This document shows, in pieces, positions 1-64,000 of a stretch of 64,000 nt of DNA; positions within the stretch are counted from its first letter, which is position 1, and each line of letters starts with the position of its first letter. The notes under the pieces are model-generated. The model made no database searches. It was not told the DNA's origin and saw only the letters and a program-made list of their open reading frames with translations. Source of the DNA: Pseudotabrizicola sp. Its GTDB lineage: Bacteria; Pseudomonadota; Alphaproteobacteria; Rhodobacterales; Rhodobacteraceae. The DNA is taken from NCBI RefSeq assembly GCF_030684215.1, contig NZ_JAUXOV010000077.1, positions 1-64,000 of the forward strand, in the 5' to 3' direction. Position numbers and translations under genes: made by a program.

Positions 1-287
1 AAGCTTTCCCCAGGTCATCGGTCGGCAACCTTACGGTCACTCCCCTGCTGGGCAGATATGCTACGTGTTAGACGCCGATGCGTCCAAACCGCCCACATAT
101 CCCTTCATCACTTTCAATTTTCAAAGAGCAAGAAGACAAAACAAAATCGAGGCGCTAATCTCTTAGCGTTTCCCGAACCGCCGTATCTTCAGATTTTCAG
201 GTTTTCCGCGTTTCCTTGTCGTCGCTTTCGCTTCGCTTCGTCTTCGCTTCCGTCCGTCACCGTCGCTGTTTCGCTTCGGTGAGGCGG
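1..287 (-). other. Probable leader of an rRNA operon (16S lies beyond the left edge)
   Basis: No protein gene is convincing here. Read on the minus strand, the stretch starts below a promoter-like element, passes a purine-rich tract with repeated GAAGCGAA units (about 220-275), then a boxA-like element and a block starting GATATGTGGGCGGTTTGG. That last block resembles leaders or spacers of Rhodobacteraceae rRNA operons as I remember them. The 16S gene would begin left of position 1, so this identification is an inference from leader signals only. It could also be the part of the operon just ahead of 23S, but no 16S or tRNA sequence lies upstream, which favours the 16S leader. Confidence 0.5.
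119..130 (-). promoter_or_regulatory. boxA-like antitermination site
   Basis: The minus strand reads TGCTCTTTGAAA, close to the bacterial boxA consensus TGCTCTTTAACA that loads the NusB-NusE antitermination complex on rRNA transcripts. It sits about 160 nt below the proposed promoter. Confidence 0.5.
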
Positions 288-316
288 TATTTACGGAGGG
301 ATGCCGGAACCCGCAA
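288..316 (-). promoter_or_regulatory. Probable rRNA operon promoter
   Basis: The minus strand shows a -35-like TTGCGG (316-311), a spacer of exactly 17 nt, and a -10-like TAAATA (293-288). An A/T-rich stretch lies just upstream (about 330-360), as expected for an UP element. The direction is away from msrQ, towards the left edge. The match is by eye and no start site is known. Confidence 0.45.
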
Positions 317-487
317 GAGGAAAAAGTGCAGACAGTCGCATTTTTTTCACAAAACTTGAAAATCGCACAAAATCTAGGGCTTGGTGAAACTTTCGCCACA
401 AGGGACGCCGCACTGCGGCAACTTTCTTGCGCTTGCAGCATCCCCTTTCAGGCCCCACATGCAGCTAGGTGGCTGTTATCCACAGAC

Positions 488-1084
488 TCATGCGCGGCTG
501 ACCTTGGGGAAACCCATACGAAGAAGCAAAAGACCCACCACAGCCGCCGCATATAGCAGCGGTTCAGTCGGCCAACCCTTCACCAGAATCACGAAATGCA
601 GCGCGCCAGCCAAAGCCGCCACATAGGCCAGCCTATGCAAACGCCGCCATCTACCCGCCCCAAGTCGCCGGATTGCCCAATTGGTCGAGGTAACTGCCAG
701 CGGAATCATCGCCAGCAGGCCCACCATGCCCAGGATGACATAGGGCCGCTTATAAAGGTCGCGCAGAATCTCGTCCCATCGCAGGCCCATATCCAGCACG
801 ACCCAGGCCAGAAAATGCATCCCTATATAGAAGAAGGCCATCACCCCCAGCGCACGACGGAATCGCAGCAGGTTCAGCCCGATCTTGCGCAAAGGCGTGA
901 TGCACAGCGAGGCCAGCAAAAACTGCAATCCCCACAGCCCAAGGCTCAGTTCGATCGCCTTGACCGGATCGGGGCCAAGGCGGTTGGTGGCTGCGGCCCA
1001 GACCAGCCAGAAAAATGGAATCAGCGCCGCCCCCCACACCACGGCTGTCGGCACCCGGCGGGCAAGGGCGTTGATCTTGTCCAT
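488..1084 (-). CDS. msrQ: MsrQ, heme-binding membrane subunit of the MsrPQ methionine sulfoxide reductase
   Basis: This inner-membrane cytochrome b-type protein passes electrons from the quinone pool or cytoplasmic flavin to periplasmic MsrP, which repairs oxidised methionine. The 198-residue protein has about six hydrophobic segments and the ferric-reductase-like fold of the YedZ family. Histidines in the segments around MHFLAW and LHRLAY are the likely heme ligands. The start is the ATG whose A is also the last base of the msrP stop codon (TGATG), so the two genes are translationally coupled. A TTG one codon upstream is the less likely alternative. Confidence 0.93.
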   Translation of the reverse strand: MDKINALARRVPTAVVWGAALIPFFWLVWAAATNRLGPDPVKAIELSLGLWGLQFLLASLCITPLRKIGLNLLRFRRALGVMAFFYIGMHFLAWVVLDMGLRWDEILRDLYKRPYVILGMVGLLAMIPLAVTSTNWAIRRLGAGRWRRLHRLAYVAALAGALHFVILVKGWPTEPLLYAAAVVGLLLLRMGFPKVSRA

Positions 1085-1986
1085 CAATAATCTTTGGTCA
1101 GGTCCATACCGTCATACAGACCTGCCACCTGTTCGCCGTAACCGTTGAACATCAACGTATCCTCACGCCCGGCAAAGATGCCCGCCCCTACGCGGCGTTC
1201 GCTGGCCTGTGACCAGCGCGGATGGCTCACCCCTGGGTTCACGTTGCTGTAGAAACCATATTCGCGTGCGTTTTGCATGTTCCATGTGGTCTCGGGCTGG
1301 GTATCCGTCAGGCGGATGCTGACAATGGACTTGATCGACTTGAAGCCATATTTCCACGGCACCACCAGCCGGATCGGCGCGCCGTTTTGGTTGGGCATCG
1401 GCTCTCCATACAGACCCGTCGCCAGAATCGTCAGTGGATGCATCGCCTCATCCAGCCGCAAACCTTCGCGGTAGGGCCAGTCGAGGCTACGGGTCTTTTG
1501 TCCCGGCATCTCCTCGGGGCGCACCAGCGTCTCGAACGCCACATACTTCGCACCGGGCTGCACCCCGGCCTTGGCCAGCAGATGCCCCAACTCGAACCCG
1601 ATCCATGGAATCACCATCGACCAGGCTTCCACACAACGAAACCGATAGATGCGTTCCTCCAGTGGGGCATCCCTTAGAATGTCGCTCAGATCATAGCTGC
1701 CGGGGCGGTCCACCATGCCGCCAATTTCCACCGCCCAAGGGTCGGTCGTCAGCAGCCGGGCGTTGCGGGCTGGGTCGCCCTTGTCCAGCCCGAACTCATA
1801 AAAGTTGTTGTACGTGGTGATCTCGGACAGCGTGTTTGGGGTGATGTCGGTAGAGAATGGGCTTTTCGCTGCTTCTATCTTTGCCAGCGCCGGAGTCGCC
1901 ATCAGCGCCCCCGCCCCCGCCATCAGCTGCCGACGGTTTAACCATTGCGGCTTTGGCGTCACGTCTGACCAGTTCAATCCTAGCAT
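1084..1986 (-). CDS. msrP: MsrP, periplasmic molybdopterin methionine sulfoxide reductase
   Basis: This is the catalytic subunit that reduces methionine sulfoxide in periplasmic proteins, using a molybdopterin cofactor. The N-terminus carries a twin-arginine export signal (NRRQLM followed by a hydrophobic stretch ending ATPALA), consistent with cofactor loading before export. The Mo-ligand cysteine is in the motif RFRCVEAW. The chosen ATG is preceded by AAAGGGAGA at good spacing and gives 300 residues; an upstream in-frame extension lacks a ribosome site. The gene leads the msrPQ operon and is divergent from the DUF302 gene. Confidence 0.95.
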
Positions 1987-2166
1987 GGCACCTGTCTCCC
2001 TTTGGCATTGGAATATAAGATGACGGGTCGGGCGCAAAAATCAAAGCAAAGCTGCTCACATTGCCGGGAAAGACCTGCGACAAGCCCGTCACCGCCCCAC
2101 AACGTGGAAGTACATATTCACATAGGAATGTTTATGGTCCATGCTGCCCTGCAGGAGGAACTCATT

Positions 2167-2616
2167 ATGTTACGCATTGCCACTCTTGCTTCCGCTCTCG
2201 CCTTGACTGTCGCCTTGCCGGTCACGGCCGAAACTGCGCCCGTCATATATACCGTCGAAGACTCGTTCGAGAACGTAACCTTTGCGGTTGAATCCGCCAT
2301 CGTGGGCGCGGGTCTGGTGATCGACCATGTCAGCCACGTCGGCTCCATGCTGGAACGCACCCGCGCAGATGTCGGATCTGACACCTCGATCTTTACCGAG
2401 GCCAATATCTTTACCTTCTGTTCCGCCACCGTCAGTCGTGCGGTGATGGAAGCCGACATTGCCAATGTCCAGCACTGCCCCTACGGCATCTTCGTCTATG
2501 AGACCCCCGGTGCCCCCGGCACAATCACCGTAGGTCACCGCGCCTATGATGGCAGCATGGCCCCGGTCAACGACCTGCTGTCGGGCATCGTAAAGGGCGC
2601 GCTGGCCTCTGAATAA
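2167..2616 (+). CDS. DUF302 family secreted protein
   Basis: This is a 149-residue protein with a clear Sec signal peptide (MLRIATLASALALTVALPVTA, cut after about residue 21). The rest matches the general pattern of DUF302 proteins, small alpha/beta domains of unknown biochemical role that are often periplasmic. Two cysteines in the second half (FCSATVS and QHCPYG) could pair in the periplasm. The start follows GCAGGAGGAA at ideal spacing; a longer upstream reading frame has no such site. It stands alone and is divergent from msrP. The function is unknown. Confidence 0.75.
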   Translation: MLRIATLASALALTVALPVTAETAPVIYTVEDSFENVTFAVESAIVGAGLVIDHVSHVGSMLERTRADVGSDTSIFTEANIFTFCSATVSRAVMEADIANVQHCPYGIFVYETPGAPGTITVGHRAYDGSMAPVNDLLSGIVKGALASE

Positions 2617-2668
2617 GGGTAACGCCCGATCACCAGCCATCACAGGTATTTGACTGGAAATCCAAAGT

Positions 2669-2700
2669 GCCCGGAGCTTAGTCGTCTATCGGCTCCGGGC
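2669..2700 (+). terminator. Stem-loop after the DUF302 gene
   Basis: GCCCGGAGC (2669-2677) pairs perfectly with GCTCCGGGC (2692-2700). It lies 50 nt after the DUF302 stop and about 100 nt before the fasciclin start. No U tract follows, so termination is only probable. Confidence 0.45.
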
Positions 2701-2796
2701 AAGCCTGCCGCACAGAAATGTTGGCCTAATCTGATCGTCTTTCCGCCCCATATACAGCGGGCCAATCAAGGCGATGATCAAACGGGAGTGACACCA

Positions 2797-3282
2797 ATGA
2801 TCCGCAGAACCTTTCTTGCCATGACAACCGCCCTTGCCTTCGCAGCCCCAGCCTTTGCTGGCGGCCACGGACCCAAGGATATCGTCGACACCGCAGTCGG
2901 CGCAGGAACCTTCAACACACTGGTCGCCGCTGTAACCGCAGCCGGGCTGGTTGACACGCTCAAAGGCGAAGGCCCCTTCACTGTGTTCGCTCCAACCGAT
3001 GAGGCGTTCGCCGCTCTGCCCGAAGGCACCGTCGACACCCTGCTGTTGCCAGAGAACCTGGAACAGCTGACCGCGATCCTGACTTATCACGTTGTGCCGG
3101 GCAAAGTCATGTCAACCGACCTGTCAGAGGGGCTGACCGCAGCCACCGTCAACGGCGCCGATGTCACCATCACGCTCGACGGCGGTGCCAAGGTCAACGG
3201 CGCCACCATCACCACCGCCGATATCGAAGCATCCAATGGTGTGATCCACGTGATCGACACCGTGATCATGCCGCCGATGTAA
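2797..3282 (+). CDS. Fasciclin (FAS1) domain secreted protein
   Basis: The 161-residue protein is a signal peptide ([21 protein letters not shown]) followed by a single FAS1 domain. Family hallmarks are visible: a [11 protein letters not shown] block near residue 65, the YHVVPG block near residue 105, and a C-terminal [16 protein letters not shown]1 domains are extracellular or periplasmic modules linked to adhesion, and their bacterial ligands are mostly unknown. The start is chosen for AACGGGAGTG just upstream and the immediately following signal peptide. The gene is flanked by stem-loops and is probably transcribed alone. Confidence 0.9.
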
Positions 3283-3296
3283 TCGACGCATTCGAC

Positions 3297-3319
3297 GGGG
3301 CGCGCACCTTGCGCGCCCC
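3297..3319 (+). terminator. Rho-independent-type terminator after the fasciclin gene
   Basis: GGGGCGCGC (3297-3305) pairs with GCGCGCCCC (3311-3319) around a 5-nt loop, 14 nt after the stop codon. A short CTTT follows. It separates this gene from the convergent xylB. Confidence 0.75.
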
Positions 3320-3344
3320 CCTTTACGAAATAGCCTCTACCAGA

Positions 3345-4796
3345 TTACTGAACCGACCTGATCGCCGGATATGATGCGCGAAACGCGCTGTATTCCGCGT
3401 CAAATCTGGCCTGCAAATCGATATCCGGGTCGATCGTCTCCCCAATGCCGGGCATTTGCATCACCTGTTCCGGGTCTGCACCTGTTGCGGCACAGATCGC
3501 CAACCGCGCCGCACCCAAAGCTGCGCCAAATTCACCGCCAACCGGCAGGGAAAGCGGCATGTGCAGCACTGTGGCAATCAGCTTCAGCCAATAGTGCGAT
3601 GCCGTGCCACCACCAATCGCGATCAGGTTCTCCACCGTAGCACCCGTTTCCTGCAGCGCTTCAAAACTGTCGCGCAGGCCAAAGGCAACCCCCTCAAGGA
3701 CAGCGCGCGTAAGATCTTCGCGCGAGGTGGCAAGCCCCAACCCGGTGAAACTGCCGCGAATTTCAGAGTCGTTGTGCGGCGTCCGCTCGCCCGCAAGATA
3801 GGGCAGGAACCGCACCCTCGACGGCGCTTGCAGCGTTGGCCCCAAGGGCGCCGTCAGGCTTGCCGGTTTACTTTCGGTGATCCTGGCCAGCCAGTTGAGA
3901 CTGTCGGTTGCAGCCAGCATCACCCCCATCTGATACCATCGTCCGGGGATCGCATGGCAAAAGGTGTGAACCGCCGTTTCCGGTGCCGGGCGATAGCCGT
4001 CACGGGCGGCGAGCAAAACGCCGGATGTGCCAAGCGACACAAAGCCCTGCCCTTGGCGTAACGCGCCGATACCACAGGCCGCTGCCGCATTATCCCCTGC
4101 GCCACCGGCGACTGATACCGGGCCGGAAAGACCCCAGGCGCGCAACACCTCGCTGCGCAACCTGCCCGCTTCCTGAGTGCCTTCAACCAGATCCGGCATC
4201 TGATCGCGGCGCATATGACCCGCAGAAAGCAATTGGTCTGACCAGTGCCGCCCACCAACATCAAGCCAGGAGGTGCCAGCGGAGTCGGACATATCCGCCA
4301 CAAATTCCCCGGTCAGGTAGAAATTGAGATAGGCCGCCGGAAGCAGCACCTTTGCCACACGGGCGTGAACCTCTGGCTCGTTTTCTCGCAGCCATTCCAG
4401 CTTGGGCGCAGTGAAGCCCGGAAACACGATGTTCCCCGACAGCGCACGCACATCCACCATGACATCCAGTCGCGCCGCCTGCACATGCGATCGCATGTCA
4501 TTCCACAGGATGCAGGGGCGCAGAACCTTGCTGTCCTTGTCCAGCAAGGTTGCGCCATGCATCTGGCCAGACACGCCGATCCCCCGAAGCTGCGCAAAAT
4601 CAGGATAGTTTGTTCGCAGTTCTGCCACTGCTGCTTCCAGCGCGGCGATCCAGTCGGCGGGGTCCTGCTCGGACCAACCCGGAAAGCGGCGGCGCGCTTC
4701 ATAGCTGCGCTCTGCCGCCCCAATGGGCCTGCCGTCTTCGCCTACCAACAAGGCGCGCAGCCCGGATGTGCCAAGATCTATTCCAAGAAAACTCAT
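3345..4796 (-). CDS. xylB: Xylulokinase
   Basis: This kinase phosphorylates D-xylulose to xylulose 5-phosphate with ATP, feeding the pentose phosphate pathway. It is a 483-residue FGGY-family kinase: phosphate motif GIDLGTSG at residues 5-12, substrate motif SGQMHG at 76-81, WNDMR at 98-102, the catalytic Asp in GGAGDNAAAACG near residue 233, and GGGTASHYW in the second half. The ATG directly abuts the stop codon of the upstream dehydrogenase (TAAATG). As the last gene of the polyol operon it takes the D-xylulose made by the xylitol and arabinitol dehydrogenases upstream. It may also accept D-ribulose, since no ribulokinase is visible. Confidence 0.93.
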   Translation of the reverse strand: MSFLGIDLGTSGLRALLVGEDGRPIGAAERSYEARRRFPGWSEQDPADWIAALEAAVAELRTNYPDFAQLRGIGVSGQMHGATLLDKDSKVLRPCILWNDMRSHVQAARLDVMVDVRALSGNIVFPGFTAPKLEWLRENEPEVHARVAKVLLPAAYLNFYLTGEFVADMSDSAGTSWLDVGGRHWSDQLLSAGHMRRDQMPDLVEGTQEAGRLRSEVLRAWGLSGPVSVAGGAGDNAAAACGIGALRQGQGFVSLGTSGVLLAARDGYRPAPETAVHTFCHAIPGRWYQMGVMLAATDSLNWLARITESKPASLTAPLGPTLQAPSRVRFLPYLAGERTPHNDSEIRGSFTGLGLATSREDLTRAVLEGVAFGLRDSFEALQETGATVENLIAIGGGTASHYWLKLIATVLHMPLSLPVGGEFGAALGAARLAICAATGADPEQVMQMPGIGETIDPDIDLQARFDAEYSAFRASYPAIRSVQ

Positions 4797-6269
4797 TTAC
4801 CTGCCATCCAGATACCGTTGCACTGCGGCCTCCATGCCATCTTGATACATGATCGTCAGCCACTGATCGAATGCATCGGCAAACCGGGGCGCATCCGCCA
4901 GATCACCGTAGAACTGGCGTTGCTCCAGCCATGCGCGCGGATTGCGCCGGGCCTGACCTGCCGTTTCGGTCAGCATATCCCAGAACGGATCGTTTGGCGC
5001 GATTTTGCTACCATCATCGCGGGTACCTTCACACATCCTTGCCCAAGCCGCCTCAACCAGCGCCAAACCACGCACCGGGGCACCGGCGCGCAGACCATCA
5101 CGCACCGTGGGCAAAACCATGCCAGGATGCCGGGACGACCCGTCAAACGCAACCCGTCGCACGGTATCGACGATCGCAGGATTGGCAAAACGACTGTCTA
5201 TCAGGTCAACATATTGCGCAGGCGTCATGCCCGGAACTGGGATAACATGGGGGATGATCTCGTCTTGCGCAACCTTGCGGAACAGGGCGTGAATCGCCGG
5301 ATGGGCCATCGTCTCGGAAATCGTGGTCAGACCCATCACCTCGGCCACGCTGGCAATAACCTGATGCCCAGCGTTCAGAATGCGGATTTTCTGCGCCTCA
5401 TAGCCGTGCACATTGTCGGAAAACATTGCGCCAACCTTATCCCAATCGGGGCGGCCTGCGCAGAAATCATCCTCTATCACCCATTGGCGAAAGTTCTCAT
5501 GCGTCACGGGCACGGCGTCATCGATGCCAAATCCCTGCGCCAGCGCCAGCTCTTTTGGCCCTGTCGCTGGCACGATGCAATCGACCATGGAATTCGGAAA
5601 CGAACAATGTGCGTTGATCCAGTCGGCAAGGGCGGGGTCTGACAGCCGGGCCAGCGATACCACCGTTTGCCGCAAGATCGCGCCATTGCCTTGCAGGTTG
5701 TCACAGCTTTGCACGGTAAAGGGGCCGGTTCCCCCGTCGCGGCGCAGCCTCAGCGCAGCAACGATGGCCCCAAAGGCTGTGCGTGGCGTGGCAGGATTTG
5801 CGGCATCATGAACAATATCGGTGTGCGCGGCGTCAAAGGCTTTTGTCACCGGGTCGATGTAATACCCGCCCTCGGTCACGGTCAGCGAGACAATGCGGAT
5901 CTGGGGGTCTGCCATTTCCCGGATCAGTGGTCCGTTGCCATCTGCAATCGGAACATAGCCGATCACAGAGCCTACCACCTCGGCAGAGGTGCCCGATGGG
6001 TCCAGTGCGATCAATGTTGTCAGAAAATCCTGCGCAACCAGCTTTTCGCGCTGCGCTGTATCATAGGCACGGACACCCGCACCGATAATCGCCCAATCCA
6101 GCGCAAGGCCCTGTTCCATCAGCCGGTGCAGATACCACGCCTGATGCGCGCGATGAAAATTGCCCATGCCGATATGAACGATGCCCGGCCGCAGCATTGC
6201 GCGATCATAGGTCGGCCGCAAAATCCCGTCGGGCAGCAGCGGAAGCGACGCGTTAGAAAGTTTGATCAT
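4797..6269 (-). CDS. mtlK: Mannitol 2-dehydrogenase family polyol dehydrogenase
   Basis: This NAD-dependent enzyme oxidises mannitol to fructose and, in many relatives, D-arabinitol to D-xylulose. The 490-residue length fits the long-chain polyol dehydrogenase family. The nucleotide-binding motif GMGNFHRAHQ lies near residues 34-43, and the catalytic Lys-Asn-His triad of the family is in the motif QKIRILNAGHQ. It sits between a HAD phosphatase and xylB in the ABC transporter operon, the same company kept by the mannitol/sorbitol (smo/mtlK) operon of Rhodobacter sphaeroides. Because the next gene is xylulokinase, D-arabinitol is as likely a substrate as mannitol; sequence alone does not decide. 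Confidence 0.88.
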   Translation of the reverse strand: MIKLSNASLPLLPDGILRPTYDRAMLRPGIVHIGMGNFHRAHQAWYLHRLMEQGLALDWAIIGAGVRAYDTAQREKLVAQDFLTTLIALDPSGTSAEVVGSVIGYVPIADGNGPLIREMADPQIRIVSLTVTEGGYYIDPVTKAFDAAHTDIVHDAANPATPRTAFGAIVAALRLRRDGGTGPFTVQSCDNLQGNGAILRQTVVSLARLSDPALADWINAHCSFPNSMVDCIVPATGPKELALAQGFGIDDAVPVTHENFRQWVIEDDFCAGRPDWDKVGAMFSDNVHGYEAQKIRILNAGHQVIASVAEVMGLTTISETMAHPAIHALFRKVAQDEIIPHVIPVPGMTPAQYVDLIDSRFANPAIVDTVRRVAFDGSSRHPGMVLPTVRDGLRAGAPVRGLALVEAAWARMCEGTRDDGSKIAPNDPFWDMLTETAGQARRNPRAWLEQRQFYGDLADAPRFADAFDQWLTIMYQDGMEAAVQRYLDGR

Positions 6270-6315
6270 CGACTGACCTCTGAAGTGTCGCGTTGTTTTG
6301 GGGCAGGCGCAAACA

Positions 6316-7041
6316 TCATGGCAGGGTCACTTTGCGAACCAGCGCATCAAACGCTTCGCTAAGGTAATGAACCGTCTGAGCTGCGCCCGCCTCGCGCAAA
6401 ATGACCGCATGATGAGACTCGCGTCCGATCAGATGGCTTCCACCTACGAACCCCACCGCGCGCATGCCAGCATCAACAGCGCCTTTGATTCCATGCGGTG
6501 AGTCTTCAAGGACAACGCAGTGTTGTGGTGCAACCCCCAGCCTTTCCGCCGCAAGCAGAAACACATCAGGCGCTGGCTTGCCACGGCTGACAAGATCGGC
6601 ACTGAAACGATGCGTCGGGAAAAAGCGGTCCAGACCAGAATATTCCAACGTGCGGTCAAGCCGCCGGACCGACGCGCCAGAGGCAATCGCCACCGCAATT
6701 CCCGCCTTGGCAAGCGCGACCAGCAAGTCGTCTGCACCGTTGATCGGCTGAAGACCCGCCTTGTAAGCCTTGAACAGGCGCGTCTCCATACGATCAATGA
6801 AATCCGGCGGGCAGGGTCTGCCCAAGCGATCCTCCACATCCTGAATGATTCTGGACAGGGAAACCCCAAGGTATTTCTCGCCAACCTCTGCGGCTGTCGC
6901 GTTCAGAAGTCCCGCGTGGCGCATCTCAGCGGCCACCGCTTCAAGCGAAAGCGGTTCACTGTCGACAAGGCATCCGTCCATGTCGAAAATGACCGCCCTT
7001 ACCTCTGGTCGCGGAGAAGGTTCCATGCCCGAAGCATTCAA
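6316..7041 (-). CDS. HAD-superfamily sugar-phosphate phosphatase or phosphoglucomutase-like
   Basis: The protein has about 241 residues and the classic HAD motifs: [14 protein letters not shown] (nucleophile Asp and acid Asp), ASGAS (motif II), KPAPD (motif III Lys) and LEDSPHG (motif IV acids). The cap is of the small helical type found in beta-phosphoglucomutases and 2-deoxyglucose-6-phosphatases. Likely roles are detoxification of dead-end sugar or polyol phosphates, or a mutase step. The start is uncertain. A TTG (7041) overlaps the ATPase stop codon by four bases and has GGAGA 7 nt upstream; an ATG five codons later (7026) has no clear ribosome site. Confidence 0.82.
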
Positions 7042-8099
7042 ATGCGCTTCTCCGTCTTGCGGTCGAACAGGTGAACATTGGCCGGATCAATGATAAAGCC
7101 AAGCTCGCTGCCGGGGCGCGCCGTGATACGCTCTTTCACCAGCGCGTCCATCAGGTCGTTGCCGGACCGGGCAAAAACCTGCGTTTCCGACCCCGTTGGT
7201 TCAATCACCACCACGTTCATTTTAACGCCGCCGTCGCCAATGGCGATATGTTCGGGCCGGATGCCATAGGTGACGACTTCCCCCTCGGCGGCGGTGGTGG
7301 CGGGTAAAGGCAGGGCCAGCCCATTATCCGAGACAAAGTGTTTTTGTCCGCCATGGGTCGCGATCTTGCCGTGCAGGAAATTCATCGACGGAGATCCGAT
7401 GAAGCCCGCCACAAAAACATTGTCAGGATGGTCATACAGATCCAGCGGAGAGCCGACTTGTTCGACCCGGCCATCGCGCATGACCACGATCTTGTCGGCC
7501 ATGGTCATCGCCTCAATCTGGTCATGCGTGACATAGACGATCGTTGTGCCAAGACGCTGGTGCAGTTCCTTGATCTCAAGCCGCATGGTGACACGCAGCT
7601 TGGCATCAAGATTGGACAGCGGTTCGTCGAACAGGAACACCTGCGGATCGCGCACGATGGCGCGGCCCATGGCCACGCGCTGACGCTGGCCGCCGGACAG
7701 CTCTTTTGGATACCGCTTAAGATATTTGCCAAGGTCGAGGACTTCGGCGGCCTTGGTGACCTTTTCCTCGACCTCATGCTTGGGGCGCTTGGCCATTTTC
7801 AACGGAAAGGCGATGTTGTCATAGACGGTCTTATGCGGGTAAAGCGCATAGCTTTGGAACACCATGGCGATATCGCGTTCCTTGGGCAGCACGTCGTTGA
7901 CCACGCGATCCCCAATCGAAATAGTGCCACCAGAAATCTGCTCAAGCCCTGCCAACATACGCAGCAACGTGGATTTGCCGCATCCGGACGGGCCGACCAG
8001 CACAACGAATTCACCGTCTTCGATATCAACGCTGACGCCGTGCATGACTTGCACCGAGCCATAACGTTTGGTGATATCTTTGATTGTAACACTTGCCAT
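7038..8099 (-). CDS. ABC transporter ATPase for polyols (MalK/UgpC/SmoK type)
   Basis: This 353-residue ATPase energises the polyol importer encoded upstream. Visible motifs in order are Walker [10 protein letters not shown] (near 38-46), the Q-loop [11 protein letters not shown], signature [14 protein letters not shown], Walker [17 protein letters not shown] and the switch histidine in [11 protein letters not shown]-terminal OB-type regulatory domain of about 110 residues follows, as in MalK. It starts 12 nt after the xylitol-type dehydrogenase and overlaps the HAD gene by four bases. Its closest named relative in memory is SmoK of the Rhodobacter sorbitol/mannitol system. Confidence 0.92.
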
Positions 8100-8111
8100 T
8101 GATCTGGCCCC

Positions 8112-9164
8112 TTACTGTGGCAGAACGATCTGCATTTTCACGTCCGCCGGAGGGGCAGAGGCAGCGATTTCAAAAGCCTGCACGCTGTCGTTAAACGCAA
8201 AGGTGCGTGTGATAAGCGGCTTCACATCTATGGCGCCGGAACTGAGCATGCCAACACAGCGCGGAAACACATGGGCGTATCGAAAGATATTCTCCACCCG
8301 CGCCTCACGCACCATGGCCGCACCCGCATCGTATTGGATAGGGTCTGGCTGGCCGCCGATCATCACCACGCAACCACCCGGGGCGAGAGCTTCAAACACC
8401 GTTTTGGCGGCATGGGGCGAACCTGTCGCCTCAAACACAATGTCAGCGCCCCAGCCGTCGGTATCGCGGCGGATGATGTCGACAAGGTTTTCTGTCTTGG
8501 CGTTGACCGGAACAATGGCCCGGCTGAGCGACGCGGCGATGTCCAGCTTTTTCGGCGCAAGGTCGGTCACATAAACCCGTGCACATCCCGCCGCCAAAGC
8601 CGCAAGCGCCGTGACCAGCCCGATGGGACCAGCCCCCAACACCACAGCGTTGTCACCGGGCCTGACCCGCGCCTTGGTGGCGGCATGAACGCCGACAGCC
8701 AGCGGCTCCACCATCGCGGCCTCGGCAAAGCTGACATTGTCGGGCAGCTTGAAGGTGAACGCCTCGGGATGCACGCAGGTCGGCCGCAGGATGCCGTGAA
8801 CCGGGGGGGTGGCCCAGAACCGCACGGCAGGGTCGATGTTATACATGCCCAGCCGTGTCGCTTTTGAATTGGGGTCGGGAATGCCCGGCTCCATACAGAC
8901 ACGGTCGCCTTCTTTCAGGGTGGTGACGGCTGTGCCCACCTCTGTCACCGTGCCAGATGCTTCGTGGCCGAGGATCATCGGCGCATCGACGACAAAATGC
9001 CCGATGCGACCATGGGTATAATAATGCACGTCTGATCCGCAAATGCCGACGGTGTGCAGCTTGATCCGCACATCATGGGGTCCAAGCGTTTCTTCCACAC
9101 GGTCAATTGCCGGAAAGTCCCGCAAGCTCAGGTCGTTTTTCTTTTCAAGAACAAGCGCTTTCAT
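8112..9164 (-). CDS. Zinc-dependent polyol dehydrogenase (xylitol / sorbitol type)
   Basis: This is a medium-chain dehydrogenase of about 350 residues that should oxidise a polyol at C2, for example xylitol to D-xylulose, with NAD. Zinc ligands are visible in GICGSD (Cys42) and LGHEASG (His67, Glu68), and the cofactor fold in GAGPIG. The four-cysteine structural-zinc loop typical of alcohol dehydrogenases is absent: the segment MEPGIPDP...[10 protein letters not shown] matches the sorbitol/xylitol dehydrogenase subgroup instead. It lies inside the ABC transporter operon, and its product would be used by xylB. The start is the ATG of [10 protein letters not shown]; an upstream extension (to 9215) would run into the small membrane protein gene. 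Confidence 0.88.
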
Positions 9165-9168
9165 CCGA

Positions 9169-9414
9169 CTATCCTTTCCTGATGATCCAGACAGCCAAGC
9201 CCAGTGCAATGGCATTGGAAATCCAGATTGATAAGCCCATCGGCTCTATGAACCGAAACCAGAACAGCGACAGCGCGACCCAGATCACCACGGATATGAA
9301 CAGCCGATCGAACCAGTTGGTTTCGATGGGCAGAAAGCCGGGCTTTTCGACAGGCAGCTCTACCGGTTCCTCTTCGGCAAGATGAACCGAGGCGAGTGGC
9401 GTTTCTTTTGACAT
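9169..9414 (-). CDS. Small two-helix membrane protein of the polyol ABC operon
   Basis: I do not recognise a named family for this 81-residue protein. An acidic, Glu/Pro-rich N-terminus of about 30 residues precedes two predicted membrane helices (roughly 38-56 and 59-77) joined by EPMG, and it ends in IIRKG. It lies 10 nt after the second permease and 4 nt before the dehydrogenase, so it is almost certainly a real operon member. Small membrane proteins with similar placement occur in other glycerol and polyol ABC operons of alphaproteobacteria. A role as an accessory or stabilising subunit of the permease complex is inference. Confidence 0.8.
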
Positions 9415-9424
9415 GGGTATGCCC

Positions 9425-10261
9425 TTATCCTTTCACTGCGCCAAAGGTCAGACCGGCCACGATATGCTTTTGCACCATGCTGAACACGATCAGCGCCGGG
9501 ATCAGGGTAAAGACAGAGATGGTCGCCATGATGCCCCATTCGGTGCCGGTGCTGGTCACATATTCCGACAGGCCGGTCGTCAGCGTGCGGGCGTTAAAGT
9601 TGGTGAGTGTGGCTGCCAGCAGGTATTCGTTCCACGCAAACACCCATGTCAGGATGAAGGTCACGGCCAGACCGGGGCGGCACAGTGGGAAGATCACTTC
9701 GGTAATCACCTGCCAGGGTGAGGCACCATCGACAAAGGCAGCCTCATCCAATTCCTTTGGTATGCCCTCAAGTGTGGGGCGCAGAGTCCAGATCGCGAAG
9801 GGCAGGTTAAAGGTGCAATAGACCAGAATCATCCCGATCCTTGTGTCCAGCAGACGCCATTCGCCAATGGTGTAAACCTGCGTCATCAACAAAAACAATG
9901 GCAGCAGGAACACGGCCGGAGGGGCCATGCGGTTGGTGATGGTCCAGAAAAAGATCGACTCTTTGCCTGCCATGTTGAAACGCGATAGCGCATAGCAGGC
10001 AAAGAACCCCAGAATGGTGCAAAGCACCGCGTTGCCTGTTGAGATGATGATCGAATTCAGCATGTAGCTGCGCAACAGCCGGTCGCCCCAGACCTTTGCA
10101 TAATTGCCCCAGAACGGATCGGTGACCCATAGATCAGGGGTTGAGAACAGTTGCACCGCAGGTTTGACCGAGATGACGAACAGCCAATAGATCGGGAACA
10201 GCGTCAGAAAGCTGACGAGGCTCCAGAAAACAAGGCCGATGATCGGGTTTTGCTTTCTCAT
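9425..10261 (-). CDS. Polyol ABC transporter inner-membrane permease (MalG type)
   Basis: The 278-residue permease has six predicted membrane helices and the EAA loop (ELDEAAFVDGASPWQVITEVIFPLCRPG) that docks on the ATPase. It is the carbohydrate-uptake-1 family partner of the permease just upstream, 4 nt away. The ATG at 10261 is preceded by AAAGGG; an upstream in-frame extension would overlap the neighbouring gene and is rejected. It ends just before the small membrane protein gene, within one continuous transcript. Confidence 0.92.
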   Translation of the reverse strand: MRKQNPIIGLVFWSLVSFLTLFPIYWLFVISVKPAVQLFSTPDLWVTDPFWGNYAKVWGDRLLRSYMLNSIIISTGNAVLCTILGFFACYALSRFNMAGKESIFFWTITNRMAPPAVFLLPLFLLMTQVYTIGEWRLLDTRIGMILVYCTFNLPFAIWTLRPTLEGIPKELDEAAFVDGASPWQVITEVIFPLCRPGLAVTFILTWVFAWNEYLLAATLTNFNARTLTTGLSEYVTSTGTEWGIMATISVFTLIPALIVFSMVQKHIVAGLTFGAVKG

Positions 10262-10265
10262 CGGC

Positions 10266-11144
10266 TTAGCCCTTTCTGCTGTTTCTTGGCGCAAGCATGG
10301 TCACATACAGCAGCCAACAGGCGACAATGGTAAGGTAAAGGACGATGACCGAAATCGTGGAGCCATAGCCGTAGTTTGTCTTTGGAAACACCTCTTTGAA
10401 GATATGCACCCCAACGAACCGCGTCGCAGAACCGGGGCCGCCGCCGGTCAGCATCCAGACCTCATCCACCGTACGAAGGGCGTCCATCAGGCGGATGAAA
10501 ACGGTGGCCACGACCGCCGGCGCAATCATCGGCAAGGTGATGTGCCAAAAGATCTGTCGCTTGTTCGCGCCGTCAATCTGGGCTTGCTCGAACGGGTCGG
10601 CGGGCAGTGACACAAGGGCCGCAATCAGCGTTAGCGTGACCAGCGGTGTCCAGTGCCAGATATCCATGATCACGATCGTGGTGAAGGCCGCTGCGGGTGA
10701 GGTGCCGATGTTCACAGAGATGCCAAACCAAAGGTTCAGGTAATGCGGGATAATGCCGATAGAGGGGGTCATCATCAGCTTCCAGACTGACCCCACAATG
10801 ATCGGAGCCATAATCAGCGGCAGGGTGTGAATGGTGCGGAAAAAGGACTTGCCTGGAAAATCGCGCATAAAAGCCTGGGCAAGAAAATAACCGATTATAA
10901 GCTCAGACACGACGGCAAAGAACACAAACATGACCGTAACACCGACCGAGTTCAGGAACGCCGCATCAAAGACAATTTTACGGAAATTGTCGGCGCCGTT
11001 GAACACCATCGTCGGATCGACGGCAAAGGGGTTCCATTGATGGAATGAAACCCACAGCACATAGACAAATGGCAAAACCCCGAAAAAGAACAGGATGACC
11101 ATTGTTGGTGCCAGCAAGATCCATCCAAGTCTATTGGATTGCAC
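10266..11144 (-). CDS. Polyol ABC transporter inner-membrane permease (MalF type)
   Basis: The 292-residue permease has six predicted helices, beginning LGWILLAPTMVILFF. The EAA loop is in the segment DPFEQAQIDGANKRQIFWHITLPMIAPA. With the following permease it forms the membrane channel for the substrate carried by the upstream binding protein. The intact helices and motifs indicate a functional subunit. The gap to the binding protein gene holds a strong stem-loop, the usual way such operons keep binding-protein levels above those of the permeases. Confidence 0.92.
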   Translation of the reverse strand: MQSNRLGWILLAPTMVILFFFGVLPFVYVLWVSFHQWNPFAVDPTMVFNGADNFRKIVFDAAFLNSVGVTVMFVFFAVVSELIIGYFLAQAFMRDFPGKSFFRTIHTLPLIMAPIIVGSVWKLMMTPSIGIIPHYLNLWFGISVNIGTSPAAAFTTIVIMDIWHWTPLVTLTLIAALVSLPADPFEQAQIDGANKRQIFWHITLPMIAPAVVATVFIRLMDALRTVDEVWMLTGGGPGSATRFVGVHIFKEVFPKTNYGYGSTISVIVLYLTIVACWLLYVTMLAPRNSRKG

Positions 11145-11219
11145 GGCGTTGCCCCCCTTAAAGGTAATCAGTTAGCGTAACGCATATACCAACCGATCCG
11201 CGATCAGGTGGCAAGTTCT

Positions 11220-11249
11220 GGGCCGCCGCCCTGCGTAAAGCGGCGGCCC
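11220..11249 (-). terminator. Stem-loop between the binding protein and permease genes
   Basis: GGGCCGCCGC (11220-11229) pairs perfectly with GCGGCGGCCC (11240-11249) around a 10-nt loop, 24 nt after the binding protein stop. There is no U tract. It is best read as a processing or stability hairpin or partial attenuator, giving excess binding-protein mRNA as in malE-malF. Confidence 0.6.
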
Positions 11250-11273
11250 ATCGACCCGGCAGGGAGCGTCCGC

Positions 11274-12710
11274 TTACTTGCGGTAGCCGAGTTCGGTCAG
11301 GGTCTGCTCGGTGATCACCGCTATCTGGTCAAGCCCGTCCGACGCGCTGAGTGCGCCGGTCAGGATCTCAAAGAACGTCGGTGCAGTCGCTTCACGCAGT
11401 TGGGCATGGAACGGATACGGAGGCGCACCGGCAAACAGATAGCCCTTGTCCTTCAGCATGTCATAGTAACCGCCCAATTCGGTGTTCATGGCGATAACTT
11501 TCGGATCGTCATAGGTGGCTGTGTTGGTCACGCGCGGCGCGGCAACGGCCCAGTCAGGCTGCACTTCGTTCTGGCCGATGTACTGAAGGAACAGTGCCGC
11601 GGCTTCCTGATTTTTGGATGTCGCAGGCAGACCGAAAGCGCCACCGTCATAATAGCCGATATACCCGTTACCGGCTTCTACTTCAGCCAGAACACCTTCG
11701 GCCAGCGGCGGAAGCGCCACGCCGACCTTGCCGACAACCAGCGACTTGTCTTTGTCAGCCGCGATCCAGCCCGCGTTTTCGCCATAGATCAGACCCTGTG
11801 CCGCGCGACCCGCGCCAAAGGTTGTGCCAGTCTCGGTCCAGGTTGACTGATCGGTTTCTGGCGGCGCGTATTGGCGCAGATCAAGCCACCACTGAAGCGC
11901 CTCCTTGGCGGTATCTGAATTCATCTGGCCGCCACTTTCCACCGATGCGGCGTAGTTGTTGCTGGCGTCGATGCCCCAGTTGTAGATCCCAAAGGTTGGA
12001 GCAACGGATTCGTAGTATTCATACCAAGATGCCGGGTGACCGGTATGGCCCTGAACGGTGGTGCCCCACAGCGCCAAGCCATTTGCCTGCCCATATTCGT
12101 AGAAGAACTTGGCGATTTCAGTATAGTCGGCGTGGGTGGTTGCAGGTGCCAGGTCTTTGCCGGTCTGTTCTTTGAAGGCGGCCTGAATGGCCGGATCGCC
12201 GAACAGGTCGGTGCGGTAAAGGTAAATCTTGATAAAGGCTTCCATCGGCACGCCATAAAGGTTGCCTTTTTCATCCTTGAAGTAGTCGGCGAAGGTGGTG
12301 AAATTCGCCTCATCATAGGTGGCGGCTTTCAGCTGGGGATTGGCCGCCAACAGTCCGCTCAGGTCGGTCAGGAAATTGCGTGACAGGTAGGAATAGATGA
12401 TGTCCTGCTCGATATAGACCATGTCATAGATGCCGGTTCCGGCTTCCATGTCCTTGATCGCTTTGTCGAACATCTGGTCCCACGACGTGGTTTCCACGTC
12501 GACGCGGATACCGGTCAGTTCCTCAAATTGCGGGGCCAGCACTTCGCGGATGAAAAGTGACGGCGGCGACGATTCCGTCACGCCGCGCAGCGTTACGCCT
12601 TGATATGGTTCGGCCGCTTTTTTCCACCAGTCCGCATCCTGCGCGAAGCCCGCAGACGCGGCAAGGGTCAGCGCCAGCACCGAAGTGCCGAGCTTGAGAG
12701 CAAAGTTCAT
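11274..12710 (-). CDS. Periplasmic polyol-binding protein of the ABC transporter
   Basis: This first gene of the operon encodes a 478-residue extracellular solute-binding protein of the carbohydrate (family 1) type, with a Sec signal peptide ([23 protein letters not shown]). Mature features fit large sugar binders: [19 protein letters not shown] near residue 75 and [16 protein letters not shown] in the second lobe. It should capture a polyol such as mannitol, sorbitol, arabinitol or xylitol; the ligand cannot be read from sequence. The ATG follows GGAGGAGACCCAA, an excellent ribosome site. An in-frame extension upstream runs into the control region and is discarded. Confidence 0.92.
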
Positions 12711-12933
12711 TTGGGTCTCCTCCCATTTATTTTTGCAGGAGCGGACGGCGAGCCAAACGTTCTCCCACGGTCGAATCGCGTCATCCCCTGCACTCAAAAT
12801 GCATATGTATGACACTCCATGCAAGTGCATTTTTTCACCTGTATGGCTTGCAATACACTTGTGAGGCATGCCACGGTTGATATAACGATCTGGCTGTAAC
12901 GGGGCGCAGTCAGCCGCCTTGGGAGGAATAGAA
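12711..12933 (+). promoter_or_regulatory. Divergent control region with inverted repeats, probable SorC-family operator
   Basis: This gap separates the leftward ABC operon from the rightward regulator. Two sets of inverted half-sites lie between 12815 and 12865: TGCAAG (12820-12825) with CTTGCA (12847-12852), and CAAGTG (12822-12827) with CACTTG (12856-12861). Paired half-sites of this kind suit a tetrameric SorC-type regulator controlling both directions. Exact promoters are not clear by eye. Confidence 0.45.
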
Positions 12934-13893
12934 ATGCCACGCGAACCTGTGGCGGACGGCGAGGAGTTCATCGCTGAAGTCTGCTGGCACTACTACGTGA
13001 ACGAAATGACCCAAGCAGAGATTGCCCGGATCATGGACGTGACCCGGCTGCGGGTGAATCAGGCAATCCAGCGCGCCAAGGCGCTGGGAATCATCAAGAT
13101 TCAGATCGAATCCCCATTTCTGCCCCGGTTTGAGCTGCAAAAGCGCTTGGTGGATGAGTTGCAAATCAAACGTGCTGTGATCTGCCCCGCAAATCACAAT
13201 GACTACGAGTTTCATCGAAGCGTAGGCGCGGCCCTTGCCGAACATCTGACTGAACGGCTGCGCACCTCCGAATGGAAATCCTTTGGTGTGTCCTGGGGCC
13301 TGACGCTGGACTCTGCCATCCGAAAACTGCAACGCCAAACCCATCCTGATCTGGAAGTCGTGTCGATTCTGGGCGGGACCGCGCAGGGGTCAACTTTCAA
13401 TTCCTTTGGCATTGCTTCAGGTTTTGCTGATGTTCTGGGCGCGCATTACTCCATTCTGACAGCCCCGATCTATCTATCCGCAGGAATAGATCGCGACGTG
13501 TTCCTGTCGCAGTATTCCTTGCAAGAGCATTTCAAGAAGTTCGAAACGCTGGATGCGGTTTTGCTGACCTGTTCCAACGTGTCCGAAAAGTCCTTTCTGG
13601 TGTCGCATGGGCTGCCGCAAGGGCTGACGGTAGAGACGCTAAAGGCCTCAGGGGCGATTGGCGATGTGCTTGGCCAGTTCCTGGACAAAGACGGCAACTC
13701 TGTCTCGAGGGCGATTGACGACCGGGCTATCGGCATGCCGCTGGCCATGGTGCTGGATGTGCCTGAAAAGATCCTCTCTGCCGCCGGCCCTCACAAGGTG
13801 GAAATCATTCGCGCGGCCTGTCAGCGCGGGCTGGTGGATACATTGATCACAGATGATGTGACCGCCGAACTGCTTCTGACCCCGATCGGTTAA
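12934..13893 (+). CDS. SorC/DeoR-type sugar-binding transcriptional regulator
   Basis: The 319-residue regulator has an N-terminal helix-turn-helix ([19 protein letters not shown], near residues 29-47) and a C-terminal sugar-phosphate-binding domain related to SorC and CggR. Family blocks include [10 protein letters not shown] near residue 117, VVSILGG and an ending VDTLITDD near residue 305. These proteins sense a phosphorylated sugar intermediate. It is divergent from the ABC operon and followed by two polyol dehydrogenase genes, so it most likely controls both. The ATG follows GGGAGGAATAGAA at good spacing; a TTG five codons upstream is unlikely. Confidence 0.88.
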
Positions 13894-13966
13894 GGCCAAC
13901 ATTTGCACCTTCCGCAAAGTCTTCGCCGCAATCGGGCACCCTTTGCAACCCACGAAAGACCCGCCA

Positions 13967-14698
13967 ATGAATCAGCAATTCGCAGGAAAAACCGTCATCA
14001 TCACTGGCGCGGGTAAAGGCATCGGTCGGGCCTGCGCGCAGATCATGGCCGCACGCGGCGCGAGTGTGATCGCAATGGCGCGCACGCAGGCAGATCTTGA
14101 TGCCCTTGCGGCCGAGTTCGGGGCCAAGGGGATTGCGGTGGACCTTGCAGACAGCCCCGCAGCCCGCGGCGCGATGAAGGCAGCAGGACCAGCCGACTTT
14201 CTGATCAATTGCGCCGGAACCAACGTTCTGGAATCTGTGCTGGACATGACAGAAGATGGGTATGAGGCCGTCATGGGGATCAACCTGCGCGCCGCCCTGA
14301 TCTGCGCGCAGGAATTTGCACGCGCACGCATTGCGGCTGGCGGGGGCGGCGCGATCATCAACGTTACCTCGATTGCCGGGCATCGCGGCTTTCAGGATCA
14401 TATGGTCTATGCCGCCTCCAAAGCAGGGCTGGAGGGCGCAACCCGTGTGATGGCCAAAGAGCTGGGGCCGCATGGCATCCGCGTCAATGCCGTCGCCCCC
14501 ACCGTCACCATGACCGAACTTGCCGCCGCTGCTTGGTCGGAACCCTTCCGAAAAGACCCGATGATGGCCCGCCACCCCCTTGGCCGCTTTGCCGAAGTTG
14601 AGGACGTGGCCCGCACCATTGCCATGCTGCTGTCAGACGATGCCCCGGTCATCACCGGGGCCGTGCTGCCGATTGACGGCGGTTTTCTCGCAGTTTGA
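13967..14698 (+). CDS. L-xylulose reductase-type SDR (DCXR-like)
   Basis: This short-chain dehydrogenase of 243 residues has the cofactor motif TGAGKGIG (residues 13-20) and a catalytic Ser135, Tyr148, Lys152. It aligns almost without gaps to the animal dicarbonyl/L-xylulose reductase as I recall it: ARTQADLDAL, the GPHGIRVNAVAPT block, PLGRFAEVEDV and the ending LPIDGGF. That family interconverts L-xylulose and xylitol with NADP(H), and the Arg in ARTQ fits NADP binding. Placed between the SorC regulator and ribitol dehydrogenase, it probably links L-xylulose to the xylitol and D-xylulose branch. The start is the ATG of MNQQFAG; a TTG eight codons upstream is possible. Confidence 0.75.
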   Translation: MNQQFAGKTVIITGAGKGIGRACAQIMAARGASVIAMARTQADLDALAAEFGAKGIAVDLADSPAARGAMKAAGPADFLINCAGTNVLESVLDMTEDGYEAVMGINLRAALICAQEFARARIAAGGGGAIINVTSIAGHRGFQDHMVYAASKAGLEGATRVMAKELGPHGIRVNAVAPTVTMTELAAAAWSEPFRKDPMMARHPLGRFAEVEDVARTIAMLLSDDAPVITGAVLPIDGGFLAV

Positions 14699-14728
14699 CC
14701 AAATACACATTCACCCGGAGGAAAGACG

Positions 14729-15457
14729 ATGACCCAATCCCTGACCGGCAAAGTGGCTGCCGTGACCGGTGCCGCTTCTGGCATTGGCCTTGCAACCACG
14801 CGCGCCCTGCTGAACGCGGGCGCCAAGGTTGTGATGGTTGATTACAATGCGACCGCGCTTGAAAAGCTGACGGCCGAACTTGGCCCTAACGCGATTGCGC
14901 AGCAGACCAACCTGCTGGACGTAAAAAGCTGCGCCGCCATGGTGCCCGAGATACTGGCAAAGGTGGGACAGATCGACATTCTGCACTGCAACGCAGGCAG
15001 CTATATCGGCGGCGATCTGATCGAGACGGACACCGATACAATTGACCGGATGCTGAACCTGAACGTCAATGTGGTGATGAAAAACGTCCGCGACGTGATC
15101 CCGCACATGCAAGAGCGCGGCACGGGCGATATCATTGTGACCGCTTCGGTCGCCGGACATATGCCCATACAGTGGGAGCCGGTCTATTCGGCGTCAAAAT
15201 GGGCGATGACCTGTTTTGTTCAGACAATGCGGAGGCAGTTGAACAAGCACGGAATCCGCGTCGGGCAGGTTTCGCCGGGGCCCGTGATCTCGGCGCTGCT
15301 GGCGGATTGGCCCGAAGAAAATCTGCGCAAGGCCAAGGAGGCCGGCGCGCTGATGGACCCCGAAGAAATTTCGGATGCGATCATGTATATGCTAAGTCGC
15401 CCGCGCACGGTGACGATCCGCGATATGGTGATTCTGCCGACCAATTTTGACATTTGA
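14729..15457 (+). CDS. Ribitol 2-dehydrogenase-type SDR
   Basis: The 242-residue SDR should oxidise ribitol to D-ribulose with NAD. The cofactor motif TGAASGIG is at residues 13-20, the acidic Asp38 in MVDYN favours NAD over NADP, and the catalytic residues are Ser140, Tyr153 and Lys157. Segments NAGSYIGGDL, WEPVYSASK, LLADWPEE and the C-terminal TVTIRDMVILPTN follow the Klebsiella/Enterobacter ribitol dehydrogenase as I remember it. A good ribosome site (CCCGGAGGAAAGACG) precedes the ATG, 30 nt after the L-xylulose reductase. No D-ribulokinase is visible nearby, so its product may be handled by XylB or by epimerisation. Confidence 0.78.
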   Translation: MTQSLTGKVAAVTGAASGIGLATTRALLNAGAKVVMVDYNATALEKLTAELGPNAIAQQTNLLDVKSCAAMVPEILAKVGQIDILHCNAGSYIGGDLIETDTDTIDRMLNLNVNVVMKNVRDVIPHMQERGTGDIIVTASVAGHMPIQWEPVYSASKWAMTCFVQTMRRQLNKHGIRVGQVSPGPVISALLADWPEENLRKAKEAGALMDPEEISDAIMYMLSRPRTVTIRDMVILPTNFDI

Positions 15458-15465
15458 ATCACTTT

Positions 15466-15490
15466 TGGCGGCCAGATCCACTGGCCGCCA
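15466..15490. terminator. Bidirectional terminator between convergent dehydrogenase genes
   Basis: TGGCGGCCAG (15466-15475) pairs perfectly with CTGGCCGCCA (15481-15490) over a 5-nt loop. It occupies the 40-nt gap between two convergent SDR genes and could stop transcripts from both sides. Confidence 0.7.
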
Positions 15491-15497
15491 CACTCGC

Positions 15498-16232
15498 CTA
15501 ACGGATGGTATATCCCCCATCCAGCACCATGTTTTCACCGGTCACGATGCCTGCCTGTGCCGACGCAAGGTAGAACGCCGCATGCGCGATTTCCGCGGGC
15601 TTTGCAAAGCGCCCGACCGGGATTTCGGCCTTGGCGCGCGCGCCCTTTTCACCCGCCCAACCGACAAGTGCCATCGGCGTTTCAACCACCGTGGGCGAAA
15701 TCGCATTCACGGTGATGCCATACCTTGCCCATTCCAAAGCCAGCACCTTCGTCAGACCGATCAGCCCAGCCTTGCTGGCCCCATAAGCCGCATGTTCCGC
15801 AATCGCGACCATCCCGGCTTGCGATGCGATGTTCACAATGCGCCCACGCCCCGAGGCTTTCAAAAACGGCAGCGCCGCCGCCGCCATCAACCACGGCGCA
15901 CGCAGGTTTATGGCTTGGGTGCGGTCCCAATCCTCGACCGATAGCTGCTCTGCCGGGGCAACGATGCCAAGACCTGCGTTGTTGATCAGCACATCAATGC
16001 CCATTTCTGTGCCGACCCTTGCCGAGACGCGGGCGATATCTTCGGGCTGCGACAGATCGCAGATCCATGCCCGGTGCCGTGCGCCAAGGCGGGCCGCAAG
16101 TGGCGCGGGGTCGGTGATGTCGATAAGCGCCAGACGTGCGCCAGCAGCCGCAAACAGTTCTGCCATGGCGGTGCCAATGCCGCCCGACGCCCCGGTGATC
16201 AGAACGCTGCGGTCCTTAAGGTCAGCCGTCAT
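15498..16232 (-). CDS. SDR family polyol/sugar dehydrogenase
   Basis: This short-chain dehydrogenase of 244 residues has the motif TGASGGIG (13-20), catalytic Ser137, Tyr150 and Lys154, and a C-terminal GGYTIR. Asp at the end of the second strand (LALIDIT) favours NAD. It is the last gene of the ROK-controlled operon, 12 nt after another SDR. Its exact substrate cannot be read; galactitol, threitol or related polyols and their ketoses are candidates from the operon context. The ATG has AAAGGGG upstream; a GTG one codon earlier is equally in frame. Confidence 0.75.
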   Translation of the reverse strand: MTADLKDRSVLITGASGGIGTAMAELFAAAGARLALIDITDPAPLAARLGARHRAWICDLSQPEDIARVSARVGTEMGIDVLINNAGLGIVAPAEQLSVEDWDRTQAINLRAPWLMAAAALPFLKASGRGRIVNIASQAGMVAIAEHAAYGASKAGLIGLTKVLALEWARYGITVNAISPTVVETPMALVGWAGEKGARAKAEIPVGRFAKPAEIAHAAFYLASAQAGIVTGENMVLDGGYTIR

Positions 16233-16244
16233 CACGATCCCCTT

Positions 16245-17003
16245 TCAATGCGTTGTATACCCACCATCAGCGGTCAAAACTGTGCCCGTCACATAGCTGG
16301 ACGCGGGCGCGCACAAGAACAGGGCGCAATTGGCCATCTCCTCGGGTTGCCCGAACCGGCCCATTGGGGTGTTTTCGGTCCACACCTTGTTCCACGCAGC
16401 GTTGGCAATGCCGCCCTTTGTCATGTCGCTGACCACATAGCCCGGTGCCAAAGCGTTCACGCGGATGCCGCGGCTGGCGTATTCAAAGGCCATCACACGG
16501 GTCATCTGATGAACTGCCGCCTTTGAGGCGTTATAGGCCACCTGAAGCTGCGGTTGGTTCGCCACTTCGGCCGAAATAGAGCCTATGTTCAGGATAACGC
16601 CCGACTGCTTTTTCAACATTGGCTTGATCGCCGCCCGAGCGATGCGAAAAGGCGCGACAAAGTTCGTGTCGTTGATCGCCGCAAGACGCGCATCGTCGAA
16701 GTCGTGAAAGTCACCGCTGTCGGCAATCCCCGCATTGTTAACCAGAATGTCCAGCCCGCCAAACCGGTCAAGCGTTGCGGCAACGATCCGCTCTGGCGTG
16801 GCGGGATCAGTGACATCACCCGCGACCCAAGCAGCACAATCGTTGGCGCAAAGTTCCTGCGCGTCGGCGGTCAGACTGCGACCTGTCACCATGACCTTGG
16901 CCCCGGCCTCGACAAAAAGCCGGGCGATGGCAAGACCTATGCCCCGGTTGCCGCCAGTGACCAGAGCCACCTTTCCATCCAGACGAAACTGTTCCAATGC
17001 CAT
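16245..17003 (-). CDS. Galactitol/mannitol 2-dehydrogenase-like SDR
   Basis: The 252-residue SDR has the cofactor motif TGGNRGIG (16-23), catalytic Ser142, Tyr157 and Lys161, and the C-terminal end ADGGYTTH. Segments such as AYNASKAAVHQMTR, GIRVNALAPGYV and ASSYVTGTVL resemble galactitol dehydrogenase of Rhodobacter sphaeroides, which makes tagatose from galactitol. The Arg in VTGRS points to NADP use, unlike most NAD-dependent relatives, so the physiological direction may differ. It follows gatZ by 21 nt within the ROK-controlled operon, consistent with a galactitol or tagatose pathway. Confidence 0.72.
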   Translation of the reverse strand: MALEQFRLDGKVALVTGGNRGIGLAIARLFVEAGAKVMVTGRSLTADAQELCANDCAAWVAGDVTDPATPERIVAATLDRFGGLDILVNNAGIADSGDFHDFDDARLAAINDTNFVAPFRIARAAIKPMLKKQSGVILNIGSISAEVANQPQLQVAYNASKAAVHQMTRVMAFEYASRGIRVNALAPGYVVSDMTKGGIANAAWNKVWTENTPMGRFGQPEEMANCALFLCAPASSYVTGTVLTADGGYTTH

Positions 17004-17024
17004 AGCTGCCTCCTTTTGCAGTGT

Positions 17025-18299
17025 TCAGTTTTTGAGATTGCAGGCTGCGTGATAGCTGCAAAGGCTTTGCGTCACCCGCCAGATCAGCAAAGCCTCAGGG
17101 TCAAGCGGCGCATCTGCAAACCCAGCAGCGGCTGGCCAATGTTGCCAGAACAGCGGCAAAGGAACCGATCGTCCCTGCAACGCAGCGATCAGCCGCTCAA
17201 CCGCACCTCTGGCTGCATCATTCACCCAGTAGTAACGAATGCGGTCAGACAGCGAGTAATGCCGCAACAACGCCTGCTCAGCGGAATCGCCGGCATAGTG
17301 GCGATCCCATTGACCGGGGTCTGCCAGCATGATCCGTTCCATCTCGGTCTTAAGCGGTCGGTCGCCATACCCCGGCACCAGATCAGAGGCGATCAGATCC
17401 AGCGCATAAAGCGCCTCACGCAGAACAAATGTCAGCTCTGGTCCGACTTTCAGAATGGCAAAGCCATCTTGGACCAGTTCCGAAAGCGGCGCAGTTCCCT
17501 GATAGTCGGTGGAATGCGCTTCGAATACCAAACCGTCTTCGCCATCCAGAACCCGGACCAGCGGTTGTGCTTTGTCGCGCAGATAGCGCACCACGTTATG
17601 ATTGCCGAACTCCACCCCAGGCTGCACAACAATGCCGATCACCCGGTCAAAGGCATCGCCCAGACCCGCCGCGTTGAAGCAATCCCGATGCACGGCGATG
17701 GTCTTTCGGGCCGCGTCGGGGTCGGTCGGCGGCACATCTCGCAACGCGTGATCGGCCCCACCAGGGGGGGGGACTTCAGTGCCGATGACATAGCGGGGCA
17801 GATCGCCGCCCTGATCGCGCGCAATCCGTTCGGCAACGGCGGCCAGACGCACCGCACGCGCGGCAGTTGCGGCATCATCCAGTGCCAAAGGCTCGCCCGC
17901 GCATCCCATCGACGCATCAAGGTGGATCTTGCGAAACCCGGCAGCGACATAGGCTGCCACCATCTTCTCGGCTTCAACCAGCGCCGTTTCGGCTGACTGA
18001 TCCCGCCACGGATTCGGGCCAAGATGATCACCACCCAAGATAACACGATCCATCGGGCAGGATTCGTCGCCCGCAATCCGCTCCACCAAGGCCACAAAAT
18101 CAGCCGGGCGCATCCCGGTATAACCGCCCAGATGGTTGACCTGATTACAGGTGGCCTCAATCAGAACCATCGACGACGTCGCCGCGCCGTGACGCAACGC
18201 TGCGCGCAACACGACCGGATGCGCGGAACAGACCGAGGTGATCCCCCGTGGCATGCCGCTCACCCGCCAGGCAACAAGCTGATCCAGATAGCCGCTCAT
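17025..18299 (-). CDS. gatZ: GatZ/KbaZ family protein (tagatose-6-phosphate epimerase or aldolase partner)
   Basis: The 424-residue protein belongs to the GatZ/KbaZ family. In enterobacteria it is called the non-catalytic subunit of tagatose-1,6-bisphosphate aldolase. In Agrobacterium a stand-alone relative was described as a D-tagatose-6-phosphate 4-epimerase making fructose 6-phosphate. Visible blocks are GITSVCSAHPVVLRA, LIEATCNQVNHLGGYTGM, LGGDHLGPNPWR, HLDASMGCAG, FEAHSTDYQ and a KVGPELTF segment. No GatY/KbaY aldolase lies in the window, which favours the epimerase role. Its start overlaps the kinase stop by four bases (ATGA). Confidence 0.85.
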   Translation of the reverse strand: MSGYLDQLVAWRVSGMPRGITSVCSAHPVVLRAALRHGAATSSMVLIEATCNQVNHLGGYTGMRPADFVALVERIAGDESCPMDRVILGGDHLGPNPWRDQSAETALVEAEKMVAAYVAAGFRKIHLDASMGCAGEPLALDDAATAARAVRLAAVAERIARDQGGDLPRYVIGTEVPPPGGADHALRDVPPTDPDAARKTIAVHRDCFNAAGLGDAFDRVIGIVVQPGVEFGNHNVVRYLRDKAQPLVRVLDGEDGLVFEAHSTDYQGTAPLSELVQDGFAILKVGPELTFVLREALYALDLIASDLVPGYGDRPLKTEMERIMLADPGQWDRHYAGDSAEQALLRHYSLSDRIRYYWVNDAARGAVERLIAALQGRSVPLPLFWQHWPAAAGFADAPLDPEALLIWRVTQSLCSYHAACNLKN

Positions 18300-19270
18300 T
18301 CGCCAAGCCTTTTCGCTGAAAGGATAAATGCATCAAGATCTTCGCGCGACCCGGCCCCTTCCATTGGGCCAAGCCGCGTCACGTTTCTGGCCCCGGCGGC
18401 ACAGCCATAGGTCAGCGCCTGCTGCACAGGCATACCCAGCCTGCGACAGGTCAGATAGGCCCCGCCAAAGCAGTCACCTGCCCCGGTCGGGTCCACCTCA
18501 TTCACGGCAAAAGCGGCGGCATCGGTGCGGCTGCCATCGCGTTCAAAACACGTCGCGCCCTTTGCGCCGCGCTTCAACACGATCTCGGACACACCCTTTT
18601 CGAACAGACGCGCAACAGCCTTGGCTTCGCCCTCGGTGCCAGCCGCAAGTTCCAGTTCTTCGCCAGATGGCAGCAGCAGATCAGACATTTCGACCAGCCG
18701 CACAAAGCGGGATCTGGTCGCATCATCGTATTTCAACTCCTTGCGCAAATTCGGATCAAGCGACACCGACCCACCGCGGCCCTTGATACTCTGCGCGGCC
18801 TTTTCGATAACGTCCCAAGCGTTGGGCATCGACAGGGCCGACCCCATGACATGCAAATGTCCCGCACGATCCACAACATCCGCCACCTGTCTGCTCCATC
18901 CAAAGCGTGCCGCAGCCGAAGTGGCGATGTTGAACACAAAATCACGCGCACCATCAGCACGGTATCGGACAAAGGCACTGCCGGTCGGCATGAAAGGGTC
19001 TATCGCGATGGCCGAAATATCGACCCCATCGCGGCGCAGACGGTCAAGATTGACGCGTCCGAAATCGTCATCCCCCACCGCACCGATCATGGCCGCCGCC
19101 CCACCGATGCGGCCGCATTGGTCAATAAAGATCGCGGGCGCACCGCTTGGAAACGGGCCAATCAGGGGCTGGGCCTCACGAAATCCGGTCCCGATCGTGG
19201 TGGCAACAATCTCGACCAAAATTTCGCCGACACAAACGGTCGGCCCCAATGCGTCGGGCGCGACACTCAT
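18296..19270 (-). CDS. PfkB-family sugar kinase, probable tagatose or related ketose kinase
   Basis: This 324-residue ribokinase-like kinase has the N-terminal VCVGEILVEIV, the glycine-rich GGAAAMIGAVGDDDFG block and the C-terminal catalytic motif DPTGAGDCFGG (near residue 260). It is coupled to gatZ by a four-base overlap. Agrobacterium galactitol loci pair GatZ with a tagatose kinase of this family, so phosphorylation of D-tagatose or a C3 epimer is the best guess. The start follows AGGGAGAATTTG at normal spacing; a TTG one codon upstream is disregarded. Confidence 0.82.
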   Translation of the reverse strand: MSVAPDALGPTVCVGEILVEIVATTIGTGFREAQPLIGPFPSGAPAIFIDQCGRIGGAAAMIGAVGDDDFGRVNLDRLRRDGVDISAIAIDPFMPTGSAFVRYRADGARDFVFNIATSAAARFGWSRQVADVVDRAGHLHVMGSALSMPNAWDVIEKAAQSIKGRGGSVSLDPNLRKELKYDDATRSRFVRLVEMSDLLLPSGEELELAAGTEGEAKAVARLFEKGVSEIVLKRGAKGATCFERDGSRTDAAAFAVNEVDPTGAGDCFGGAYLTCRRLGMPVQQALTYGCAAGARNVTRLGPMEGAGSREDLDAFILSAKRLGE

Positions 19271-19319
19271 CAAATTCTCCCTGCCAGTGATTGTGCCTGT
19301 CGCACCCCAACGCCAGACA

Positions 19320-20510
19320 TCATTTCGGCCCTCGCAGATGCATCTCGTTCTCTAGCGACAAAAACCGTTGATGCAGCATACAGGCAGCCCCAAAGGCAGC
19401 CCCACTTTCCGCAGATTTATGCACAACAATCTTCGGGCAGGGAAAGGTGCGTGCTTGCAGTTCCCCCATGCGGTTCAAAACCTGTGTCGCGACCATCGGA
19501 TACAGCGCCGCAAGTCCACCCCCCAGCACGACCCGGTTCGGATCAAGCAGGCGGCAGGCCGACACAATGGCCTGTGCCAGATCTTGCGCCCAGTCTGAGG
19601 CGATGGCCACGGCCTGCGGATCAGACCGCTGAACGGCGTTCAGAAAGGATCGGATGGATACGGGCACGCCACCGTTTGCCACGCGATACCTCTGCAAAAG
19701 GTGATCCCGGCCCAGAACCTCCTCCAATTCGGCACCGTCGCGAATATGCATGTGGCCGATCTCTCCAGCCAGCCCATGCCCCCCCCGGTAAAGCTTGCCA
19801 TCAATGACAATACCCCCACCGACCCCGGACTCAAGGACCATGAACAGCGTCACGCCTGCCCTGTTGGCCCGGTCACAATAACTTTCGCCAAACGCAAATG
19901 CATTCGCATCATTCTCAATCATAACCGGGAATTCAGAGCGCAGGGCAAGGTCCACGAGGGACCGCAAATCCTCATTTTCCCAGCCCAGCAACGGCGCCGT
20001 GTGTATCAGACCGGCTTCTTCGATCTGCGCCGGGACGGCAAGGCCAAAGCCTTCAACACTGTCGCGCAAGTCTTGCGGCATCCCGTCAAAGGCCTGCGCA
20101 ACGGCCTGCTCAACCGCGATGGCCACTGGCACTGACCGGCCATCAAAAGGCTCGATCCGACAGTGCGAATAGGTACCCTTCAGATTCATCCGCAGGGTCG
20201 TGATATGTTCCACCCCAATTTCCACCCCCACAAAACAGGCGGCGTCCGGTTGCAGTTCCAACCGCACACCGGGCCGGCCTGCCCGCACAGGCGTGTCCGT
20301 TTGGGGTGCAGTGTCGGGCACTTCGCGGACCAGATCACTTGCCAGCAACTCTGCAATGATATGCCCGGAAGATGATCGGTTCAGACCAAGATGCCGCGCC
20401 AGCGCCGCGCGGCTTAGCTGCCCCTGATCGAACAGAGCCTGAAGCGCCGCAACCACATTGCTATGCCGGATCAGGCGCGGCGCGCCGCCAGAAAGATCAG
20501 CTTTTGTCAT
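19320..20510 (-). CDS. ROK-family transcriptional repressor lacking the zinc cysteines
   Basis: The 396-residue regulator has an N-terminal winged helix (SRAALARHLGLNRSSSGHIIAEL, near 33-55) and a ROK sugar-binding domain with IENDANAFAFGE and SGVGGGIVIDG. The usual zinc site CxCGxxGC after the GH motif is missing: the segment IGHMHIRDGAELEEVLGRDH contains no cysteine. The N-terminal phosphate loop is also altered (VGVEIGVEH), so it is not a kinase. It is the second gene of the tagatose/polyol operon and probably controls it through the palindrome at 21479-21507, with a free sugar or polyol as inducer. Confidence 0.85.
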   Translation of the reverse strand: MTKADLSGGAPRLIRHSNVVAALQALFDQGQLSRAALARHLGLNRSSSGHIIAELLASDLVREVPDTAPQTDTPVRAGRPGVRLELQPDAACFVGVEIGVEHITTLRMNLKGTYSHCRIEPFDGRSVPVAIAVEQAVAQAFDGMPQDLRDSVEGFGLAVPAQIEEAGLIHTAPLLGWENEDLRSLVDLALRSEFPVMIENDANAFAFGESYCDRANRAGVTLFMVLESGVGGGIVIDGKLYRGGHGLAGEIGHMHIRDGAELEEVLGRDHLLQRYRVANGGVPVSIRSFLNAVQRSDPQAVAIASDWAQDLAQAIVSACRLLDPNRVVLGGGLAALYPMVATQVLNRMGELQARTFPCPKIVVHKSAESGAAFGAACMLHQRFLSLENEMHLRGPK

Positions 20511-20551
20511 GTCGACCCGTGTCTACCCAGCCCATGAAATGCCCTGCCCGG

Positions 20552-21439
20552 TCAGACCTGCGCATTGATACGCGCGCGCATGACAGCCTCAGCCCAGCGC
20601 TGTTCGATGAACTGGCGCGCATGGGCGGCCAGTGGGTTGTTGTCATCCCATGTGTCGCGCCAGATCCCGCAGGCCAGCGACAGACCTTCATCGACAATCG
20701 CCTTGGAGAAGCTTTCGAACACGATATCGCGGTCATGAAACCCGATCTCGACAAGGGCATCAAAAATTGCCGGAAAGTCGATTGTGCCAGTGCCAAGATA
20801 ACCACGATAGTTTTCGTTAAAGTGGAAATACGCCAGTTTGTCGCCTGCCATGCGGATGGCAGCCGCCGGGCTGGCTTCTTCGATATTCATGTGAAACGTA
20901 TCGAGATGCAGGAACACATCATCGCGCCCTGTATCTTTCAAGAATTGCATCCCCTGCGCGGTGGTGTTCAACAGGTTCGATTCGAAGCGGTTGACCACCT
21001 CCAGAACAATCTGGACGCCGCAATCTTTGGCCAGTTCTGCCGTGGCAGCAATCGCCTCTGCGCTGTTCATCCAACCGGCCTGCGTGGGCATCCGGTCATA
21101 CTTGCCGTGCATGGAATACAAAATGCCGCCCAGACGAATGCCACCGATATCTCGCACGGCCCTGACCGCATCGGCCAACATCGCCGTACCCTTTGCAACC
21201 ACTGCGCTGTCTTCGCTGGACACATCGGCATCGTGGGGCAACCCCATGGTGACGACAATCTCTATGCCTAGCGACTGCGCCTTGCGTGCCAGACGATCAA
21301 GATCAAACCGTTCAGGCCGCAAATAGGCAAATTCGATCATGCGATATCCATGCTCGGCCGATTTCTCAAGCGCGGACTCCAGCCCGCTTTGCGTGTGTCC
21401 ATTCGTCCAGACAAATGAATGTATCCCAAGCCGGCGCAT
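20552..21439 (-). CDS. D-tagatose 3-epimerase / D-psicose epimerase family ketose isomerase
   Basis: This TIM-barrel enzyme of 295 residues should invert C3 of free ketoses (for example tagatose-sorbose, fructose-psicose, or L-xylulose-L-ribulose). The metal and acid-base residues of Pseudomonas cichorii tagatose 3-epimerase map cleanly: Glu147, Glu153 (EVVNRFE), Asp180, His183 (LDTFH), His206 and Arg212 (FHFNENYRG), Glu242 (FESFS). It leads the ROK-controlled operon. The start at 21439 follows GAGGGGGGAAATC; an upstream frame extension crosses the operator palindrome and is rejected. The natural ketose is unproven. Confidence 0.85.
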   Translation of the reverse strand: MRRLGIHSFVWTNGHTQSGLESALEKSAEHGYRMIEFAYLRPERFDLDRLARKAQSLGIEIVVTMGLPHDADVSSEDSAVVAKGTAMLADAVRAVRDIGGIRLGGILYSMHGKYDRMPTQAGWMNSAEAIAATAELAKDCGVQIVLEVVNRFESNLLNTTAQGMQFLKDTGRDDVFLHLDTFHMNIEEASPAAAIRMAGDKLAYFHFNENYRGYLGTGTIDFPAIFDALVEIGFHDRDIVFESFSKAIVDEGLSLACGIWRDTWDDNNPLAAHARQFIEQRWAEAVMRARINAQV

Positions 21440-21478
21440 GATTTCCCCCCTCGGAATCGGATCATCCGGCAAGCGTAT

Positions 21479-21507
21479 CATATTTGTTGTGGCGCACAAC
21501 AAATATG
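21479..21507 (-). promoter_or_regulatory. 29-bp perfect palindrome, candidate operator of the ROK repressor
   Basis: CATATTTGTTGTG (21479-21491) and CACAACAAATATG (21495-21507) are exact reverse complements around GCG. The centre lies about 55 nt upstream of the epimerase start. A/T-rich arms with a central G/C step are the usual shape of NagC/Mlc/ROK sites. Confidence 0.75.
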
Positions 21508-21706
21508 AAGCTCCGTTCTGTATTGGGGCCACTGACCGACCACAGCAGCCGGCAAGTGGCGAAAGTCGTTGCAACCGCTTGAAGGTGTCGCAAACAAATG
21601 GCGGGCAAAGCTGAACTATGTTCTTCACAAACCGGGGGCCAAATCAAAACCCCCTTCATTCCCCCCCCATTTGCCCCTAAACAACCAGCAAGAGGGAGAG
21701 TCCGTC

Positions 21707-22807
21707 ATGAGCCTGAACACATTCGGCCACCTGTTTCGTGTGACCACTTGGGGCGAAAGCCATGGCCCGGCCATTGGCTGCACGGTTGACGGCTGCCCGC
21801 CCGGTATCGCGCTGACCGAAGCCGACATTCAACCTTGGCTGGACAAGCGTAAACCGGGAACGTCCAAATTCACCACCCAGCGCAAAGAGGCGGACGAGGT
21901 TCGCATCCTGTCGGGTGTGTTTGAAGGCCGGACAACTGGAACCGCAATTCAGTTGATGATCGAGAACACCGACCAGCGGTCAAAAGACTATGGCGACATT
22001 GCACAAGCGTTCCGCCCCGGCCATGCCGACATCACCTATCACCAGAAATACCGCCACCGGGATTACCGCGGTGGCGGGCGGTCATCTGCGCGCGAAACCG
22101 CGGCACGCGTAGCGGCGGGTGGCATAGCCCGCGCGGCGCTTGCGGCACTTGTGCCTGATCTGCGCATCACCGGCTATATGGTCCAGATGGGTCCGCGTGC
22201 CATTGACCGCAGCCGCGTTGATCTGGCCGAGGTTGCAAACAACCCGTTCTGGTGCCCCGATCCTGTGGCGGCCGCAGAGTGGGCGACCTACCTCGACGAT
22301 CTGCGCCTGTCGCACAATTCCGTTGGCGCTGTGATCGAGGTGATCGCAACAGGCGTTCCCCCCGGCCTTGGCGCGCCACTTTATGGCAAGCTCGACAGCG
22401 ATCTCGCCAGCGCGATGATGAGCATAAACGCGGTCAAGGCGGTAGAGATTGGCGACGGCATGGCCGCAGCGACCCTGACCGGGGTGGACAACGCGGATGA
22501 AATCCGCATGGGTCCAAACGGGCCAGAGTTCTTGTCAAATCATGCAGGTGGAATCCTTGGCGGCATTTCTACTGGTCAGCCGGTCATCTGCCGCTTCGCG
22601 GTCAAACCCACCTCCAGCATCCTAACTCCACGCCAGACCGTGAACCAGCGCGGCGAGGAGATTGATCTGATCACCAAAGGTCGCCACGACCCATGCGTCG
22701 GCATTCGCGCCGTTCCCGTGGGTGAGGCGATGATGGCCTGTGTGATGCTGGATCACCTGCTGTTGGATCGCGGCCAAACCGGCGGCCTGCGCGGCCAGAT
22801 CGGTTAA
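21707..22807 (+). CDS. aroC: Chorismate synthase
   Basis: This enzyme catalyses the last shikimate-pathway step, turning EPSP into chorismate with reduced FMN as catalyst. The 366-residue protein carries the family signatures: [18 protein letters not shown] at the N-terminus, [29 protein letters not shown] in the middle and [17 protein letters not shown] near the C-terminus. The start is set by GAGGGAGAGTCCGTC; an upstream extension through the intergenic region is rejected. It stands alone, divergent from the epimerase operon, and its control is not evident. Confidence 0.97.
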
Positions 22808-22969
22808 GACACCGCCACAAGCGGCGGCAGTCTGATCGGCTTTGGCAGGGACACAGGCGCAACAAGGCGTTTCAGGTCTGACAGTCTCATGGCATGCCTC
22901 TGATTGATGATGCACGCAGCATGCCCTGTGTGTGCTTCACGTGCTATGAAAGGCTGCGTGAGAATTGTT

Positions 22970-23854
22970 TCAGGGCCGAACGCGCACCTTTGAAAGCTGC
23001 ACGGCCAGAATCCCGGCCATGGCAATCGCAACCCCCAAAACATCGGTCGCACTGATACGCTCGCCCAGCAAAAGCGCGGCGACAGCCACCCCAAAGGCCG
23101 GGTTCAGAAAGTGGAACGTTGCCGCTCGCACCGCGCCCAGATCGCGCACTAGGCTGAACCAAAGCAAAGTCGCCGCCAGCCCCGGTACAAAAATCTGATA
23201 GGCCATCGCCCAGATATAAGCAGACGTCACATCGACCGATCCGGCTTCCGTCAGGCCCGACACAATCGCCAGCACCACAGCACCCACCAGCATTTGCAAA
23301 CCAACGATCATCAGCAGATTGCCAGACCCCGAAGCCCCCCGAACGCTCAGCGTGGCAACGGCCAGCGCCAGCGCACCCGCCACACACAGCCCGACGCTGA
23401 GCGGGTCTGCTCCACCTTGCAGGCGACTGCCCATGATCACAGCAACACCCGCCATCCCGGTCAGCAGGCCCACAATTCCTAAGGTGGAAACTTTCTCACG
23501 AAACCACAGCCACCCAAGCCCTGCCACCATAAGCGGCATCGCTGATGCGATGATGGCCGCCAAAGAGCCTTCGATCTTTTGCATCGCCACAAAATTCAGA
23601 CCCAGGTACAGCGCATTCTGACACAGGCCAAAGACCAGAACCGATCGCGCTTGCGGGCCGCGCCAGCCGCCGGGCAAATGCCAGCTTTGGCCCAGCGCGC
23701 GGGCAAGCAGAACGGCAATCAGGCCCGAGATGAAAAACCGAAGCGACAAAGAGAACAAGGGCGGCGCATGTGCCACGATGATGCGGGCAGTGGCAAAAGC
23801 CGACGACCACATCAACGCAAAGACAAGGCCCATCAGAATGGCGCGAAGGGTCAT
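22970..23854 (-). CDS. EamA/DMT-superfamily transporter
   Basis: The 294-residue protein has about ten predicted membrane helices in two EamA repeats (first from MGLVFALMWSSAFA, second from VGLCVAGALALAVATLSVRG). Members export or import small metabolites such as amino acids, purines or drugs; the substrate here is unknown. The start ATG at 23854 gives a normal-length protein; a GTG ten codons upstream (23884) lies inside a terminator hairpin and is unlikely. It follows the HU gene on the same strand but is separated from it by that hairpin. Confidence 0.85.
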   Translation of the reverse strand: MTLRAILMGLVFALMWSSAFATARIIVAHAPPLFSLSLRFFISGLIAVLLARALGQSWHLPGGWRGPQARSVLVFGLCQNALYLGLNFVAMQKIEGSLAAIIASAMPLMVAGLGWLWFREKVSTLGIVGLLTGMAGVAVIMGSRLQGGADPLSVGLCVAGALALAVATLSVRGASGSGNLLMIVGLQMLVGAVVLAIVSGLTEAGSVDVTSAYIWAMAYQIFVPGLAATLLWFSLVRDLGAVRAATFHFLNPAFGVAVAALLLGERISATDVLGVAIAMAGILAVQLSKVRVRP

Positions 23855-23872
23855 TTTGTCCGTCCCAAATGG

Positions 23873-23898
23873 AAAGACCGCCACAATGGGCGGTCTTT
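23873..23898 (-). terminator. Terminator of the HU gene
   Basis: AAAGACCGCC (23873-23882) pairs perfectly with GGCGGTCTTT (23889-23898) over a 6-nt loop, about 25 nt after the HU stop codon on the minus strand. The stem ends in CTTT. Confidence 0.75.
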
Positions 23899-23922
23899 AC
23901 GGTCGTCTGTCTGGCGAATGCC

Positions 23923-24216
23923 TCAGGCGTTAACGCTGTCTTTCAGCGCCTTGGCGATGGCGAACTTGACTTGCTTGTCGGCAGGCTTGGTCATTGTCTC
24001 CCCGGTGGCTGGGTTGCGGACCTGACGCTCTGGGCGGGCCTTGCAAGCAACCTTGCCCAGACCCGGCAACGTGACCGAACCACCAGCTGCGACTTCGCGG
24101 GTCACAACATCGATGATCGCATCCAGTGCCGAACCGGCAATTTTCTTGTCAGCGCCCATGGTCTCGGCGATAGCGGCAACGAGTTGAGTTTTGGTCATCG
24201 GTTTCGTCGTCATCAT
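23923..24216 (-). CDS. HU-family nucleoid DNA-binding protein
   Basis: This is a 97-residue HU/IHF-fold protein that bends and compacts DNA as a dimer. The start KTQLVAAIAETM, the domain core LDAIIDVVTREVAAG and the beta-arm region VRNPATGETM, with its conserved Asn-Pro, are all visible. An AGGAAGAAGA site precedes two adjacent ATGs, either of which could be used. The gene is monocistronic, with a strong terminator immediately after it. Confidence 0.93.
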   Translation of the reverse strand: MMTTKPMTKTQLVAAIAETMGADKKIAGSALDAIIDVVTREVAAGGSVTLPGLGKVACKARPERQVRNPATGETMTKPADKQVKFAIAKALKDSVNA

Positions 24217-24354
24217 TCTTCTTCCTTATTGCAGGCCGTCGCCACAGGACGGGCCAGATGTATCGGTTGGCCGTTGCCGGCGACGGGTTTCGCTACACAG
24301 TGTTTTTCGGCGCAAATCAAGCCCAAACCGTGCGTCGCAGTTGAAAATGAGCGG

Positions 24355-25833
24355 TTATAGGAAGGCCGTTTCCTCAAAGCTGCGCAACTTCCGGCTGTGG
24401 ATACGCTCAATCGGCATAAGCCGCAGACGTTCCATCGCACGGATGCCGATTTGCAAGTGCCGGCTGACTTGGGTCTTGTAAAAATCGCTGGCCATGCCGG
24501 GCAGCTTCAACTCTCCATGCAAAGGTTTGTCCGAAACACAAAGCAAAGTGCCATAAGGCACACGGAACCGAAAGCCGTTGGCGGCAATCGTAGCGCTTTC
24601 CATATCCAGAGCAATGGCGCGCGATTGCGACAGGCGCTTGACCGGACCGGACTGGTCGCGCAACTCCCAGTTGCGGTTGTCGATCGTGGCCACAGTGCCG
24701 GTGCGCATGATGCGTTTCAGCTCATAGCCCTCCAACTGGGTGACCTCGGCCACCGCTTCTTGCAGCGCGATCTGAATCTCGGCCAGCGCCGGGATCGGCA
24801 CCCAGACCGGCAGATCATCGTCAAGCACATGGTCTTCGCGCAGGTACGCATGCGCCAGCACGAAATCGCCCATCGATTGGCTGTTGCGCAGCCCTGCGCA
24901 GTGCCCAACCATCAGCCAGGCATGTGGGCGCAGCACGGCGATATGGTCAGTGGCAGTCTTGGCGTTCGACGGCCCGACACCAATGTTGACCAGCGTGATC
25001 CCCTGCCCGTCAGCACGTTTCAGGTGATAGGTCGGCATTTGCGGCAGTTTGGCAACCGGGTTCAGAATGCCATCGGGTGTGGTGATGATCTGGTTTCCTG
25101 TGGCCACAAACGCAGTGTAGCCCAAGGATGGATCCGCCAGCACTTGGCGGGCATAAGCCTCAAATTCATCGACATAGAACTGATAGTTGGTGAACAGAAC
25201 GTGGTTCTGAAAATGCTGCGGATCAGTCGCGGTGTAATGCGACAGACGTGCCAGCGAATAATCCACCCGCTGCGCCGTAAACGGGGCCAAAGGCATCGAC
25301 CCATCCGGGTTTTCGGTGCGCATGCCATTCACGATATCATCATTCGTGGTGGCCAGATCCGGCACGTCGAACACATCGCGCAGGCTGAACTCCAGCACGC
25401 CCTCTTGCGGGACCGACACGGCCGGGTTCCCGGCAACCGCGAAATGCACCGGAATCGGGGTTTCTGACGTCCCGATCTGAATCGAGACACCGTGATTTTC
25501 CATCAGCAGATCAAGCTGCTGAATCAGGTAATTGCGAAACAGATCCGGGCGCGTGACCGTGGTGGCATAGGTGCCGGGGCTGGCCACATGACCAAAGGCA
25601 AGCCGCGAGTCGGCTTTGGTGTGGCTGGTCACGGTCAGGCGGATTTCGGGGTAGAACGCACGGATGCGGCCCTGTGGCTTGCCCTTGGTCACCGTGGCGC
25701 TGAAATGCTCGGCCAGATAGGCGGTGGCTTGGGTATAAAGATCTTGCAGCCTGTCAACAGCAGCGGCGGCGTTGGTGAAACTCTGCGCGGGTGGCAGGTC
25801 GGGGGTCTGATAGGCGGCGGTTCCGTCTTGCAT
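24355..25833 (-). CDS. amn: AMP nucleosidase
   Basis: The 492-residue enzyme hydrolyses AMP to adenine and ribose 5-phosphate in purine salvage and adenylate balance. The family has an N-terminal regulatory domain and a C-terminal phosphorylase-like catalytic domain; here the latter runs from about residue 270, with VNIGVGPSNAKT, MVGHCAGLRNSQ, the LDMESATIAANGFR substrate block and VSDKPLHGELK. The ATG of MQDGTAAYQ is chosen because GAGAGATGTT precedes it; a long in-frame extension towards pyrF has a composition unlike protein. It stands alone. Confidence 0.94.
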   Translation of the reverse strand: MQDGTAAYQTPDLPPAQSFTNAAAAVDRLQDLYTQATAYLAEHFSATVTKGKPQGRIRAFYPEIRLTVTSHTKADSRLAFGHVASPGTYATTVTRPDLFRNYLIQQLDLLMENHGVSIQIGTSETPIPVHFAVAGNPAVSVPQEGVLEFSLRDVFDVPDLATTNDDIVNGMRTENPDGSMPLAPFTAQRVDYSLARLSHYTATDPQHFQNHVLFTNYQFYVDEFEAYARQVLADPSLGYTAFVATGNQIITTPDGILNPVAKLPQMPTYHLKRADGQGITLVNIGVGPSNAKTATDHIAVLRPHAWLMVGHCAGLRNSQSMGDFVLAHAYLREDHVLDDDLPVWVPIPALAEIQIALQEAVAEVTQLEGYELKRIMRTGTVATIDNRNWELRDQSGPVKRLSQSRAIALDMESATIAANGFRFRVPYGTLLCVSDKPLHGELKLPGMASDFYKTQVSRHLQIGIRAMERLRLMPIERIHSRKLRSFEETAFL

Positions 25834-25909
25834 AACATCTCTCGTCAAATGATCCGGCATATAAGCCGAAACACCGGGGGTCGTGCAAGTGAAGGCTTGA
25901 TGAAGCCGT

Positions 25910-26629
25910 TTATGCGGGCGGATTCGCCTGTGCCTGCACGGACCGCAGTTCCTCCACCACAGTGCGGGCAGCGTCCGCCGGGTCTTTGGCCTGCCAGATC
26001 GGGCGGCCCACAACGATGTGGTCAGCCCCATCCGCAATGGCCTGCGCTGGCGTCGCAATGCGCTTCTGGTCGCCGCTGGCACTGCCTGCGGGCCGAATGC
26101 CGGGGGTAACAATCAGCTTGCCCACAGCTTCGGGCAGGGCGCGGATCATCGCTGCCTCTTGCGGGCTGGCGATCACGCCATCGGCCCCGGCGGCAAGCGC
26201 ACGCGCGGCACGTTCCAGCGTGATTTCGTGAATATCGCCCGGCTTGATGCAGTTATCGTCCAGATCGCGCCGATCCAGCGAGGTAAGAATGGTCACCGCC
26301 AGTATTTTCAGCCCGGTGCCGCCCTTGCCCTCTTGTGCCGCGCGCACCACTTGCGGGTCGCCGTGAACGGTCAGGAAATCGAGGTCATATTGCGCGATGC
26401 CGCGCACAGCGGCTTCAACCGTCGCGCCGATATCAAACAGCTTCATATCCAGAAAGATGCGCTTGCCATGCTCTTGCTTCAGCTCATTGGCCAACGCAAA
26501 ACCACCCCCAGTCAGCATGCCAAGGCCAATCTTGTAAAAGCTGGCGGCCTTGCCGATCCGCCCTGCAAGCTCCAGCCCCTGCACCACATTGGGCACATCT
26601 AGTGCCACGATCAGGCGGTCGTCAGACAT
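25910..26629 (-). CDS. pyrF: Orotidine 5'-phosphate decarboxylase
   Basis: This is the final enzyme of UMP synthesis, decarboxylating OMP. The 239-residue TIM barrel shows LIVALDVPN at the N-terminus, the catalytic DMKLFDIGATV block, FLTVHG, and the phosphate-binding TPGIRPAG and VVGRPIW segments. The start follows AAAGGAGGCTTCC. It is divergent from the ROK kinase and about 75 nt ahead of amn on the same strand. Confidence 0.95.
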   Translation of the reverse strand: MSDDRLIVALDVPNVVQGLELAGRIGKAASFYKIGLGMLTGGGFALANELKQEHGKRIFLDMKLFDIGATVEAAVRGIAQYDLDFLTVHGDPQVVRAAQEGKGGTGLKILAVTILTSLDRRDLDDNCIKPGDIHEITLERAARALAAGADGVIASPQEAAMIRALPEAVGKLIVTPGIRPAGSASGDQKRIATPAQAIADGADHIVVGRPIWQAKDPADAARTVVEELRSVQAQANPPA

Positions 26630-26716
26630 GGAAGCCTCCTTTTTCTGGGTGCCAAGCGTCTTGCGGTGCTCGGCAAGTGGTGTCAAGCCATAGCCAGACG
26701 GAAATGGGGGAACGCG

Positions 26717-27595
26717 GTGATCCTGTGCTTTGACATCGGTGGATCGCGGATCAAGGCGGCTGTGGCCGATACGGATCGCCTGACTCCGCTGGGTGATTGC
26801 CCGACGCCGGGCAGCGATTTTGGTGCCTTTCAGGCAGCGCTGGCGCAATTCGCGACAGGTCTGTCACTGCGCGGTGTGGCAATCTCTGTCGCCGGAGTGG
26901 TCGCGCCGGACAGTGGCAGGATCAAAGTGGCAAACATCCCATGCGCCGATGGCCGGGCCTTGGCCGATGAGCTGTCCGCAGCCCTACGCCTGCCGGTTCT
27001 GGTGCTGAACGATGCCGATTGCTTTGCCTTGGCCGAGCAGCGTCAGGGCGCCGGGCGGGGGCATCGCACGGTGTTCGGCATCATTCTGGGCACCGGGGTT
27101 GGCGGTGGTCTGGTGGTCGACGGGCGGCTGGTGCAAGGCGCTGGCGGCTATACCGGGGAATGGGGGCACGGGCCGGTGGTGGCCGCCCCATGGAACCTGC
27201 CCTGTGGCTGCGGTCTGCGCGGTTGTGTCGATGCGGTCTGTGGCGCACGGGGGCTGGAAAAGCTGCACCACGAGCTGCATGGGCAAGCGCTGCCCTCCAC
27301 GGCCATCTTGTCCGACTGGCAAGCGGGCGAGACGCAGGCGGACGAAACCGTGGCATTATGGCTTGACCTGATCGCACCGCCGCTGGCTTTGGTGATGAAC
27401 GTGGTCGGTGCGTCAATCGTGCCGGTCGGCGGTGGGCTGTCGAATGTGCGGCCCTTGCTGACGCGGCTGGATGACCGGTTGCGCGGCATGATCTTGCGCC
27501 GCACCGACGCGCCACTGGTGGTGCCAGCGCTGTGCCAACCCGAGCCGGGGCTGATCGGCGCAGCCGAAGCAGGAAAGGAGGAGTTTGATCAATGA
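26717..27595 (+). CDS. ROK-family sugar kinase (N-acetylglucosamine/fructokinase-like)
   Basis: This 292-residue kinase has the ATP phosphate loop LCFDIGGSRIKAAV at the N-terminus, VLNDADCFALAE with the catalytic Asp, GTGVGGGLVVDG, and an intact zinc site CGCGLRGCVDAVC in the GH region. Its sugar is not decided by sequence; GlcNAc, glucose, fructose and mannose are all known for the family. The GTG start has GGGGGAACGC just upstream. Its stop overlaps the cutC start (ATGA), so it leads a four-gene operon. Confidence 0.83.
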   Translation: MILCFDIGGSRIKAAVADTDRLTPLGDCPTPGSDFGAFQAALAQFATGLSLRGVAISVAGVVAPDSGRIKVANIPCADGRALADELSAALRLPVLVLNDADCFALAEQRQGAGRGHRTVFGIILGTGVGGGLVVDGRLVQGAGGYTGEWGHGPVVAAPWNLPCGCGLRGCVDAVCGARGLEKLHHELHGQALPSTAILSDWQAGETQADETVALWLDLIAPPLALVMNVVGASIVPVGGGLSNVRPLLTRLDDRLRGMILRRTDAPLVVPALCQPEPGLIGAAEAGKEEFDQ

Positions 27596-28317
27596 GTGTT
27601 CTGGTCGAAGTCTGTGTGGATACCACCGAAGGTCTGGCCGAGGCGATCCGCTGTGGGGCCGGACGGATTGAGCTGTGTTCGGCTCTGGATATCGGTGGCC
27701 TGACGCCATCTGTCGGGATGATGCAGCGTGCCGCCGGGGCAGGCGTGCCCATCTACGCGATGATCCGCCCCCGCCCCGGACATTTCGTCTGGTCGCCGGA
27801 TGAAATCTCACTGATGGAAACCGATATCGAGGCAGCCTACCGGGCCGGAATGCAGGGCGTGGTTCTGGGGGCAAGCCAGCCGGACGGGCGGCTTGACAGT
27901 GACGTGCTAGGTCTCTTGATCGCAAGGGCCTCCAACATGGGGCTGACGCTGAACCGGTGCTTCGATCTGGTACCAGATTTTTCTCAGGCACTGGAGCAGG
28001 CCATCGAGCTTGGCTTCCACCGGGTGCTGACCAGCGGCGGCGAGCGCACGGCCGCCGAAGGGGCGGACCGTCTTGCAAGCCTGATGGAGCAGGCACGGGG
28101 TCGTATCACCATTATGCCTGGTGCGGGCATCACCGCCGAAACGCTGGCCCCGTTCCGGGGACTGCCGCTGCGCGACGTCCACGCCTCGTGTTCTGTGCCG
28201 GTGCTGGCATCCGGGCGCGTCGTCGATTTCGGTTTTGCGGCGCGGGTGGGTCGTCGCACCGATGGCGTGCGGCTGCGTGATTTGCGCGCGGCGCTGGCCG
28301 ACATCCTCACGCGGTAA
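27592..28317 (+). CDS. cutC: CutC family TIM-barrel protein
   Basis: The 241-residue CutC protein shows VEVCVDTTEGLAEAIRCGAGRIELC at the N-terminus, MIRPRPGHFVW, VVLGASQPDG and RVLTSGGERTAAEG. The family was named for copper homeostasis in E. coli, but that role has been questioned and the biochemical activity is unsettled. Translational coupling to a sugar kinase (four-base overlap) suggests a role in sugar metabolism here, which is an inference. Confidence 0.9.
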   Translation: MSVLVEVCVDTTEGLAEAIRCGAGRIELCSALDIGGLTPSVGMMQRAAGAGVPIYAMIRPRPGHFVWSPDEISLMETDIEAAYRAGMQGVVLGASQPDGRLDSDVLGLLIARASNMGLTLNRCFDLVPDFSQALEQAIELGFHRVLTSGGERTAAEGADRLASLMEQARGRITIMPGAGITAETLAPFRGLPLRDVHASCSVPVLASGRVVDFGFAARVGRRTDGVRLRDLRAALADILTR

Positions 28318-28386
28318 GGCATGGCTTGACGCAAGCCCCCGAAACACCGAGTCTTTGGCAAAAGACAAATGCGGGGCAAGGCAGAG

Positions 28387-29160
28387 ATGGATTTCACAGT
28401 AACATTCGACCGCCCGGATGAGGGTCCAAAGTCAGGCCCTCTGACGGTGGGTTGGTTTCTTGTCTCTGATAAAGGGGCGGTGATGTATGACGCGCCCGAG
28501 CGCATCATCTTTCGCCAGACCAACAAGACCCATGCCAAAAGTGCCAGCCGCTGCCCAGCGGTGATCCAGATGGAAAGCCGGTATTTCATGGTGAAATGCC
28601 CGTTCGACATCCACATCGGGTTCAAGCGCGACGACAAAGGCAAGCCGGTTCTGGTCAACCGCCTTGGCACCGCCAGCCCGGTGCGTGGCAACAAGCTGGG
28701 TGACCTGCTGACGCTGGTGAACGAGGCCGAATGGCGCTACCCCGACCGGCCCACGGTGCAGTTGATGCTGCCCTATACGTTTATCGCCGACGAAATGTGT
28801 TACATCACCCAGCTTGGCACCTTCGCACATTACCGCAAAGACCCACTGCCCGGCACCATCTTTGGTGGGCGTTACCCGCTGAATGTCTGGCCGCGCCCGT
28901 TGATGTGGGCCTTTGAATGGCACGAGCCGGAAAAGGATATCATCCTGAAGCGTGGCGAGCCGTTGTTCTATTGCCAGTTCGAAGGCGACGATCCCAGCCG
29001 CGCGGTGCAGGTGGTCGAGGCGGAAAAGACACCTGATCTGATGGCCTATATGGAAAAGATCAGCGGCGTGGTGAATTACGTCAACCAGACCTTCGGCCTG
29101 TTCAAGGCGGCAGAATCGATGCGCCCGGCCAGACTTCTGAAACCCAAGGGCCGCGAATGA
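28387..29160 (+). CDS. Conserved hypothetical protein in the ROK kinase-cutC operon
   Basis: I cannot place this 257-residue protein in a named family. It is soluble, without signal peptide or membrane helix, rich in aromatic residues, and contains blocks such as NKTHAKSASRCPAVIQ, VKCPFDIHIGF, IADEMCYITQLG, GRYPLNVWPRPLMWAFEWHE and FYCQFEGDD. Three or four conserved-looking Cys and Trp residues hint at a binding fold. It starts 70 nt after cutC and its last bases overlap the next gene (ATGA). The role is unknown; the context suggests sugar or cell-surface metabolism. Confidence 0.7.
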   Translation: MDFTVTFDRPDEGPKSGPLTVGWFLVSDKGAVMYDAPERIIFRQTNKTHAKSASRCPAVIQMESRYFMVKCPFDIHIGFKRDDKGKPVLVNRLGTASPVRGNKLGDLLTLVNEAEWRYPDRPTVQLMLPYTFIADEMCYITQLGTFAHYRKDPLPGTIFGGRYPLNVWPRPLMWAFEWHEPEKDIILKRGEPLFYCQFEGDDPSRAVQVVEAEKTPDLMAYMEKISGVVNYVNQTFGLFKAAESMRPARLLKPKGRE

Positions 29161-29990
29161 GATCCTCGCTCGAGGTCTGGGATATCGCGCGCGGCACAGC
29201 CCGCGTGCTGTTGCAGACCGACCGCCATATCGAAGCGCCGAACTGGTCACCTGATGGCCGCTACCTTTTGGTAAATGGCGAAGGCGGCTTGTTCCGTGTG
29301 CCGCTGGATGCGCCCGCCTTGCAGACGATTGATCTTGATGGTGTGGGGCGGTTGAACAACGACCACGGCATCTCGCCCGATGGCAAGACTTGGGTGATCT
29401 CCAGCCATCATCGCGGAACAGGGTCCGAGATTTACCTGCTGCCCGCCGGGGGCGGCACGCCGCGCAGGGTCTGTGTGCCAGCGCCAAGCTGGTGGCACGG
29501 CTGGTCGCCCGATGGCACCACAATGGCCTATGTCGCGGCACGCGGCGGCAGCAGGGTGATTGACGTCTACACCCTGCCCTTTGCGGGCGGGACGGAAACC
29601 CGGCTGACCATGGGCGAAGGGCATTGCGACGGCCCAGATTACAGCCCCGACGGCACGCTGATTTATTACAACTGCGACCGTGACGGTCACGCACAGATCT
29701 GGGTGATGGGCGCGGATGGGTCAGGCCAGCGCAAGCTGTTTGCCGATGATTGCGTCAACTGGTTCCCGCATCCGTCTCCCTGCGGGCGGCATGTCATCTA
29801 CCTTGCTTACCCACCAGCAACGATTGGACATCCGGCTGATCTGCCTGTGGCGATCTGCCGGATGAACCCGGACGGCAGCAATCGGCAAAGACTGGTCGAG
29901 ATCAACGGTGGTCAGGGCACGATGAACGTGCCCAACTGGGCGCCTGATGGCGGCGCGTTTGCCTATGTTCGCTATGCCATGCCGGGCTAA
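29157..29990 (+). CDS. TolB-like beta-propeller protein
   Basis: The 277-residue protein is built from WD40-like TolB repeats: WSPDGRYLLVNGEGGLF, ISPDGKTWVISSHH, WSPDGTTMAYVAA, YSPDGTLIYYNCDRDG and WAPDGGAFAYVRY mark at least five blades. There is no signal peptide, so unlike TolB it is predicted to be cytoplasmic. It is coupled to the preceding unknown gene by a four-base overlap and ends the operon. Related stand-alone propellers are of unknown function. Its stop codon overlaps the convergent gene's stop by four bases. Confidence 0.78.
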   Translation: MRSSLEVWDIARGTARVLLQTDRHIEAPNWSPDGRYLLVNGEGGLFRVPLDAPALQTIDLDGVGRLNNDHGISPDGKTWVISSHHRGTGSEIYLLPAGGGTPRRVCVPAPSWWHGWSPDGTTMAYVAARGGSRVIDVYTLPFAGGTETRLTMGEGHCDGPDYSPDGTLIYYNCDRDGHAQIWVMGADGSGQRKLFADDCVNWFPHPSPCGRHVIYLAYPPATIGHPADLPVAICRMNPDGSNRQRLVEINGGQGTMNVPNWAPDGGAFAYVRYAMPG

Positions 29991-30406
29991 AGCGCCGGGC
30001 CCTCCGATTTCAGTGGAGGTGGGGTCGAAACGGTGCCGTCATTTGACCAAACCGCGATATGGCGCGGATCGCCCCAGACCGAGACATGAACCTCTGGCCC
30101 CATACCGGGAGAGGTTAGGTGCTCGGGCGTCAATCCAACGATACGGACGCGCAACAACTCCCCCCGCTCGACCGCAGGCGCGATCAGGGCGCTGGCATGC
30201 GGGCCAAGCACCCCAATCAACAGTGTAACCTGACGCGGGATCAGACCCAGAAAACGCCGGGTCAGACGTGCGAACACACCGACACGCCCATCGGGCAGCG
30301 TGTGCAGCTCTGCCTCATCGCCGATTGACAGCCCTGTGCGCGCAACGTGAACCACAATATCACGCACGGCGGCCTTGTGGATGAGTGGTTGCAACATATC
30401 GTGCAT
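29987..30406 (-). CDS. Hypothetical protein, small beta-rich domain
   Basis: This 139-residue protein is not recognised with certainty. The middle part (GLSIGDEAELHTLPDGRVGVFARLTRR and the following LLIGVLGPHASALIAP) alternates strands with a GDEAEL pattern that loosely recalls HIRAN-type domains, but I would not rely on it. The ATG at 30406 has AAAGGG upstream; a longer frame (to 30622) looks non-coding. It is convergent with, and overlaps by four bases, the propeller gene. Confidence 0.55.
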   Translation of the reverse strand: MHDMLQPLIHKAAVRDIVVHVARTGLSIGDEAELHTLPDGRVGVFARLTRRFLGLIPRQVTLLIGVLGPHASALIAPAVERGELLRVRIVGLTPEHLTSPGMGPEVHVSVWGDPRHIAVWSNDGTVSTPPPLKSEGPAL

Positions 30407-30770
30407 GACGGCCCTTTCGCGGCAGAGGCGATCCGGCTGCTCATCCGTCCGCCCGTTCTTTGACACCGTTGTCGACAGGCAGGCCGCATACCGCAACCCG
30501 CCGCGCGCATCACAACCAAAGCGCGACCGGTTCCCGCCGATACGGCCCATGTGGATCGGCGGAATTGCTCTGCCCACGGCCGAATCTGCCTTCAGCGGCA
30601 TTGACCTCACCCTTTGCCACACGATTCGACCGGCACTCCTGATGATTTTGCACCAAGCCGTTGTTGCAATCTTGCATCAAGCCCCGCGCCATCCCATGTT
30701 TGATCTGAGGCCGGGGTCCGCGTGCCTTCTGAGGGCGCGGGCGGGCGGCGCTAGCAAAGGAGAATGACCG
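30407..30770 (+). other. 364-nt intergenic region upstream of clpB
   Basis: Short frames cross this stretch on both strands but none has a ribosome site or protein-like composition. It holds a near-repeat, TTGCACCAAGCC and TTGCATCAAGCC (about 30645-30685), and the heat-shock-type promoter listed separately. Confidence 0.5.
30671..30700 (+). promoter_or_regulatory. Candidate sigma-32 (RpoH) heat-shock promoter of clpB
   Basis: CTTGCAT (30671-30677) and CCCATGTT (30693-30700) are separated by 15 nt. This resembles the CTTGAAA-CCCCATNT heat-shock consensus. It lies about 70 nt upstream of the clpB start and reads towards it. Confidence 0.5.
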
Positions 30771-33383
<2,613 letters not shown>

Positions 33384-33413
33384 TCGCACCCAAAACAGCC
33401 TGACAGCACAGCA

Positions 33414-33440
33414 GCCCTTTCCCACATCGTGGGGAAGGGC
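33414..33440 (+). terminator. Stem-loop after clpB
   Basis: GCCCTTTCCCAC (33414-33425) pairs with GTGGGGAAGGGC (33429-33440), with one G-T pair and a 3-nt loop, 30 nt after the clpB stop. There is no U tract, so termination is probable rather than certain. Confidence 0.6.
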
Positions 33441-33475
33441 ATGGCCCCCCGACCGGTGAAACGGTATGATGCCAT

Positions 33476-34498
33476 ATGACCGATGCGCTGAAGTCCCTTT
33501 TGCTCGCCCGCGCCCTCAAGGAAGGGTTTTCGGCCATGCGCATCACCGCGCCTGACGCCATTCCACAAGCCTCCGCCCGGCTGGCAGAGTTTGTGGCCGA
33601 GGGGCGGCATGGTCAAATGGGCTGGATGGCCGAGCGAATGGCGTGGCGTGGCGATCCATCTGCGCTATGGCCAGAGGCGCGGTCGGTCATCATGCTGGCC
33701 GAAAGCTATGCGCCAAAAGAAAACCCCCTGCCCCTGCTGCAAAAGCGCGATCACGGGGTGATTTCCGCCTATGCGCAGGGCAAGGATTACCACGATCTGG
33801 TCAAGAAGCGGCTGAAACGGCTAGGGCGCTGGTTGATCGACCAGACCCCGTGCGAGATCAAGGTTTTTGTCGATACCGCCCCGGTGATGGAAAAGCCGCT
33901 GGCACAAGCGGCTGGCTTGGGCTGGCAGGGCAAGCATACCAATGTGCTAAGCCGCGATCTGGGCAACTGGTTTTTCCTTGGTGCGATATTCACCACGCTG
34001 GATTTGCCAACAGACGCGGCAGAGATCAGCCATTGCGGGTCGTGCACCGCCTGTCTGGACATTTGCCCGACCGGGGCCTTTCCCGCGCCCTACCAGTTGG
34101 ATGCGCGGCGCTGCATTTCTTACCTGACCATCGAGCATTCCGGACCTGTGGATGAGGATTTGCGCGGGCTGATGGGCAACCGGATTTATGGCTGCGATGA
34201 TTGTCTTGCGGTCTGCCCGTGGAACAAATTTGCAGTCGCGGCGCGCGACATCGGCTATGAGGCCCGCCATGGTGCGCCGCCTTTGGCCGAGCTGGTCACG
34301 CTGGATGACGCAGCCTTTCGCACGCGGTTTTCCGGCAGTCCGATCAAACGTATCGGCCGAAATCGGTTTGTGCGCAATGTGCTGTATGCAGTTGGAAATT
34401 CGGGTGATCCGGGCTTGCGACAGGTGGCGCAGGCGCTGTCTGAAGACCCCGATGCCACAGTGGCCGATGCCGCACGCTGGGCGGCAACGCGGCTTTGA
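33476..34498 (+). CDS. queG: Epoxyqueuosine reductase
   Basis: The 340-residue enzyme makes queuosine from epoxyqueuosine in tRNA, using cobalamin and two 4Fe-4S clusters. Both ferredoxin-like cysteine sets are visible: [12 protein letters not shown] (near 190) and CDDCLAVCP (near 240), each completed by a distant cysteine. [28 protein letters not shown] is the substrate and cobalamin region. A C-terminal helical repeat tail resembles HEAT repeats. The first ATG, following the clpB stem-loop by 35 nt, gives the family length. Confidence 0.94.
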
Positions 34499-34579
34499 AG
34501 CAAGGCGCGATCAATGCACCTGCCGCCAGCTGAACAATCCGTCGGTAACTGTCGTGGCATTTGGTGTTCTGGCAGTTTT

Positions 34580-34596
34580 GGGGTATCCTGTACCCC
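34580..34596 (+). other. Small stem-loop upstream of the 60-residue ORF
   Basis: GGGGTA (34580-34585) pairs with TACCCC (34591-34596) over a 5-nt loop, 23 nt before the small gene's start. It could be a leader element or the queG terminator; neither is proven. Confidence 0.35.
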
Positions 34597-34618
34597 CGAA
34601 CCATTTATGGAGGACAGC

Positions 34619-34801
34619 ATGCACCGTGACCCAAAGGGACGCCATCTGGCCGACACCCGCGCGCCCAGCACCGGAAGCCGGACCGCGCATTTCCTGCGGC
34701 TGGCCCGCAGCAAGCGTGACGCGTTTCACACCAGCCACGCTCCTGTAAGTCCAACGCGTCTCAAGCAATTCCTGCGCATCGCGCGCGGGCGACTGGCCTG
34801 A
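34619..34801 (+). CDS. Small basic protein, unknown function
   Basis: This 60-residue reading frame has an excellent ribosome site (GGAGGACAGC before ATG) and a strongly basic product: about 12 Arg/Lys, two similar blocks FLRLARSKRD and FLRIARGRL near residues 25 and 51. No membrane helix or signal peptide. The doubled FLR(L/I)AR motif suggests a repeated amphipathic helix that could contact nucleic acid or membrane. It sits alone between two stem-loops. Not recognised as any known family. Confidence 0.6.
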   Translation: MHRDPKGRHLADTRAPSTGSRTAHFLRLARSKRDAFHTSHAPVSPTRLKQFLRIARGRLA

Positions 34802-34829
34802 CACGGCGCTCATCAAGCCTTACAGCTTT

Positions 34830-34855
34830 CTTCGCTGCGGGTCACCGCAGCGAAG
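34830..34855. terminator. Bidirectional terminator between the small ORF and ilvE
   Basis: CTTCGCTGCGG (34830-34840) pairs perfectly with CCGCAGCGAAG (34845-34855) around GTCA, an 11-bp stem. It is 28 nt after the small gene and 37 nt after the ilvE stop on the other strand. Confidence 0.7.
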
Positions 34856-34891
34856 AGTTCGGTCACTGCCGATGATCGGCCCGTTGCAGAA

Positions 34892-35758
34892 TCAGGCGCG
34901 GACCAGCTTTTCGTAATCAAGCGAGACCTGCTTGCACAGGGCGCCAACCTCGAAATTATAGTCCCCGATTTGCCCGACCGGAGTCACCTCAGCAGCCGTT
35001 CCAGTCAGGAAGCACTGCTGGAAGGTCTCCAGTTCTGACGCCTCAATCCGGCGCTCCACCACCGTGATGCCCATGTCCTTCAGCATCCCGATCACGGTCT
35101 GACGGGTGATACCGTTCAGGATCGCATCCGGAATCGGGGTATGCACTTCACCATCCTTGACGAAGAAGATATTGGCCCCGGTCGCTTCGGCCACATAGCC
35201 GCGATAGTCGAACATCATCGCATCGGAACAGCCCTTTGCCTCGGCCGCGTGTTTCGACATGGTGCAGATCATATACAGGCCCGCTGCCTTGGCGGCGTGC
35301 GGAATGGTGTCAGGTGACGGGCGCTTCCACTTGGCGATGTCCAGCTTCGCGCCCTTGAACTTCGCGTCGCCATAATAGTTGCCCCAGGACCAGACCGCGA
35401 TCGCCATGCGGATAGGGTTGCGCTTGGCGGCAACGCCCATATCCTCACCTGCACCGCGCCATGCCAGGGCGCGCACATAGGCGTCGGTCAGGTTGTTGGC
35501 CTCCAGCACCGCTTCCTTGGCAGCCTCGATCTCATCAACCGACCACGGCAGCTCCATGTCCAGAAACTCACCCGACTTACGCAGGCGTTCCGAATGTTCG
35601 CGGCTTTTGAAGATCTTGCCGTTATAGCAGCGCTCACCCTCGAACACGGCAGAGGCATAGTGCATGGCATGGGTCAGCACATGAACATTGGCGTCGCGCC
35701 AATCCACCATTTTACCATCCATCCAGATGAATCCGTCACGATCGTCATAGCCTGCCAT
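34892..35758 (-). CDS. ilvE: Branched-chain amino acid aminotransferase
   Basis: The 288-residue class IV PLP enzyme transfers amino groups to and from leucine, isoleucine and valine. Motifs include VLTHAMHYASAVFEGERCY at the N-terminus, the PLP lysine in PHAAKAAGLY, FDYRGYVAEATGANIFFV, and LTGTAAEVTPV near the C-terminus. The ATG of MAGYDDRDG follows GGGGGCATC; an upstream extension (to 35809) is not supported. It is divergent from petP. Confidence 0.93.
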   Translation of the reverse strand: MAGYDDRDGFIWMDGKMVDWRDANVHVLTHAMHYASAVFEGERCYNGKIFKSREHSERLRKSGEFLDMELPWSVDEIEAAKEAVLEANNLTDAYVRALAWRGAGEDMGVAAKRNPIRMAIAVWSWGNYYGDAKFKGAKLDIAKWKRPSPDTIPHAAKAAGLYMICTMSKHAAEAKGCSDAMMFDYRGYVAEATGANIFFVKDGEVHTPIPDAILNGITRQTVIGMLKDMGITVVERRIEASELETFQQCFLTGTAAEVTPVGQIGDYNFEVGALCKQVSLDYEKLVRA

Positions 35759-35779
35759 GATGCCCCCAATTTCATAATG

Positions 35780-35819
35780 TTGCGCGCAATACGTCCGAAG
35801 CGGACACAATCTTGCGCAA
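35780..35819 (+). promoter_or_regulatory. Two small palindromes between ilvE and petP, possible regulator sites
   Basis: TTGCGCGCAA (35780-35789) and TTGCGCAA (35812-35819) are both perfect palindromes of the same type, 22 nt apart, in the divergent control region. They could be sites for the MarR-type PetP or another regulator. Short palindromes can arise by chance. Confidence 0.35.
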
Positions 35820-35901
35820 AACCCTTGGCGGGCTAGCAGTTGGTTCTTGGAAAGTCAACAAGGCTGACGTAACTTCGCCGTCAAGACTAGGGAGGCACCC
35901 G

Positions 35902-36402
35902 ATGGCAGATCCGACCCCCAGCGGCGAAAGCCTGCTGTTTCTGACCGACGAGCAGTTGCGCAAAGGCATAGAGGCGATGTTCTTTGCCTATCGCGGCTTT
36001 ACCGCCGACCCTGATCGCATTCTTGAAGGAATGGACTATGGCCGCGCCCATCACAGGGCGATCCATTTCATTCATCGCAGCCCCGGAACAACGGTATCCA
36101 ATTTGCTGACCATTCTGGGCGTGACCAAGCAATCGCTGAACAGGGTGTTGCGGGCGCTGATCGAACAGGGTCTGGTCGAAGCGCGGGTCGGGCGACGCGA
36201 CAAGCGCGAACGGCACTTGCACCTGACACCCAAGGGACAAGAGCTGGAGCGTGCCTTGTCAGACGCTCAGCGCGCGCGTATGCGGGCGGCTTACCGCGCG
36301 GCAGGGCCACAAGCCGTCGCCGGGTTCCGGCAAGTGCTGGAGGCGATGATGGACCCGGAATTGCGTCGGCAATATCAAGGGCTGAAGGAGAGCGGCGTAT
36401 GA
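35902..36402 (+). CDS. petP: MarR-family regulator, PetP type
   Basis: The 166-residue winged-helix regulator has the recognition region TTVSNLLTILGVTKQSLNRVLRALIEQGLV (near residues 67-97), followed by wing residues GRRDKRERHLHLTPKG. Coupling to a response regulator by a four-base overlap reproduces the petP-petR pair of Rhodobacter capsulatus, known for its need in cytochrome bc1 expression. The ATG follows GGGAGGCACCCG at good spacing; an in-frame upstream extension is rejected. Confidence 0.8.
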   Translation: MADPTPSGESLLFLTDEQLRKGIEAMFFAYRGFTADPDRILEGMDYGRAHHRAIHFIHRSPGTTVSNLLTILGVTKQSLNRVLRALIEQGLVEARVGRRDKRERHLHLTPKGQELERALSDAQRARMRAAYRAAGPQAVAGFRQVLEAMMDPELRRQYQGLKESGV

Positions 36403-37094
36403 CACAAACCGACGCACATTTGCTGGTCGTCGATGATGACGAACGCATCCGGGGTCTTTTGCAGAAATTCCTGATCCGCAACGGCTTTCTGGTGACTGTG
36501 GCGCGCGATGGTGCGCAGGCCCGGCGTCTGCTTGCGGGCTTGGAATTTGACATGATCGTGCTGGATGTGATGATGCCGGGCGAAGATGGCATCAGCCTGA
36601 CCCGCGAATTGCGCCAGCGTATGCAGACACCCATTCTGCTGCTGACCGCCAAGGGCGAAACCGCCAGCCGGATCGAAGGGTTCGAGGCGGGGGCCGATGA
36701 TTACCTTGGCAAGCCATTCGAGCCAAAGGAACTCTTGCTGCGCATCAACGCCATACTGCGCCGCGTCCCGGTGGTGCGCGCCGAATCTGTGCCAAAGGTG
36801 CTGCACCTTGGCCCCGTGCGCTATGACATGGACCGTGGCGAATTGTGGCGTGGACCAGACCCAGTGCGGCTTACCGCAACCGAGTCCGCACTGATGCGGC
36901 TGTTTTCGGCCACCCCCGGCCATGCGATCAGCCGTGAACGGCTGGTGGCCGATCTGGGCCGCGACGATGCCGCACAGGAACGCGCGGTAGATGTGCAGAT
37001 CACCCGCCTGCGCCGCAAGATTGAAGATGACCCAAAGCAGCCGCGCTACCTGCAAACCGTGCGCGGCGAGGGCTATATGCTGCAACCCGATTGA
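36399..37094 (+). CDS. petR: OmpR/PhoB-type response regulator, PetR type
   Basis: The 231-residue regulator has a receiver domain with acidic pocket VVDDDE, phospho-acceptor Asp56 (VLDVMMPG), Thr in LLTAKGE and Lys in GKPFEPKELL, then a winged-helix DNA-binding domain ending VDVQITRLRRKIEDDPKQPRYLQTVRGEGYML. No histidine kinase gene is nearby, so its kinase must be elsewhere or absent. The pair with the MarR gene matches petP-petR of Rhodobacter capsulatus, which was reported to be essential there. Confidence 0.87.
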   Translation: MTQTDAHLLVVDDDERIRGLLQKFLIRNGFLVTVARDGAQARRLLAGLEFDMIVLDVMMPGEDGISLTRELRQRMQTPILLLTAKGETASRIEGFEAGADDYLGKPFEPKELLLRINAILRRVPVVRAESVPKVLHLGPVRYDMDRGELWRGPDPVRLTATESALMRLFSATPGHAISRERLVADLGRDDAAQERAVDVQITRLRRKIEDDPKQPRYLQTVRGEGYMLQPD

Positions 37095-37171
37095 AAGGTT
37101 TTACTGACCTGATACTGAGGCACAGTCCGACAGGCGCATGACGCGGCCTGCGGCATCCTAAGGGGATCGAA

Positions 37172-37669
37172 TTGAAAACTGCTTGCATGTCTGTGGCGGC
37201 GACTGCCGTCTTGTTGGCTTCTTCACTTTCTGTTGGTGCGCAGGAACTCGTAACCTACGACTCCGTCGGCGTCTGGGACATTCTGGTTGACCCCACGGTT
37301 GGCAATGGCTGCCTGATCAATGCTGTCTTTGAAGACGGCTCTGACGTGCGCGTCGGCTTTGCCCCGGACAGCGGCTATGGCTACATCCTTGCACTTAACG
37401 ATGGCTGGGAAGGCGTCGAAGACGATGTGATGTATCCGATTTCCATGAAAGTTGATGGCGTCGTTTACGAAGGTGAAGGCAGGGGCATTCACATCGACGG
37501 ACTGCCTGGTGTGGATATCGAATTCGACAGCGCTGACTTTCTGATGGATGTGGCGACCAAGCAAACCCTGACCTTGTCGACCGAAGCAGGTGAGATCATG
37601 TCAATTGACCTGACTGACAGTCTGGCTGCGCTGGGCGCGGCGATTGACTGTCAGGAAGCGCAGGAATGA
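37172..37669 (+). CDS. Secreted or periplasmic hypothetical protein
   Basis: The 165-residue protein has a Sec signal peptide (MKTACMSVAATAVLLASSLSVGA, cut after about residue 23) and a mature acidic domain with repeated short beta-strand segments. Two mature cysteines (NGCLINAV and AIDCQEA) could form a disulfide. I do not recognise the family. The likely start is TTG at 37172, because AAGGGGATCGAA precedes it; an ATG at 37187 is the alternative. It lies 77 nt after petR. Confidence 0.72.
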   Translation: MKTACMSVAATAVLLASSLSVGAQELVTYDSVGVWDILVDPTVGNGCLINAVFEDGSDVRVGFAPDSGYGYILALNDGWEGVEDDVMYPISMKVDGVVYEGEGRGIHIDGLPGVDIEFDSADFLMDVATKQTLTLSTEAGEIMSIDLTDSLAALGAAIDCQEAQE

Positions 37670-37687
37670 TGCGCCCGGCGCAGCGGA

Positions 37688-38323
37688 CTACCCCGCTGCG
37701 CCGTCATGCACACCGTGCCGCCAAATGGCGATCAGCCCCCGCTGCGCGGCGTGGTCAGGATCTTTTGCTGCGGCCGCAGGGCCATAGATCTGCACATCAA
37801 GGAAGGTAACACCGGGCCGCTCGGACAAAGCCGCATCAAACCCCATGGAACGGTAAACCCCTTCATTGATCGACACGGCAAACAAGGCGCCTCTGGCCGC
37901 CTGCCTTTCAAGCTGAACAATCGCTTCGGGGCCAACGTGCCCATGGGTAAACGTACCAGAGGATACAACCCCGGAATAGGGCCCGGTCAGTGCCAGCGGG
38001 CGTGTGATATCGGCGCGATGCAGGTGGCGATACAAACCCTTTGCCCGCGCGCTATCCAGCATATCCACCGAAAGATCGACTGCATCAATCGCACCGGCGA
38101 ACCCCATATTTCGCAAATGCCCGGCCAAAAGCCCGGTGCCCGCGCCGACATCCAACACAGGGCCAGATCCCCCATGCGCAAGGAACGCCGCCGCCACATG
38201 GGCCGGCAGTCGGTAATCCATCTCAGCCGCAAACTCTGCGTCATAGCTCGCAGCCCATGCGGCATACAGCCGGGCGCAATCTTCAGGGCCGTTCAGGGCA
38301 AAGGCGGCGTTCAGATCGGTCAT
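37688..38323 (-). CDS. Class I SAM-dependent methyltransferase
   Basis: The 211-residue protein shows a standard SAM-binding core: VLDVGAGTGLLAGHL (motif I, near 57-71), IDAVDLSVDMLDSA (motif II region) and the acidic stretch before FTHGHVG. The C-terminal part is short and gives no hint of substrate. It is divergent from the SDR-like epimerase gene at 38398 and convergent with the secreted-protein gene. Substrate unknown. Confidence 0.82.
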   Translation of the reverse strand: MTDLNAAFALNGPEDCARLYAAWAASYDAEFAAEMDYRLPAHVAAAFLAHGGSGPVLDVGAGTGLLAGHLRNMGFAGAIDAVDLSVDMLDSARAKGLYRHLHRADITRPLALTGPYSGVVSSGTFTHGHVGPEAIVQLERQAARGALFAVSINEGVYRSMGFDAALSERPGVTFLDVQIYGPAAAAKDPDHAAQRGLIAIWRHGVHDGAAG

Positions 38324-38397
38324 GGTAACAGCATGACGGGCGGCGCGCGGGCAATCAAGTGGCTTGCAGCCGCGAACAGGCGCGGCATAGTGGGGGT

Positions 38398-39231
38398 ATG
38401 AAAACCCTGCTTTCCCTTGGCCATGGCTACAGCGCCGATGCCCTTGCCCGCCTGCTGATCCCGCAAGGCTGGTCTGTTATCGGCACAACACGCAACCCGG
38501 ACAAGTCCGCGCATCTACGGGCAAAGGGCATAGAGCCTTTGCTGTGGCCTGGGGATATTGGCCCCGCTTTGGCGCGGGCGACACATATCCTGGCATCAGC
38601 TGCACCGGATGCGGCGGGTGACCCGTTTCTTGCGGCCGCGCCACAGATCGCGCAGGCGCAGGTGGATTGGGTCGGATATCTGTCGACAACCGGGGTATAC
38701 GGCGACCATCAGGGGGCTTGGGTAGATGAAGCGACCGCCCTGGCCCCTGCCAGCCCGCGCGGCGCTCATCGGGTGCTGGCCGAAACCCAATGGGCAAACA
38801 CTGGCCTGCCAGTTCATATCTTCCGGCTGGCGGGGATTTATGGCCCCGGTCGCGGCCCGTTTGAAAAAGTGCGCGATGGAAGCGCGCGGCGGATCATCAA
38901 GCCGGGCCAGTTCTTCAGCCGCACCCATGTCGATGACATTGCACAGGTTCTGGCGGCCTCTATGGTCCGGCCAAATCCCGGCGCGGCCTATAATGTCTGC
39001 GATAACGAACCCGCCCCGCCAGAAGACGTGCTGTCGCACGCCGCCGCTTTGCTTGGCCTGCCAGACCCGCCCGAAATCCCCTTTGATCAGGCTGAGATGA
39101 CACCAATGGCGCGCAGCTTTTATTCCGAATCAAAGCGCGTGCGGAACGACCGGATCAAAGACGAACTTGGGGTCAAACTGCTCTTTCCAACCTATCGCGA
39201 GGGGCTGGCGGCATTAAGGCCAACAGAGTGA
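38398..39231 (+). CDS. NAD-dependent epimerase/dehydratase family protein (YeeZ-like)
   Basis: The 277-residue extended-SDR protein begins LLSLGHGYSADALARLL, a variant nucleotide-binding glycine motif, and continues with YLSTTGVYGDHQGAWVDE, IFRLAGIYGPGRGPFEKV and HVDDIAQVLAAS. It resembles E. coli YeeZ-like proteins of unknown substrate. The usual catalytic YxxxK pair is replaced, a feature of this subgroup, so it may not be a classical dehydrogenase. The start is the ATG of MKTLLSLG. Confidence 0.8.
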   Translation: MKTLLSLGHGYSADALARLLIPQGWSVIGTTRNPDKSAHLRAKGIEPLLWPGDIGPALARATHILASAAPDAAGDPFLAAAPQIAQAQVDWVGYLSTTGVYGDHQGAWVDEATALAPASPRGAHRVLAETQWANTGLPVHIFRLAGIYGPGRGPFEKVRDGSARRIIKPGQFFSRTHVDDIAQVLAASMVRPNPGAAYNVCDNEPAPPEDVLSHAAALLGLPDPPEIPFDQAEMTPMARSFYSESKRVRNDRIKDELGVKLLFPTYREGLAALRPTE

Positions 39232-39258
39232 AACTCCGCTTTGCCGCGGGCGGAATTT

Positions 39259-39324
39259 GAGTATTTAAGACCAAGATGAAAGCCACAATGCTGCGATTGC
39301 CCATTCATCTTGGCAAAAATACTC
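39259..39324. repeat. Inverted pair of a Roseobacter 3'-end repeat
   Basis: A copy on the plus strand (39259-39280, GAGTATTT...CCAAGATGAA) and an opposite copy (39304-39324, TTCATCTTGGCAAAAATACT plus C) face each other across 23 nt and could pair. The first copy starts 27 nt after the preceding stop codon. Confidence 0.7.
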
Positions 39325-39417
39325 ATGATCCCGGTCTTTCAGATCCGGTGAGACGCCGGGCATGATCGCCTGTGCGATTCCCCTTGCGCCCGCCGGTGCG
39401 TTGCTTATCCTTTGGCC

Positions 39418-39515
39418 TACCTCGGGGTGCCCAGCGGTCTTTCCGCCGGGCTGAGATGCGAAAGCGGACCCGTTGAACCTGAACCGGATCATACCGGCGG
39501 AGGGAAGGTGCGAAG
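39418..39515 (+). promoter_or_regulatory. TPP riboswitch (THI element)
   Basis: The conserved parts of the thiamine-pyrophosphate sensor are visible: CTCGGGGTGCCC for the P1/P2 side, GGGCTGAGATGCG for the pyrimidine-sensing helix, ACCCGTTGAACCTGAACC and GGATCATACCGGCGGAGGGA for the pyrophosphate-sensing part. It ends about 45 nt before the thiB start and should repress thiBPQ when thiamine pyrophosphate is plentiful, by blocking translation or by termination. Confidence 0.93.
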
Positions 39516-39560
39516 GATGTCCTCCAAGCCCGACCTGTTCCGTCGCAATTGGAGGAAGAC

Positions 39561-40544
39561 ATGAAAACTTCGATCCTTGCGACCGGCCTTTCCTGCATCG
39601 CCCTTGCGGCGAGCGCGGAAACGCCTGTCCTGACTGTTTATGCGGGCGACTACTTTACCTCGGAATGGGGGCCCGGCCCGGCCATCGAGGCGGGCTTCGA
39701 GGCGTTTTGTGCCTGTGATCTGCAATTTTCGACAGGTGACTTGCTGCCCCGGCTGATGCTGGAAGGCCAGCGGACACAGGCCGATGTTGTGATCGGGTTG
39801 ACCACGGATGTTTTGGCGCGGGCCCGCGAGGCCGGATTCTTTGGTCCGCACGGACAGGATCTGGCAGCCCTGACCCTGCCTGTGGCATGGCCCGATGACA
39901 CGTTCCTGCCCTTCAACTGGGGGCACACCGCGTTCATCTATGACACTACGCGCCTGACCAGCCCCCCCGCCACGCTCGCTGCGATGCGAGACCTGCCGGA
40001 TGGTGTGACAGTGGTCATCCAGGACCCGCGCACCTCAATCTCGGGCCTTGCGCTCGTGCTGTGGGTGAAGTCGGTTTACGGCGATCAGGCCGGAGCTTTC
40101 TGGTCGGATTTGGCACCGCACATCCTGACCGTGACCAAGGACTGGTCCGAAAGTTATGGTCTGTTCACCAGTGGCGAGGCGGACATGGTCCTGAGCTACA
40201 CCACCTCGCCAGCCTATCATATCATGGCCGAAAATGACCTGAGCAAACAGGCTGCGCTGTTTCCCGAAGGGCATTATTTCATGGCGGAAACCGTGGGCAA
40301 GATTGCCGGAACCGATCAGCCAGAGCTGGCAGACAAATTCCTGGCATGGGTGCTGACATCAGAGTTCCAGAAGACGGTGCCTGCCGCCAACTGGTCACTG
40401 CCCGCCGCCCTGCCGCAAGCCGATTGGCCAGAGGGCTGGTCTGACCTGCCGCTGCCTGAAAAGGTGTTGTTCCTTACGGAAGATGCCGCAGAAGCCCTTC
40501 GGGTGGAGGCTGTCGAGGAATGGCGCGCGGCCCTGTCGCAGTAA
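39561..40544 (+). CDS. thiB: Thiamine ABC transporter substrate-binding protein
   Basis: The 327-residue periplasmic protein binds thiamine or its phosphates. A signal peptide (MKTSILATGLSCIALAASA) precedes the mature domain beginning LTVYAGDYF. Family segments include ADVVIGLTTDVL, WGHTAFIYDT, VIQDPRTSISGLAL and TKDWSESYGLFTSGEADMVLSYTTSPAYH. GGAGGAAGAC precedes the ATG. It opens thiBPQ directly below the TPP riboswitch, and its end overlaps thiP by 25 nt. Confidence 0.95.
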   Translation: MKTSILATGLSCIALAASAETPVLTVYAGDYFTSEWGPGPAIEAGFEAFCACDLQFSTGDLLPRLMLEGQRTQADVVIGLTTDVLARAREAGFFGPHGQDLAALTLPVAWPDDTFLPFNWGHTAFIYDTTRLTSPPATLAAMRDLPDGVTVVIQDPRTSISGLALVLWVKSVYGDQAGAFWSDLAPHILTVTKDWSESYGLFTSGEADMVLSYTTSPAYHIMAENDLSKQAALFPEGHYFMAETVGKIAGTDQPELADKFLAWVLTSEFQKTVPAANWSLPAALPQADWPEGWSDLPLPEKVLFLTEDAAEALRVEAVEEWRAALSQ

Positions 40545-42070
40545 TCGGCACAGGTGCCGCGGTTTGTGTCGCGGCGCTGGTGCTGTTGCCGCTGGGTGCG
40601 GTGCTGATGCGGGCCAGCACTTGGCCCGCCTTCGCGCCAGGCGACGGGCAGGCAGTGTGGTTTACGCTGTGGCAGGCGCTTGTGTCGGCGGTGGTATCTT
40701 GTGTGCTGGCGGTGCCGGTGGCACGGGCGTTGGCGCGGCGACGGTTTGTCGGGCGTGAGGTGCTGATCACGCTGATGGGCGCCCCATTCTTGCTGCCGAC
40801 CATTGTTGCAGTGATGGGATTGATAGCAGTGTTTGGCCGGTCGGGGCTGGCCAATCAGGCGCTTGCGGCTGTGGGGGTGCCGCCGCTGTCGGTCTATGGC
40901 GCACAGGGGGTGATTCTGGCGCATGTGTTCCTGAACCTGCCGCTGGCAGTGCGTATGGTGCTGCAAGGCTGGCAGGCAATTCCCGCCGAGCGGTTCCGGC
41001 TGGCCGAATCGCTCGGATTTGCCCCGGCACAGGTCACGCGGCATCTGGAGGTGCCGATGCTGCGCGCGATCTTGCCAGGGGCGTTTGCGGTAATCTTCGT
41101 GATCTGCCTCACCAGTTTTGCCGTGGCCTTGACGTTGGGCGGCGGGCCAAAGGCAACGACGGTAGAGCTTGCGATCTATCAGGCGGTGCGATTCGATTTT
41201 GATCTTGGCCGCGCAGCACTTCTGGCTGGGCTACAGTTTGCGCTGTGTGCGCTGGTTGCGGTGCTGGTTTGGCATGTGGTTACTCAGGCCGGTTTCGGCG
41301 CTGGTCTGGACCGGGCTCCGGTCTTGCGGGCACAAGGCGTGGGGCCGCTGCTGGCCGATGGCCTTGCGATTGGCGGCACGGCGGTGTTTTTGCTGCTGCC
41401 ACTGGGAACAATCGCAGTGCGAGGTCTACCGGGACTGCTGGAATTGCCCGATGCAGTCTGGGCGGCGGCGGGCCGATCGGTGACGGTGGCGCTGGCATCA
41501 ACAGGGGTGACGGTGGCGACCGCACTTGCCCTTGCGCTCCGGGTTTCCGACGCGCGCTGGGGGGCTGGCGTGATAGACGCCGTGGCGCTGCTGCCGCTGG
41601 CCACATCCGGGTTGGTTTTGGGAACCGGGTTGTTCTTGCTGGTTCAGCCTTGGGCCGCGCCGTCAAGCCTTGCGCTGCCCGTGACAGTTGCGGTGAATGT
41701 CGCAATGTCGCTGCCGTTTGTGTATCGGCTACTGTTGCCCGAGGCGCGGGTCTTGCGGGCCGACTACGGGCGGCTGTCCGAGAGTCTGGGTTTGCAGGGG
41801 ATCTCATGGCTCAGGCTGGTCGCCGTGCCACGACTGGCGCGGCCCTTGGGCTTTGGCGCAGGGCTGGCGGCGGCCTTGTCGATGGGGGATCTGGGGGTAA
41901 TCGCTCTGTTTGCATCCGATCAGACCGCAACCCTGCCGCTGGTAGTGCAGCGGTTGATGGGGGCGTATCGGATGGATACGGCCGCAGGTGCGGCATTGCT
42001 GCTGGTGGTGATCAGCTTTGGCCTGTTCTGGGCGTTTGATTGGTGGGGGCGGCGCTATGCTACAGTTTGA
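40520..42070 (+). CDS. thiP: Thiamine ABC transporter fused permease
   Basis: The 516-residue protein is the double-length permease typical of ThiP, two homologous halves of about six helices each, replacing the two separate permeases of other importers. EAA-like loops lie in AERFRLAESLGFAPAQVTRHLEVPMLR (first half) and RADYGRLSESLGLQGISWLRLVAVPRL (second half). The ATG lies inside the end of thiB, a sign of translational coupling, and the end overlaps thiQ by 14 nt. Confidence 0.95.
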   Translation: MARGPVAVIGTGAAVCVAALVLLPLGAVLMRASTWPAFAPGDGQAVWFTLWQALVSAVVSCVLAVPVARALARRRFVGREVLITLMGAPFLLPTIVAVMGLIAVFGRSGLANQALAAVGVPPLSVYGAQGVILAHVFLNLPLAVRMVLQGWQAIPAERFRLAESLGFAPAQVTRHLEVPMLRAILPGAFAVIFVICLTSFAVALTLGGGPKATTVELAIYQAVRFDFDLGRAALLAGLQFALCALVAVLVWHVVTQAGFGAGLDRAPVLRAQGVGPLLADGLAIGGTAVFLLLPLGTIAVRGLPGLLELPDAVWAAAGRSVTVALASTGVTVATALALALRVSDARWGAGVIDAVALLPLATSGLVLGTGLFLLVQPWAAPSSLALPVTVAVNVAMSLPFVYRLLLPEARVLRADYGRLSESLGLQGISWLRLVAVPRLARPLGFGAGLAAALSMGDLGVIALFASDQTATLPLVVQRLMGAYRMDTAAGAALLLVVISFGLFWAFDWWGRRYATV

Positions 42071-42749
42071 CGATGTCCTGCTGGCACAGGATGATTTTCG
42101 GCTGACCGTGGATTGGTCGGTTGGTGCTGGTGCGCGCGTGGCGGTGATCGGGCCCTCGGGCGCTGGGAAGTCGACGCTGCTTTCAGCAGTCGCCGGATTC
42201 TTTGCGCCACGAAGGGGGCGCGTCCTGTGGCAGGGGGCGGATCTGGGGCCGTTGAACCCTGGTGCGCGTCCGGTGACGATCCTGTTTCAAGACCAGAACC
42301 TGTTTCCGCATCTGACGCTGGCGCTGAACCTTGGTCTTGGACTGCGTCCAGATTTACGGCTTTCCGCAGCACAAAAGGCCCAGGTTGATACGGTGCTGGA
42401 CCGGGTAGGGCTGGCAGGCATGGGCGCGCGCAAACCGCCGCAACTGTCGGGCGGGCAGATCGGGCGGGCGTCTCTGGCGCGGGCCTTGCTGCGGGCGCGG
42501 CCAGTGCTGTTGCTGGACGAACCCTTTGCCGCGCTTGGCCCGGCCCTAAAGGCCGAAATGCTGACGCTGGTGGGCGAGATTGCGGATGAAACCGGCGCTT
42601 TGGTGATGATGGTCACACATGACCCGGCCGATGCTCGGGCCTTTGCCGCGCTCACGGTGCTGGTGGCAGAGGGTGTGGCTCATGCACCGGTAGAGACAGC
42701 GGTGTTGTTTGCAGACCCGCCGCCTGCACTGCGGGCCTATCTGGGGTGA
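42057..42749 (+). CDS. thiQ: Thiamine ABC transporter ATPase
   Basis: The 230-residue ATPase has Walker A GPSGAGKST, Q-loop LFQDQNLFPHLT, signature LSGGQIGRASLARAL, Walker B LLLDEPFAALGP and switch histidine in VTHDPADA. In the signature the usual Arg-Gln after LSGGQ is Ile-Gly, and the usual Leu-Asp after the Walker B region is Leu-Gly (FAALGP), both mild departures. The ATG is inside the end of thiP. A strong terminator ends the operon 8 nt after the stop. Confidence 0.94.
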   Translation: MLQFDDVLLAQDDFRLTVDWSVGAGARVAVIGPSGAGKSTLLSAVAGFFAPRRGRVLWQGADLGPLNPGARPVTILFQDQNLFPHLTLALNLGLGLRPDLRLSAAQKAQVDTVLDRVGLAGMGARKPPQLSGGQIGRASLARALLRARPVLLLDEPFAALGPALKAEMLTLVGEIADETGALVMMVTHDPADARAFAALTVLVAEGVAHAPVETAVLFADPPPALRAYLG

Positions 42750-42757
42750 CCCATGAA

Positions 42758-42782
42758 AAAACCCCGCCACTGGCGGGGTTTT
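42758..42782. terminator. Bidirectional terminator between thiQ and petC
   Basis: AAAACCCCGCC (42758-42768) pairs perfectly with GGCGGGGTTTT (42772-42782) around ACT. A-tract and U-tract flank both sides, so it can serve both convergent operons. Confidence 0.92.
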
Positions 42783-42803
42783 CCTTGAAACGGTCCTGAT
42801 AAA

Positions 42804-43652
42804 TCAGGCCAGCTTTTTGCCTTTGATGTTCGCCCAGATCTTCTTGTTGGTCAGATAGAGCAAGGTCGACAGCACGATCAGGAAGATCACAGCTTTGAAG
42901 CCGGCCTCCTTGCGCGCCATCATCTTTGGCTCTGCCGCCCAGACAAGGAACGAGGTCACATCTGCCGCCATATTTGACACGGTGGCCGGGGTGCCGTCGG
43001 CATATGTCACCAGATCGTCGCTCAGCGGGTTTGGCATCGAGATCCAGCTGCCGGGGATAGTGGCCACGCCATGGTCGTCCTTGCAGCTGTCGGGAACGCT
43101 GCCATTCGGGAAGGCCGAGTTATAGTAGAACCCATCAACACCATCAGGGGCGCAGGCGGGTTCTTCATCGTAATGCGTCAGGATCGAATAGGTGTATTCC
43201 GCCCCGCCGATCCCTTTGAAGAACTGGCTGATGCCGGTGCCGTAAGGCCCATGGAACCCTGCACGGGCCTTGGTCATCAAGGACAGGTCCGGCGCGCCTT
43301 CCATTCCCGAAACCGGGAAATGGTCGGTCGGAACGCCGTCACGGTCTTCGCCGGTTTCCCGGTCGGTCACGGTAAACTGCGTGGCATAGGCGCGGATCTG
43401 ATCTTCGGGCATAGCCGGGCCGCCCGCATCGGACAGACTGCGGATTGGCACGTATTTCAGACCGTGGCAGGCAGCGCAGACCTCGGTGTAAACCTGAAGG
43501 CCACGTTGCAGCTGGCTTTCGTTGAACTTACCGAACGGCCCTTCATGAGCGAAGGCATAGTCGGTGATTTCAGCATGACCACCGGCAGCCAGTGCCACCC
43601 CTGCCGAAAGGGCAAGGGCGGTGGTGGCGGTGAGTGCGATGTTCCTGATCAT
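42804..43652 (-). CDS. petC: Cytochrome c1 of the bc1 complex
   Basis: The 282-residue membrane-anchored c-type cytochrome carries electrons from the Rieske protein to cytochrome c. A signal peptide (to about residue 23) is followed by the heme motif CAACH (Cys59, Cys62, His63), the MPNPL region typical of c1 and a C-terminal membrane anchor ([16 protein letters not shown]). The start is the ATG of MIRNIAL with AGGAA upstream; a GTG seven codons earlier overlaps the petB stop. It is the last gene of the petABC operon. Confidence 0.96.
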
Positions 43653-43669
43653 GTCAGTCAGTTCCTTTC

Positions 43670-45007
43670 TCACTCGGCCGGCTGCACGGCTGCCGAGGCA
43701 GACGGCGGGGCGTAGTGGGCATTAAAGTCTTCTTCGATGGTCGCAGGCTGTGGCAGCGGCTTTTCAATGACACCCAACAGCGGAAGGATGACAAGGAAGT
43801 AAGCGAACCAATAGGCCGAGGCGATCAGCGAGATGGTGGCATAGGGCTCTTCTGCAGGCATCGCACCCACCCACATCAGCACCATGAAGTCGACGCACAG
43901 CAGCGCAAACCACCATTTGAACATCGGGCGATAGCGGCCCGAGCGCACCGACGACGTGTCCAGCCAAGGCGCCAGAGCCATCACCGCAATCGCGCCGAAC
44001 ATCGCCAATACACCGAAGAACTTGGCGTCAACGATGCCAAAGGTGATCCATTCCGCCGCGATAACGACCCAGACTTCGCCGGTAAAGGCGCGCAGGATCG
44101 CGTAGAATGGCAGGAAGTACCATTCCGGCACGATATGCGCAGGCGTCGAAAGCGGGTTCGCTTCCAGATAGTTGTCTGGGTGGCCAAGATAGTTTGGCAT
44201 GAAGCCGACAATCGCGAAGAACACCGCCAGAATCACGGCCAGTGCAAAGAGATCCTTGATCACGAAGTAGGGCCAGAACGGCACGGTATCGCGCTCTGCT
44301 TCTTCCTTCGATCCGCGGCGCACCTCAACCCCGGTGGGGTTGTTGTTGCCCGTTGTGTGGAAGGCCCAGATGTGAACCGCCACAAGTGCCGCAATCACGA
44401 AAGGCAGCAGATAGTGCAGTGAGAAAAACCGGTTCAGCGTGGCATTGTCGACGGCAGGACCGCCCAACAGCCAGGTCTGGATCGGCTCACCAATGCCGGG
44501 GATCGCGCCGAACAGGCCGGTAATAACGGTGGCCCCCCAGAACGACATCTGGCCCCATGGCAGCACATACCCCATGAACGCAGTCGCCATCATCGCCAGA
44601 TAGATCAACATACCGATAATCCAGGTGACTTCACGCGGGGCTTTGTACGACCCGTAGTAAAGCCCGCGGAAGATGTGCAGATAAACCGCGATGAAGAACA
44701 GCGACGCGCCGTTCTGGTGCAAATAGCGCAGCATATGCCCGCCATTGACGTTGCGCATGATATGCTCAACCGAAGCAAAGGCCATATCGACATGCGGCGT
44801 GTAATGCATGACCAGCACGATGCCGGTGATGATCTGCAGCGCAAGACAGAAGGTCAGGATGATGCCCCAGATCCACATCCAGTTCAGGTTCTTAGGTGTG
44901 GGCAGCATCAGCGTGTCGTAAAGCAGCCCGACGATGGGAAGGCGCTTGTGCAGCCACTTCTCTCCACCAGTTTTGGGCTCGTAATGGTCGTGCGGAATTC
45001 CGGCCAT
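43670..45007 (-). CDS. petB: Cytochrome b of the bc1 complex
   Basis: The 445-residue integral membrane protein holds both b hemes and the two quinone sites. Eight helices are expected; the paired heme histidines are in the helices around [20 protein letters not shown] and [17 protein letters not shown], and the Qo-site PEWY motif is in [12 protein letters not shown]. The length fits the Rhodobacter-type protein (about 440). It starts 12 nt after petA and ends 17 nt before petC. Confidence 0.97.
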
Positions 45008-45019
45008 GGTTGGTTGTCC

Positions 45020-45583
45020 TTATCCCAGCTTGATCGTGGAATCGTCGACGAAAGACGCCAACGGAATATCGAGGTTGCGCGGTGCGGGGCCTTTGCGGAT
45101 GCGGCCCGCTTCGTCGTAATGCGACCCGTGGCAGGGGCAGAACCAGCCGCCAAACTCACCGGCACCATCACCGATCGGCACACAGCCCAGATGGGTGCAC
45201 ACACCGATCATCACCAGCCACTCACCGGCATCATCCAGCGTGCGGTTCTGGTCCAGCGCATCCGCGCCGGGCTTGTTCGGGTTCTGCGCCATCTTGTCGA
45301 TGCTCAGCTGATCCAGCGTTGTGGCGCGGGCAGCCTCGATCTCGGACTCGGACCGGCGGCGAATGAACACCGGCTTGCCAAGGAACTTGACGGTCAGCTG
45401 CGCGCCAACATCAACACCCGAAACATCGACGAAAATCGACGACAAGGCCTGAACGTCGGCCGAAGGGTTCATCTGGTCAACCAGCGGCCAGACGGCGGCA
45501 CCGGCGGCAACAGCCCCGGCCCCGGCGGTTGCGTAATACAGGAAATCCCTGCGGGTGCCTGCGTTGTCTTCTGCGTGGGACAC
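45020..45583 (-). CDS. petA: Rieske iron-sulfur subunit of the bc1 complex
   Basis: The 187-residue protein has a twin-arginine-type N-terminus ([12 protein letters not shown]) that remains as membrane anchor. Its 2Fe-2S cluster ligands are CTHLGC (Cys129, His131) and CPCHGS (Cys149, His152), with Cys134 and Cys151 forming the usual disulfide. It accepts electrons from ubiquinol. The start is GTG at 45583 with GGGAGAATATCTC upstream. It is the first gene of petABC. Confidence 0.97.
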
Positions 45584-46053
45584 GAGATATTCTCCCTTTC
45601 AAGGACGCATTCACTGCGACCCATAAAGATTCTGGGTCTATGGTTGCCCACGACCCTGCCGATCGGTTTATTAGCCAAGGCAAGACCCGGCGTCTAGCGG
45701 ACAATACGGCGCATGTGACACGGATTGAACCGTTATTTCGTTGCCTGTGGCTGATTAAACGCGGCCAGCATGTCGCAAAGGGTGCTTTGGCCCCCGCAAT
45801 GATCAACCCCCTGCGACAAGACGTAGCGCGCAACCTTCGCCGCAAACCGGGCCAGTGTCACCGAAATGCCCGGCCAAAGCGTCGCGCTCCCCATTCATCT
45901 TGGCAAAAATACTCAAAGAACCCACGGCCACGCAACACTGGACAGCCTCTGCCACCGTGACAGCGCCCTTGACCGCAGCCCGTGCCAACGCCGCCGACCG
46001 GGGGCTCGAAGCCCCCAGAGGCGGCACCCGTCCCCCAGCGCTCAGACCCCCGA
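45584..46053 (-). other. 470-nt intergenic region upstream of petABC
   Basis: No convincing protein gene is seen. The left part must contain the petABC promoter, but I cannot fix it by eye. On the minus strand the right part first has a stem-loop GGGGGC/GCCCCC (46000-46016) about 40 nt after the GST stop, probably its terminator, then a copy of the 3'-end repeat at 45894-45914. Confidence 0.5.
45894..45914 (-). repeat. Copy of the 3'-end repeat
   Basis: The plus strand shows TTCATCTTGGCAAAAATACT plus C, identical over its whole length to the copies at 39304 and 57001. It lies 139 nt after the GST stop in the same orientation relative to the gene. Confidence 0.75.
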
Positions 46054-46659
46054 TCAGCCTGGCGGCACAGTGGCGCGCAGAGAGGCGCGCTCGGAAAAGC
46101 CGGCCTCCCATTCGGCAAGGCGCGCATGACCCTTGCGCCAGTTTCTGCTGGCGTGACGAAAGTCCAGATAACCCAGGGCGCAGGCAGTGGCGATCTGGCC
46201 CATATCCAATTGGGCGTTCAGATGGTCGATCCAGCGCGTTTCCAGCACATCAAGCGCGCGGGCGATCTTTGTCCACTGCCCCTCGACCCATGGTGCATAG
46301 CGTTTGTCTTCTGGCCGGATGCGCGATTCGTAAACCATCAAAAGGGCCGCATCCAGCATGCCATCGGCAGTGGCCTCGACGGTCAGCGTATCCCACAACC
46401 GGGGCGCGGCAGGGTAAAGCTCTGCCCCGGCTCTTGCGTTCAGAAACTGGCAGATGACCCGGCTGTCATATAATGTTGGCCCGTCATCTCGCTCCAGTGC
46501 AGGGATTTTACCCAAGGGGTTGCGCTCCACCACACCGGCATCCGGCGCGATCGGGGTGCCAGACACTTCAACCATCTCGATTCCGGAAAGTCCGGTTTCA
46601 GCAATCAGCACCATGACCTTGCGGACATACGGAGAGGTCGGCGAGTGGTATAGTTTCAT
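46054..46659 (-). CDS. Glutathione S-transferase family protein
   Basis: The 201-residue protein has a thioredoxin-like N-terminal domain starting MKLYHSPTSPYVRKVMV, the cis-proline region GKIPAL and the glutathione-contacting DSRVICQFL, then an all-helical C-terminal domain. The usual catalytic Ser/Tyr is within SPTSPY. The substrate is unknown. Its start overlaps the stop of the small membrane-protein gene upstream by four bases. Confidence 0.88.
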   Translation of the reverse strand: MKLYHSPTSPYVRKVMVLIAETGLSGIEMVEVSGTPIAPDAGVVERNPLGKIPALERDDGPTLYDSRVICQFLNARAGAELYPAAPRLWDTLTVEATADGMLDAALLMVYESRIRPEDKRYAPWVEGQWTKIARALDVLETRWIDHLNAQLDMGQIATACALGYLDFRHASRNWRKGHARLAEWEAGFSERASLRATVPPG

Positions 46660-46952
46660 TCTGTTTCCCGCAGACGCAGGCGGGCCATGGCTCCCGCATC
46701 CAGTTCATAGATCTTGCCACCGAAGCGAATCGTCCGGCGCAGGCGAAAGCTGACATTGCGCTGACCCGCCACATCGCGAGGCCGGTGCGACGTCAGACCT
46801 TCGCCCAGATCATCCAGCGCTTCCTCGGCACGATGGTCGGTGCGGCCAATCTGACCGTGCCGCCGGATCAGGCGTTGGGCAAAAAAGCCCAGCGCCGCCA
46901 CCGCGCCAATTCGCAGGACAAAGGGAAACAGCGGGGCAAGGGGCAGCGGCAT
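46656..46952 (-). CDS. Small membrane-anchored hypothetical protein
   Basis: The 98-residue protein has one N-terminal membrane helix (about residues 6-24) and a basic cytoplasmic tail (RTDHRAEEALDDLGEGL...RLRLRETE). Not recognised. The start ATG has GGAGGTCATT immediately upstream and gives a sensible size; the longer frame to 47036 is rejected. It is coupled to the GST gene by a four-base overlap, so they form a pair. Confidence 0.7.
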   Translation of the reverse strand: MPLPLAPLFPFVLRIGAVAALGFFAQRLIRRHGQIGRTDHRAEEALDDLGEGLTSHRPRDVAGQRNVSFRLRRTIRFGGKIYELDAGAMARLRLRETE

Positions 46953-47060
46953 AATGACCTCCGGTCGACTCTCGCGAAGCCTAGGCGGCGAGCGGGCCGC
47001 TGTCCATCCCAACGGTGGGCGCGACTCGGGCCGCACCAGTCGGGGTGGGTGCCCGTTGCC

Positions 47061-47483
47061 TCACTCTGACGGTTGCAGCAACGCACGCGCTTTGTCACGG
47101 CGCATCAGGCCGATGCCCAGCGCCGCACCCAGCGCATAAATCAGCGCGGCAAGCGGCGACTGAAGTGGCAGTGACAGCGTGACCATCGGACCCAGAACCG
47201 ACCCGGCACCGGGCATGATAAGCGTGCCGGCGAACAGACCTGCAAGGGCGATCAGCACCAGCCACAAAGCCAGATCAAGCCCAAGACCAAACATGCCCGG
47301 CTTGCGCGCGAACTGCACAAACAGCAGCCATTGCGCCAAACCAGCCCCAAACATCATAGGCAACAGCGTTCGCACAAAGGCCGAAGTGTCAGGCGGAATA
47401 CCATTGGCCAGCGTCATCGCCAGACCAAGTGTGGCCGAGGCGACAAGCGTAGCAAAAATCCGGACCTGAGAGACTGTGAACAT
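47061..47483 (-). CDS. Four-helix membrane protein, unknown function
   Basis: The 140-residue protein is almost entirely hydrophobic, with four predicted membrane helices (about 5-28, 36-57, 68-92 and 104-126) and a short basic C-terminus (RRDKARALLQPSE). No family is recognised. It lies upstream of the small membrane protein/GST pair on the same strand, about 108 nt away, with no terminator evident between them. Confidence 0.7.
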   Translation of the reverse strand: MFTVSQVRIFATLVASATLGLAMTLANGIPPDTSAFVRTLLPMMFGAGLAQWLLFVQFARKPGMFGLGLDLALWLVLIALAGLFAGTLIMPGAGSVLGPMVTLSLPLQSPLAALIYALGAALGIGLMRRDKARALLQPSE

Positions 47484-47529
47484 GTTTCAGATTTAACCCC
47501 ACCAGCGCCATCGGCAAGCACATAAAGAA

Positions 47530-47560
47530 AAAGACCGCCCGGATGCCCGTAGCGGTCTTT
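47530..47560 (-). terminator. Terminator of rpmJ
   Basis: AAAGACCGC (47530-47538) pairs with GCGGTCTTT (47552-47560) over a 13-nt loop, 24 nt after the rpmJ stop on the minus strand. U residues follow the stem in that direction. Confidence 0.7.
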
Positions 47561-47584
47561 GTTCTTATGTCGCTGCAAGCGAAA

Positions 47585-47710
47585 TCAGCCCTGACGGGCC
47601 TTGTAGCGCTTTTGCGTCTTGTTGATCACATAGACGCGGCCTTTGCGGCGCACGACCTGGCAATCACGGTGACGCGTCTTCAGCGAACGGAGCGAGTTGG
47701 CGACTTTCAT
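47585..47710 (-). CDS. rpmJ: Ribosomal protein bL36
   Basis: This 41-residue protein ([20 protein letters not shown]...) is the longer, zinc-free type of bL36: the canonical four-ligand CxxC...C...H set is reduced to one Cys and one His (RHRDC). The extension RYKARQG at the end is typical of the proteobacterial form. AAAGAGACG precedes the ATG. It is monocistronic with its own terminator. Confidence 0.95.
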
Positions 47711-47785
47711 GGTCGTCTCTTTCCTTGGTCGCGGCGCATCACGCGCCAGTTGAAAACAATGACCCCCAAAAATGGGAGCGGTGAA

Positions 47786-47860
47786 TGGTGGGCGGTACTG
47801 GGATCGAACCAGTGGCCACTACGATGTCAACGTAGTGCTCTACCGCTGAGCTAACCGCCC
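47786..47860 (-). tRNA. tRNA-Val (GAC anticodon)
   Basis: The minus strand folds as a tRNA: acceptor GGGCGGT with ACCGCCC, D arm with AGCTCAGCGGTAGAGC, anticodon arm CTACG-TTGACAT-CGTAG (anticodon GAC at 47826-47828), T arm with CTGGTTCGATCCCAG, discriminator A and encoded CCA. It is 75 nt with CCA. Confidence 0.96.
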
Positions 47861-48046
47861 ACGCTACTGCCGCAATCCCCAAACGCCCCAAAGAAAAGGA
47901 CGCGGGAGGAACCGCGTCGGTGTGCGGGGGTCTATAGCCAGTTGCGCCCGTGGCCGCAAGAGCCTTTCAACCCGCCCCTTATTTGCAATCAAGGCTTTTG
48001 GCATTTCGGCAAAGCCAGCTATAACAGGGCGCAATGGGAGACAGCA

Positions 48047-48907
48047 GTGCAAAGCGACGCCTTTACCCTCTATCAGCCGAAACGCCGGGAAACGCCCGTG
48101 GTTTTCTCGTCACCGCACAGTGGTAGGGCCTACCCGCCTGCGTTTTTGGCCAATTCCGTTCTGGATGCCCACACGATCCGGTCTTCTGAAGATGCCTTTG
48201 TGGATGATCTGTTTCGGTCTGCCACCGATTTCGGCGCGCCCCTAATCGCCGCTTGCGCGCCGCGCGCCTTCATAGATCTGAACCGGGCGGCGGATGAGAT
48301 GGATTCGTCCGTGGTCGAAGGTGTGGCGCGCAGCCCGCACAACCCGCGTGTCGCGTCTGGCCTTGGGGTGATTCCCCGCGTCGTGTCAGGTGGACGCGCG
48401 ATCTACCGCGGAAAGATGTCGCTGCAGGAGGCCGAGGCGCGGATTCGCAGCCATTGGCAACCCTATCACGCAGCCTTGCGACGTTTGACCAATGACAGCC
48501 ATACACAGTTTGGGCAATCCGTGCTGATTGACTGCCATTCGATGCCGCATGAGGCGATCGAGACTCATTCCCGCCCCGGCTTTGCCCGGCCCGAAGTGGT
48601 TCTGGGCGACCGATTCGGTGCCACCGCCACGCGCGATGTGATGGATCAGGTAGAAGCCGCCTTCCGGCGCGCCGGATTGCGGGTGTCACGCAACACCCCC
48701 TTTGCCGGCGCCTACATCGCGCAGACCTATGGCCGCCCGTCACGCGGGTTTCATGTGGTGCAGGTCGAGATTGACCGGGCGCTGTATATGGACGAAGCGC
48801 GGATCGTGCCTTCCGCAGATTTTGAGTCGTTTCAGGCGTTGATCTCCGGCGTCATCGCCGAGATTGCCGGGATAGGTCGCCTCCGCGTTCCGCTGGCGGC
48901 AGAATAG
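48047..48907 (+). CDS. N-formylglutamate amidohydrolase family protein
   Basis: The 286-residue enzyme belongs to the family that hydrolyses N-formyl-L-glutamate at the end of one histidine degradation route. Visible: VVFSSPHSGRAYP (metal His), FIDLNRAADEMD, LIDCHSMPHEA and VQVEIDRALYMDE. No other hut genes are nearby, so a different N-acyl amino acid substrate is possible. The GTG at 48047 has GGGAGACAGCA upstream; a longer frame upstream crosses non-coding sequence. Confidence 0.87.
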   Translation: MQSDAFTLYQPKRRETPVVFSSPHSGRAYPPAFLANSVLDAHTIRSSEDAFVDDLFRSATDFGAPLIAACAPRAFIDLNRAADEMDSSVVEGVARSPHNPRVASGLGVIPRVVSGGRAIYRGKMSLQEAEARIRSHWQPYHAALRRLTNDSHTQFGQSVLIDCHSMPHEAIETHSRPGFARPEVVLGDRFGATATRDVMDQVEAAFRRAGLRVSRNTPFAGAYIAQTYGRPSRGFHVVQVEIDRALYMDEARIVPSADFESFQALISGVIAEIAGIGRLRVPLAAE

Positions 48908-48928
48908 CGACAGCGTTCCATTTGTGTC

Positions 48929-50191
48929 TTATCGCAGAGCCCTGCCCTTGATGATCGCCTCTGCCCCAAAGCGCGCCCGGATCGCGTCAGCGGCGCGCTC
49001 GGCCTTGGCCCGCTTCCCTGCGTCAGGGTCCAGCAGGTCGCCGGACCGGTCGGCCTGATCCTCTGTCGCAAGGTCAGAAATGCCCACACCGATCAGACGG
49101 AACGGACCCTGCGTACCCGAGTGGTCGAACAGGTCGCGGGCGGTGCGGTAGATGCGGTCGGCGATCTGGGTCGGGTCTGACAGCGCGTGGCGACGGGTAA
49201 CGGTCTGAAAGTCACCGCGCTTCAGCTTCAGCGTGACCGTGCGCCCGGCCAGAGCCTTGGCCTTGGCCCGGTCCGCCACCTGTTCAGACAAGCGCCAAAG
49301 GTGGCCATCAAGCAGATCAGGGTCAGAGGTATCTTGAAAGAACGTCGTTTCCTTCGAGATGGATTTCAACTTTTCATCCCGCACCACACGGCGGCTGTCC
49401 TGCCCGCGCGCGAGGTGCCAAAGCCTGTCGCCCATCTGGCCAAAACGCGTGGTCAGGTCGGCGCGGTCCCAGCGCAGCAGGTCTGCAATGGTGCGGATGC
49501 CCGCCTGCTCCAATGCGGCCTGCATCGCGCTGCCAACCCCCCACAGAATGCGCACGGGTTTAGGGCGCAGAAAGGCTTCCGTCTCGGTCGGGCCAATCAC
49601 CGAAAACCCACGCGGCTTGTCGAGGTCGGACGCAATTTTCGCCAGAAACTTGTTGTGGGCAAGGCCAACCGACCCGCTGACGCCCAACTCATCCTCCATC
49701 CGCCTGGTAAGCCGGGCAAGCAAAACGGCGGGGGGCGCGCCATGCAGGCGGGCGGTGCCGCTAAGATCCAGAAACGCTTCATCCAGTGACAGGGGTTCTA
49801 TGGTGGGGGTCATATCCTCCATCATCGCCCGGATCTGACGACTGACCTCGACATAGCGGGCCATGCGCGGCTTAACGACAACCGCCTCGGGGCAAAGCTT
49901 CAGCGCCTGAAACATCGGCATCGCCGAGCGCACGCCATGAATGCGGGCAATGTAGCAGCAGGTAGAGACCACGCCACGGGTGCCGCCGCCAACGATCAGA
50001 GGTTTGTCGGCCAGCGCGGAATCGTCGCGCTTTTCCACCGAGGCGTAGAAGGCGTCACAATCCATATGCGCAATGGAGAGGGTGAAAAGATCAGGATGCG
50101 ACAGCAGTCGTGGGCTGCGGCAGGACGGACAGCGGCCCCGCTGTGGGGGCGTGTCAAAGGTGGTCAGGCAATCGCGGCACAGGGCGGGCAT
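48929..50191 (-). CDS. dinB: DNA polymerase IV (DinB) with an N-terminal zinc-ribbon
   Basis: The 420-residue Y-family translesion polymerase has catalytic acids in HMDCDAFYASVE (near 43-54) and SLDEAFLD, the steric-gate region, the helix-hairpin-helix segment and the little-finger domain (SISKETTFFQD onward). Unlike E. coli DinB, about 40 extra N-terminal residues carry Cys5, Cys8, Cys21 and Cys24 in a zinc-ribbon pattern (CRDC...CPSC). The start is the ATG of MPALCRDC. No LexA box was found by eye. Confidence 0.92.
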   Translation of the reverse strand: MPALCRDCLTTFDTPPQRGRCPSCRSPRLLSHPDLFTLSIAHMDCDAFYASVEKRDDSALADKPLIVGGGTRGVVSTCCYIARIHGVRSAMPMFQALKLCPEAVVVKPRMARYVEVSRQIRAMMEDMTPTIEPLSLDEAFLDLSGTARLHGAPPAVLLARLTRRMEDELGVSGSVGLAHNKFLAKIASDLDKPRGFSVIGPTETEAFLRPKPVRILWGVGSAMQAALEQAGIRTIADLLRWDRADLTTRFGQMGDRLWHLARGQDSRRVVRDEKLKSISKETTFFQDTSDPDLLDGHLWRLSEQVADRAKAKALAGRTVTLKLKRGDFQTVTRRHALSDPTQIADRIYRTARDLFDHSGTQGPFRLIGVGISDLATEDQADRSGDLLDPDAGKRAKAERAADAIRARFGAEAIIKGRALR

Positions 50192-50275
50192 GATGCCGGC
50201 AGCATAGCCCGTTGTGGCCGGGGCGCACAGGGGAAAAACGGGAACGCCGGGGGCGTCCGGGGAAGCCTCCGGCGG

Positions 50276-50297
50276 GAGTATTTGGCAAGCAGCAATG
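50276..50297 (+). repeat. Divergent copy of the 3'-end repeat
   Basis: The plus strand has GAGTATTTGGCAAGCAGCAA, preceded by a GCCTCCGGCGG block. The first half matches the other copies and the second half is changed. It lies in the gap between the dadA stop and the dinB start. Its orientation does not follow a plus-strand gene. Confidence 0.5.
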
Positions 50298-50305
50298 CGA
50301 AAGGG

Positions 50306-51607
50306 TCAGCGTGCCGGGGCCGGGTGCAAAACGGGCCGGGCGGCTTTGGCGGGTTTGCGGTAGCGGTCAAAGCCAAGGTCGCGGCTTTCGATTTCTGTCG
50401 CGCGGTCAGACACGATATCTGCCAGAAGGCGGCCCGATCCGGCGGCCATGGTCCAGCCAAGGGTGCCGTGGCCGGTGTTCAGGAACAGGTTGGCCACAGG
50501 CGAGCGGCCCACAATTGGGGTGCCGTCGGGGGTCATCGGGCGCAGACCGGCCCAGAAGGTCGCTTGCGACTGGTCGCCCGCGCCGCCGAACAGGTCTTCG
50601 ACCGAATGTTGCAGGGTGCGCTTGCGCTTATCCGAAAGCGACAGGTTATAGCCTGCGATTTCAGCCATGCCACCAACGCGGATGCGGTCTCCAAGCCGGG
50701 TAATAGCGATCTTGTGGGTCTCGTCCATGACGGTGGAAATCGGGGCGCGACTGGCATCAGTAACGGGGACGGTGATGGAATAGCCTTTGACCGGATAGAC
50801 CGGCAAGCGCAGCCCCAGATCAGCGGCGAGCTTCGGCGAATAGGAGCCGAGCGCCAGCACGAAGGCATCGGCGGTGACCTCACCTTCAGACGTGGTGACG
50901 CTGGTGATCCGGTCGCCCGTGCGGTTCAGCTGGGTGATGCTGACACCGTGGCGAAAGGTCACGCCAGCCTCGGCGGCACGCGCGGCGAGGCCTTGGGTGA
51001 ATTTAAAGCAATCACCTGTTTCATCCTTGGGCAGGCGCAGTCCACCAGCGATCTTGCCCGCCGCATCGGCGAGGCCCGGTTCGATAGCGAGGCAGCCCTG
51101 CGTATCGAGCACTTCAAACGGGACACCGCCCTGACGCAGAACGTCGATATCCTTGGCAGCTGCATCCACTTGCTTTTGCGTGCGGAACAATTGCAGCGTG
51201 CCTTGCTGGCGTTCGTCAAAGGAAATGCCGGTGGTGGCGCGCAGATCGGTGAGGCAATCGCGGGAATACTCAGCCAGACGCACCATGCGGCCCTTGTTGA
51301 CCGCATAGGCGGCAGAGGTGCAGTTGCCCAGCATTTGCAGCATCCAGCGGATCTTGGCCAGATCGAGCTTTGGGTTCACGATCAGCGGGGCGTGTTCCAT
51401 GAACATCCACTTCAGCGCCTTCATCGGAATGCCGGGTGCCGCCCATGGCGCCGAATAGCCGGGGCTGATTTCACCCGCGTTGGCAAAGCTGGTTTCCAAT
51501 GCGGCGGCGGGCTGACGGTCGATCACCGTCACCTCATGCCCGGACTGCGCCAGATACCATGCCGAGGTCACGCCGATGACGCCAGAGCCGAGGATGACGA
51601 TTTTCAT
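50306..51607 (-). CDS. dadA: D-amino acid dehydrogenase (DadA-type FAD enzyme)
   Basis: The 433-residue FAD-dependent dehydrogenase oxidises D-amino acids, typically D-alanine, to oxo acids and passes electrons to the respiratory chain. The N-terminal dinucleotide motif [29 protein letters not shown] is clear, and the family blocks [15 protein letters not shown] and [23 protein letters not shown] follow. The ATG has AAAGG upstream. No alanine racemase gene is adjacent. Confidence 0.9.
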
Positions 51608-51875
51608 GGGCGAACCTTTCGCAAATTGTGTGACCTAGCGAAGATGCATCGAATACGCGGGGATATTCTGGCAAAGATGACGAAGGTTTTTGCTTTGTTT
51701 CGAAGAGTTGACCGTCAAGATCGTGTTTGTTGGAAGAAAGTTTGGTGTGATTAAGAATCATGCGAAGAATGAACGTCTCATCCCGCAGATGGCGCAAGAT
51801 TATCCCCACCCTTGCCTCTGACCGGGGAAATCGCCATCCTCATCCGTGGAAATTGAAGAAGCGGAGCGTTCTTTC

Positions 51876-52757
51876 ATGGGTTTTGAACAGTTTTTGGGCG
51901 GCAATGCAGTGTTTCTGGCCATTGCGGCCTTTATCATCCTGTCCATTTTTCTGGGCGTGCGCATCGTGCCTCAGTCAGAAAAACATGTGGTGGAACGCTT
52001 TGGCCGCTTGCGGTCGGTTCTGGGGCCAGGGATCAACTTTGTGGTGCCGTTTCTGGACCGGGTGGCGCACAAGATTTCCATTCTGGAGCGCCAGTTGCCG
52101 ACCGCCAGCCAAGACGCCATCACCGCAGACAACGTGCTGGTAAAGGTGGAAACATCGGTGTTTTACCGCATAACCGAGCCGGAAAAGACCGTTTACCGCA
52201 TCCGTGATGTCGATGGCGCGATTGCAACCACAGTGGCCGGGATTGTGCGCAGCGAGATCGGCAAGATCGAATTGGATCAAGTGCAGTCGAACCGCGCGCA
52301 ACTGATCGAGCGGGTGCGTGAACAGGTGACGGCCATGGTCGATGACTGGGGGGTCGAGGTAACGCGGGCTGAAATTCTGGACGTGAACCTTGATGAACAG
52401 ACCCGCGCCGCGATGTTGCAGCAGTTGAACGCCGAGCGTGCCCGTCGCGCGCAGGTGATGGAGGCCGAGGGCAAGAAGCGGTCTGTCGAACTGGCGGCTG
52501 ACGCTGATCTCTATGCCGCAGAACAGCAGGCCAAGGCCAAGCGGGTGACGGCGGATGCCGAGGCCTATGCCACATCGGCCATTGCCATCGCGATCAAGGA
52601 GTCCGGGCTGGAAGCGGCGCAGTATCAGCTTGCCCTTGCGCAGGTGGATGCGCTGGCCAAGGTGGCACAAGGGCCGGGCAAGCAGACCATTCTGGTGCCG
52701 GCGCAGGCGCTTGATGCCTTTGCCGACGCGTTCAAAATGCTGAAGGGGCGCGGCTAA
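51876..52757 (+). CDS. SPFH/stomatin-like membrane protein (QmcA type)
   Basis: The 293-residue protein has an N-terminal membrane helix (VFLAIAAFIILSIFLG, about 11-26), an SPFH/band-7 domain (about 35-200) and a helical coiled-coil C-terminal part rich in Ala, Glu and Lys. It should form membrane-organising oligomers that regulate proteases or lipid domains. The partner NfeD gene follows with a 1-nt overlap (TAATG), a pairing found widely. The ATG of MGFEQFLGG is chosen over a GTG ten codons upstream. Confidence 0.88.
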   Translation: MGFEQFLGGNAVFLAIAAFIILSIFLGVRIVPQSEKHVVERFGRLRSVLGPGINFVVPFLDRVAHKISILERQLPTASQDAITADNVLVKVETSVFYRITEPEKTVYRIRDVDGAIATTVAGIVRSEIGKIELDQVQSNRAQLIERVREQVTAMVDDWGVEVTRAEILDVNLDEQTRAAMLQQLNAERARRAQVMEAEGKKRSVELAADADLYAAEQQAKAKRVTADAEAYATSAIAIAIKESGLEAAQYQLALAQVDALAKVAQGPGKQTILVPAQALDAFADAFKMLKGRG

Positions 52758-53023
52758 TGTGGGCGGTCTGGTGGGTCTGGATCGTCGCAGGCTTTGCCCT
52801 TGGCGTGCTGGAGGTGCTGGCGCCGGGCTATATCTTTGTCGGCTTTGCCATCGGCGCGGTTGTGGTCGGCGCAGGTCTTGGACTTGGGGTGCTGGGCGGC
52901 AGTCTGGCGCTGTTGCTGCTGGTGTTTTCCGTGGCGTCGCTGGTCGCCTGGCTTGTGCTGCGCCGGGTCCTGGGTGTGCGCAAAGGGCAGATCCGGCTGT
53001 GGGATCGTGATATCAACGACTAG
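52757..53023 (+). CDS. Short NfeD-family membrane protein
   Basis: The 88-residue protein consists of two to three hydrophobic helices followed by about 15 polar residues (VRKGQIRLWDRDIND). It lacks the soluble OB-fold domain found in longer NfeD proteins, so it is the short type. It is translationally coupled to the SPFH gene and probably forms a complex with it. The start uses the last base of the SPFH stop codon. Confidence 0.85.
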   Translation: MWAVWWVWIVAGFALGVLEVLAPGYIFVGFAIGAVVVGAGLGLGVLGGSLALLLLVFSVASLVAWLVLRRVLGVRKGQIRLWDRDIND

Positions 53024-53050
53024 GGCGCGCGACAGCGCCGCGAGAAATTT

Positions 53051-53968
53051 ATGGTTCTGATTCTGACGCACCAAGACTGTCTGTCGCACGTCACGCCACC
53101 CGGTCACCCGGAACAGGTGGCGCGGCTGGAAGCGGTAGAGCGTGGCTTGCTTGGGCATGCGACTGATCGGCGCGAGGCCCCTTTGGGCGACGTAGCCGAT
53201 ATACTGCGCTGCCATCCCCAGCCCTATGTCGATCGTATCCGGGCGGCGGTCCCGAAACAGGGCTGGGCGCAGGTGGATGGCGATACATTCCTGTCGCCGG
53301 GGTCTTTCACTGCGGCATTGCGCGGCGTGGGCGGCATCTGTGCGGCGGTAGATCATGTGGTGAACAAAGACGGCCGCGCCTTTGTTGCCGCACGCCCGCC
53401 GGGCCATCACGCCGAGCGGGAAACCGCCATGGGTTTTTGCCTGTTCGGCACAGTGGCCATCGGGGCAATGCGGGCGCTTGATGTGCATGGACTGACCCGC
53501 GTGGCGGTGCTGGATTTCGACGTGCACCACGGCAACGGCACACAGGATCTGTTGTGGCAAGAGCCACGAGTGCGGTTTGTTTCCAGCCACCAGATGCCGC
53601 TGTATCCGGGGTCGGGGCAGGTGCAGGAACGCGGGGCGCACGGACAGATCACCAACCTGCCCTTGCGTGAGGGCTCGGACGGCGCCGCAATGTGGGCCGC
53701 GTGGCAGCCAGTGCTTGAGGATTTGCGGCAGTGGAAGCCGGAACTGATCCTGATCAGCGCCGGATTTGATGCACATCACGATGACCCTTTGGCCGGGCTG
53801 AACTGGCGCACCGAAGATTTCGCCAGACTGACTCGGGCGATCTGCGATCTGGCGGATGAATGCTGCGCAGGCCGGGTGGTATCGTCGCTGGAGGGCGGCT
53901 ATGATCTGGAGGCGTTGGCCGATTGTGTGGCCGCGCATGTGACAGAATTGGGAAGGCAAGCCGCATGA
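53051..53968 (+). CDS. Histone deacetylase-family protein (acetyl hydrolase)
   Basis: The 305-residue arginase-fold zinc hydrolase removes acetyl groups from acetylated lysines or polyamines. Zinc and catalytic residues are visible in RPPGHHA (paired His), LDFDVHHGNGT (Asp and His ligands) and SAGFDAHHDDPLAG. The C-terminal LEGGYDLEALA block carries the Tyr of the family. Its stop overlaps xseB by four bases (ATGA), linking it to the isoprenoid genes that follow. Confidence 0.92.
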   Translation: MVLILTHQDCLSHVTPPGHPEQVARLEAVERGLLGHATDRREAPLGDVADILRCHPQPYVDRIRAAVPKQGWAQVDGDTFLSPGSFTAALRGVGGICAAVDHVVNKDGRAFVAARPPGHHAERETAMGFCLFGTVAIGAMRALDVHGLTRVAVLDFDVHHGNGTQDLLWQEPRVRFVSSHQMPLYPGSGQVQERGAHGQITNLPLREGSDGAAMWAAWQPVLEDLRQWKPELILISAGFDAHHDDPLAGLNWRTEDFARLTRAICDLADECCAGRVVSSLEGGYDLEALADCVAAHVTELGRQAA

Positions 53969-54204
53969 CCGACAAACCTGTAGCCGAGCTGAGCTTTGAA
54001 GAAGCGATGGCCGCACTAGAGCAAGTGGTGGGCCAGCTAGAGCGTGGCGATGTCGCGCTGGAGGCGTCGATTTCGCTGTATCAACGCGGAGCCGATCTGA
54101 AGGCGCATTGCGAGGCCAAGCTGAAATCTGCTGAAGAAAAAGTGGACCTGATCCGCGCCGCCGAAGGTCGCGCTATCGGCACAACCCCGGTGGAGGGGAT
54201 GTGA
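53965..54204 (+). CDS. xseB: Exodeoxyribonuclease VII small subunit
   Basis: The 79-residue helical protein joins XseA to degrade single-stranded DNA. The family segment FEEAMAALEQVVGQLERGDVALEASISLYQRGADL is plain. Start and stop both overlap neighbours (ATGA with the deacetylase gene, GTGA with ispA). The large subunit XseA is not in the window. The order xseB-ispA-dxs is common in proteobacteria. Confidence 0.95.
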   Translation: MTDKPVAELSFEEAMAALEQVVGQLERGDVALEASISLYQRGADLKAHCEAKLKSAEEKVDLIRAAEGRAIGTTPVEGM

Positions 54205-55070
54205 GCTTTGCCCTTGCTCTTTCGGGCGCGGCAGGGCTGATCCAGCAGCGCCTGGATATTGCCCTGACGGACCGGGCCGACGAACCCGTGATACAAGCGA
54301 TGCGCTATGCCGTGGCCGGGGGCAAACGTCTGCGCGGATTTCTGGTGCTGGAAAGTGCCGCGCTGTTCGGCATCGCGCCCGATCGCGCCATCAGCGCGGC
54401 AGCGGCTGTCGAATGCCTGCACGCCTATAGCCTTGTGCATGATGACATGCCCTGCATGGACGATGACGACCTGCGCCGGGGCCAGCCCACGGTGCATGTG
54501 AAGTGGGATGACGCGACCGCCGTTCTGGCCGGAGACGCCCTCCAGACACTGGCATTTGAATTGCTATGCGACCCGGCGCTTGGAACGGGCGACACCCGCA
54601 TTGCCCTTGTGCAGGGTCTGGCCTTTGCCTCAGGCGCCGACGGCATGGTGCTTGGGCAGGCGCTGGACATCGCCGCCGAAACCGCAAACGCGCCACTGTC
54701 GCTGGACCAGATCACACGGCTGCAAGCCGGCAAGACCGGGGCACTCATCCGCTGGTCGGCAGAGGCGGGGGCGGTGATCGCCGGGGCCGATACGGCCCCC
54801 TTGCGCGGCTATGCCACCGCCCTTGGTCTGGCGTTCCAGATCGCCGATGACATACTGGACGAAACCGGGGATGAGGCGCAGACCGGCAAGCGCCTGCACA
54901 AGGACGCGCAGGCCGGCAAAGCCACCTTTGTTTCCCTGCTCGGGCTGGACGGTGCCCGCACAAAAGCGCGCGATCTGGTCGCAGAGGCAACAGGCCACCT
55001 TGCTCCCTATGGCGACAAGGCCCAAACCCTGATAGACGCCGCTCGTTTCGTTATTGCGCGTGACAGCTAA
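54201..55070 (+). CDS. ispA: Farnesyl/geranyl diphosphate synthase
   Basis: The 289-residue prenyltransferase condenses DMAPP and IPP into GPP and FPP. Two aspartate-rich motifs are present: DDMPCMDDDDLRRG (near residues 76-89) and the second DDILD (near 214-218). GGKRLRGF at the N-terminus and the KDAQAGKATFVSLLG end are typical. The start is GTG, overlapping the xseB stop, with GGAGGGGAT upstream. Feeds ubiquinone, hopanoid and undecaprenyl synthesis, with dxs. Confidence 0.95.
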   Translation: MSFALALSGAAGLIQQRLDIALTDRADEPVIQAMRYAVAGGKRLRGFLVLESAALFGIAPDRAISAAAAVECLHAYSLVHDDMPCMDDDDLRRGQPTVHVKWDDATAVLAGDALQTLAFELLCDPALGTGDTRIALVQGLAFASGADGMVLGQALDIAAETANAPLSLDQITRLQAGKTGALIRWSAEAGAVIAGADTAPLRGYATALGLAFQIADDILDETGDEAQTGKRLHKDAQAGKATFVSLLGLDGARTKARDLVAEATGHLAPYGDKAQTLIDAARFVIARDS

Positions 55071-55085
55071 GGCCAAAGGCAGGAT

Positions 55086-56999
55086 ATGACCGACCGACCC
55101 AACACCCCGCTGCTAGACCGCGTTACCCTGCCTTCTGACATGAAGGCGTTGTCCGACCGTGAGCTGCGCCAACTCGCCGATGAATTGCGCGCCGAGACGA
55201 TTTCGGCGGTGTCGGTAACGGGTGGCCACCTGGGCGCAGGTCTGGGCGTTGTGGAACTGACCGTCGCTCTGCATGCGGTGTTCGACACCCCGCGCGACAA
55301 GATCATCTGGGATGTCGGCCACCAATGCTATCCGCATAAAATCCTGACCGGGCGGCGCGACCGTATCCGCACCCTGCGCACCGAAGGCGGCCTTTCGGGC
55401 TTCACCAAACGGTCAGAGTCGCCCTTTGATCCGTTCGGCGCGGCCCATTCCTCGACGTCCATCAGCGCGGCCTTGGGCTTTGCAATGGCCGCCGATCTTG
55501 GCGGCGATCCGGGCGATGCAGTGGCGGTGATCGGGGATGGCTCCATGAGCGCCGGCATGGCGTTCGAGGCGATGAACAACGCAGGCCACCTGAAAAAGCG
55601 GCTGTTCGTGGTGCTGAATGACAATGAGATGTCAATTGCAGCGCCCGTGGGCGCCCTGTCCAGCTACCTGAGCCGCCTCTATGCCGAAGCCCCGCTGCAA
55701 GACCTCAAGGCCGCCGCCAAAGGTGCTCTCGGCCTTCTGCCACAACCGTTCCAGGAAGGCGCGCGCCGGGCCAAGGAAATGCTCAAGGGTATGGCCATGG
55801 GCGGTACCCTGTTCGAGGAGCTGGGATTTTCCTACATCGGCCCGATTGATGGCCACGACCTTGACCAGCTTTTGCCGATTCTGCGCACCGCCAAGGCGCG
55901 CGCCACCGGACCGATTCTGCTGCATGTTCTGACGAAAAAGGGCAAGGGCTACGCCCCGGCCGAAGCCGCGCGTGACAAAGGCCACGCAACGGGCAAGTTC
56001 GATGTACTGACCGGTGTGCAGGCCAAGGCGGCATCCAACGCGCCCAGCTATACCAAGGTCTTCGCCCAATCCCTGATCGCGCAAGCTGAACGCGACGACA
56101 AGATCGTGGCCGTCACCGCCGCGATGCCCGATGGCACCGGGCTCAACCTGTTCGCCGACCGCTTCCCGCGCCGCTGCTTTGATGTGGGTATCGCAGAACA
56201 ACACGCCGTCACCTTCAGTGCCGGACTGGCGGCGGGCGGCATGAAACCGTTCTGCACAATCTACTCTACCTTCCTGCAACGCGGCTATGATCAGGTCGTG
56301 CATGACGTGGCAATCCAGCGCCTGCCCGTCCGCTTTGCCATCGACCGTGCCGGTCTGGTCGGGGCAGACGGCGCGACTCACGCGGGCAGCTTTGATGTGG
56401 CTTTCCTTGCCAACCTTCCCGGCTTTGTGGTGATGGCTGCGAGTGATGAGGCAGAACTCACCCATATGGTCGCAACCGCCGTGGCGCATGACGACGGCCC
56501 CATCGCCTTTCGCTTCCCGCGCGGCGACGGTGTCGGCGTCGAACTCCCCACCCGCGGCATCCCTCTGGAAATCGGCCGCGCCCGCCTGATCCAATCTGGC
56601 AACCGCGTGGCCCTTCTGTCCTTCGGCACCCGGCTGGCAGAAACCCTCAAGGCCGCAGAAAGTCTCGCGCAAAAAGGCCTTACCCCTACGGTCGTCGATG
56701 CCCGCTTTGCCAAACCGCTCGACCACGACATGATCCTGAACCTTGCCCGCAACCACGAGGCGCTGATCACCATCGAAGAGGGCGCGATCGGCGGCTTCGG
56801 CTCTCATGTCGCTCAGCTGCTTGCAGAAGAAGCCATTTTCGACAGCGGCCTCAAATTCCGCTCCATGGTCCTGCCAGACACCTTCATCGACCATGCCTCA
56901 CCCGAGGCAATGTATCGCGTCGCTGGCATGGATGCCGCCCAGATCGAGGCCAAGGTTCTGCAAACCCTGAACATCGCGTCCCTGACAAAACGAGCCTGA
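55086..56999 (+). CDS. dxs: 1-deoxy-D-xylulose-5-phosphate synthase
   Basis: The 637-residue thiamine-diphosphate enzyme makes DXP from pyruvate and glyceraldehyde 3-phosphate, the first step of the MEP isoprenoid pathway. Visible: [17 protein letters not shown], the ThDP motif [18 protein letters not shown]...[22 protein letters not shown] with its catalytic Glu, and the C-terminal transketolase domain. It starts 15 nt after ispA. The length is normal and no frame break is seen. Confidence 0.97.
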
Positions 57000-57000
57000 C

Positions 57001-57021
57001 TTCATCTTGGCAAAAATACTC
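57001..57021 (-). repeat. Copy of the 3'-end repeat
   Basis: The plus strand shows TTCATCTTGGCAAAAATACT plus C, directly after the dxs stop. In orientation it follows fzlA on the minus strand, 62 nt after that stop. Confidence 0.75.
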
Positions 57022-57083
57022 ATCTGAGTCCGCTGTCCGCAAACGCCGCAACAGCTCCCGATTTCTCGTAGCGGAATCGTATC

Positions 57084-57749
57084 TCAGAAATCCAGATCGG
57101 CGTAATGCTGCGGCGGCGGGAACCCCGGCACCTGATCAGCAAGCAATGTGCGGAAACTCGGGCGCGACTTGATCTTGGCATACCAGTCCTTGACCGTGGC
57201 CGACCGGTTCCAGTCCACGTCACTGATATAGTCCAGACAAGACAGATGTGCCGCCGCAGTGAAATCTGCCAGAGTCATGGTATCCCCGGCCAGCCAGCGC
57301 CGCTGATCCAGAATCCACGCCATGTAATCCAGATGGAATTTGATCCGCCCGGCGCCCTGCTTCACATTCTTTGAATCCGGATAGCCAAGCTTCATCACCT
57401 TTTTGTTGACCCGCTCATACAGCAGCTTCGACGTCACCTCGGCGTGGAACTTGTCATCGAACCACGCGCAAATCCGCCGCACTTCATAGCGCACATCGGG
57501 ATCGCGCGGCATAAGTGCCGGGGTGGGAAACGTCTCATCCAGATATTCGCAGATCGCCTGGCTTTCGCTCAGGGTCTTTTGCTCCATCTTCAGGATCGGC
57601 ACTTTTCCCGCCGGGTTGCGGCGCAGGAAATCGGGCGTCGGCTCCCAATACCGCTCCTCAACCAACTCCACCTCCAGCTTCTTTTCCGCAAGTGTCAGGC
57701 GCACCTTGCGGCAGAATGGAGACAGTGGAAAATGATAAAGGCGGATCAT
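57084..57749 (-). CDS. fzlA: FzlA, GST-fold FtsZ-binding cell division protein
   Basis: The 221-residue protein has a GST fold: thioredoxin-like part beginning MIRLYHFPLSPFCRKVRL with GKVPIL and ESQAICEYL, then an all-helical part. The C-terminal tail PGFPPPQHYADLDF is the conserved end that in Caulobacter FzlA contacts the divisome and is needed for constriction. FzlA lines and curves FtsZ filaments. The start ATG at 57749 gives the normal N-terminus; an upstream extension is rejected. Confidence 0.83.
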   Translation of the reverse strand: MIRLYHFPLSPFCRKVRLTLAEKKLEVELVEERYWEPTPDFLRRNPAGKVPILKMEQKTLSESQAICEYLDETFPTPALMPRDPDVRYEVRRICAWFDDKFHAEVTSKLLYERVNKKVMKLGYPDSKNVKQGAGRIKFHLDYMAWILDQRRWLAGDTMTLADFTAAAHLSCLDYISDVDWNRSATVKDWYAKIKSRPSFRTLLADQVPGFPPPQHYADLDF

Positions 57750-57835
57750 AGGGCACCCGTGAAAAGATTGTGCGACCAATACAGGCCAAGGTGCCGGGGA
57801 TCAATGCGCAACCGCGACCGCAGCGCCGGGGCAGG

Positions 57836-58495
57836 TCAAACCAAGCGCATATCGGCCAGAACGGCCGACAAAGCGTGAAAGTCGGAAAACGCCACATCAT
57901 GCGGCAAATCGGCCACTGGTGTCTTGCGATACCCTTCGGTGAACAAGGCAAACGGCACCCCGGCCGCCGCTGCCGTCGCAGCATCCACCTCGCTGTCGCC
58001 GATATAGATGACAGGCCCCCCGCCAAGCGCCGCAATACACGCGTGCAGCGGGGCCGGGTCTGGCTTGGTCACAGGCAGGCTGTCACCCCCGATCACCACA
58101 CTGAAAAAGCCCTGAAGTCCCAGATCGCGCAGAATGGCCCGCGCCGGGGCCACCGGCTTGTTGGTGCAGATTGCCATCACATGCCCCGCCGCCTGCAACT
58201 CAGACAACACCGCCACAACCCCCGGATAGGGTCGCGTCAAATCCGACGAGGCCGCATTGTAATGGTCCAGCGTGGCCTTGGTCAGGCGCGGATGCTGGGC
58301 CATATCCATACCAACATGGGCAATCACCCGCTCCACCAGCTTTGGCAATCCGTTCCCCACGAACGACGTCACCGTTGCCAGATCCAGCGCCGCCTGGCCC
58401 TCCTCCGCCAGCATCCGCGCCACAGCGGCGTGGATATCCGGCGCGGAATCAACCAAGGTGCCATCCAGATCAAAGACCAGATGCGGCCGCTTCAC
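57836..58495 (-). CDS. gph: Phosphoglycolate phosphatase-type HAD hydrolase
   Basis: The 219-residue HAD enzyme has nucleophile motif VFDLDGTLVDSAPDI, CTNKP, Lys in VTKPDPAPL and acids in YIGDSEVDAATA. It should remove phosphate from 2-phosphoglycolate formed by DNA repair or oxygenase side reactions. Overlaps the preceding rpe stop by four bases (ATGA), so rpe-gph form one transcript. Specificity is assigned by family, not by direct evidence. Confidence 0.87.
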   Translation of the reverse strand: MKRPHLVFDLDGTLVDSAPDIHAAVARMLAEEGQAALDLATVTSFVGNGLPKLVERVIAHVGMDMAQHPRLTKATLDHYNAASSDLTRPYPGVVAVLSELQAAGHVMAICTNKPVAPARAILRDLGLQGFFSVVIGGDSLPVTKPDPAPLHACIAALGGGPVIYIGDSEVDAATAAAAGVPFALFTEGYRKTPVADLPHDVAFSDFHALSAVLADMRLV

Positions 58496-59181
58496 AGTGC
58501 CGCCACAGCCGCCGCCCGGATCGCGCGGATGTTGTCGCCATAAGGCGCGGGGTTTGCCACCGCCCCACCCTTGAACACCGCTGACCCCGCAACCAGCACA
58601 TCAGCCCCCGCCGCCGCGACAAGCGGGGCCGTGTCCACCGTGACGCCGCCATCAATCTCGATATGAATGGGCCGATCCCCGATCATCGCACGCAAACGCC
58701 GCACTTTCTCGACCTGCGAGTGAATGAATTTCTGCCCGCCAAAACCGGGGTTCACCGTCATCACGCAGACCAGATCCACCATGTCCAGCAGATACTCCAC
58801 ATCCTCGATCCCGGTGCCCGGATTGATCGCCAGCCCAGCTTTGGCCCCGGCACCACGAATGGCCTGCAAGGTGCGGTGAATGTGCGGCCCGGCCTCCAGA
58901 TGCGCGCTGATCACATCAGCCCCTGCCTGCGCAAAGGCCTCGATATAGGCGTCCACCGGCGCAATCATCAGGTGAACATCCATCACCCCCTTGATATGCG
59001 GCCGAATCGCAGCACAAGTCGCCGGGCCAAAAGTGATGTTGGGCACGAAATGTCCGTCCATCACATCAACATGCACCCAGTCGCAGCCTTGCGCCTCAAT
59101 AGCCTCACATTCCAGACCGAAATTGGCAAAATCTGCGGACAGAATCGACGGTGCGATCTTGATGCTGCGATCAAATGTCAT
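58492..59181 (-). CDS. rpe: Ribulose-phosphate 3-epimerase
   Basis: The 229-residue TIM barrel interconverts ribulose 5-phosphate and xylulose 5-phosphate. Motifs: IAPSILSADFANFG at the N-terminus, VHVDVMDGHFVPNITFG with metal ligands, VCVMTVNPGFGGQKF and IEIDGGVTVDTAPL. It can process the xylulose 5-phosphate made by XylB of the polyol island. First gene of the rpe-gph pair; mtgA lies upstream, 144 nt away. Confidence 0.96.
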   Translation of the reverse strand: MTFDRSIKIAPSILSADFANFGLECEAIEAQGCDWVHVDVMDGHFVPNITFGPATCAAIRPHIKGVMDVHLMIAPVDAYIEAFAQAGADVISAHLEAGPHIHRTLQAIRGAGAKAGLAINPGTGIEDVEYLLDMVDLVCVMTVNPGFGGQKFIHSQVEKVRRLRAMIGDRPIHIEIDGGVTVDTAPLVAAAGADVLVAGSAVFKGGAVANPAPYGDNIRAIRAAAVAAL

Positions 59182-59275
59182 GCGGTTTCCCCCTTTGGCA
59201 CATCTTCCGCCCCTTCAATCGCGGAAAACACACAGCCGTCAATGGCCCCGGCTGAAAAACCCGCGTTCAAGCCCT

Positions 59276-59296
59276 TTCATCTTGGCTCAAATACTC
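59276..59296 (-). repeat. Variant copy of the 3'-end repeat
   Basis: The plus strand shows TTCATCTTGGCTCAAATACT plus C, two bases different from the other copies. It lies 29 nt after the mtgA stop, again with GAGTATTT first when read along the gene. Confidence 0.7.
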
Positions 59297-59325
59297 AAAA
59301 AGCGCGATTGGCGACCTCGCCACGG

Positions 59326-60063
59326 TTAGTATTTGAAACAGGCATCGCGCCCGTCAGCAGCAATCGTCTCGGCCCCTGAAATGATGGACCGTGTCCGGTT
59401 GCGCACGAAATTAGACGGGTTAGACGCAGAGCGCCCCTTTGGGTCGGGCAGCACCGCCGCCAGCCGCGCGGCCTGCAGCGCGCTGAGATTGCGGGCATCC
59501 ACGTTGAAATAATGCCGTGCGGCCGCCTGCACGCCGAAGACGCCTTCGTCAAATTCCGCAATGTTCAGATAGACTTCCAGAATCCGCTGCTTGGACCATA
59601 TCAACTCGACTGCCGGGGTCAGCACGCCTTCCATGGCTTTGCGCAGCCACGACCGGCCATGCCAAAGGTAGACGTTCTTCACCACCTGCTGACTGATGGT
59701 CGATGCACCGCGGTTACTGCCCTGCGCCACGGCAGCGCGGATGGCGGTCATATCAAACCCCCAATGCAGGCAGAAATTCGCATCTTCTGCCGCCACCGCA
59801 GACCGGCCCATCACCGGCGCGATATCCTCCCAGGCCACCCATTCACGCTGAATCCCCCCAAGACGCGAGGATTCCTGCAACTGATAAATATTCACCGGCG
59901 GGTTCAGGAACGAAAACAGCAGCACCAGAACCGCAAACACCCCCGCCACGGCCAAAAACCCACGCGCCACCCAGCGCAGCACGCGCCGCCGCACAGAGCG
60001 TGCGGGCATCAGCAGGGCGGCAGGGTCTTTAGGCTTGCGGGGGTTCTTTGGTCTGGTTGCCAT
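59326..60063 (-). CDS. mtgA: Monofunctional peptidoglycan glycosyltransferase
   Basis: The 245-residue membrane-anchored enzyme polymerises lipid II into glycan strands without a transpeptidase domain. A basic N-terminus and one helix (FLAVAGVFAVLVLLFSFL) precede the GT51 domain, with AVAAEDANFCLHWGFD (catalytic Glu), GASTISQQVVKNVYL and SKQRILEVYLNIAEF. In the first motif the usual ExxFxxHxG core is kept. It follows the Hint-domain gene by 32 nt on the same strand; they may be cotranscribed. Confidence 0.93.
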   Translation of the reverse strand: MATRPKNPRKPKDPAALLMPARSVRRRVLRWVARGFLAVAGVFAVLVLLFSFLNPPVNIYQLQESSRLGGIQREWVAWEDIAPVMGRSAVAAEDANFCLHWGFDMTAIRAAVAQGSNRGASTISQQVVKNVYLWHGRSWLRKAMEGVLTPAVELIWSKQRILEVYLNIAEFDEGVFGVQAAARHYFNVDARNLSALQAARLAAVLPDPKGRSASNPSNFVRNRTRSIISGAETIAADGRDACFKY

Positions 60064-60095
60064 GCCTGATCATAGGCCTCATGGCGCGGGCAGGG

Positions 60096-61010
60096 TCAAG
60101 CCACCCTCAGCACCCGGCTTTCCCGACCTTGGGCCAAGGGGCGGGCAGGTTCCCACCCATTGCATTCATCGGAAAGCCGCAGCTCTGGGAACAAATACAG
60201 AATCTCTCTTTGCATTGCAGGATTGCCGCGCAACATCTCATCGCCGGGAAGCAAGGATTCCGATACCGCACCTTCGGCAAAAATAAGTTGGTGCTGGTCA
60301 AACAACAGATGCATATACGTCACCCGATCCATCGGCTGGCAATGAATGGTATCGCCGTTGACCAAGTGCTTTGCGGCAACAAGAACTTCGCTTTGACCGA
60401 AATACAATTCTGCCTTCCAGCCCTGAACAAGCATCCGATGCTGAGGCGACACAAGCAACGGGCGATCATTGCCCATCGTCCCTGTCATGAACCGTATCGG
60501 TGCCCAATCTTCCAAACCTGAAACGGTCCTGCGTCCAATCCAGCGGATGGGCTGCAAGCCATGGTCAAGGGTAAGGACCATATCTCCCTCTTGCAGATCT
60601 TCCACCAGACGCAGGCCGGTGGCAGTCTCAATCAGCGTGCCTGCCGCATAGCATGGCGGTCCAAAAGACCCGACCGGGATTTCCGTACTTGCCGTCACAA
60701 ATGTCGAGCTGACAAACGTCGCGTTGCTAAGAACAGTGCCATCGGTCGGGGTGAATACAGCGGGGCCACCCTCAAGATAAAACGTGACGCCGGTAATTGT
60801 AACAGTCACCCCGTCCATCACTACCGTGATTGTGTCATTCACCCAGACAGCTGTGACAACGAACCCGTCGACCGTGTCGCCGGAACCAGTTTGGATGAAG
60901 TTATTGTTGTCGATGTCGTCAATATCAAACAACACCATTGTCAACTCTGTGCCAGACACTGGCGGGTTGCCAGGATCCAGTACGAAGAACTGATCGGTAT
61001 AAATCGCCAT
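60096..61010 (-). CDS. Hint (hedgehog/intein) domain protein, probably secreted
   Basis: The 304-residue protein has a roughly 115-residue acidic, Thr/Val-rich N-terminal region without a Sec signal peptide, then a Hint domain from Cys120 (PCYAAGTLIETATG) through LVEDLQEGDMVLTLDHG, PIRWIGRRTV, LVSPQHRMLV and HLVNGDTIHC. Hint domains cleave the chain before their first Cys. Such proteins are common in Roseobacters and usually depend on type I secretion. No transporter is adjacent and no RTX repeat is seen. Confidence 0.85.
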   Translation of the reverse strand: MAIYTDQFFVLDPGNPPVSGTELTMVLFDIDDIDNNNFIQTGSGDTVDGFVVTAVWVNDTITVVMDGVTVTITGVTFYLEGGPAVFTPTDGTVLSNATFVSSTFVTASTEIPVGSFGPPCYAAGTLIETATGLRLVEDLQEGDMVLTLDHGLQPIRWIGRRTVSGLEDWAPIRFMTGTMGNDRPLLVSPQHRMLVQGWKAELYFGQSEVLVAAKHLVNGDTIHCQPMDRVTYMHLLFDQHQLIFAEGAVSESLLPGDEMLRGNPAMQREILYLFPELRLSDECNGWEPARPLAQGRESRVLRVA

Positions 61011-61078
61011 TGGTACTCTGTTCCGTTAGGTTGCCTAACGCTGACAGATCAATGCGGCATAGATCGGTCGAAATTTAG

Positions 61079-61107
61079 AAAACCCGGCGCTGCGGACGCC
61101 GGGTTTT
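61079..61107 (-). terminator. Terminator of gltB
   Basis: AAAACCCGGCG (61079-61089) pairs perfectly with CGCCGGGTTTT (61097-61107) over a 7-nt loop, 35 nt after the gltB stop on the minus strand, with a U-rich end. Confidence 0.88.
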
Positions 61108-61141
61108 TAGGTGTTTTATAGATTTTTGACGTGTTTCTGCC

Positions 61142-64000
61142 TTACTCTGCCGGAACCTTCACGGGCTCGTCACTCAGCGGATGGGGCAGATGGATCAGCA
61201 TTTCCTTCGGACAGACCTGCAGGAAGTTCGCGCGTTCCGCCTCCCAGTTCGCAAGGATCGCCGCGGCCTTGCGGCTGCCGGTTTCGTGCGCATGGGCTTC
61301 AATCAGGCCGCGCAATTGCGCATCCCAATGCGAATGGCTGACGGCACAGGTGACCAGAGATTCCAGGTTCATGAAATCTTCGGCCACGCCTTTGGGGTCG
61401 TAAAGATAAGCCATCCCCCCGGTCATGCCTGCGCCAAAGTTGGCCCCGATCCGGCCAAGGATCACCGCCACACCGCCGGTCATGTATTCGCAACCGTTCG
61501 ATCCGCAGCCCTCGACCACCACCTTTGCACCCGAGTTGCGCACAGCAAACCGTTCACCCGCGCGCCCCGAGGCGTAAAGATAACCGTCGGTCGCACCATA
61601 AAGCACGGTGTTACCGATGATGGTGTTCTCCGACGCCTCCAGCGGTGAGGACATCAGCGGCCGCACAACGATCGTGCCGCCCGAAAGACCCTTGCCCACA
61701 TAGTCATTGGCATCGCCCATCACCTCCAGCTTCAACCCGCGCGCGGCAAAGGCCCCCAGCGACTGGCCGGCGTTGCCGGTCAGCTTCACCGTCAGATGGT
61801 CACTTTGCAGGGTGTTGCGCATACCGAACTTGCGCACGATATGGCTTGATGCACGGGTGCCAATGGTGCGGTGCGTGTTGCGCACGGCATAAGACAACTG
61901 CATCTTTTCGCCTTCTTCAAAGAAGCGCGCGCCATCGCGGATGATCTCCGCATCCAGCGTGTCCGGCACCGCATTGCGTGGTTTAGACCGGTCATAGGTG
62001 ATCCGGTTGGCGCCATCGACGGTGATCAACAGCGGGTTCAGGTCCAGATCGTCAAGATGTGCGGCGCCACGCGAAACCTGCGTCAGCAGATCAGCGCGCC
62101 CGATGATTTCATCCAGCGACCGCGCCCCGATGCTGGCCAGCAGCTCCCGCACCTCTTGCGCGTAGAAGGTGATCAGGTTCACCACCTTATCCGCCGTGCC
62201 GGTGAACTTTTTGCGCAGCTCTTCATTCTGGGTGCAGACGCCGACCGGGCAGGTGTTCGACTGGCACTGACGCACCATGATGCAACCCATGGCGATCAGC
62301 GCGGCGGTGCCGATGCCGTATTCCTCGGCCCCCATCATCGCCGCCATCACCACATCGCGCCCCGTGCGCAAGCCACCATCGGTGCGCAACGTCACCCGGT
62401 CGCGCAGATTGTTCATCGACAGGACCTGATGGGCCTCGGTCAGGCCCATTTCCCACGGCAGGCCAGCGTATTTAATGCTGGTGCCGGGCGATGCCCCGGT
62501 GCCGCCATTGTGCCCCGAGATCAGGATGATATCGGCCTTGGCCTTCGCCACCCCTGCCGCAATCGTGCCAACACCGGACGACGACACCAGTTTCACCGTC
62601 ACCTTCGCGCGCGGGTTGATCTGTTTCAGATCATAGATCAACTGCGCAAGGTCTTCGATGGAATAGATGTCGTGGTGTGGCGGCGGGCTGATCAGCGTGA
62701 CGCCCTTGGTCGAATGCCGCAGGCGCGCGATCAGCTCGGTGACTTTCATCCCCGGCAGCTGGCCGCCCTCGCCCGGCTTGGCGCCTTGGGCAACCTTGAT
62801 TTCCAGCTCTTCACAGGCGTTCAGATATTCCGCCGTCACGCCAAAGCGCCCGGAAGCCACCTGCTTGATCTTGGCCGACGGGTTATCGCCGTTGGCTTCG
62901 GGCAGGAAATGCGCCGGGTCTTCGCCGCCCTCGCCGCTGTCAGACTTCGCGCCAATACGGTTCATCGCGACGTTCAGCGTCTTATGCGCCTCTGGCCCCA
63001 ACGCCCCAAGCGACATGCCCGGCGTCACGAACCGCTTGCGGATAGAGGTGATCGATTCTACCTCCTCGATCGGCACGGGCTTACCCAAAGGCTTGATATC
63101 CAGCAGATCGCGAATGTGAATCGGCGGGTTGGCCCGCATTGCGGCGGTGTATTGCTTCCAGATGTCAAAGCTGGCGCGGTCGCAGGCGGCTTGCAGCATG
63201 TGCATCGTCTGCGCTTCCCAAGCGTGCTTTTCGCCCGACCGCCGCGCCTTGTAGAATCCGCCAATCGGCAGCACATCTGCGCCGCCCAGCCAGCCCTTGG
63301 CGTGAACTTCTTCCAGCTTTTGTTCAATGCCGTGCAGACCAATGCCCGAAATCCGGCTGTGCATGCCAGGGAAATACTCGGCCACCATGGCGCGGCTTAG
63401 TCCCACTGCTTCAAAATTCAGACCGCCGCGATAGGACGACAGCACCGAAATGCCCATTTTGGACATGATCTTCAGCAATCCGCCGTCAATCGCCTCGCGG
63501 TAGCGGCGCATTGCATCGGTCAGGCTACCGTCCAGCAGGCCGCGGTTGATGCGGTCTGCAATGCTGTCTTGCGCAAGATAAGCGTTGACCGTGGTGGCTC
63601 CGCAGCCGATCAGCACCGCAAAGTAATGTGGGTCGATACATTCAGCCGACCGCACGTTAACGGAACAGAACGTCCGCAAACCTTTGCGCGTCAGCCAGCT
63701 GTGAACGGCGCTTGTGGCCAGAATCATCGGCATCGGCACCGCATCCGGCCCCTGATGTTCATCCGTCAGCACCAGATGGCTTGCACCCGACCGCACGGCA
63801 TCTTCGGCCTCGGCGCGGATACGCTCCAACCCCTGCCGCAGATCATCCAGACCCTGCGTCACTGGGAAGGTGCAGTCGATATAGGCGACCTGTTCGCCAA
63901 AATGCCTGCACATCACCTCGAACTCGGAATTGGCAATGAACGGGCTTTCCAGCACCAGAATCTCGGTTTGGGTAGAGCTTTCGTCCAGCACGTTCTTAAG
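61142..64000 (-). CDS. gltB: Glutamate synthase large subunit, partial (C-terminal about 950 residues)
   Basis: This is the large subunit of NADPH-glutamate synthase, which uses glutamine and 2-oxoglutarate to make two glutamates. The frame is open through the right edge (it continues upstream as Leu-Lys-Asn before the first codon shown as a start), so only the central, FMN-synthase and GXGXG C-terminal domains are seen. Key parts are visible: GHNGGTGASPGTSIKYAGLPWEMGL (FMN/2-oxoglutarate), the 3Fe-4S cysteines MVRQCQSNTCPVGVC, and a C-terminal repeat domain with GGTIVVRP and GRIGANFGAGMTGG. The glutaminase domain lies beyond 64000. Confidence 0.96.
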   Translation of the reverse strand, partial: LKNVLDESSTQTEILVLESPFIANSEFEVMCRHFGEQVAYIDCTFPVTQGLDDLRQGLERIRAEAEDAVRSGASHLVLTDEHQGPDAVPMPMILATSAVHSWLTRKGLRTFCSVNVRSAECIDPHYFAVLIGCGATTVNAYLAQDSIADRINRGLLDGSLTDAMRRYREAIDGGLLKIMSKMGISVLSSYRGGLNFEAVGLSRAMVAEYFPGMHSRISGIGLHGIEQKLEEVHAKGWLGGADVLPIGGFYKARRSGEKHAWEAQTMHMLQAACDRASFDIWKQYTAAMRANPPIHIRDLLDIKPLGKPVPIEEVESITSIRKRFVTPGMSLGALGPEAHKTLNVAMNRIGAKSDSGEGGEDPAHFLPEANGDNPSAKIKQVASGRFGVTAEYLNACEELEIKVAQGAKPGEGGQLPGMKVTELIARLRHSTKGVTLISPPPHHDIYSIEDLAQLIYDLKQINPRAKVTVKLVSSSGVGTIAAGVAKAKADIILISGHNGGTGASPGTSIKYAGLPWEMGLTEAHQVLSMNNLRDRVTLRTDGGLRTGRDVVMAAMMGAEEYGIGTAALIAMGCIMVRQCQSNTCPVGVCTQNEELRKKFTGTADKVVNLITFYAQEVRELLASIGARSLDEIIGRADLLTQVSRGAAHLDDLDLNPLLITVDGANRITYDRSKPRNAVPDTLDAEIIRDGARFFEEGEKMQLSYAVRNTHRTIGTRASSHIVRKFGMRNTLQSDHLTVKLTGNAGQSLGAFAARGLKLEVMGDANDYVGKGLSGGTIVVRPLMSSPLEASENTIIGNTVLYGATDGYLYASGRAGERFAVRNSGAKVVVEGCGSNGCEYMTGGVAVILGRIGANFGAGMTGGMAYLYDPKGVAEDFMNLESLVTCAVSHSHWDAQLRGLIEAHAHETGSRKAAAILANWEAERANFLQVCPKEMLIHLPHPLSDEPVKVPAE

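What the first reader, a model, noticed from the sequence alone, without database searches (positions are those of the whole stretch)
15498..21439. Free-ketose 3-epimerase + ROK repressor + PfkB kinase + GatZ + two SDRs: a galactitol/tagatose-like route with an extra epimerase
Six same-strand genes with short gaps or overlaps encode steps that fit: polyol to ketose (SDRs), C3 epimerisation of the free ketose (all residues of P. cichorii tagatose 3-epimerase present), phosphorylation, and C4 epimerisation by a stand-alone GatZ (as described for Agrobacterium galactitol use). A C3 epimerase placed before the kinase would let the cell use allulose, sorbose or altritol-type substrates. No aldolase partner (GatY/KbaY) is visible, supporting an epimerase role for GatZ. 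I know of no characterised operon with exactly this set.
Basis: partly seen in the sequence, partly recalled or inferred. Interest (0 to 1): 0.75.

Follow-up and report, generated by a model that had tools for sequence, protein, structure and literature searches.

The report
Rare-sugar cassette feeding tagatose into glycolysis
A conserved bacterial gene set pairs a sugar-flipping enzyme with a known two-step tagatose pathway, probably so that the cell can also eat rare sugars such as D-sorbose; it suggests a natural job for an enzyme family known mostly from biotechnology.

Summary
The six genes are real and in place. The finding is larger than reported: it recurs as a cassette with its own ABC transporter. 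A genome-contig scan kept 80 epimerase loci (a capped list); 32 are at least 64% identical to the window's epimerase. In those 32, TagK is found in 29, GatZ in 26, ROK in 29, the ribitol/sorbitol-type SDR in 29 and the binding protein in 30. Of the 48 less similar loci none has TagK and one has GatZ. The 6 genomes without GatZ in the fetched locus all carry one elsewhere, against 37 of 249 and 42 of 244 genomes in two order samples. The epimerase forms a branch apart from M. loti L-ribulose 3-epimerase. The kinase passes NCBI's tagatose-kinase cut-off; GatZ has the published catalytic residues and no GatY/KbaY-level partner. An operator half-site tracks ROK: 27 of 29 ROK loci, 0 of 6 SorC loci. 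Best model: polyol to D-sorbose (SDR), to D-tagatose (epimerase), to tagatose 6-phosphate (TagK), to fructose 6-phosphate (GatZ). The tagatose link is well supported; D-sorbose as substrate is inference. New variant of the Agrobacterium/Sinorhizobium tagatose route.

The parts
20552..21439 (-). ketose 3-epimerase (T3E), proposed D-sorbose/D-tagatose 3-epimerase
   Evidence: PF01261; best solved relative 3vyl M. loti L-ribulose 3-epimerase, 310 bits, 53% identity; in a branch of 39 rows
19320..20510 (-). ROK-family transcriptional regulator
   Evidence: PF00480 142 bits; homologue in 29 of 32 cassette loci
18296..19273 (-). PfkB kinase, tagatose kinase (TagK); ATG at 19270
   Evidence: NF049991 554 bits against cut-off 420
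17025..18299 (-). stand-alone GatZ, proposed D-tagatose 6-phosphate 4-epimerase
   Evidence: PF08013 547 bits; the seven residues named for E. coli GatZ present: C24, E48, D91, H92, E175, H262, K284
16245..17003 (-). SDR, relative of R. sphaeroides galactitol dehydrogenase (SDR2)
   Evidence: best PDB match 2wdz/2wsb/3lqf, 191 bits
15498..16235 (-). SDR of the GolD/DthD type (SDR1)
   Evidence: NF005309 291 bits against cut-off 286; best PDB match 4npc 'sorbitol dehydrogenase'
21478..21508 (-). 31-bp near-perfect palindrome, proposed ROK operator ahead of the epimerase
   Evidence: half-site TTTGTTG in 27 of 29 ROK-type loci, 0 of 6 SorC-type loci
14729..15457 (+). SDR, ribitol/sorbitol 2-dehydrogenase type (SDRb)
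   Evidence: 5jo9 337 bits, 61% identity; homologue in 29 of 32 cassette loci
13943..14698 (+). SDR (SDRa)
   Evidence: NF005465 454 bits against cut-off 331; homologue in 22 of 32 cassette loci
12919..13893 (+). SorC/DeoR-type regulator (start codon not settled)
   Evidence: PF04198 154 bits; elsewhere found in place of ROK: 3 of 32 loci and 3 of 3 Rhodobacterales loci
11274..12710 (-). ABC transporter solute-binding protein
   Evidence: homologue in 30 of 32 cassette loci; no PDB match at 1e-10
10266..11144 (-). ABC permease
   Evidence: clusters with genes of 34 other loci
9425..10258 (-). ABC permease (MalG-like)
   Evidence: NF008231 119 bits, under its cut-off of 261; clusters with genes of other loci
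8112..9164 (-). zinc-type (MDR) polyol dehydrogenase
   Evidence: sorbitol/xylitol dehydrogenases are its best PDB matches; homologue in 15 of 32 cassette loci
7038..8099 (-). ABC transporter ATPase (UgpC type)
   Evidence: NF008653 499 bits against cut-off 432

Best explanation
This is a catabolic cassette for rare hexitols or ketohexoses. The ABC transporter imports the polyol or ketose. The dehydrogenases oxidise polyols to free ketoses. The 3-epimerase turns D-sorbose into D-tagatose. The kinase makes D-tagatose 6-phosphate and so pulls the epimerisation. GatZ, alone, epimerises C4 to fructose 6-phosphate, which enters central metabolism. ROK represses the epimerase operon from the palindrome just ahead of it; in this window SorC probably controls the transporter and the SorC-SDRa-SDRb arm. 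Shown here: gene content, conservation, co-occurrence with GatZ, association of the operator with ROK. Inferred: that the epimerase serves D-tagatose (strong), that its in vivo substrate is D-sorbose (moderate), which polyols are used (weak), who regulates what (moderate).
For: 32 loci with an epimerase of 64% identity or more: TagK in 29 (one of them, L124, in pieces) and GatZ in 26, against 0 and 1 of the 48 less similar loci. GatZ elsewhere in all 6 genomes that lack it in the fetched locus, against 37 of 249 and 42 of 244 genomes in two order samples; TagK sits next to that GatZ in the three Aureimonas genomes. In the window's order 4 of 244 genomes have a close epimerase, all 4 with GatZ within 3 kb; in the order of L077's genome 4 of 249, all 4 within 3.5 kb. 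A second architecture (epimerase, ribose-type ABC, ROK, TagK, GatZ, two divergent SDRs) in 3 genomes. TagK cut-off passed. GatZ residues present, no GatY-level aldolase. PMC11907403 passages: E. coli tagatose formation was lost only on gatZ deletion. PMC8167858 Table 2: MlLRE works on D-tagatose (24%) and D-sorbose (6%), less on D-allulose (2.3%), D-fructose (1.7%) and L-tagatose (2.4%). PMC12193009 passages: a relative of SDRb makes D-sorbose from L-glucitol; galactitol dehydrogenase makes D-sorbose from D-iditol (17%). Operator half-site: 27 of 29 ROK loci, 0 of 6 SorC loci, background 0.04 per 320 bp.
Against: MlLRE prefers L-ribulose (100%) and L-xylulose (42%), and is also active on D-ribulose (20%) and L-allulose (14%); the window enzyme is only 53% identical to it. 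L-glucitol, D-iditol and D-sorbose are scarce in nature (recalled). SDRb is 61% identical to the B. japonicum L-glucitol enzyme, whose own gene has no epimerase, TagK or GatZ homologue within about 9 kb in the 3 Bradyrhizobium loci fetched; its yield of D-sorbose was 1.15% and it gave no ketose from galactitol, allitol or D-glucitol in that study. Three Aureimonas loci have neither TagK nor GatZ near the epimerase. In the second band (57-59% identity) 2 of 6 fetched loci have no TagK or GatZ nearby. Genomes share ancestry, so the counts are not independent trials.
Confidence: 0.55

Rival explanations
1. D-altritol/allitol route: dehydrogenases oxidise D-altritol at either end to D-psicose (allulose) and D-tagatose, or allitol to D-psicose; the epimerase returns D-psicose to D-fructose while TagK-GatZ handle D-tagatose.
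For: R. sphaeroides galactitol dehydrogenase gives D-psicose (11%) plus D-tagatose (3.2%) from D-altritol (PMC12193009); SDR2 here is its relative. Some relatives epimerise D-allulose well: AgDAE 63.5%, MetLRE 65% of their L-ribulose activity.
Against: The closest solved relative has only 2.3% activity on D-allulose. The epimerase alone would then have no need of GatZ, yet it tracks GatZ closely, unless altritol always yields both ketoses.
Confidence: 0.22
2. [quoted passage not shown] TagK-GatZ handle galactitol independently.
For: MlLRE's best substrates are L-ribulose and L-xylulose. A xylulokinase (522 bits against cut-off 380) and a long-chain polyol dehydrogenase like D-arabinitol dehydrogenase (328 bits, under its cut-off of 600) lie nearby at 3345-6269, and L166 keeps both.
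Against: The M. loti-type group is a separate branch and none of its 33 genome loci has TagK or GatZ nearby, while XylB at 40% identity or more was seen in 0 of the 32 cassette loci (flanks of 10 kb at most, so more distant copies would be missed).
Confidence: 0.1
3. L-series galactitol route: SDR2 makes L-tagatose from galactitol, the epimerase makes L-sorbose, and another SDR reduces it to D-glucitol, then D-fructose.
For: Galactitol dehydrogenase makes L-tagatose (55%, PMC12193009) and is SDR2's closest solved match; the several SDRs could act as an oxidase-reductase pair.
Against: MlLRE has 2.4% activity on L-tagatose and a trace on L-sorbose; this route would not need TagK or GatZ; SDR2 at 55% identity or more is in only 9 of 32 loci.
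Confidence: 0.08

Closest known systems
D-altritol/galactitol pathway of Agrobacterium tumefaciens C58 (Wichelecki et al. 2015; contents recalled, paper not held; title seen in the reference list of PMC12193009)
   Same: Polyol dehydrogenase to D-tagatose, PfkB tagatose kinase, PF08013 D-tagatose 6-phosphate 4-epimerase without GatY, ABC transporter.
   Different: As recalled, no ketose 3-epimerase step; I did not compare the C58 locus itself.
Galactitol/tagatose operon of Sinorhizobium meliloti pSymB (Kohlmeier et al. 2019; not held; title seen in the reference list of PMC10433430, details recalled)
   Same: Kinase plus GatZ homologue turning tagatose into fructose 6-phosphate; a polyol dehydrogenase (SmoS) oxidises galactitol (PMC10433430, passages).
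   Different: As recalled, no 3-epimerase described; I did not compare the locus itself.
L-glucitol catabolism of Stenotrophomonas maltophilia / Pseudomonas sp. Ac (recalled); galactitol to D-tagatose to D-sorbose in Pseudomonas sp. ST-24 (PMC3869271, passages)
   Same: D-sorbose/D-tagatose 3-epimerisation of free ketoses after a polyol dehydrogenase.
   Different: The Stenotrophomonas route (recalled) goes from D-tagatose to D-galactose and the De Ley-Doudoroff pathway, not through TagK and GatZ.
M. loti L-ribulose 3-epimerase (PDB 3vyl)
   Same: 53% identical; the eight motif residues are shared.
   Different: Separate, well-supported branch; none of the 33 genome loci on it has TagK/GatZ nearby; 19 positions fixed differently, of which T64, Y108 and Y114 may lie near the sugar pocket (my estimate by residue offset from the MetLRE residues, not an alignment).

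Membership tests
Tagatose kinase / GatZ (PF08013) tagatose 6-phosphate epimerase pathway | Kinase passes the curated tagatose-kinase model | tested here: met
   NF049991 554 bits, cut-off 420
Tagatose kinase / GatZ (PF08013) tagatose 6-phosphate epimerase pathway | GatZ with the zinc and catalytic residues proposed for E. coli GatZ | tested here: met
   C, E, D, H, E, H, K all present, placed by motif (residues from PMC11907403 passages)
Tagatose kinase / GatZ (PF08013) tagatose 6-phosphate epimerase pathway | No GatY/KbaY aldolase partner | tested here: met
   Two PF01116 proteins in the genome, neither over the GatY/KbaY cut-offs
Tagatose kinase / GatZ (PF08013) tagatose 6-phosphate epimerase pathway | Enzyme activity on D-tagatose and its 6-phosphate | not testable with these tools
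   needs assays
D-tagatose/D-allulose/L-ribulose ketose 3-epimerase family | TIM-barrel family match and conserved metal/catalytic residues | tested here: met
   PF01261 122 bits; eight residues invariant in 77 of 77
D-psicose 3-epimerase equivalog NF051856 | Score over the curated cut-off | tested here: not met
   168.8 bits, cut-off 300
M. loti-type L-ribulose 3-epimerase | Falls in the same branch as 3vyl | tested here: not met
   separate branches, support 100/100 and 100/99
Tagatose-bisphosphate aldolase (GatYZ/KbaYZ) pathway | Catalytic GatY/KbaY subunit | tested here: not met
ROK sugar-responsive repressor | ROK domain | tested here: met
   PF00480 142 bits
ROK sugar-responsive repressor | Binds an operator at the promoter it regulates | not testable with these tools
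   a candidate operator is conserved with ROK (27 of 29 loci); binding needs an assay

The most novel reading that the evidence does not exclude
The cassette is a dedicated phosphorylating D-sorbose pathway (L-glucitol or D-iditol to D-sorbose to D-tagatose to tagatose 6-phosphate to fructose 6-phosphate), possibly a funnel for all four D-ketohexoses. It would define a natural role for a distinct subfamily of ketose 3-epimerases, spread across Rhizobiales-type and Rhodobacterales genomes in two operon architectures with different kinds of ABC transporter.
Probability: 0.4. Interest if true: 0.6.

Novelty: new variant of a known kind. Interest (0 to 1): 0.5.

Why it matters
Ketose 3-epimerases are used to make allulose and tagatose, but as far as I know (recalled; no search was made for this point) their natural roles are mostly unassigned. 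A conserved operon whose 32 examined genomes all carry GatZ (26 in the locus; 6 elsewhere) gives such an enzyme group a testable physiological role, an enzyme subgroup to assay for D-sorbose/D-tagatose specificity, and one more reason to annotate stand-alone GatZ as an epimerase and not as an aldolase subunit.

Tried and rejected
Allulose equivalog: not filed there because NF051856 is missed by a wide margin. GatY partner elsewhere: rejected. I expected the B. japonicum L-glucitol dehydrogenase gene to lie in a cassette like this one; it does not in the 3 Bradyrhizobium loci fetched, so it counts only as a related enzyme. A strict palindrome search found no comparable palindrome ahead of the epimerase in the other loci, apart from weaker ones in L078 and L033; only the half-site comparison showed the shared operator. 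A class-wide sample was too sparse to help: 2 of 385 genomes with TagK at 1e-80 and 6 of 385 with an epimerase at 1e-60, the own genome included in both, and the tool scored at most 5 PfkB candidates per genome. The binding protein gave no solved relative. Wichelecki 2015, Kohlmeier 2019 and Fredslund 2016 are not held; what I say of their contents is recalled or comes from citing papers. Literature searches showed me listings and starts of abstracts; no title there describes an operon of this set, but I read passages of six papers only and one section, and the library is open-access only. Structure prediction and fold search were not used.
Full report
Observation. Pfam and NCBIfam name a sugar-isomerase TIM barrel, a ROK regulator, a tagatose kinase (NF049991, 554 bits against a cut-off of 420), GatZ (PF08013) and two SDRs. 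The genome holds one GatZ. It has two class II aldolases: one passes the fructose-bisphosphate aldolase model TIGR01521; the other scores far under the GatY and KbaY cut-offs and lies beside genes that by eye look like IolB and a PfkB kinase.

GatZ. E. coli tagatose production was abolished only by deleting gatZ, and the authors propose a zinc retro-aldol C4 epimerisation with named residues (PMC11907403, passages; fbaA, also a candidate, could not be deleted there). All seven residues are present in the window's GatZ, placed by motif.

Epimerase. The best solved relative is M. loti L-ribulose 3-epimerase, 3vyl, 53% identical over 278 residues. In PMC8167858 Table 2 (section read) that enzyme, MlLRE, works best on L-ribulose (100%) and L-xylulose (42%); then D-tagatose 24%, D-ribulose 20%, L-allulose 14%, D-sorbose 6%, D-xylulose 5.4%, L-fructose 4.1%, L-tagatose 2.4%, D-allulose 2.3%, D-fructose 1.7%, L-sorbose trace. 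So among D-hexuloses it favours the tagatose/sorbose pair. Eight motif positions are invariant in 77 of 77 sequences, while 19 positions are fixed differently between the window's group and the M. loti group.

Conservation. A genome-contig scan kept the best 80 epimerase loci of a list cut by the tool. By identity they split into 32 at 64% or more and 48 below. Homologues in the fetched loci (thresholds in the script), among the 32: TagK 29, GatZ 26, ROK 29, SorC 3, SDRb 29, SDRa 22, SDR2 9, SDR1 5, binding protein 30, MDR 15, MtlK 0, XylB 0. Among the 48: SDR2 1, SDRb 1, GatZ 1, TagK 0. One of the 29 TagK loci (L124) matches in pieces only. The transporter genes run divergently from the epimerase operon in most of the 32. 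In the window's order GatZ is in 42 of 244 genomes and a close epimerase (71% or more) in 4 of 244, all 4 within 3 kb of GatZ; of the 24 further genomes with a distant epimerase (36% or less) none has it near a GatZ, judged from the listed coordinates. In the order of L077's genome GatZ is in 37 of 249 and the close epimerase in 4 of 249, all 4 within 3.5 kb of GatZ.

Natural experiments. Six of the 32 loci have no GatZ in the fetched stretch (Jiella, Mesorhizobium waimense, Stagnihabitans, three Aureimonas). All six genomes carry GatZ elsewhere (how far away was not measured), and in the three Aureimonas genomes TagK sits next to it. Against a background of 15-17% this is unlikely by chance even if the six are taken as four lineages; the reservation is that GatZ-rich genera would raise the true background. 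It argues that the epimerase depends on the TagK-GatZ pair, hence that it produces D-tagatose. The C3 epimer of D-tagatose is D-sorbose.

Tree. With 94 rows, the window's epimerase falls in a branch of 39 (support 100/100): 32 with GatZ and TagK nearby, 3 TagK only, 1 GatZ only, 3 with neither. The M. loti branch (34 rows with 3vyl, 100/99) has neither in any of its 33 genome loci. A nearby set shows a second architecture in 3 genomes (L163-L165): epimerase, ribose-type ABC transporter, ROK, TagK, GatZ, with divergent SDR1 and SDRb homologues. L169 has epimerase, ROK and TagK without GatZ at the locus; L170 and L171 have neither TagK nor GatZ. These six are the loci fetched of 9 genomes in the 57-59% band; 8 of the 9 genomes carry a GatZ.

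Dehydrogenases. SDR2's closest solved relative is R. sphaeroides galactitol dehydrogenase. SDRb's is 5jo9, 61% identical; I take it to be the B. japonicum enzyme of PMC12193009 by recall of the PDB entry, whose listed name is only 'Ribitol 2-dehydrogenase'. PMC12193009 (passages) reports that galactitol dehydrogenase makes L-tagatose from galactitol, D-sorbose from D-iditol, and D-psicose with D-tagatose from D-altritol, and that the B. japonicum enzyme makes D-sorbose from L-glucitol at 1.15% and no ketose from galactitol, allitol or D-glucitol. These point to ketoses of the right set but do not fix the natural polyol. The 5jo9-type gene itself has no epimerase, TagK or GatZ homologue nearby in the 3 Bradyrhizobium loci fetched.

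Regulation. In 35 of 35 loci counted (the 32 and L033-L035) there is either ROK (29) or SorC (6), never both; the window has both. A palindrome, TCATATTTGTTGTGCGCCACAACAAATATGA, lies 39-69 bp ahead of the epimerase start. Its half-site TTTGTTG, on either strand, occurs within 320 bp upstream of the epimerase in 27 of 29 ROK loci (49 sites; missing in L084 and L087) and in 0 of 6 SorC loci, upstream of either the epimerase or SorC; the background is 0.04 per 320 bp. It is absent from the SorC/binding-protein gap in the window. So ROK most likely controls the epimerase operon and SorC the other arm.

Origin of the arrangement. Quick FastTree gene trees place the window's SorC (0.998), binding protein (0.99) and MDR (0.96) with L036, a Rhodobacterales locus with no epimerase in the fetched 20 kb; the epimerase (0.81) and SDR2 (0.67) with the ROK-type locus L077 of Mesorhizobium; SDRb (0.94) with L166; GatZ (0.84) with L037; TagK nearest L166. 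The window therefore looks like a mosaic, perhaps a merger of a SorC-type and a ROK-type locus, which would explain its two regulators; this is a suggestion, not a demonstrated history.

Mechanism and verdict. Polyol or ketose uptake, oxidation to free ketose, C3 epimerisation to D-tagatose, phosphorylation, C4 epimerisation to fructose 6-phosphate. The link of the epimerase to D-tagatose is well supported by linkage and co-occurrence; D-sorbose as its substrate follows by stereochemistry and by the nearest enzyme's profile on D-hexuloses, but was not assayed. The core route is known from Agrobacterium and Sinorhizobium (recalled, with citations seen; their loci were not compared). I saw no description of the added epimerase in such an operon in the listings, which cover an open-access library only.

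Noticed in passing
window 12919-21439: The locus carries both a SorC-type and a ROK regulator, although the 35 related loci counted have only one of them; gene trees suggest a mosaic locus.
   Followed up: partly
L163, L164, L165 (about 4800-17000): Second architecture of the same module with a ribose-type ABC transporter in place of the MalFGK-type one (Pfam run on L165 only).
   Followed up: partly
L003:1495-2334: PF01116 aldolase of the window's genome beside genes that by eye look like IolB and a PfkB kinase, so probably an inositol-pathway aldolase.
   Followed up: partly
window 3345-6269: Xylulokinase (over the XylB cut-off) and a long-chain polyol dehydrogenase follow the transporter; L166 keeps the same neighbours, but none of the 32 cassette loci shows them within the fetched flanks.
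   Followed up: partly
L124: In this Rhizobium plasmid locus TagK matches in four pieces and the epimerase in two, so genes may be broken or the assembly faulty.
   Followed up: no
window 17025-18299: GatZ scores 567.5 against the TIGR02810 cut-off of 568.8; that model is named for a non-catalytic aldolase subunit, which looks like a misleading label for such proteins.
   Followed up: partly
L109-L139: The M. loti-type epimerases of rhizobia sit in other neighbourhoods, some with weak SorC and sugar-kinase homologues; their role is open.
   Followed up: no
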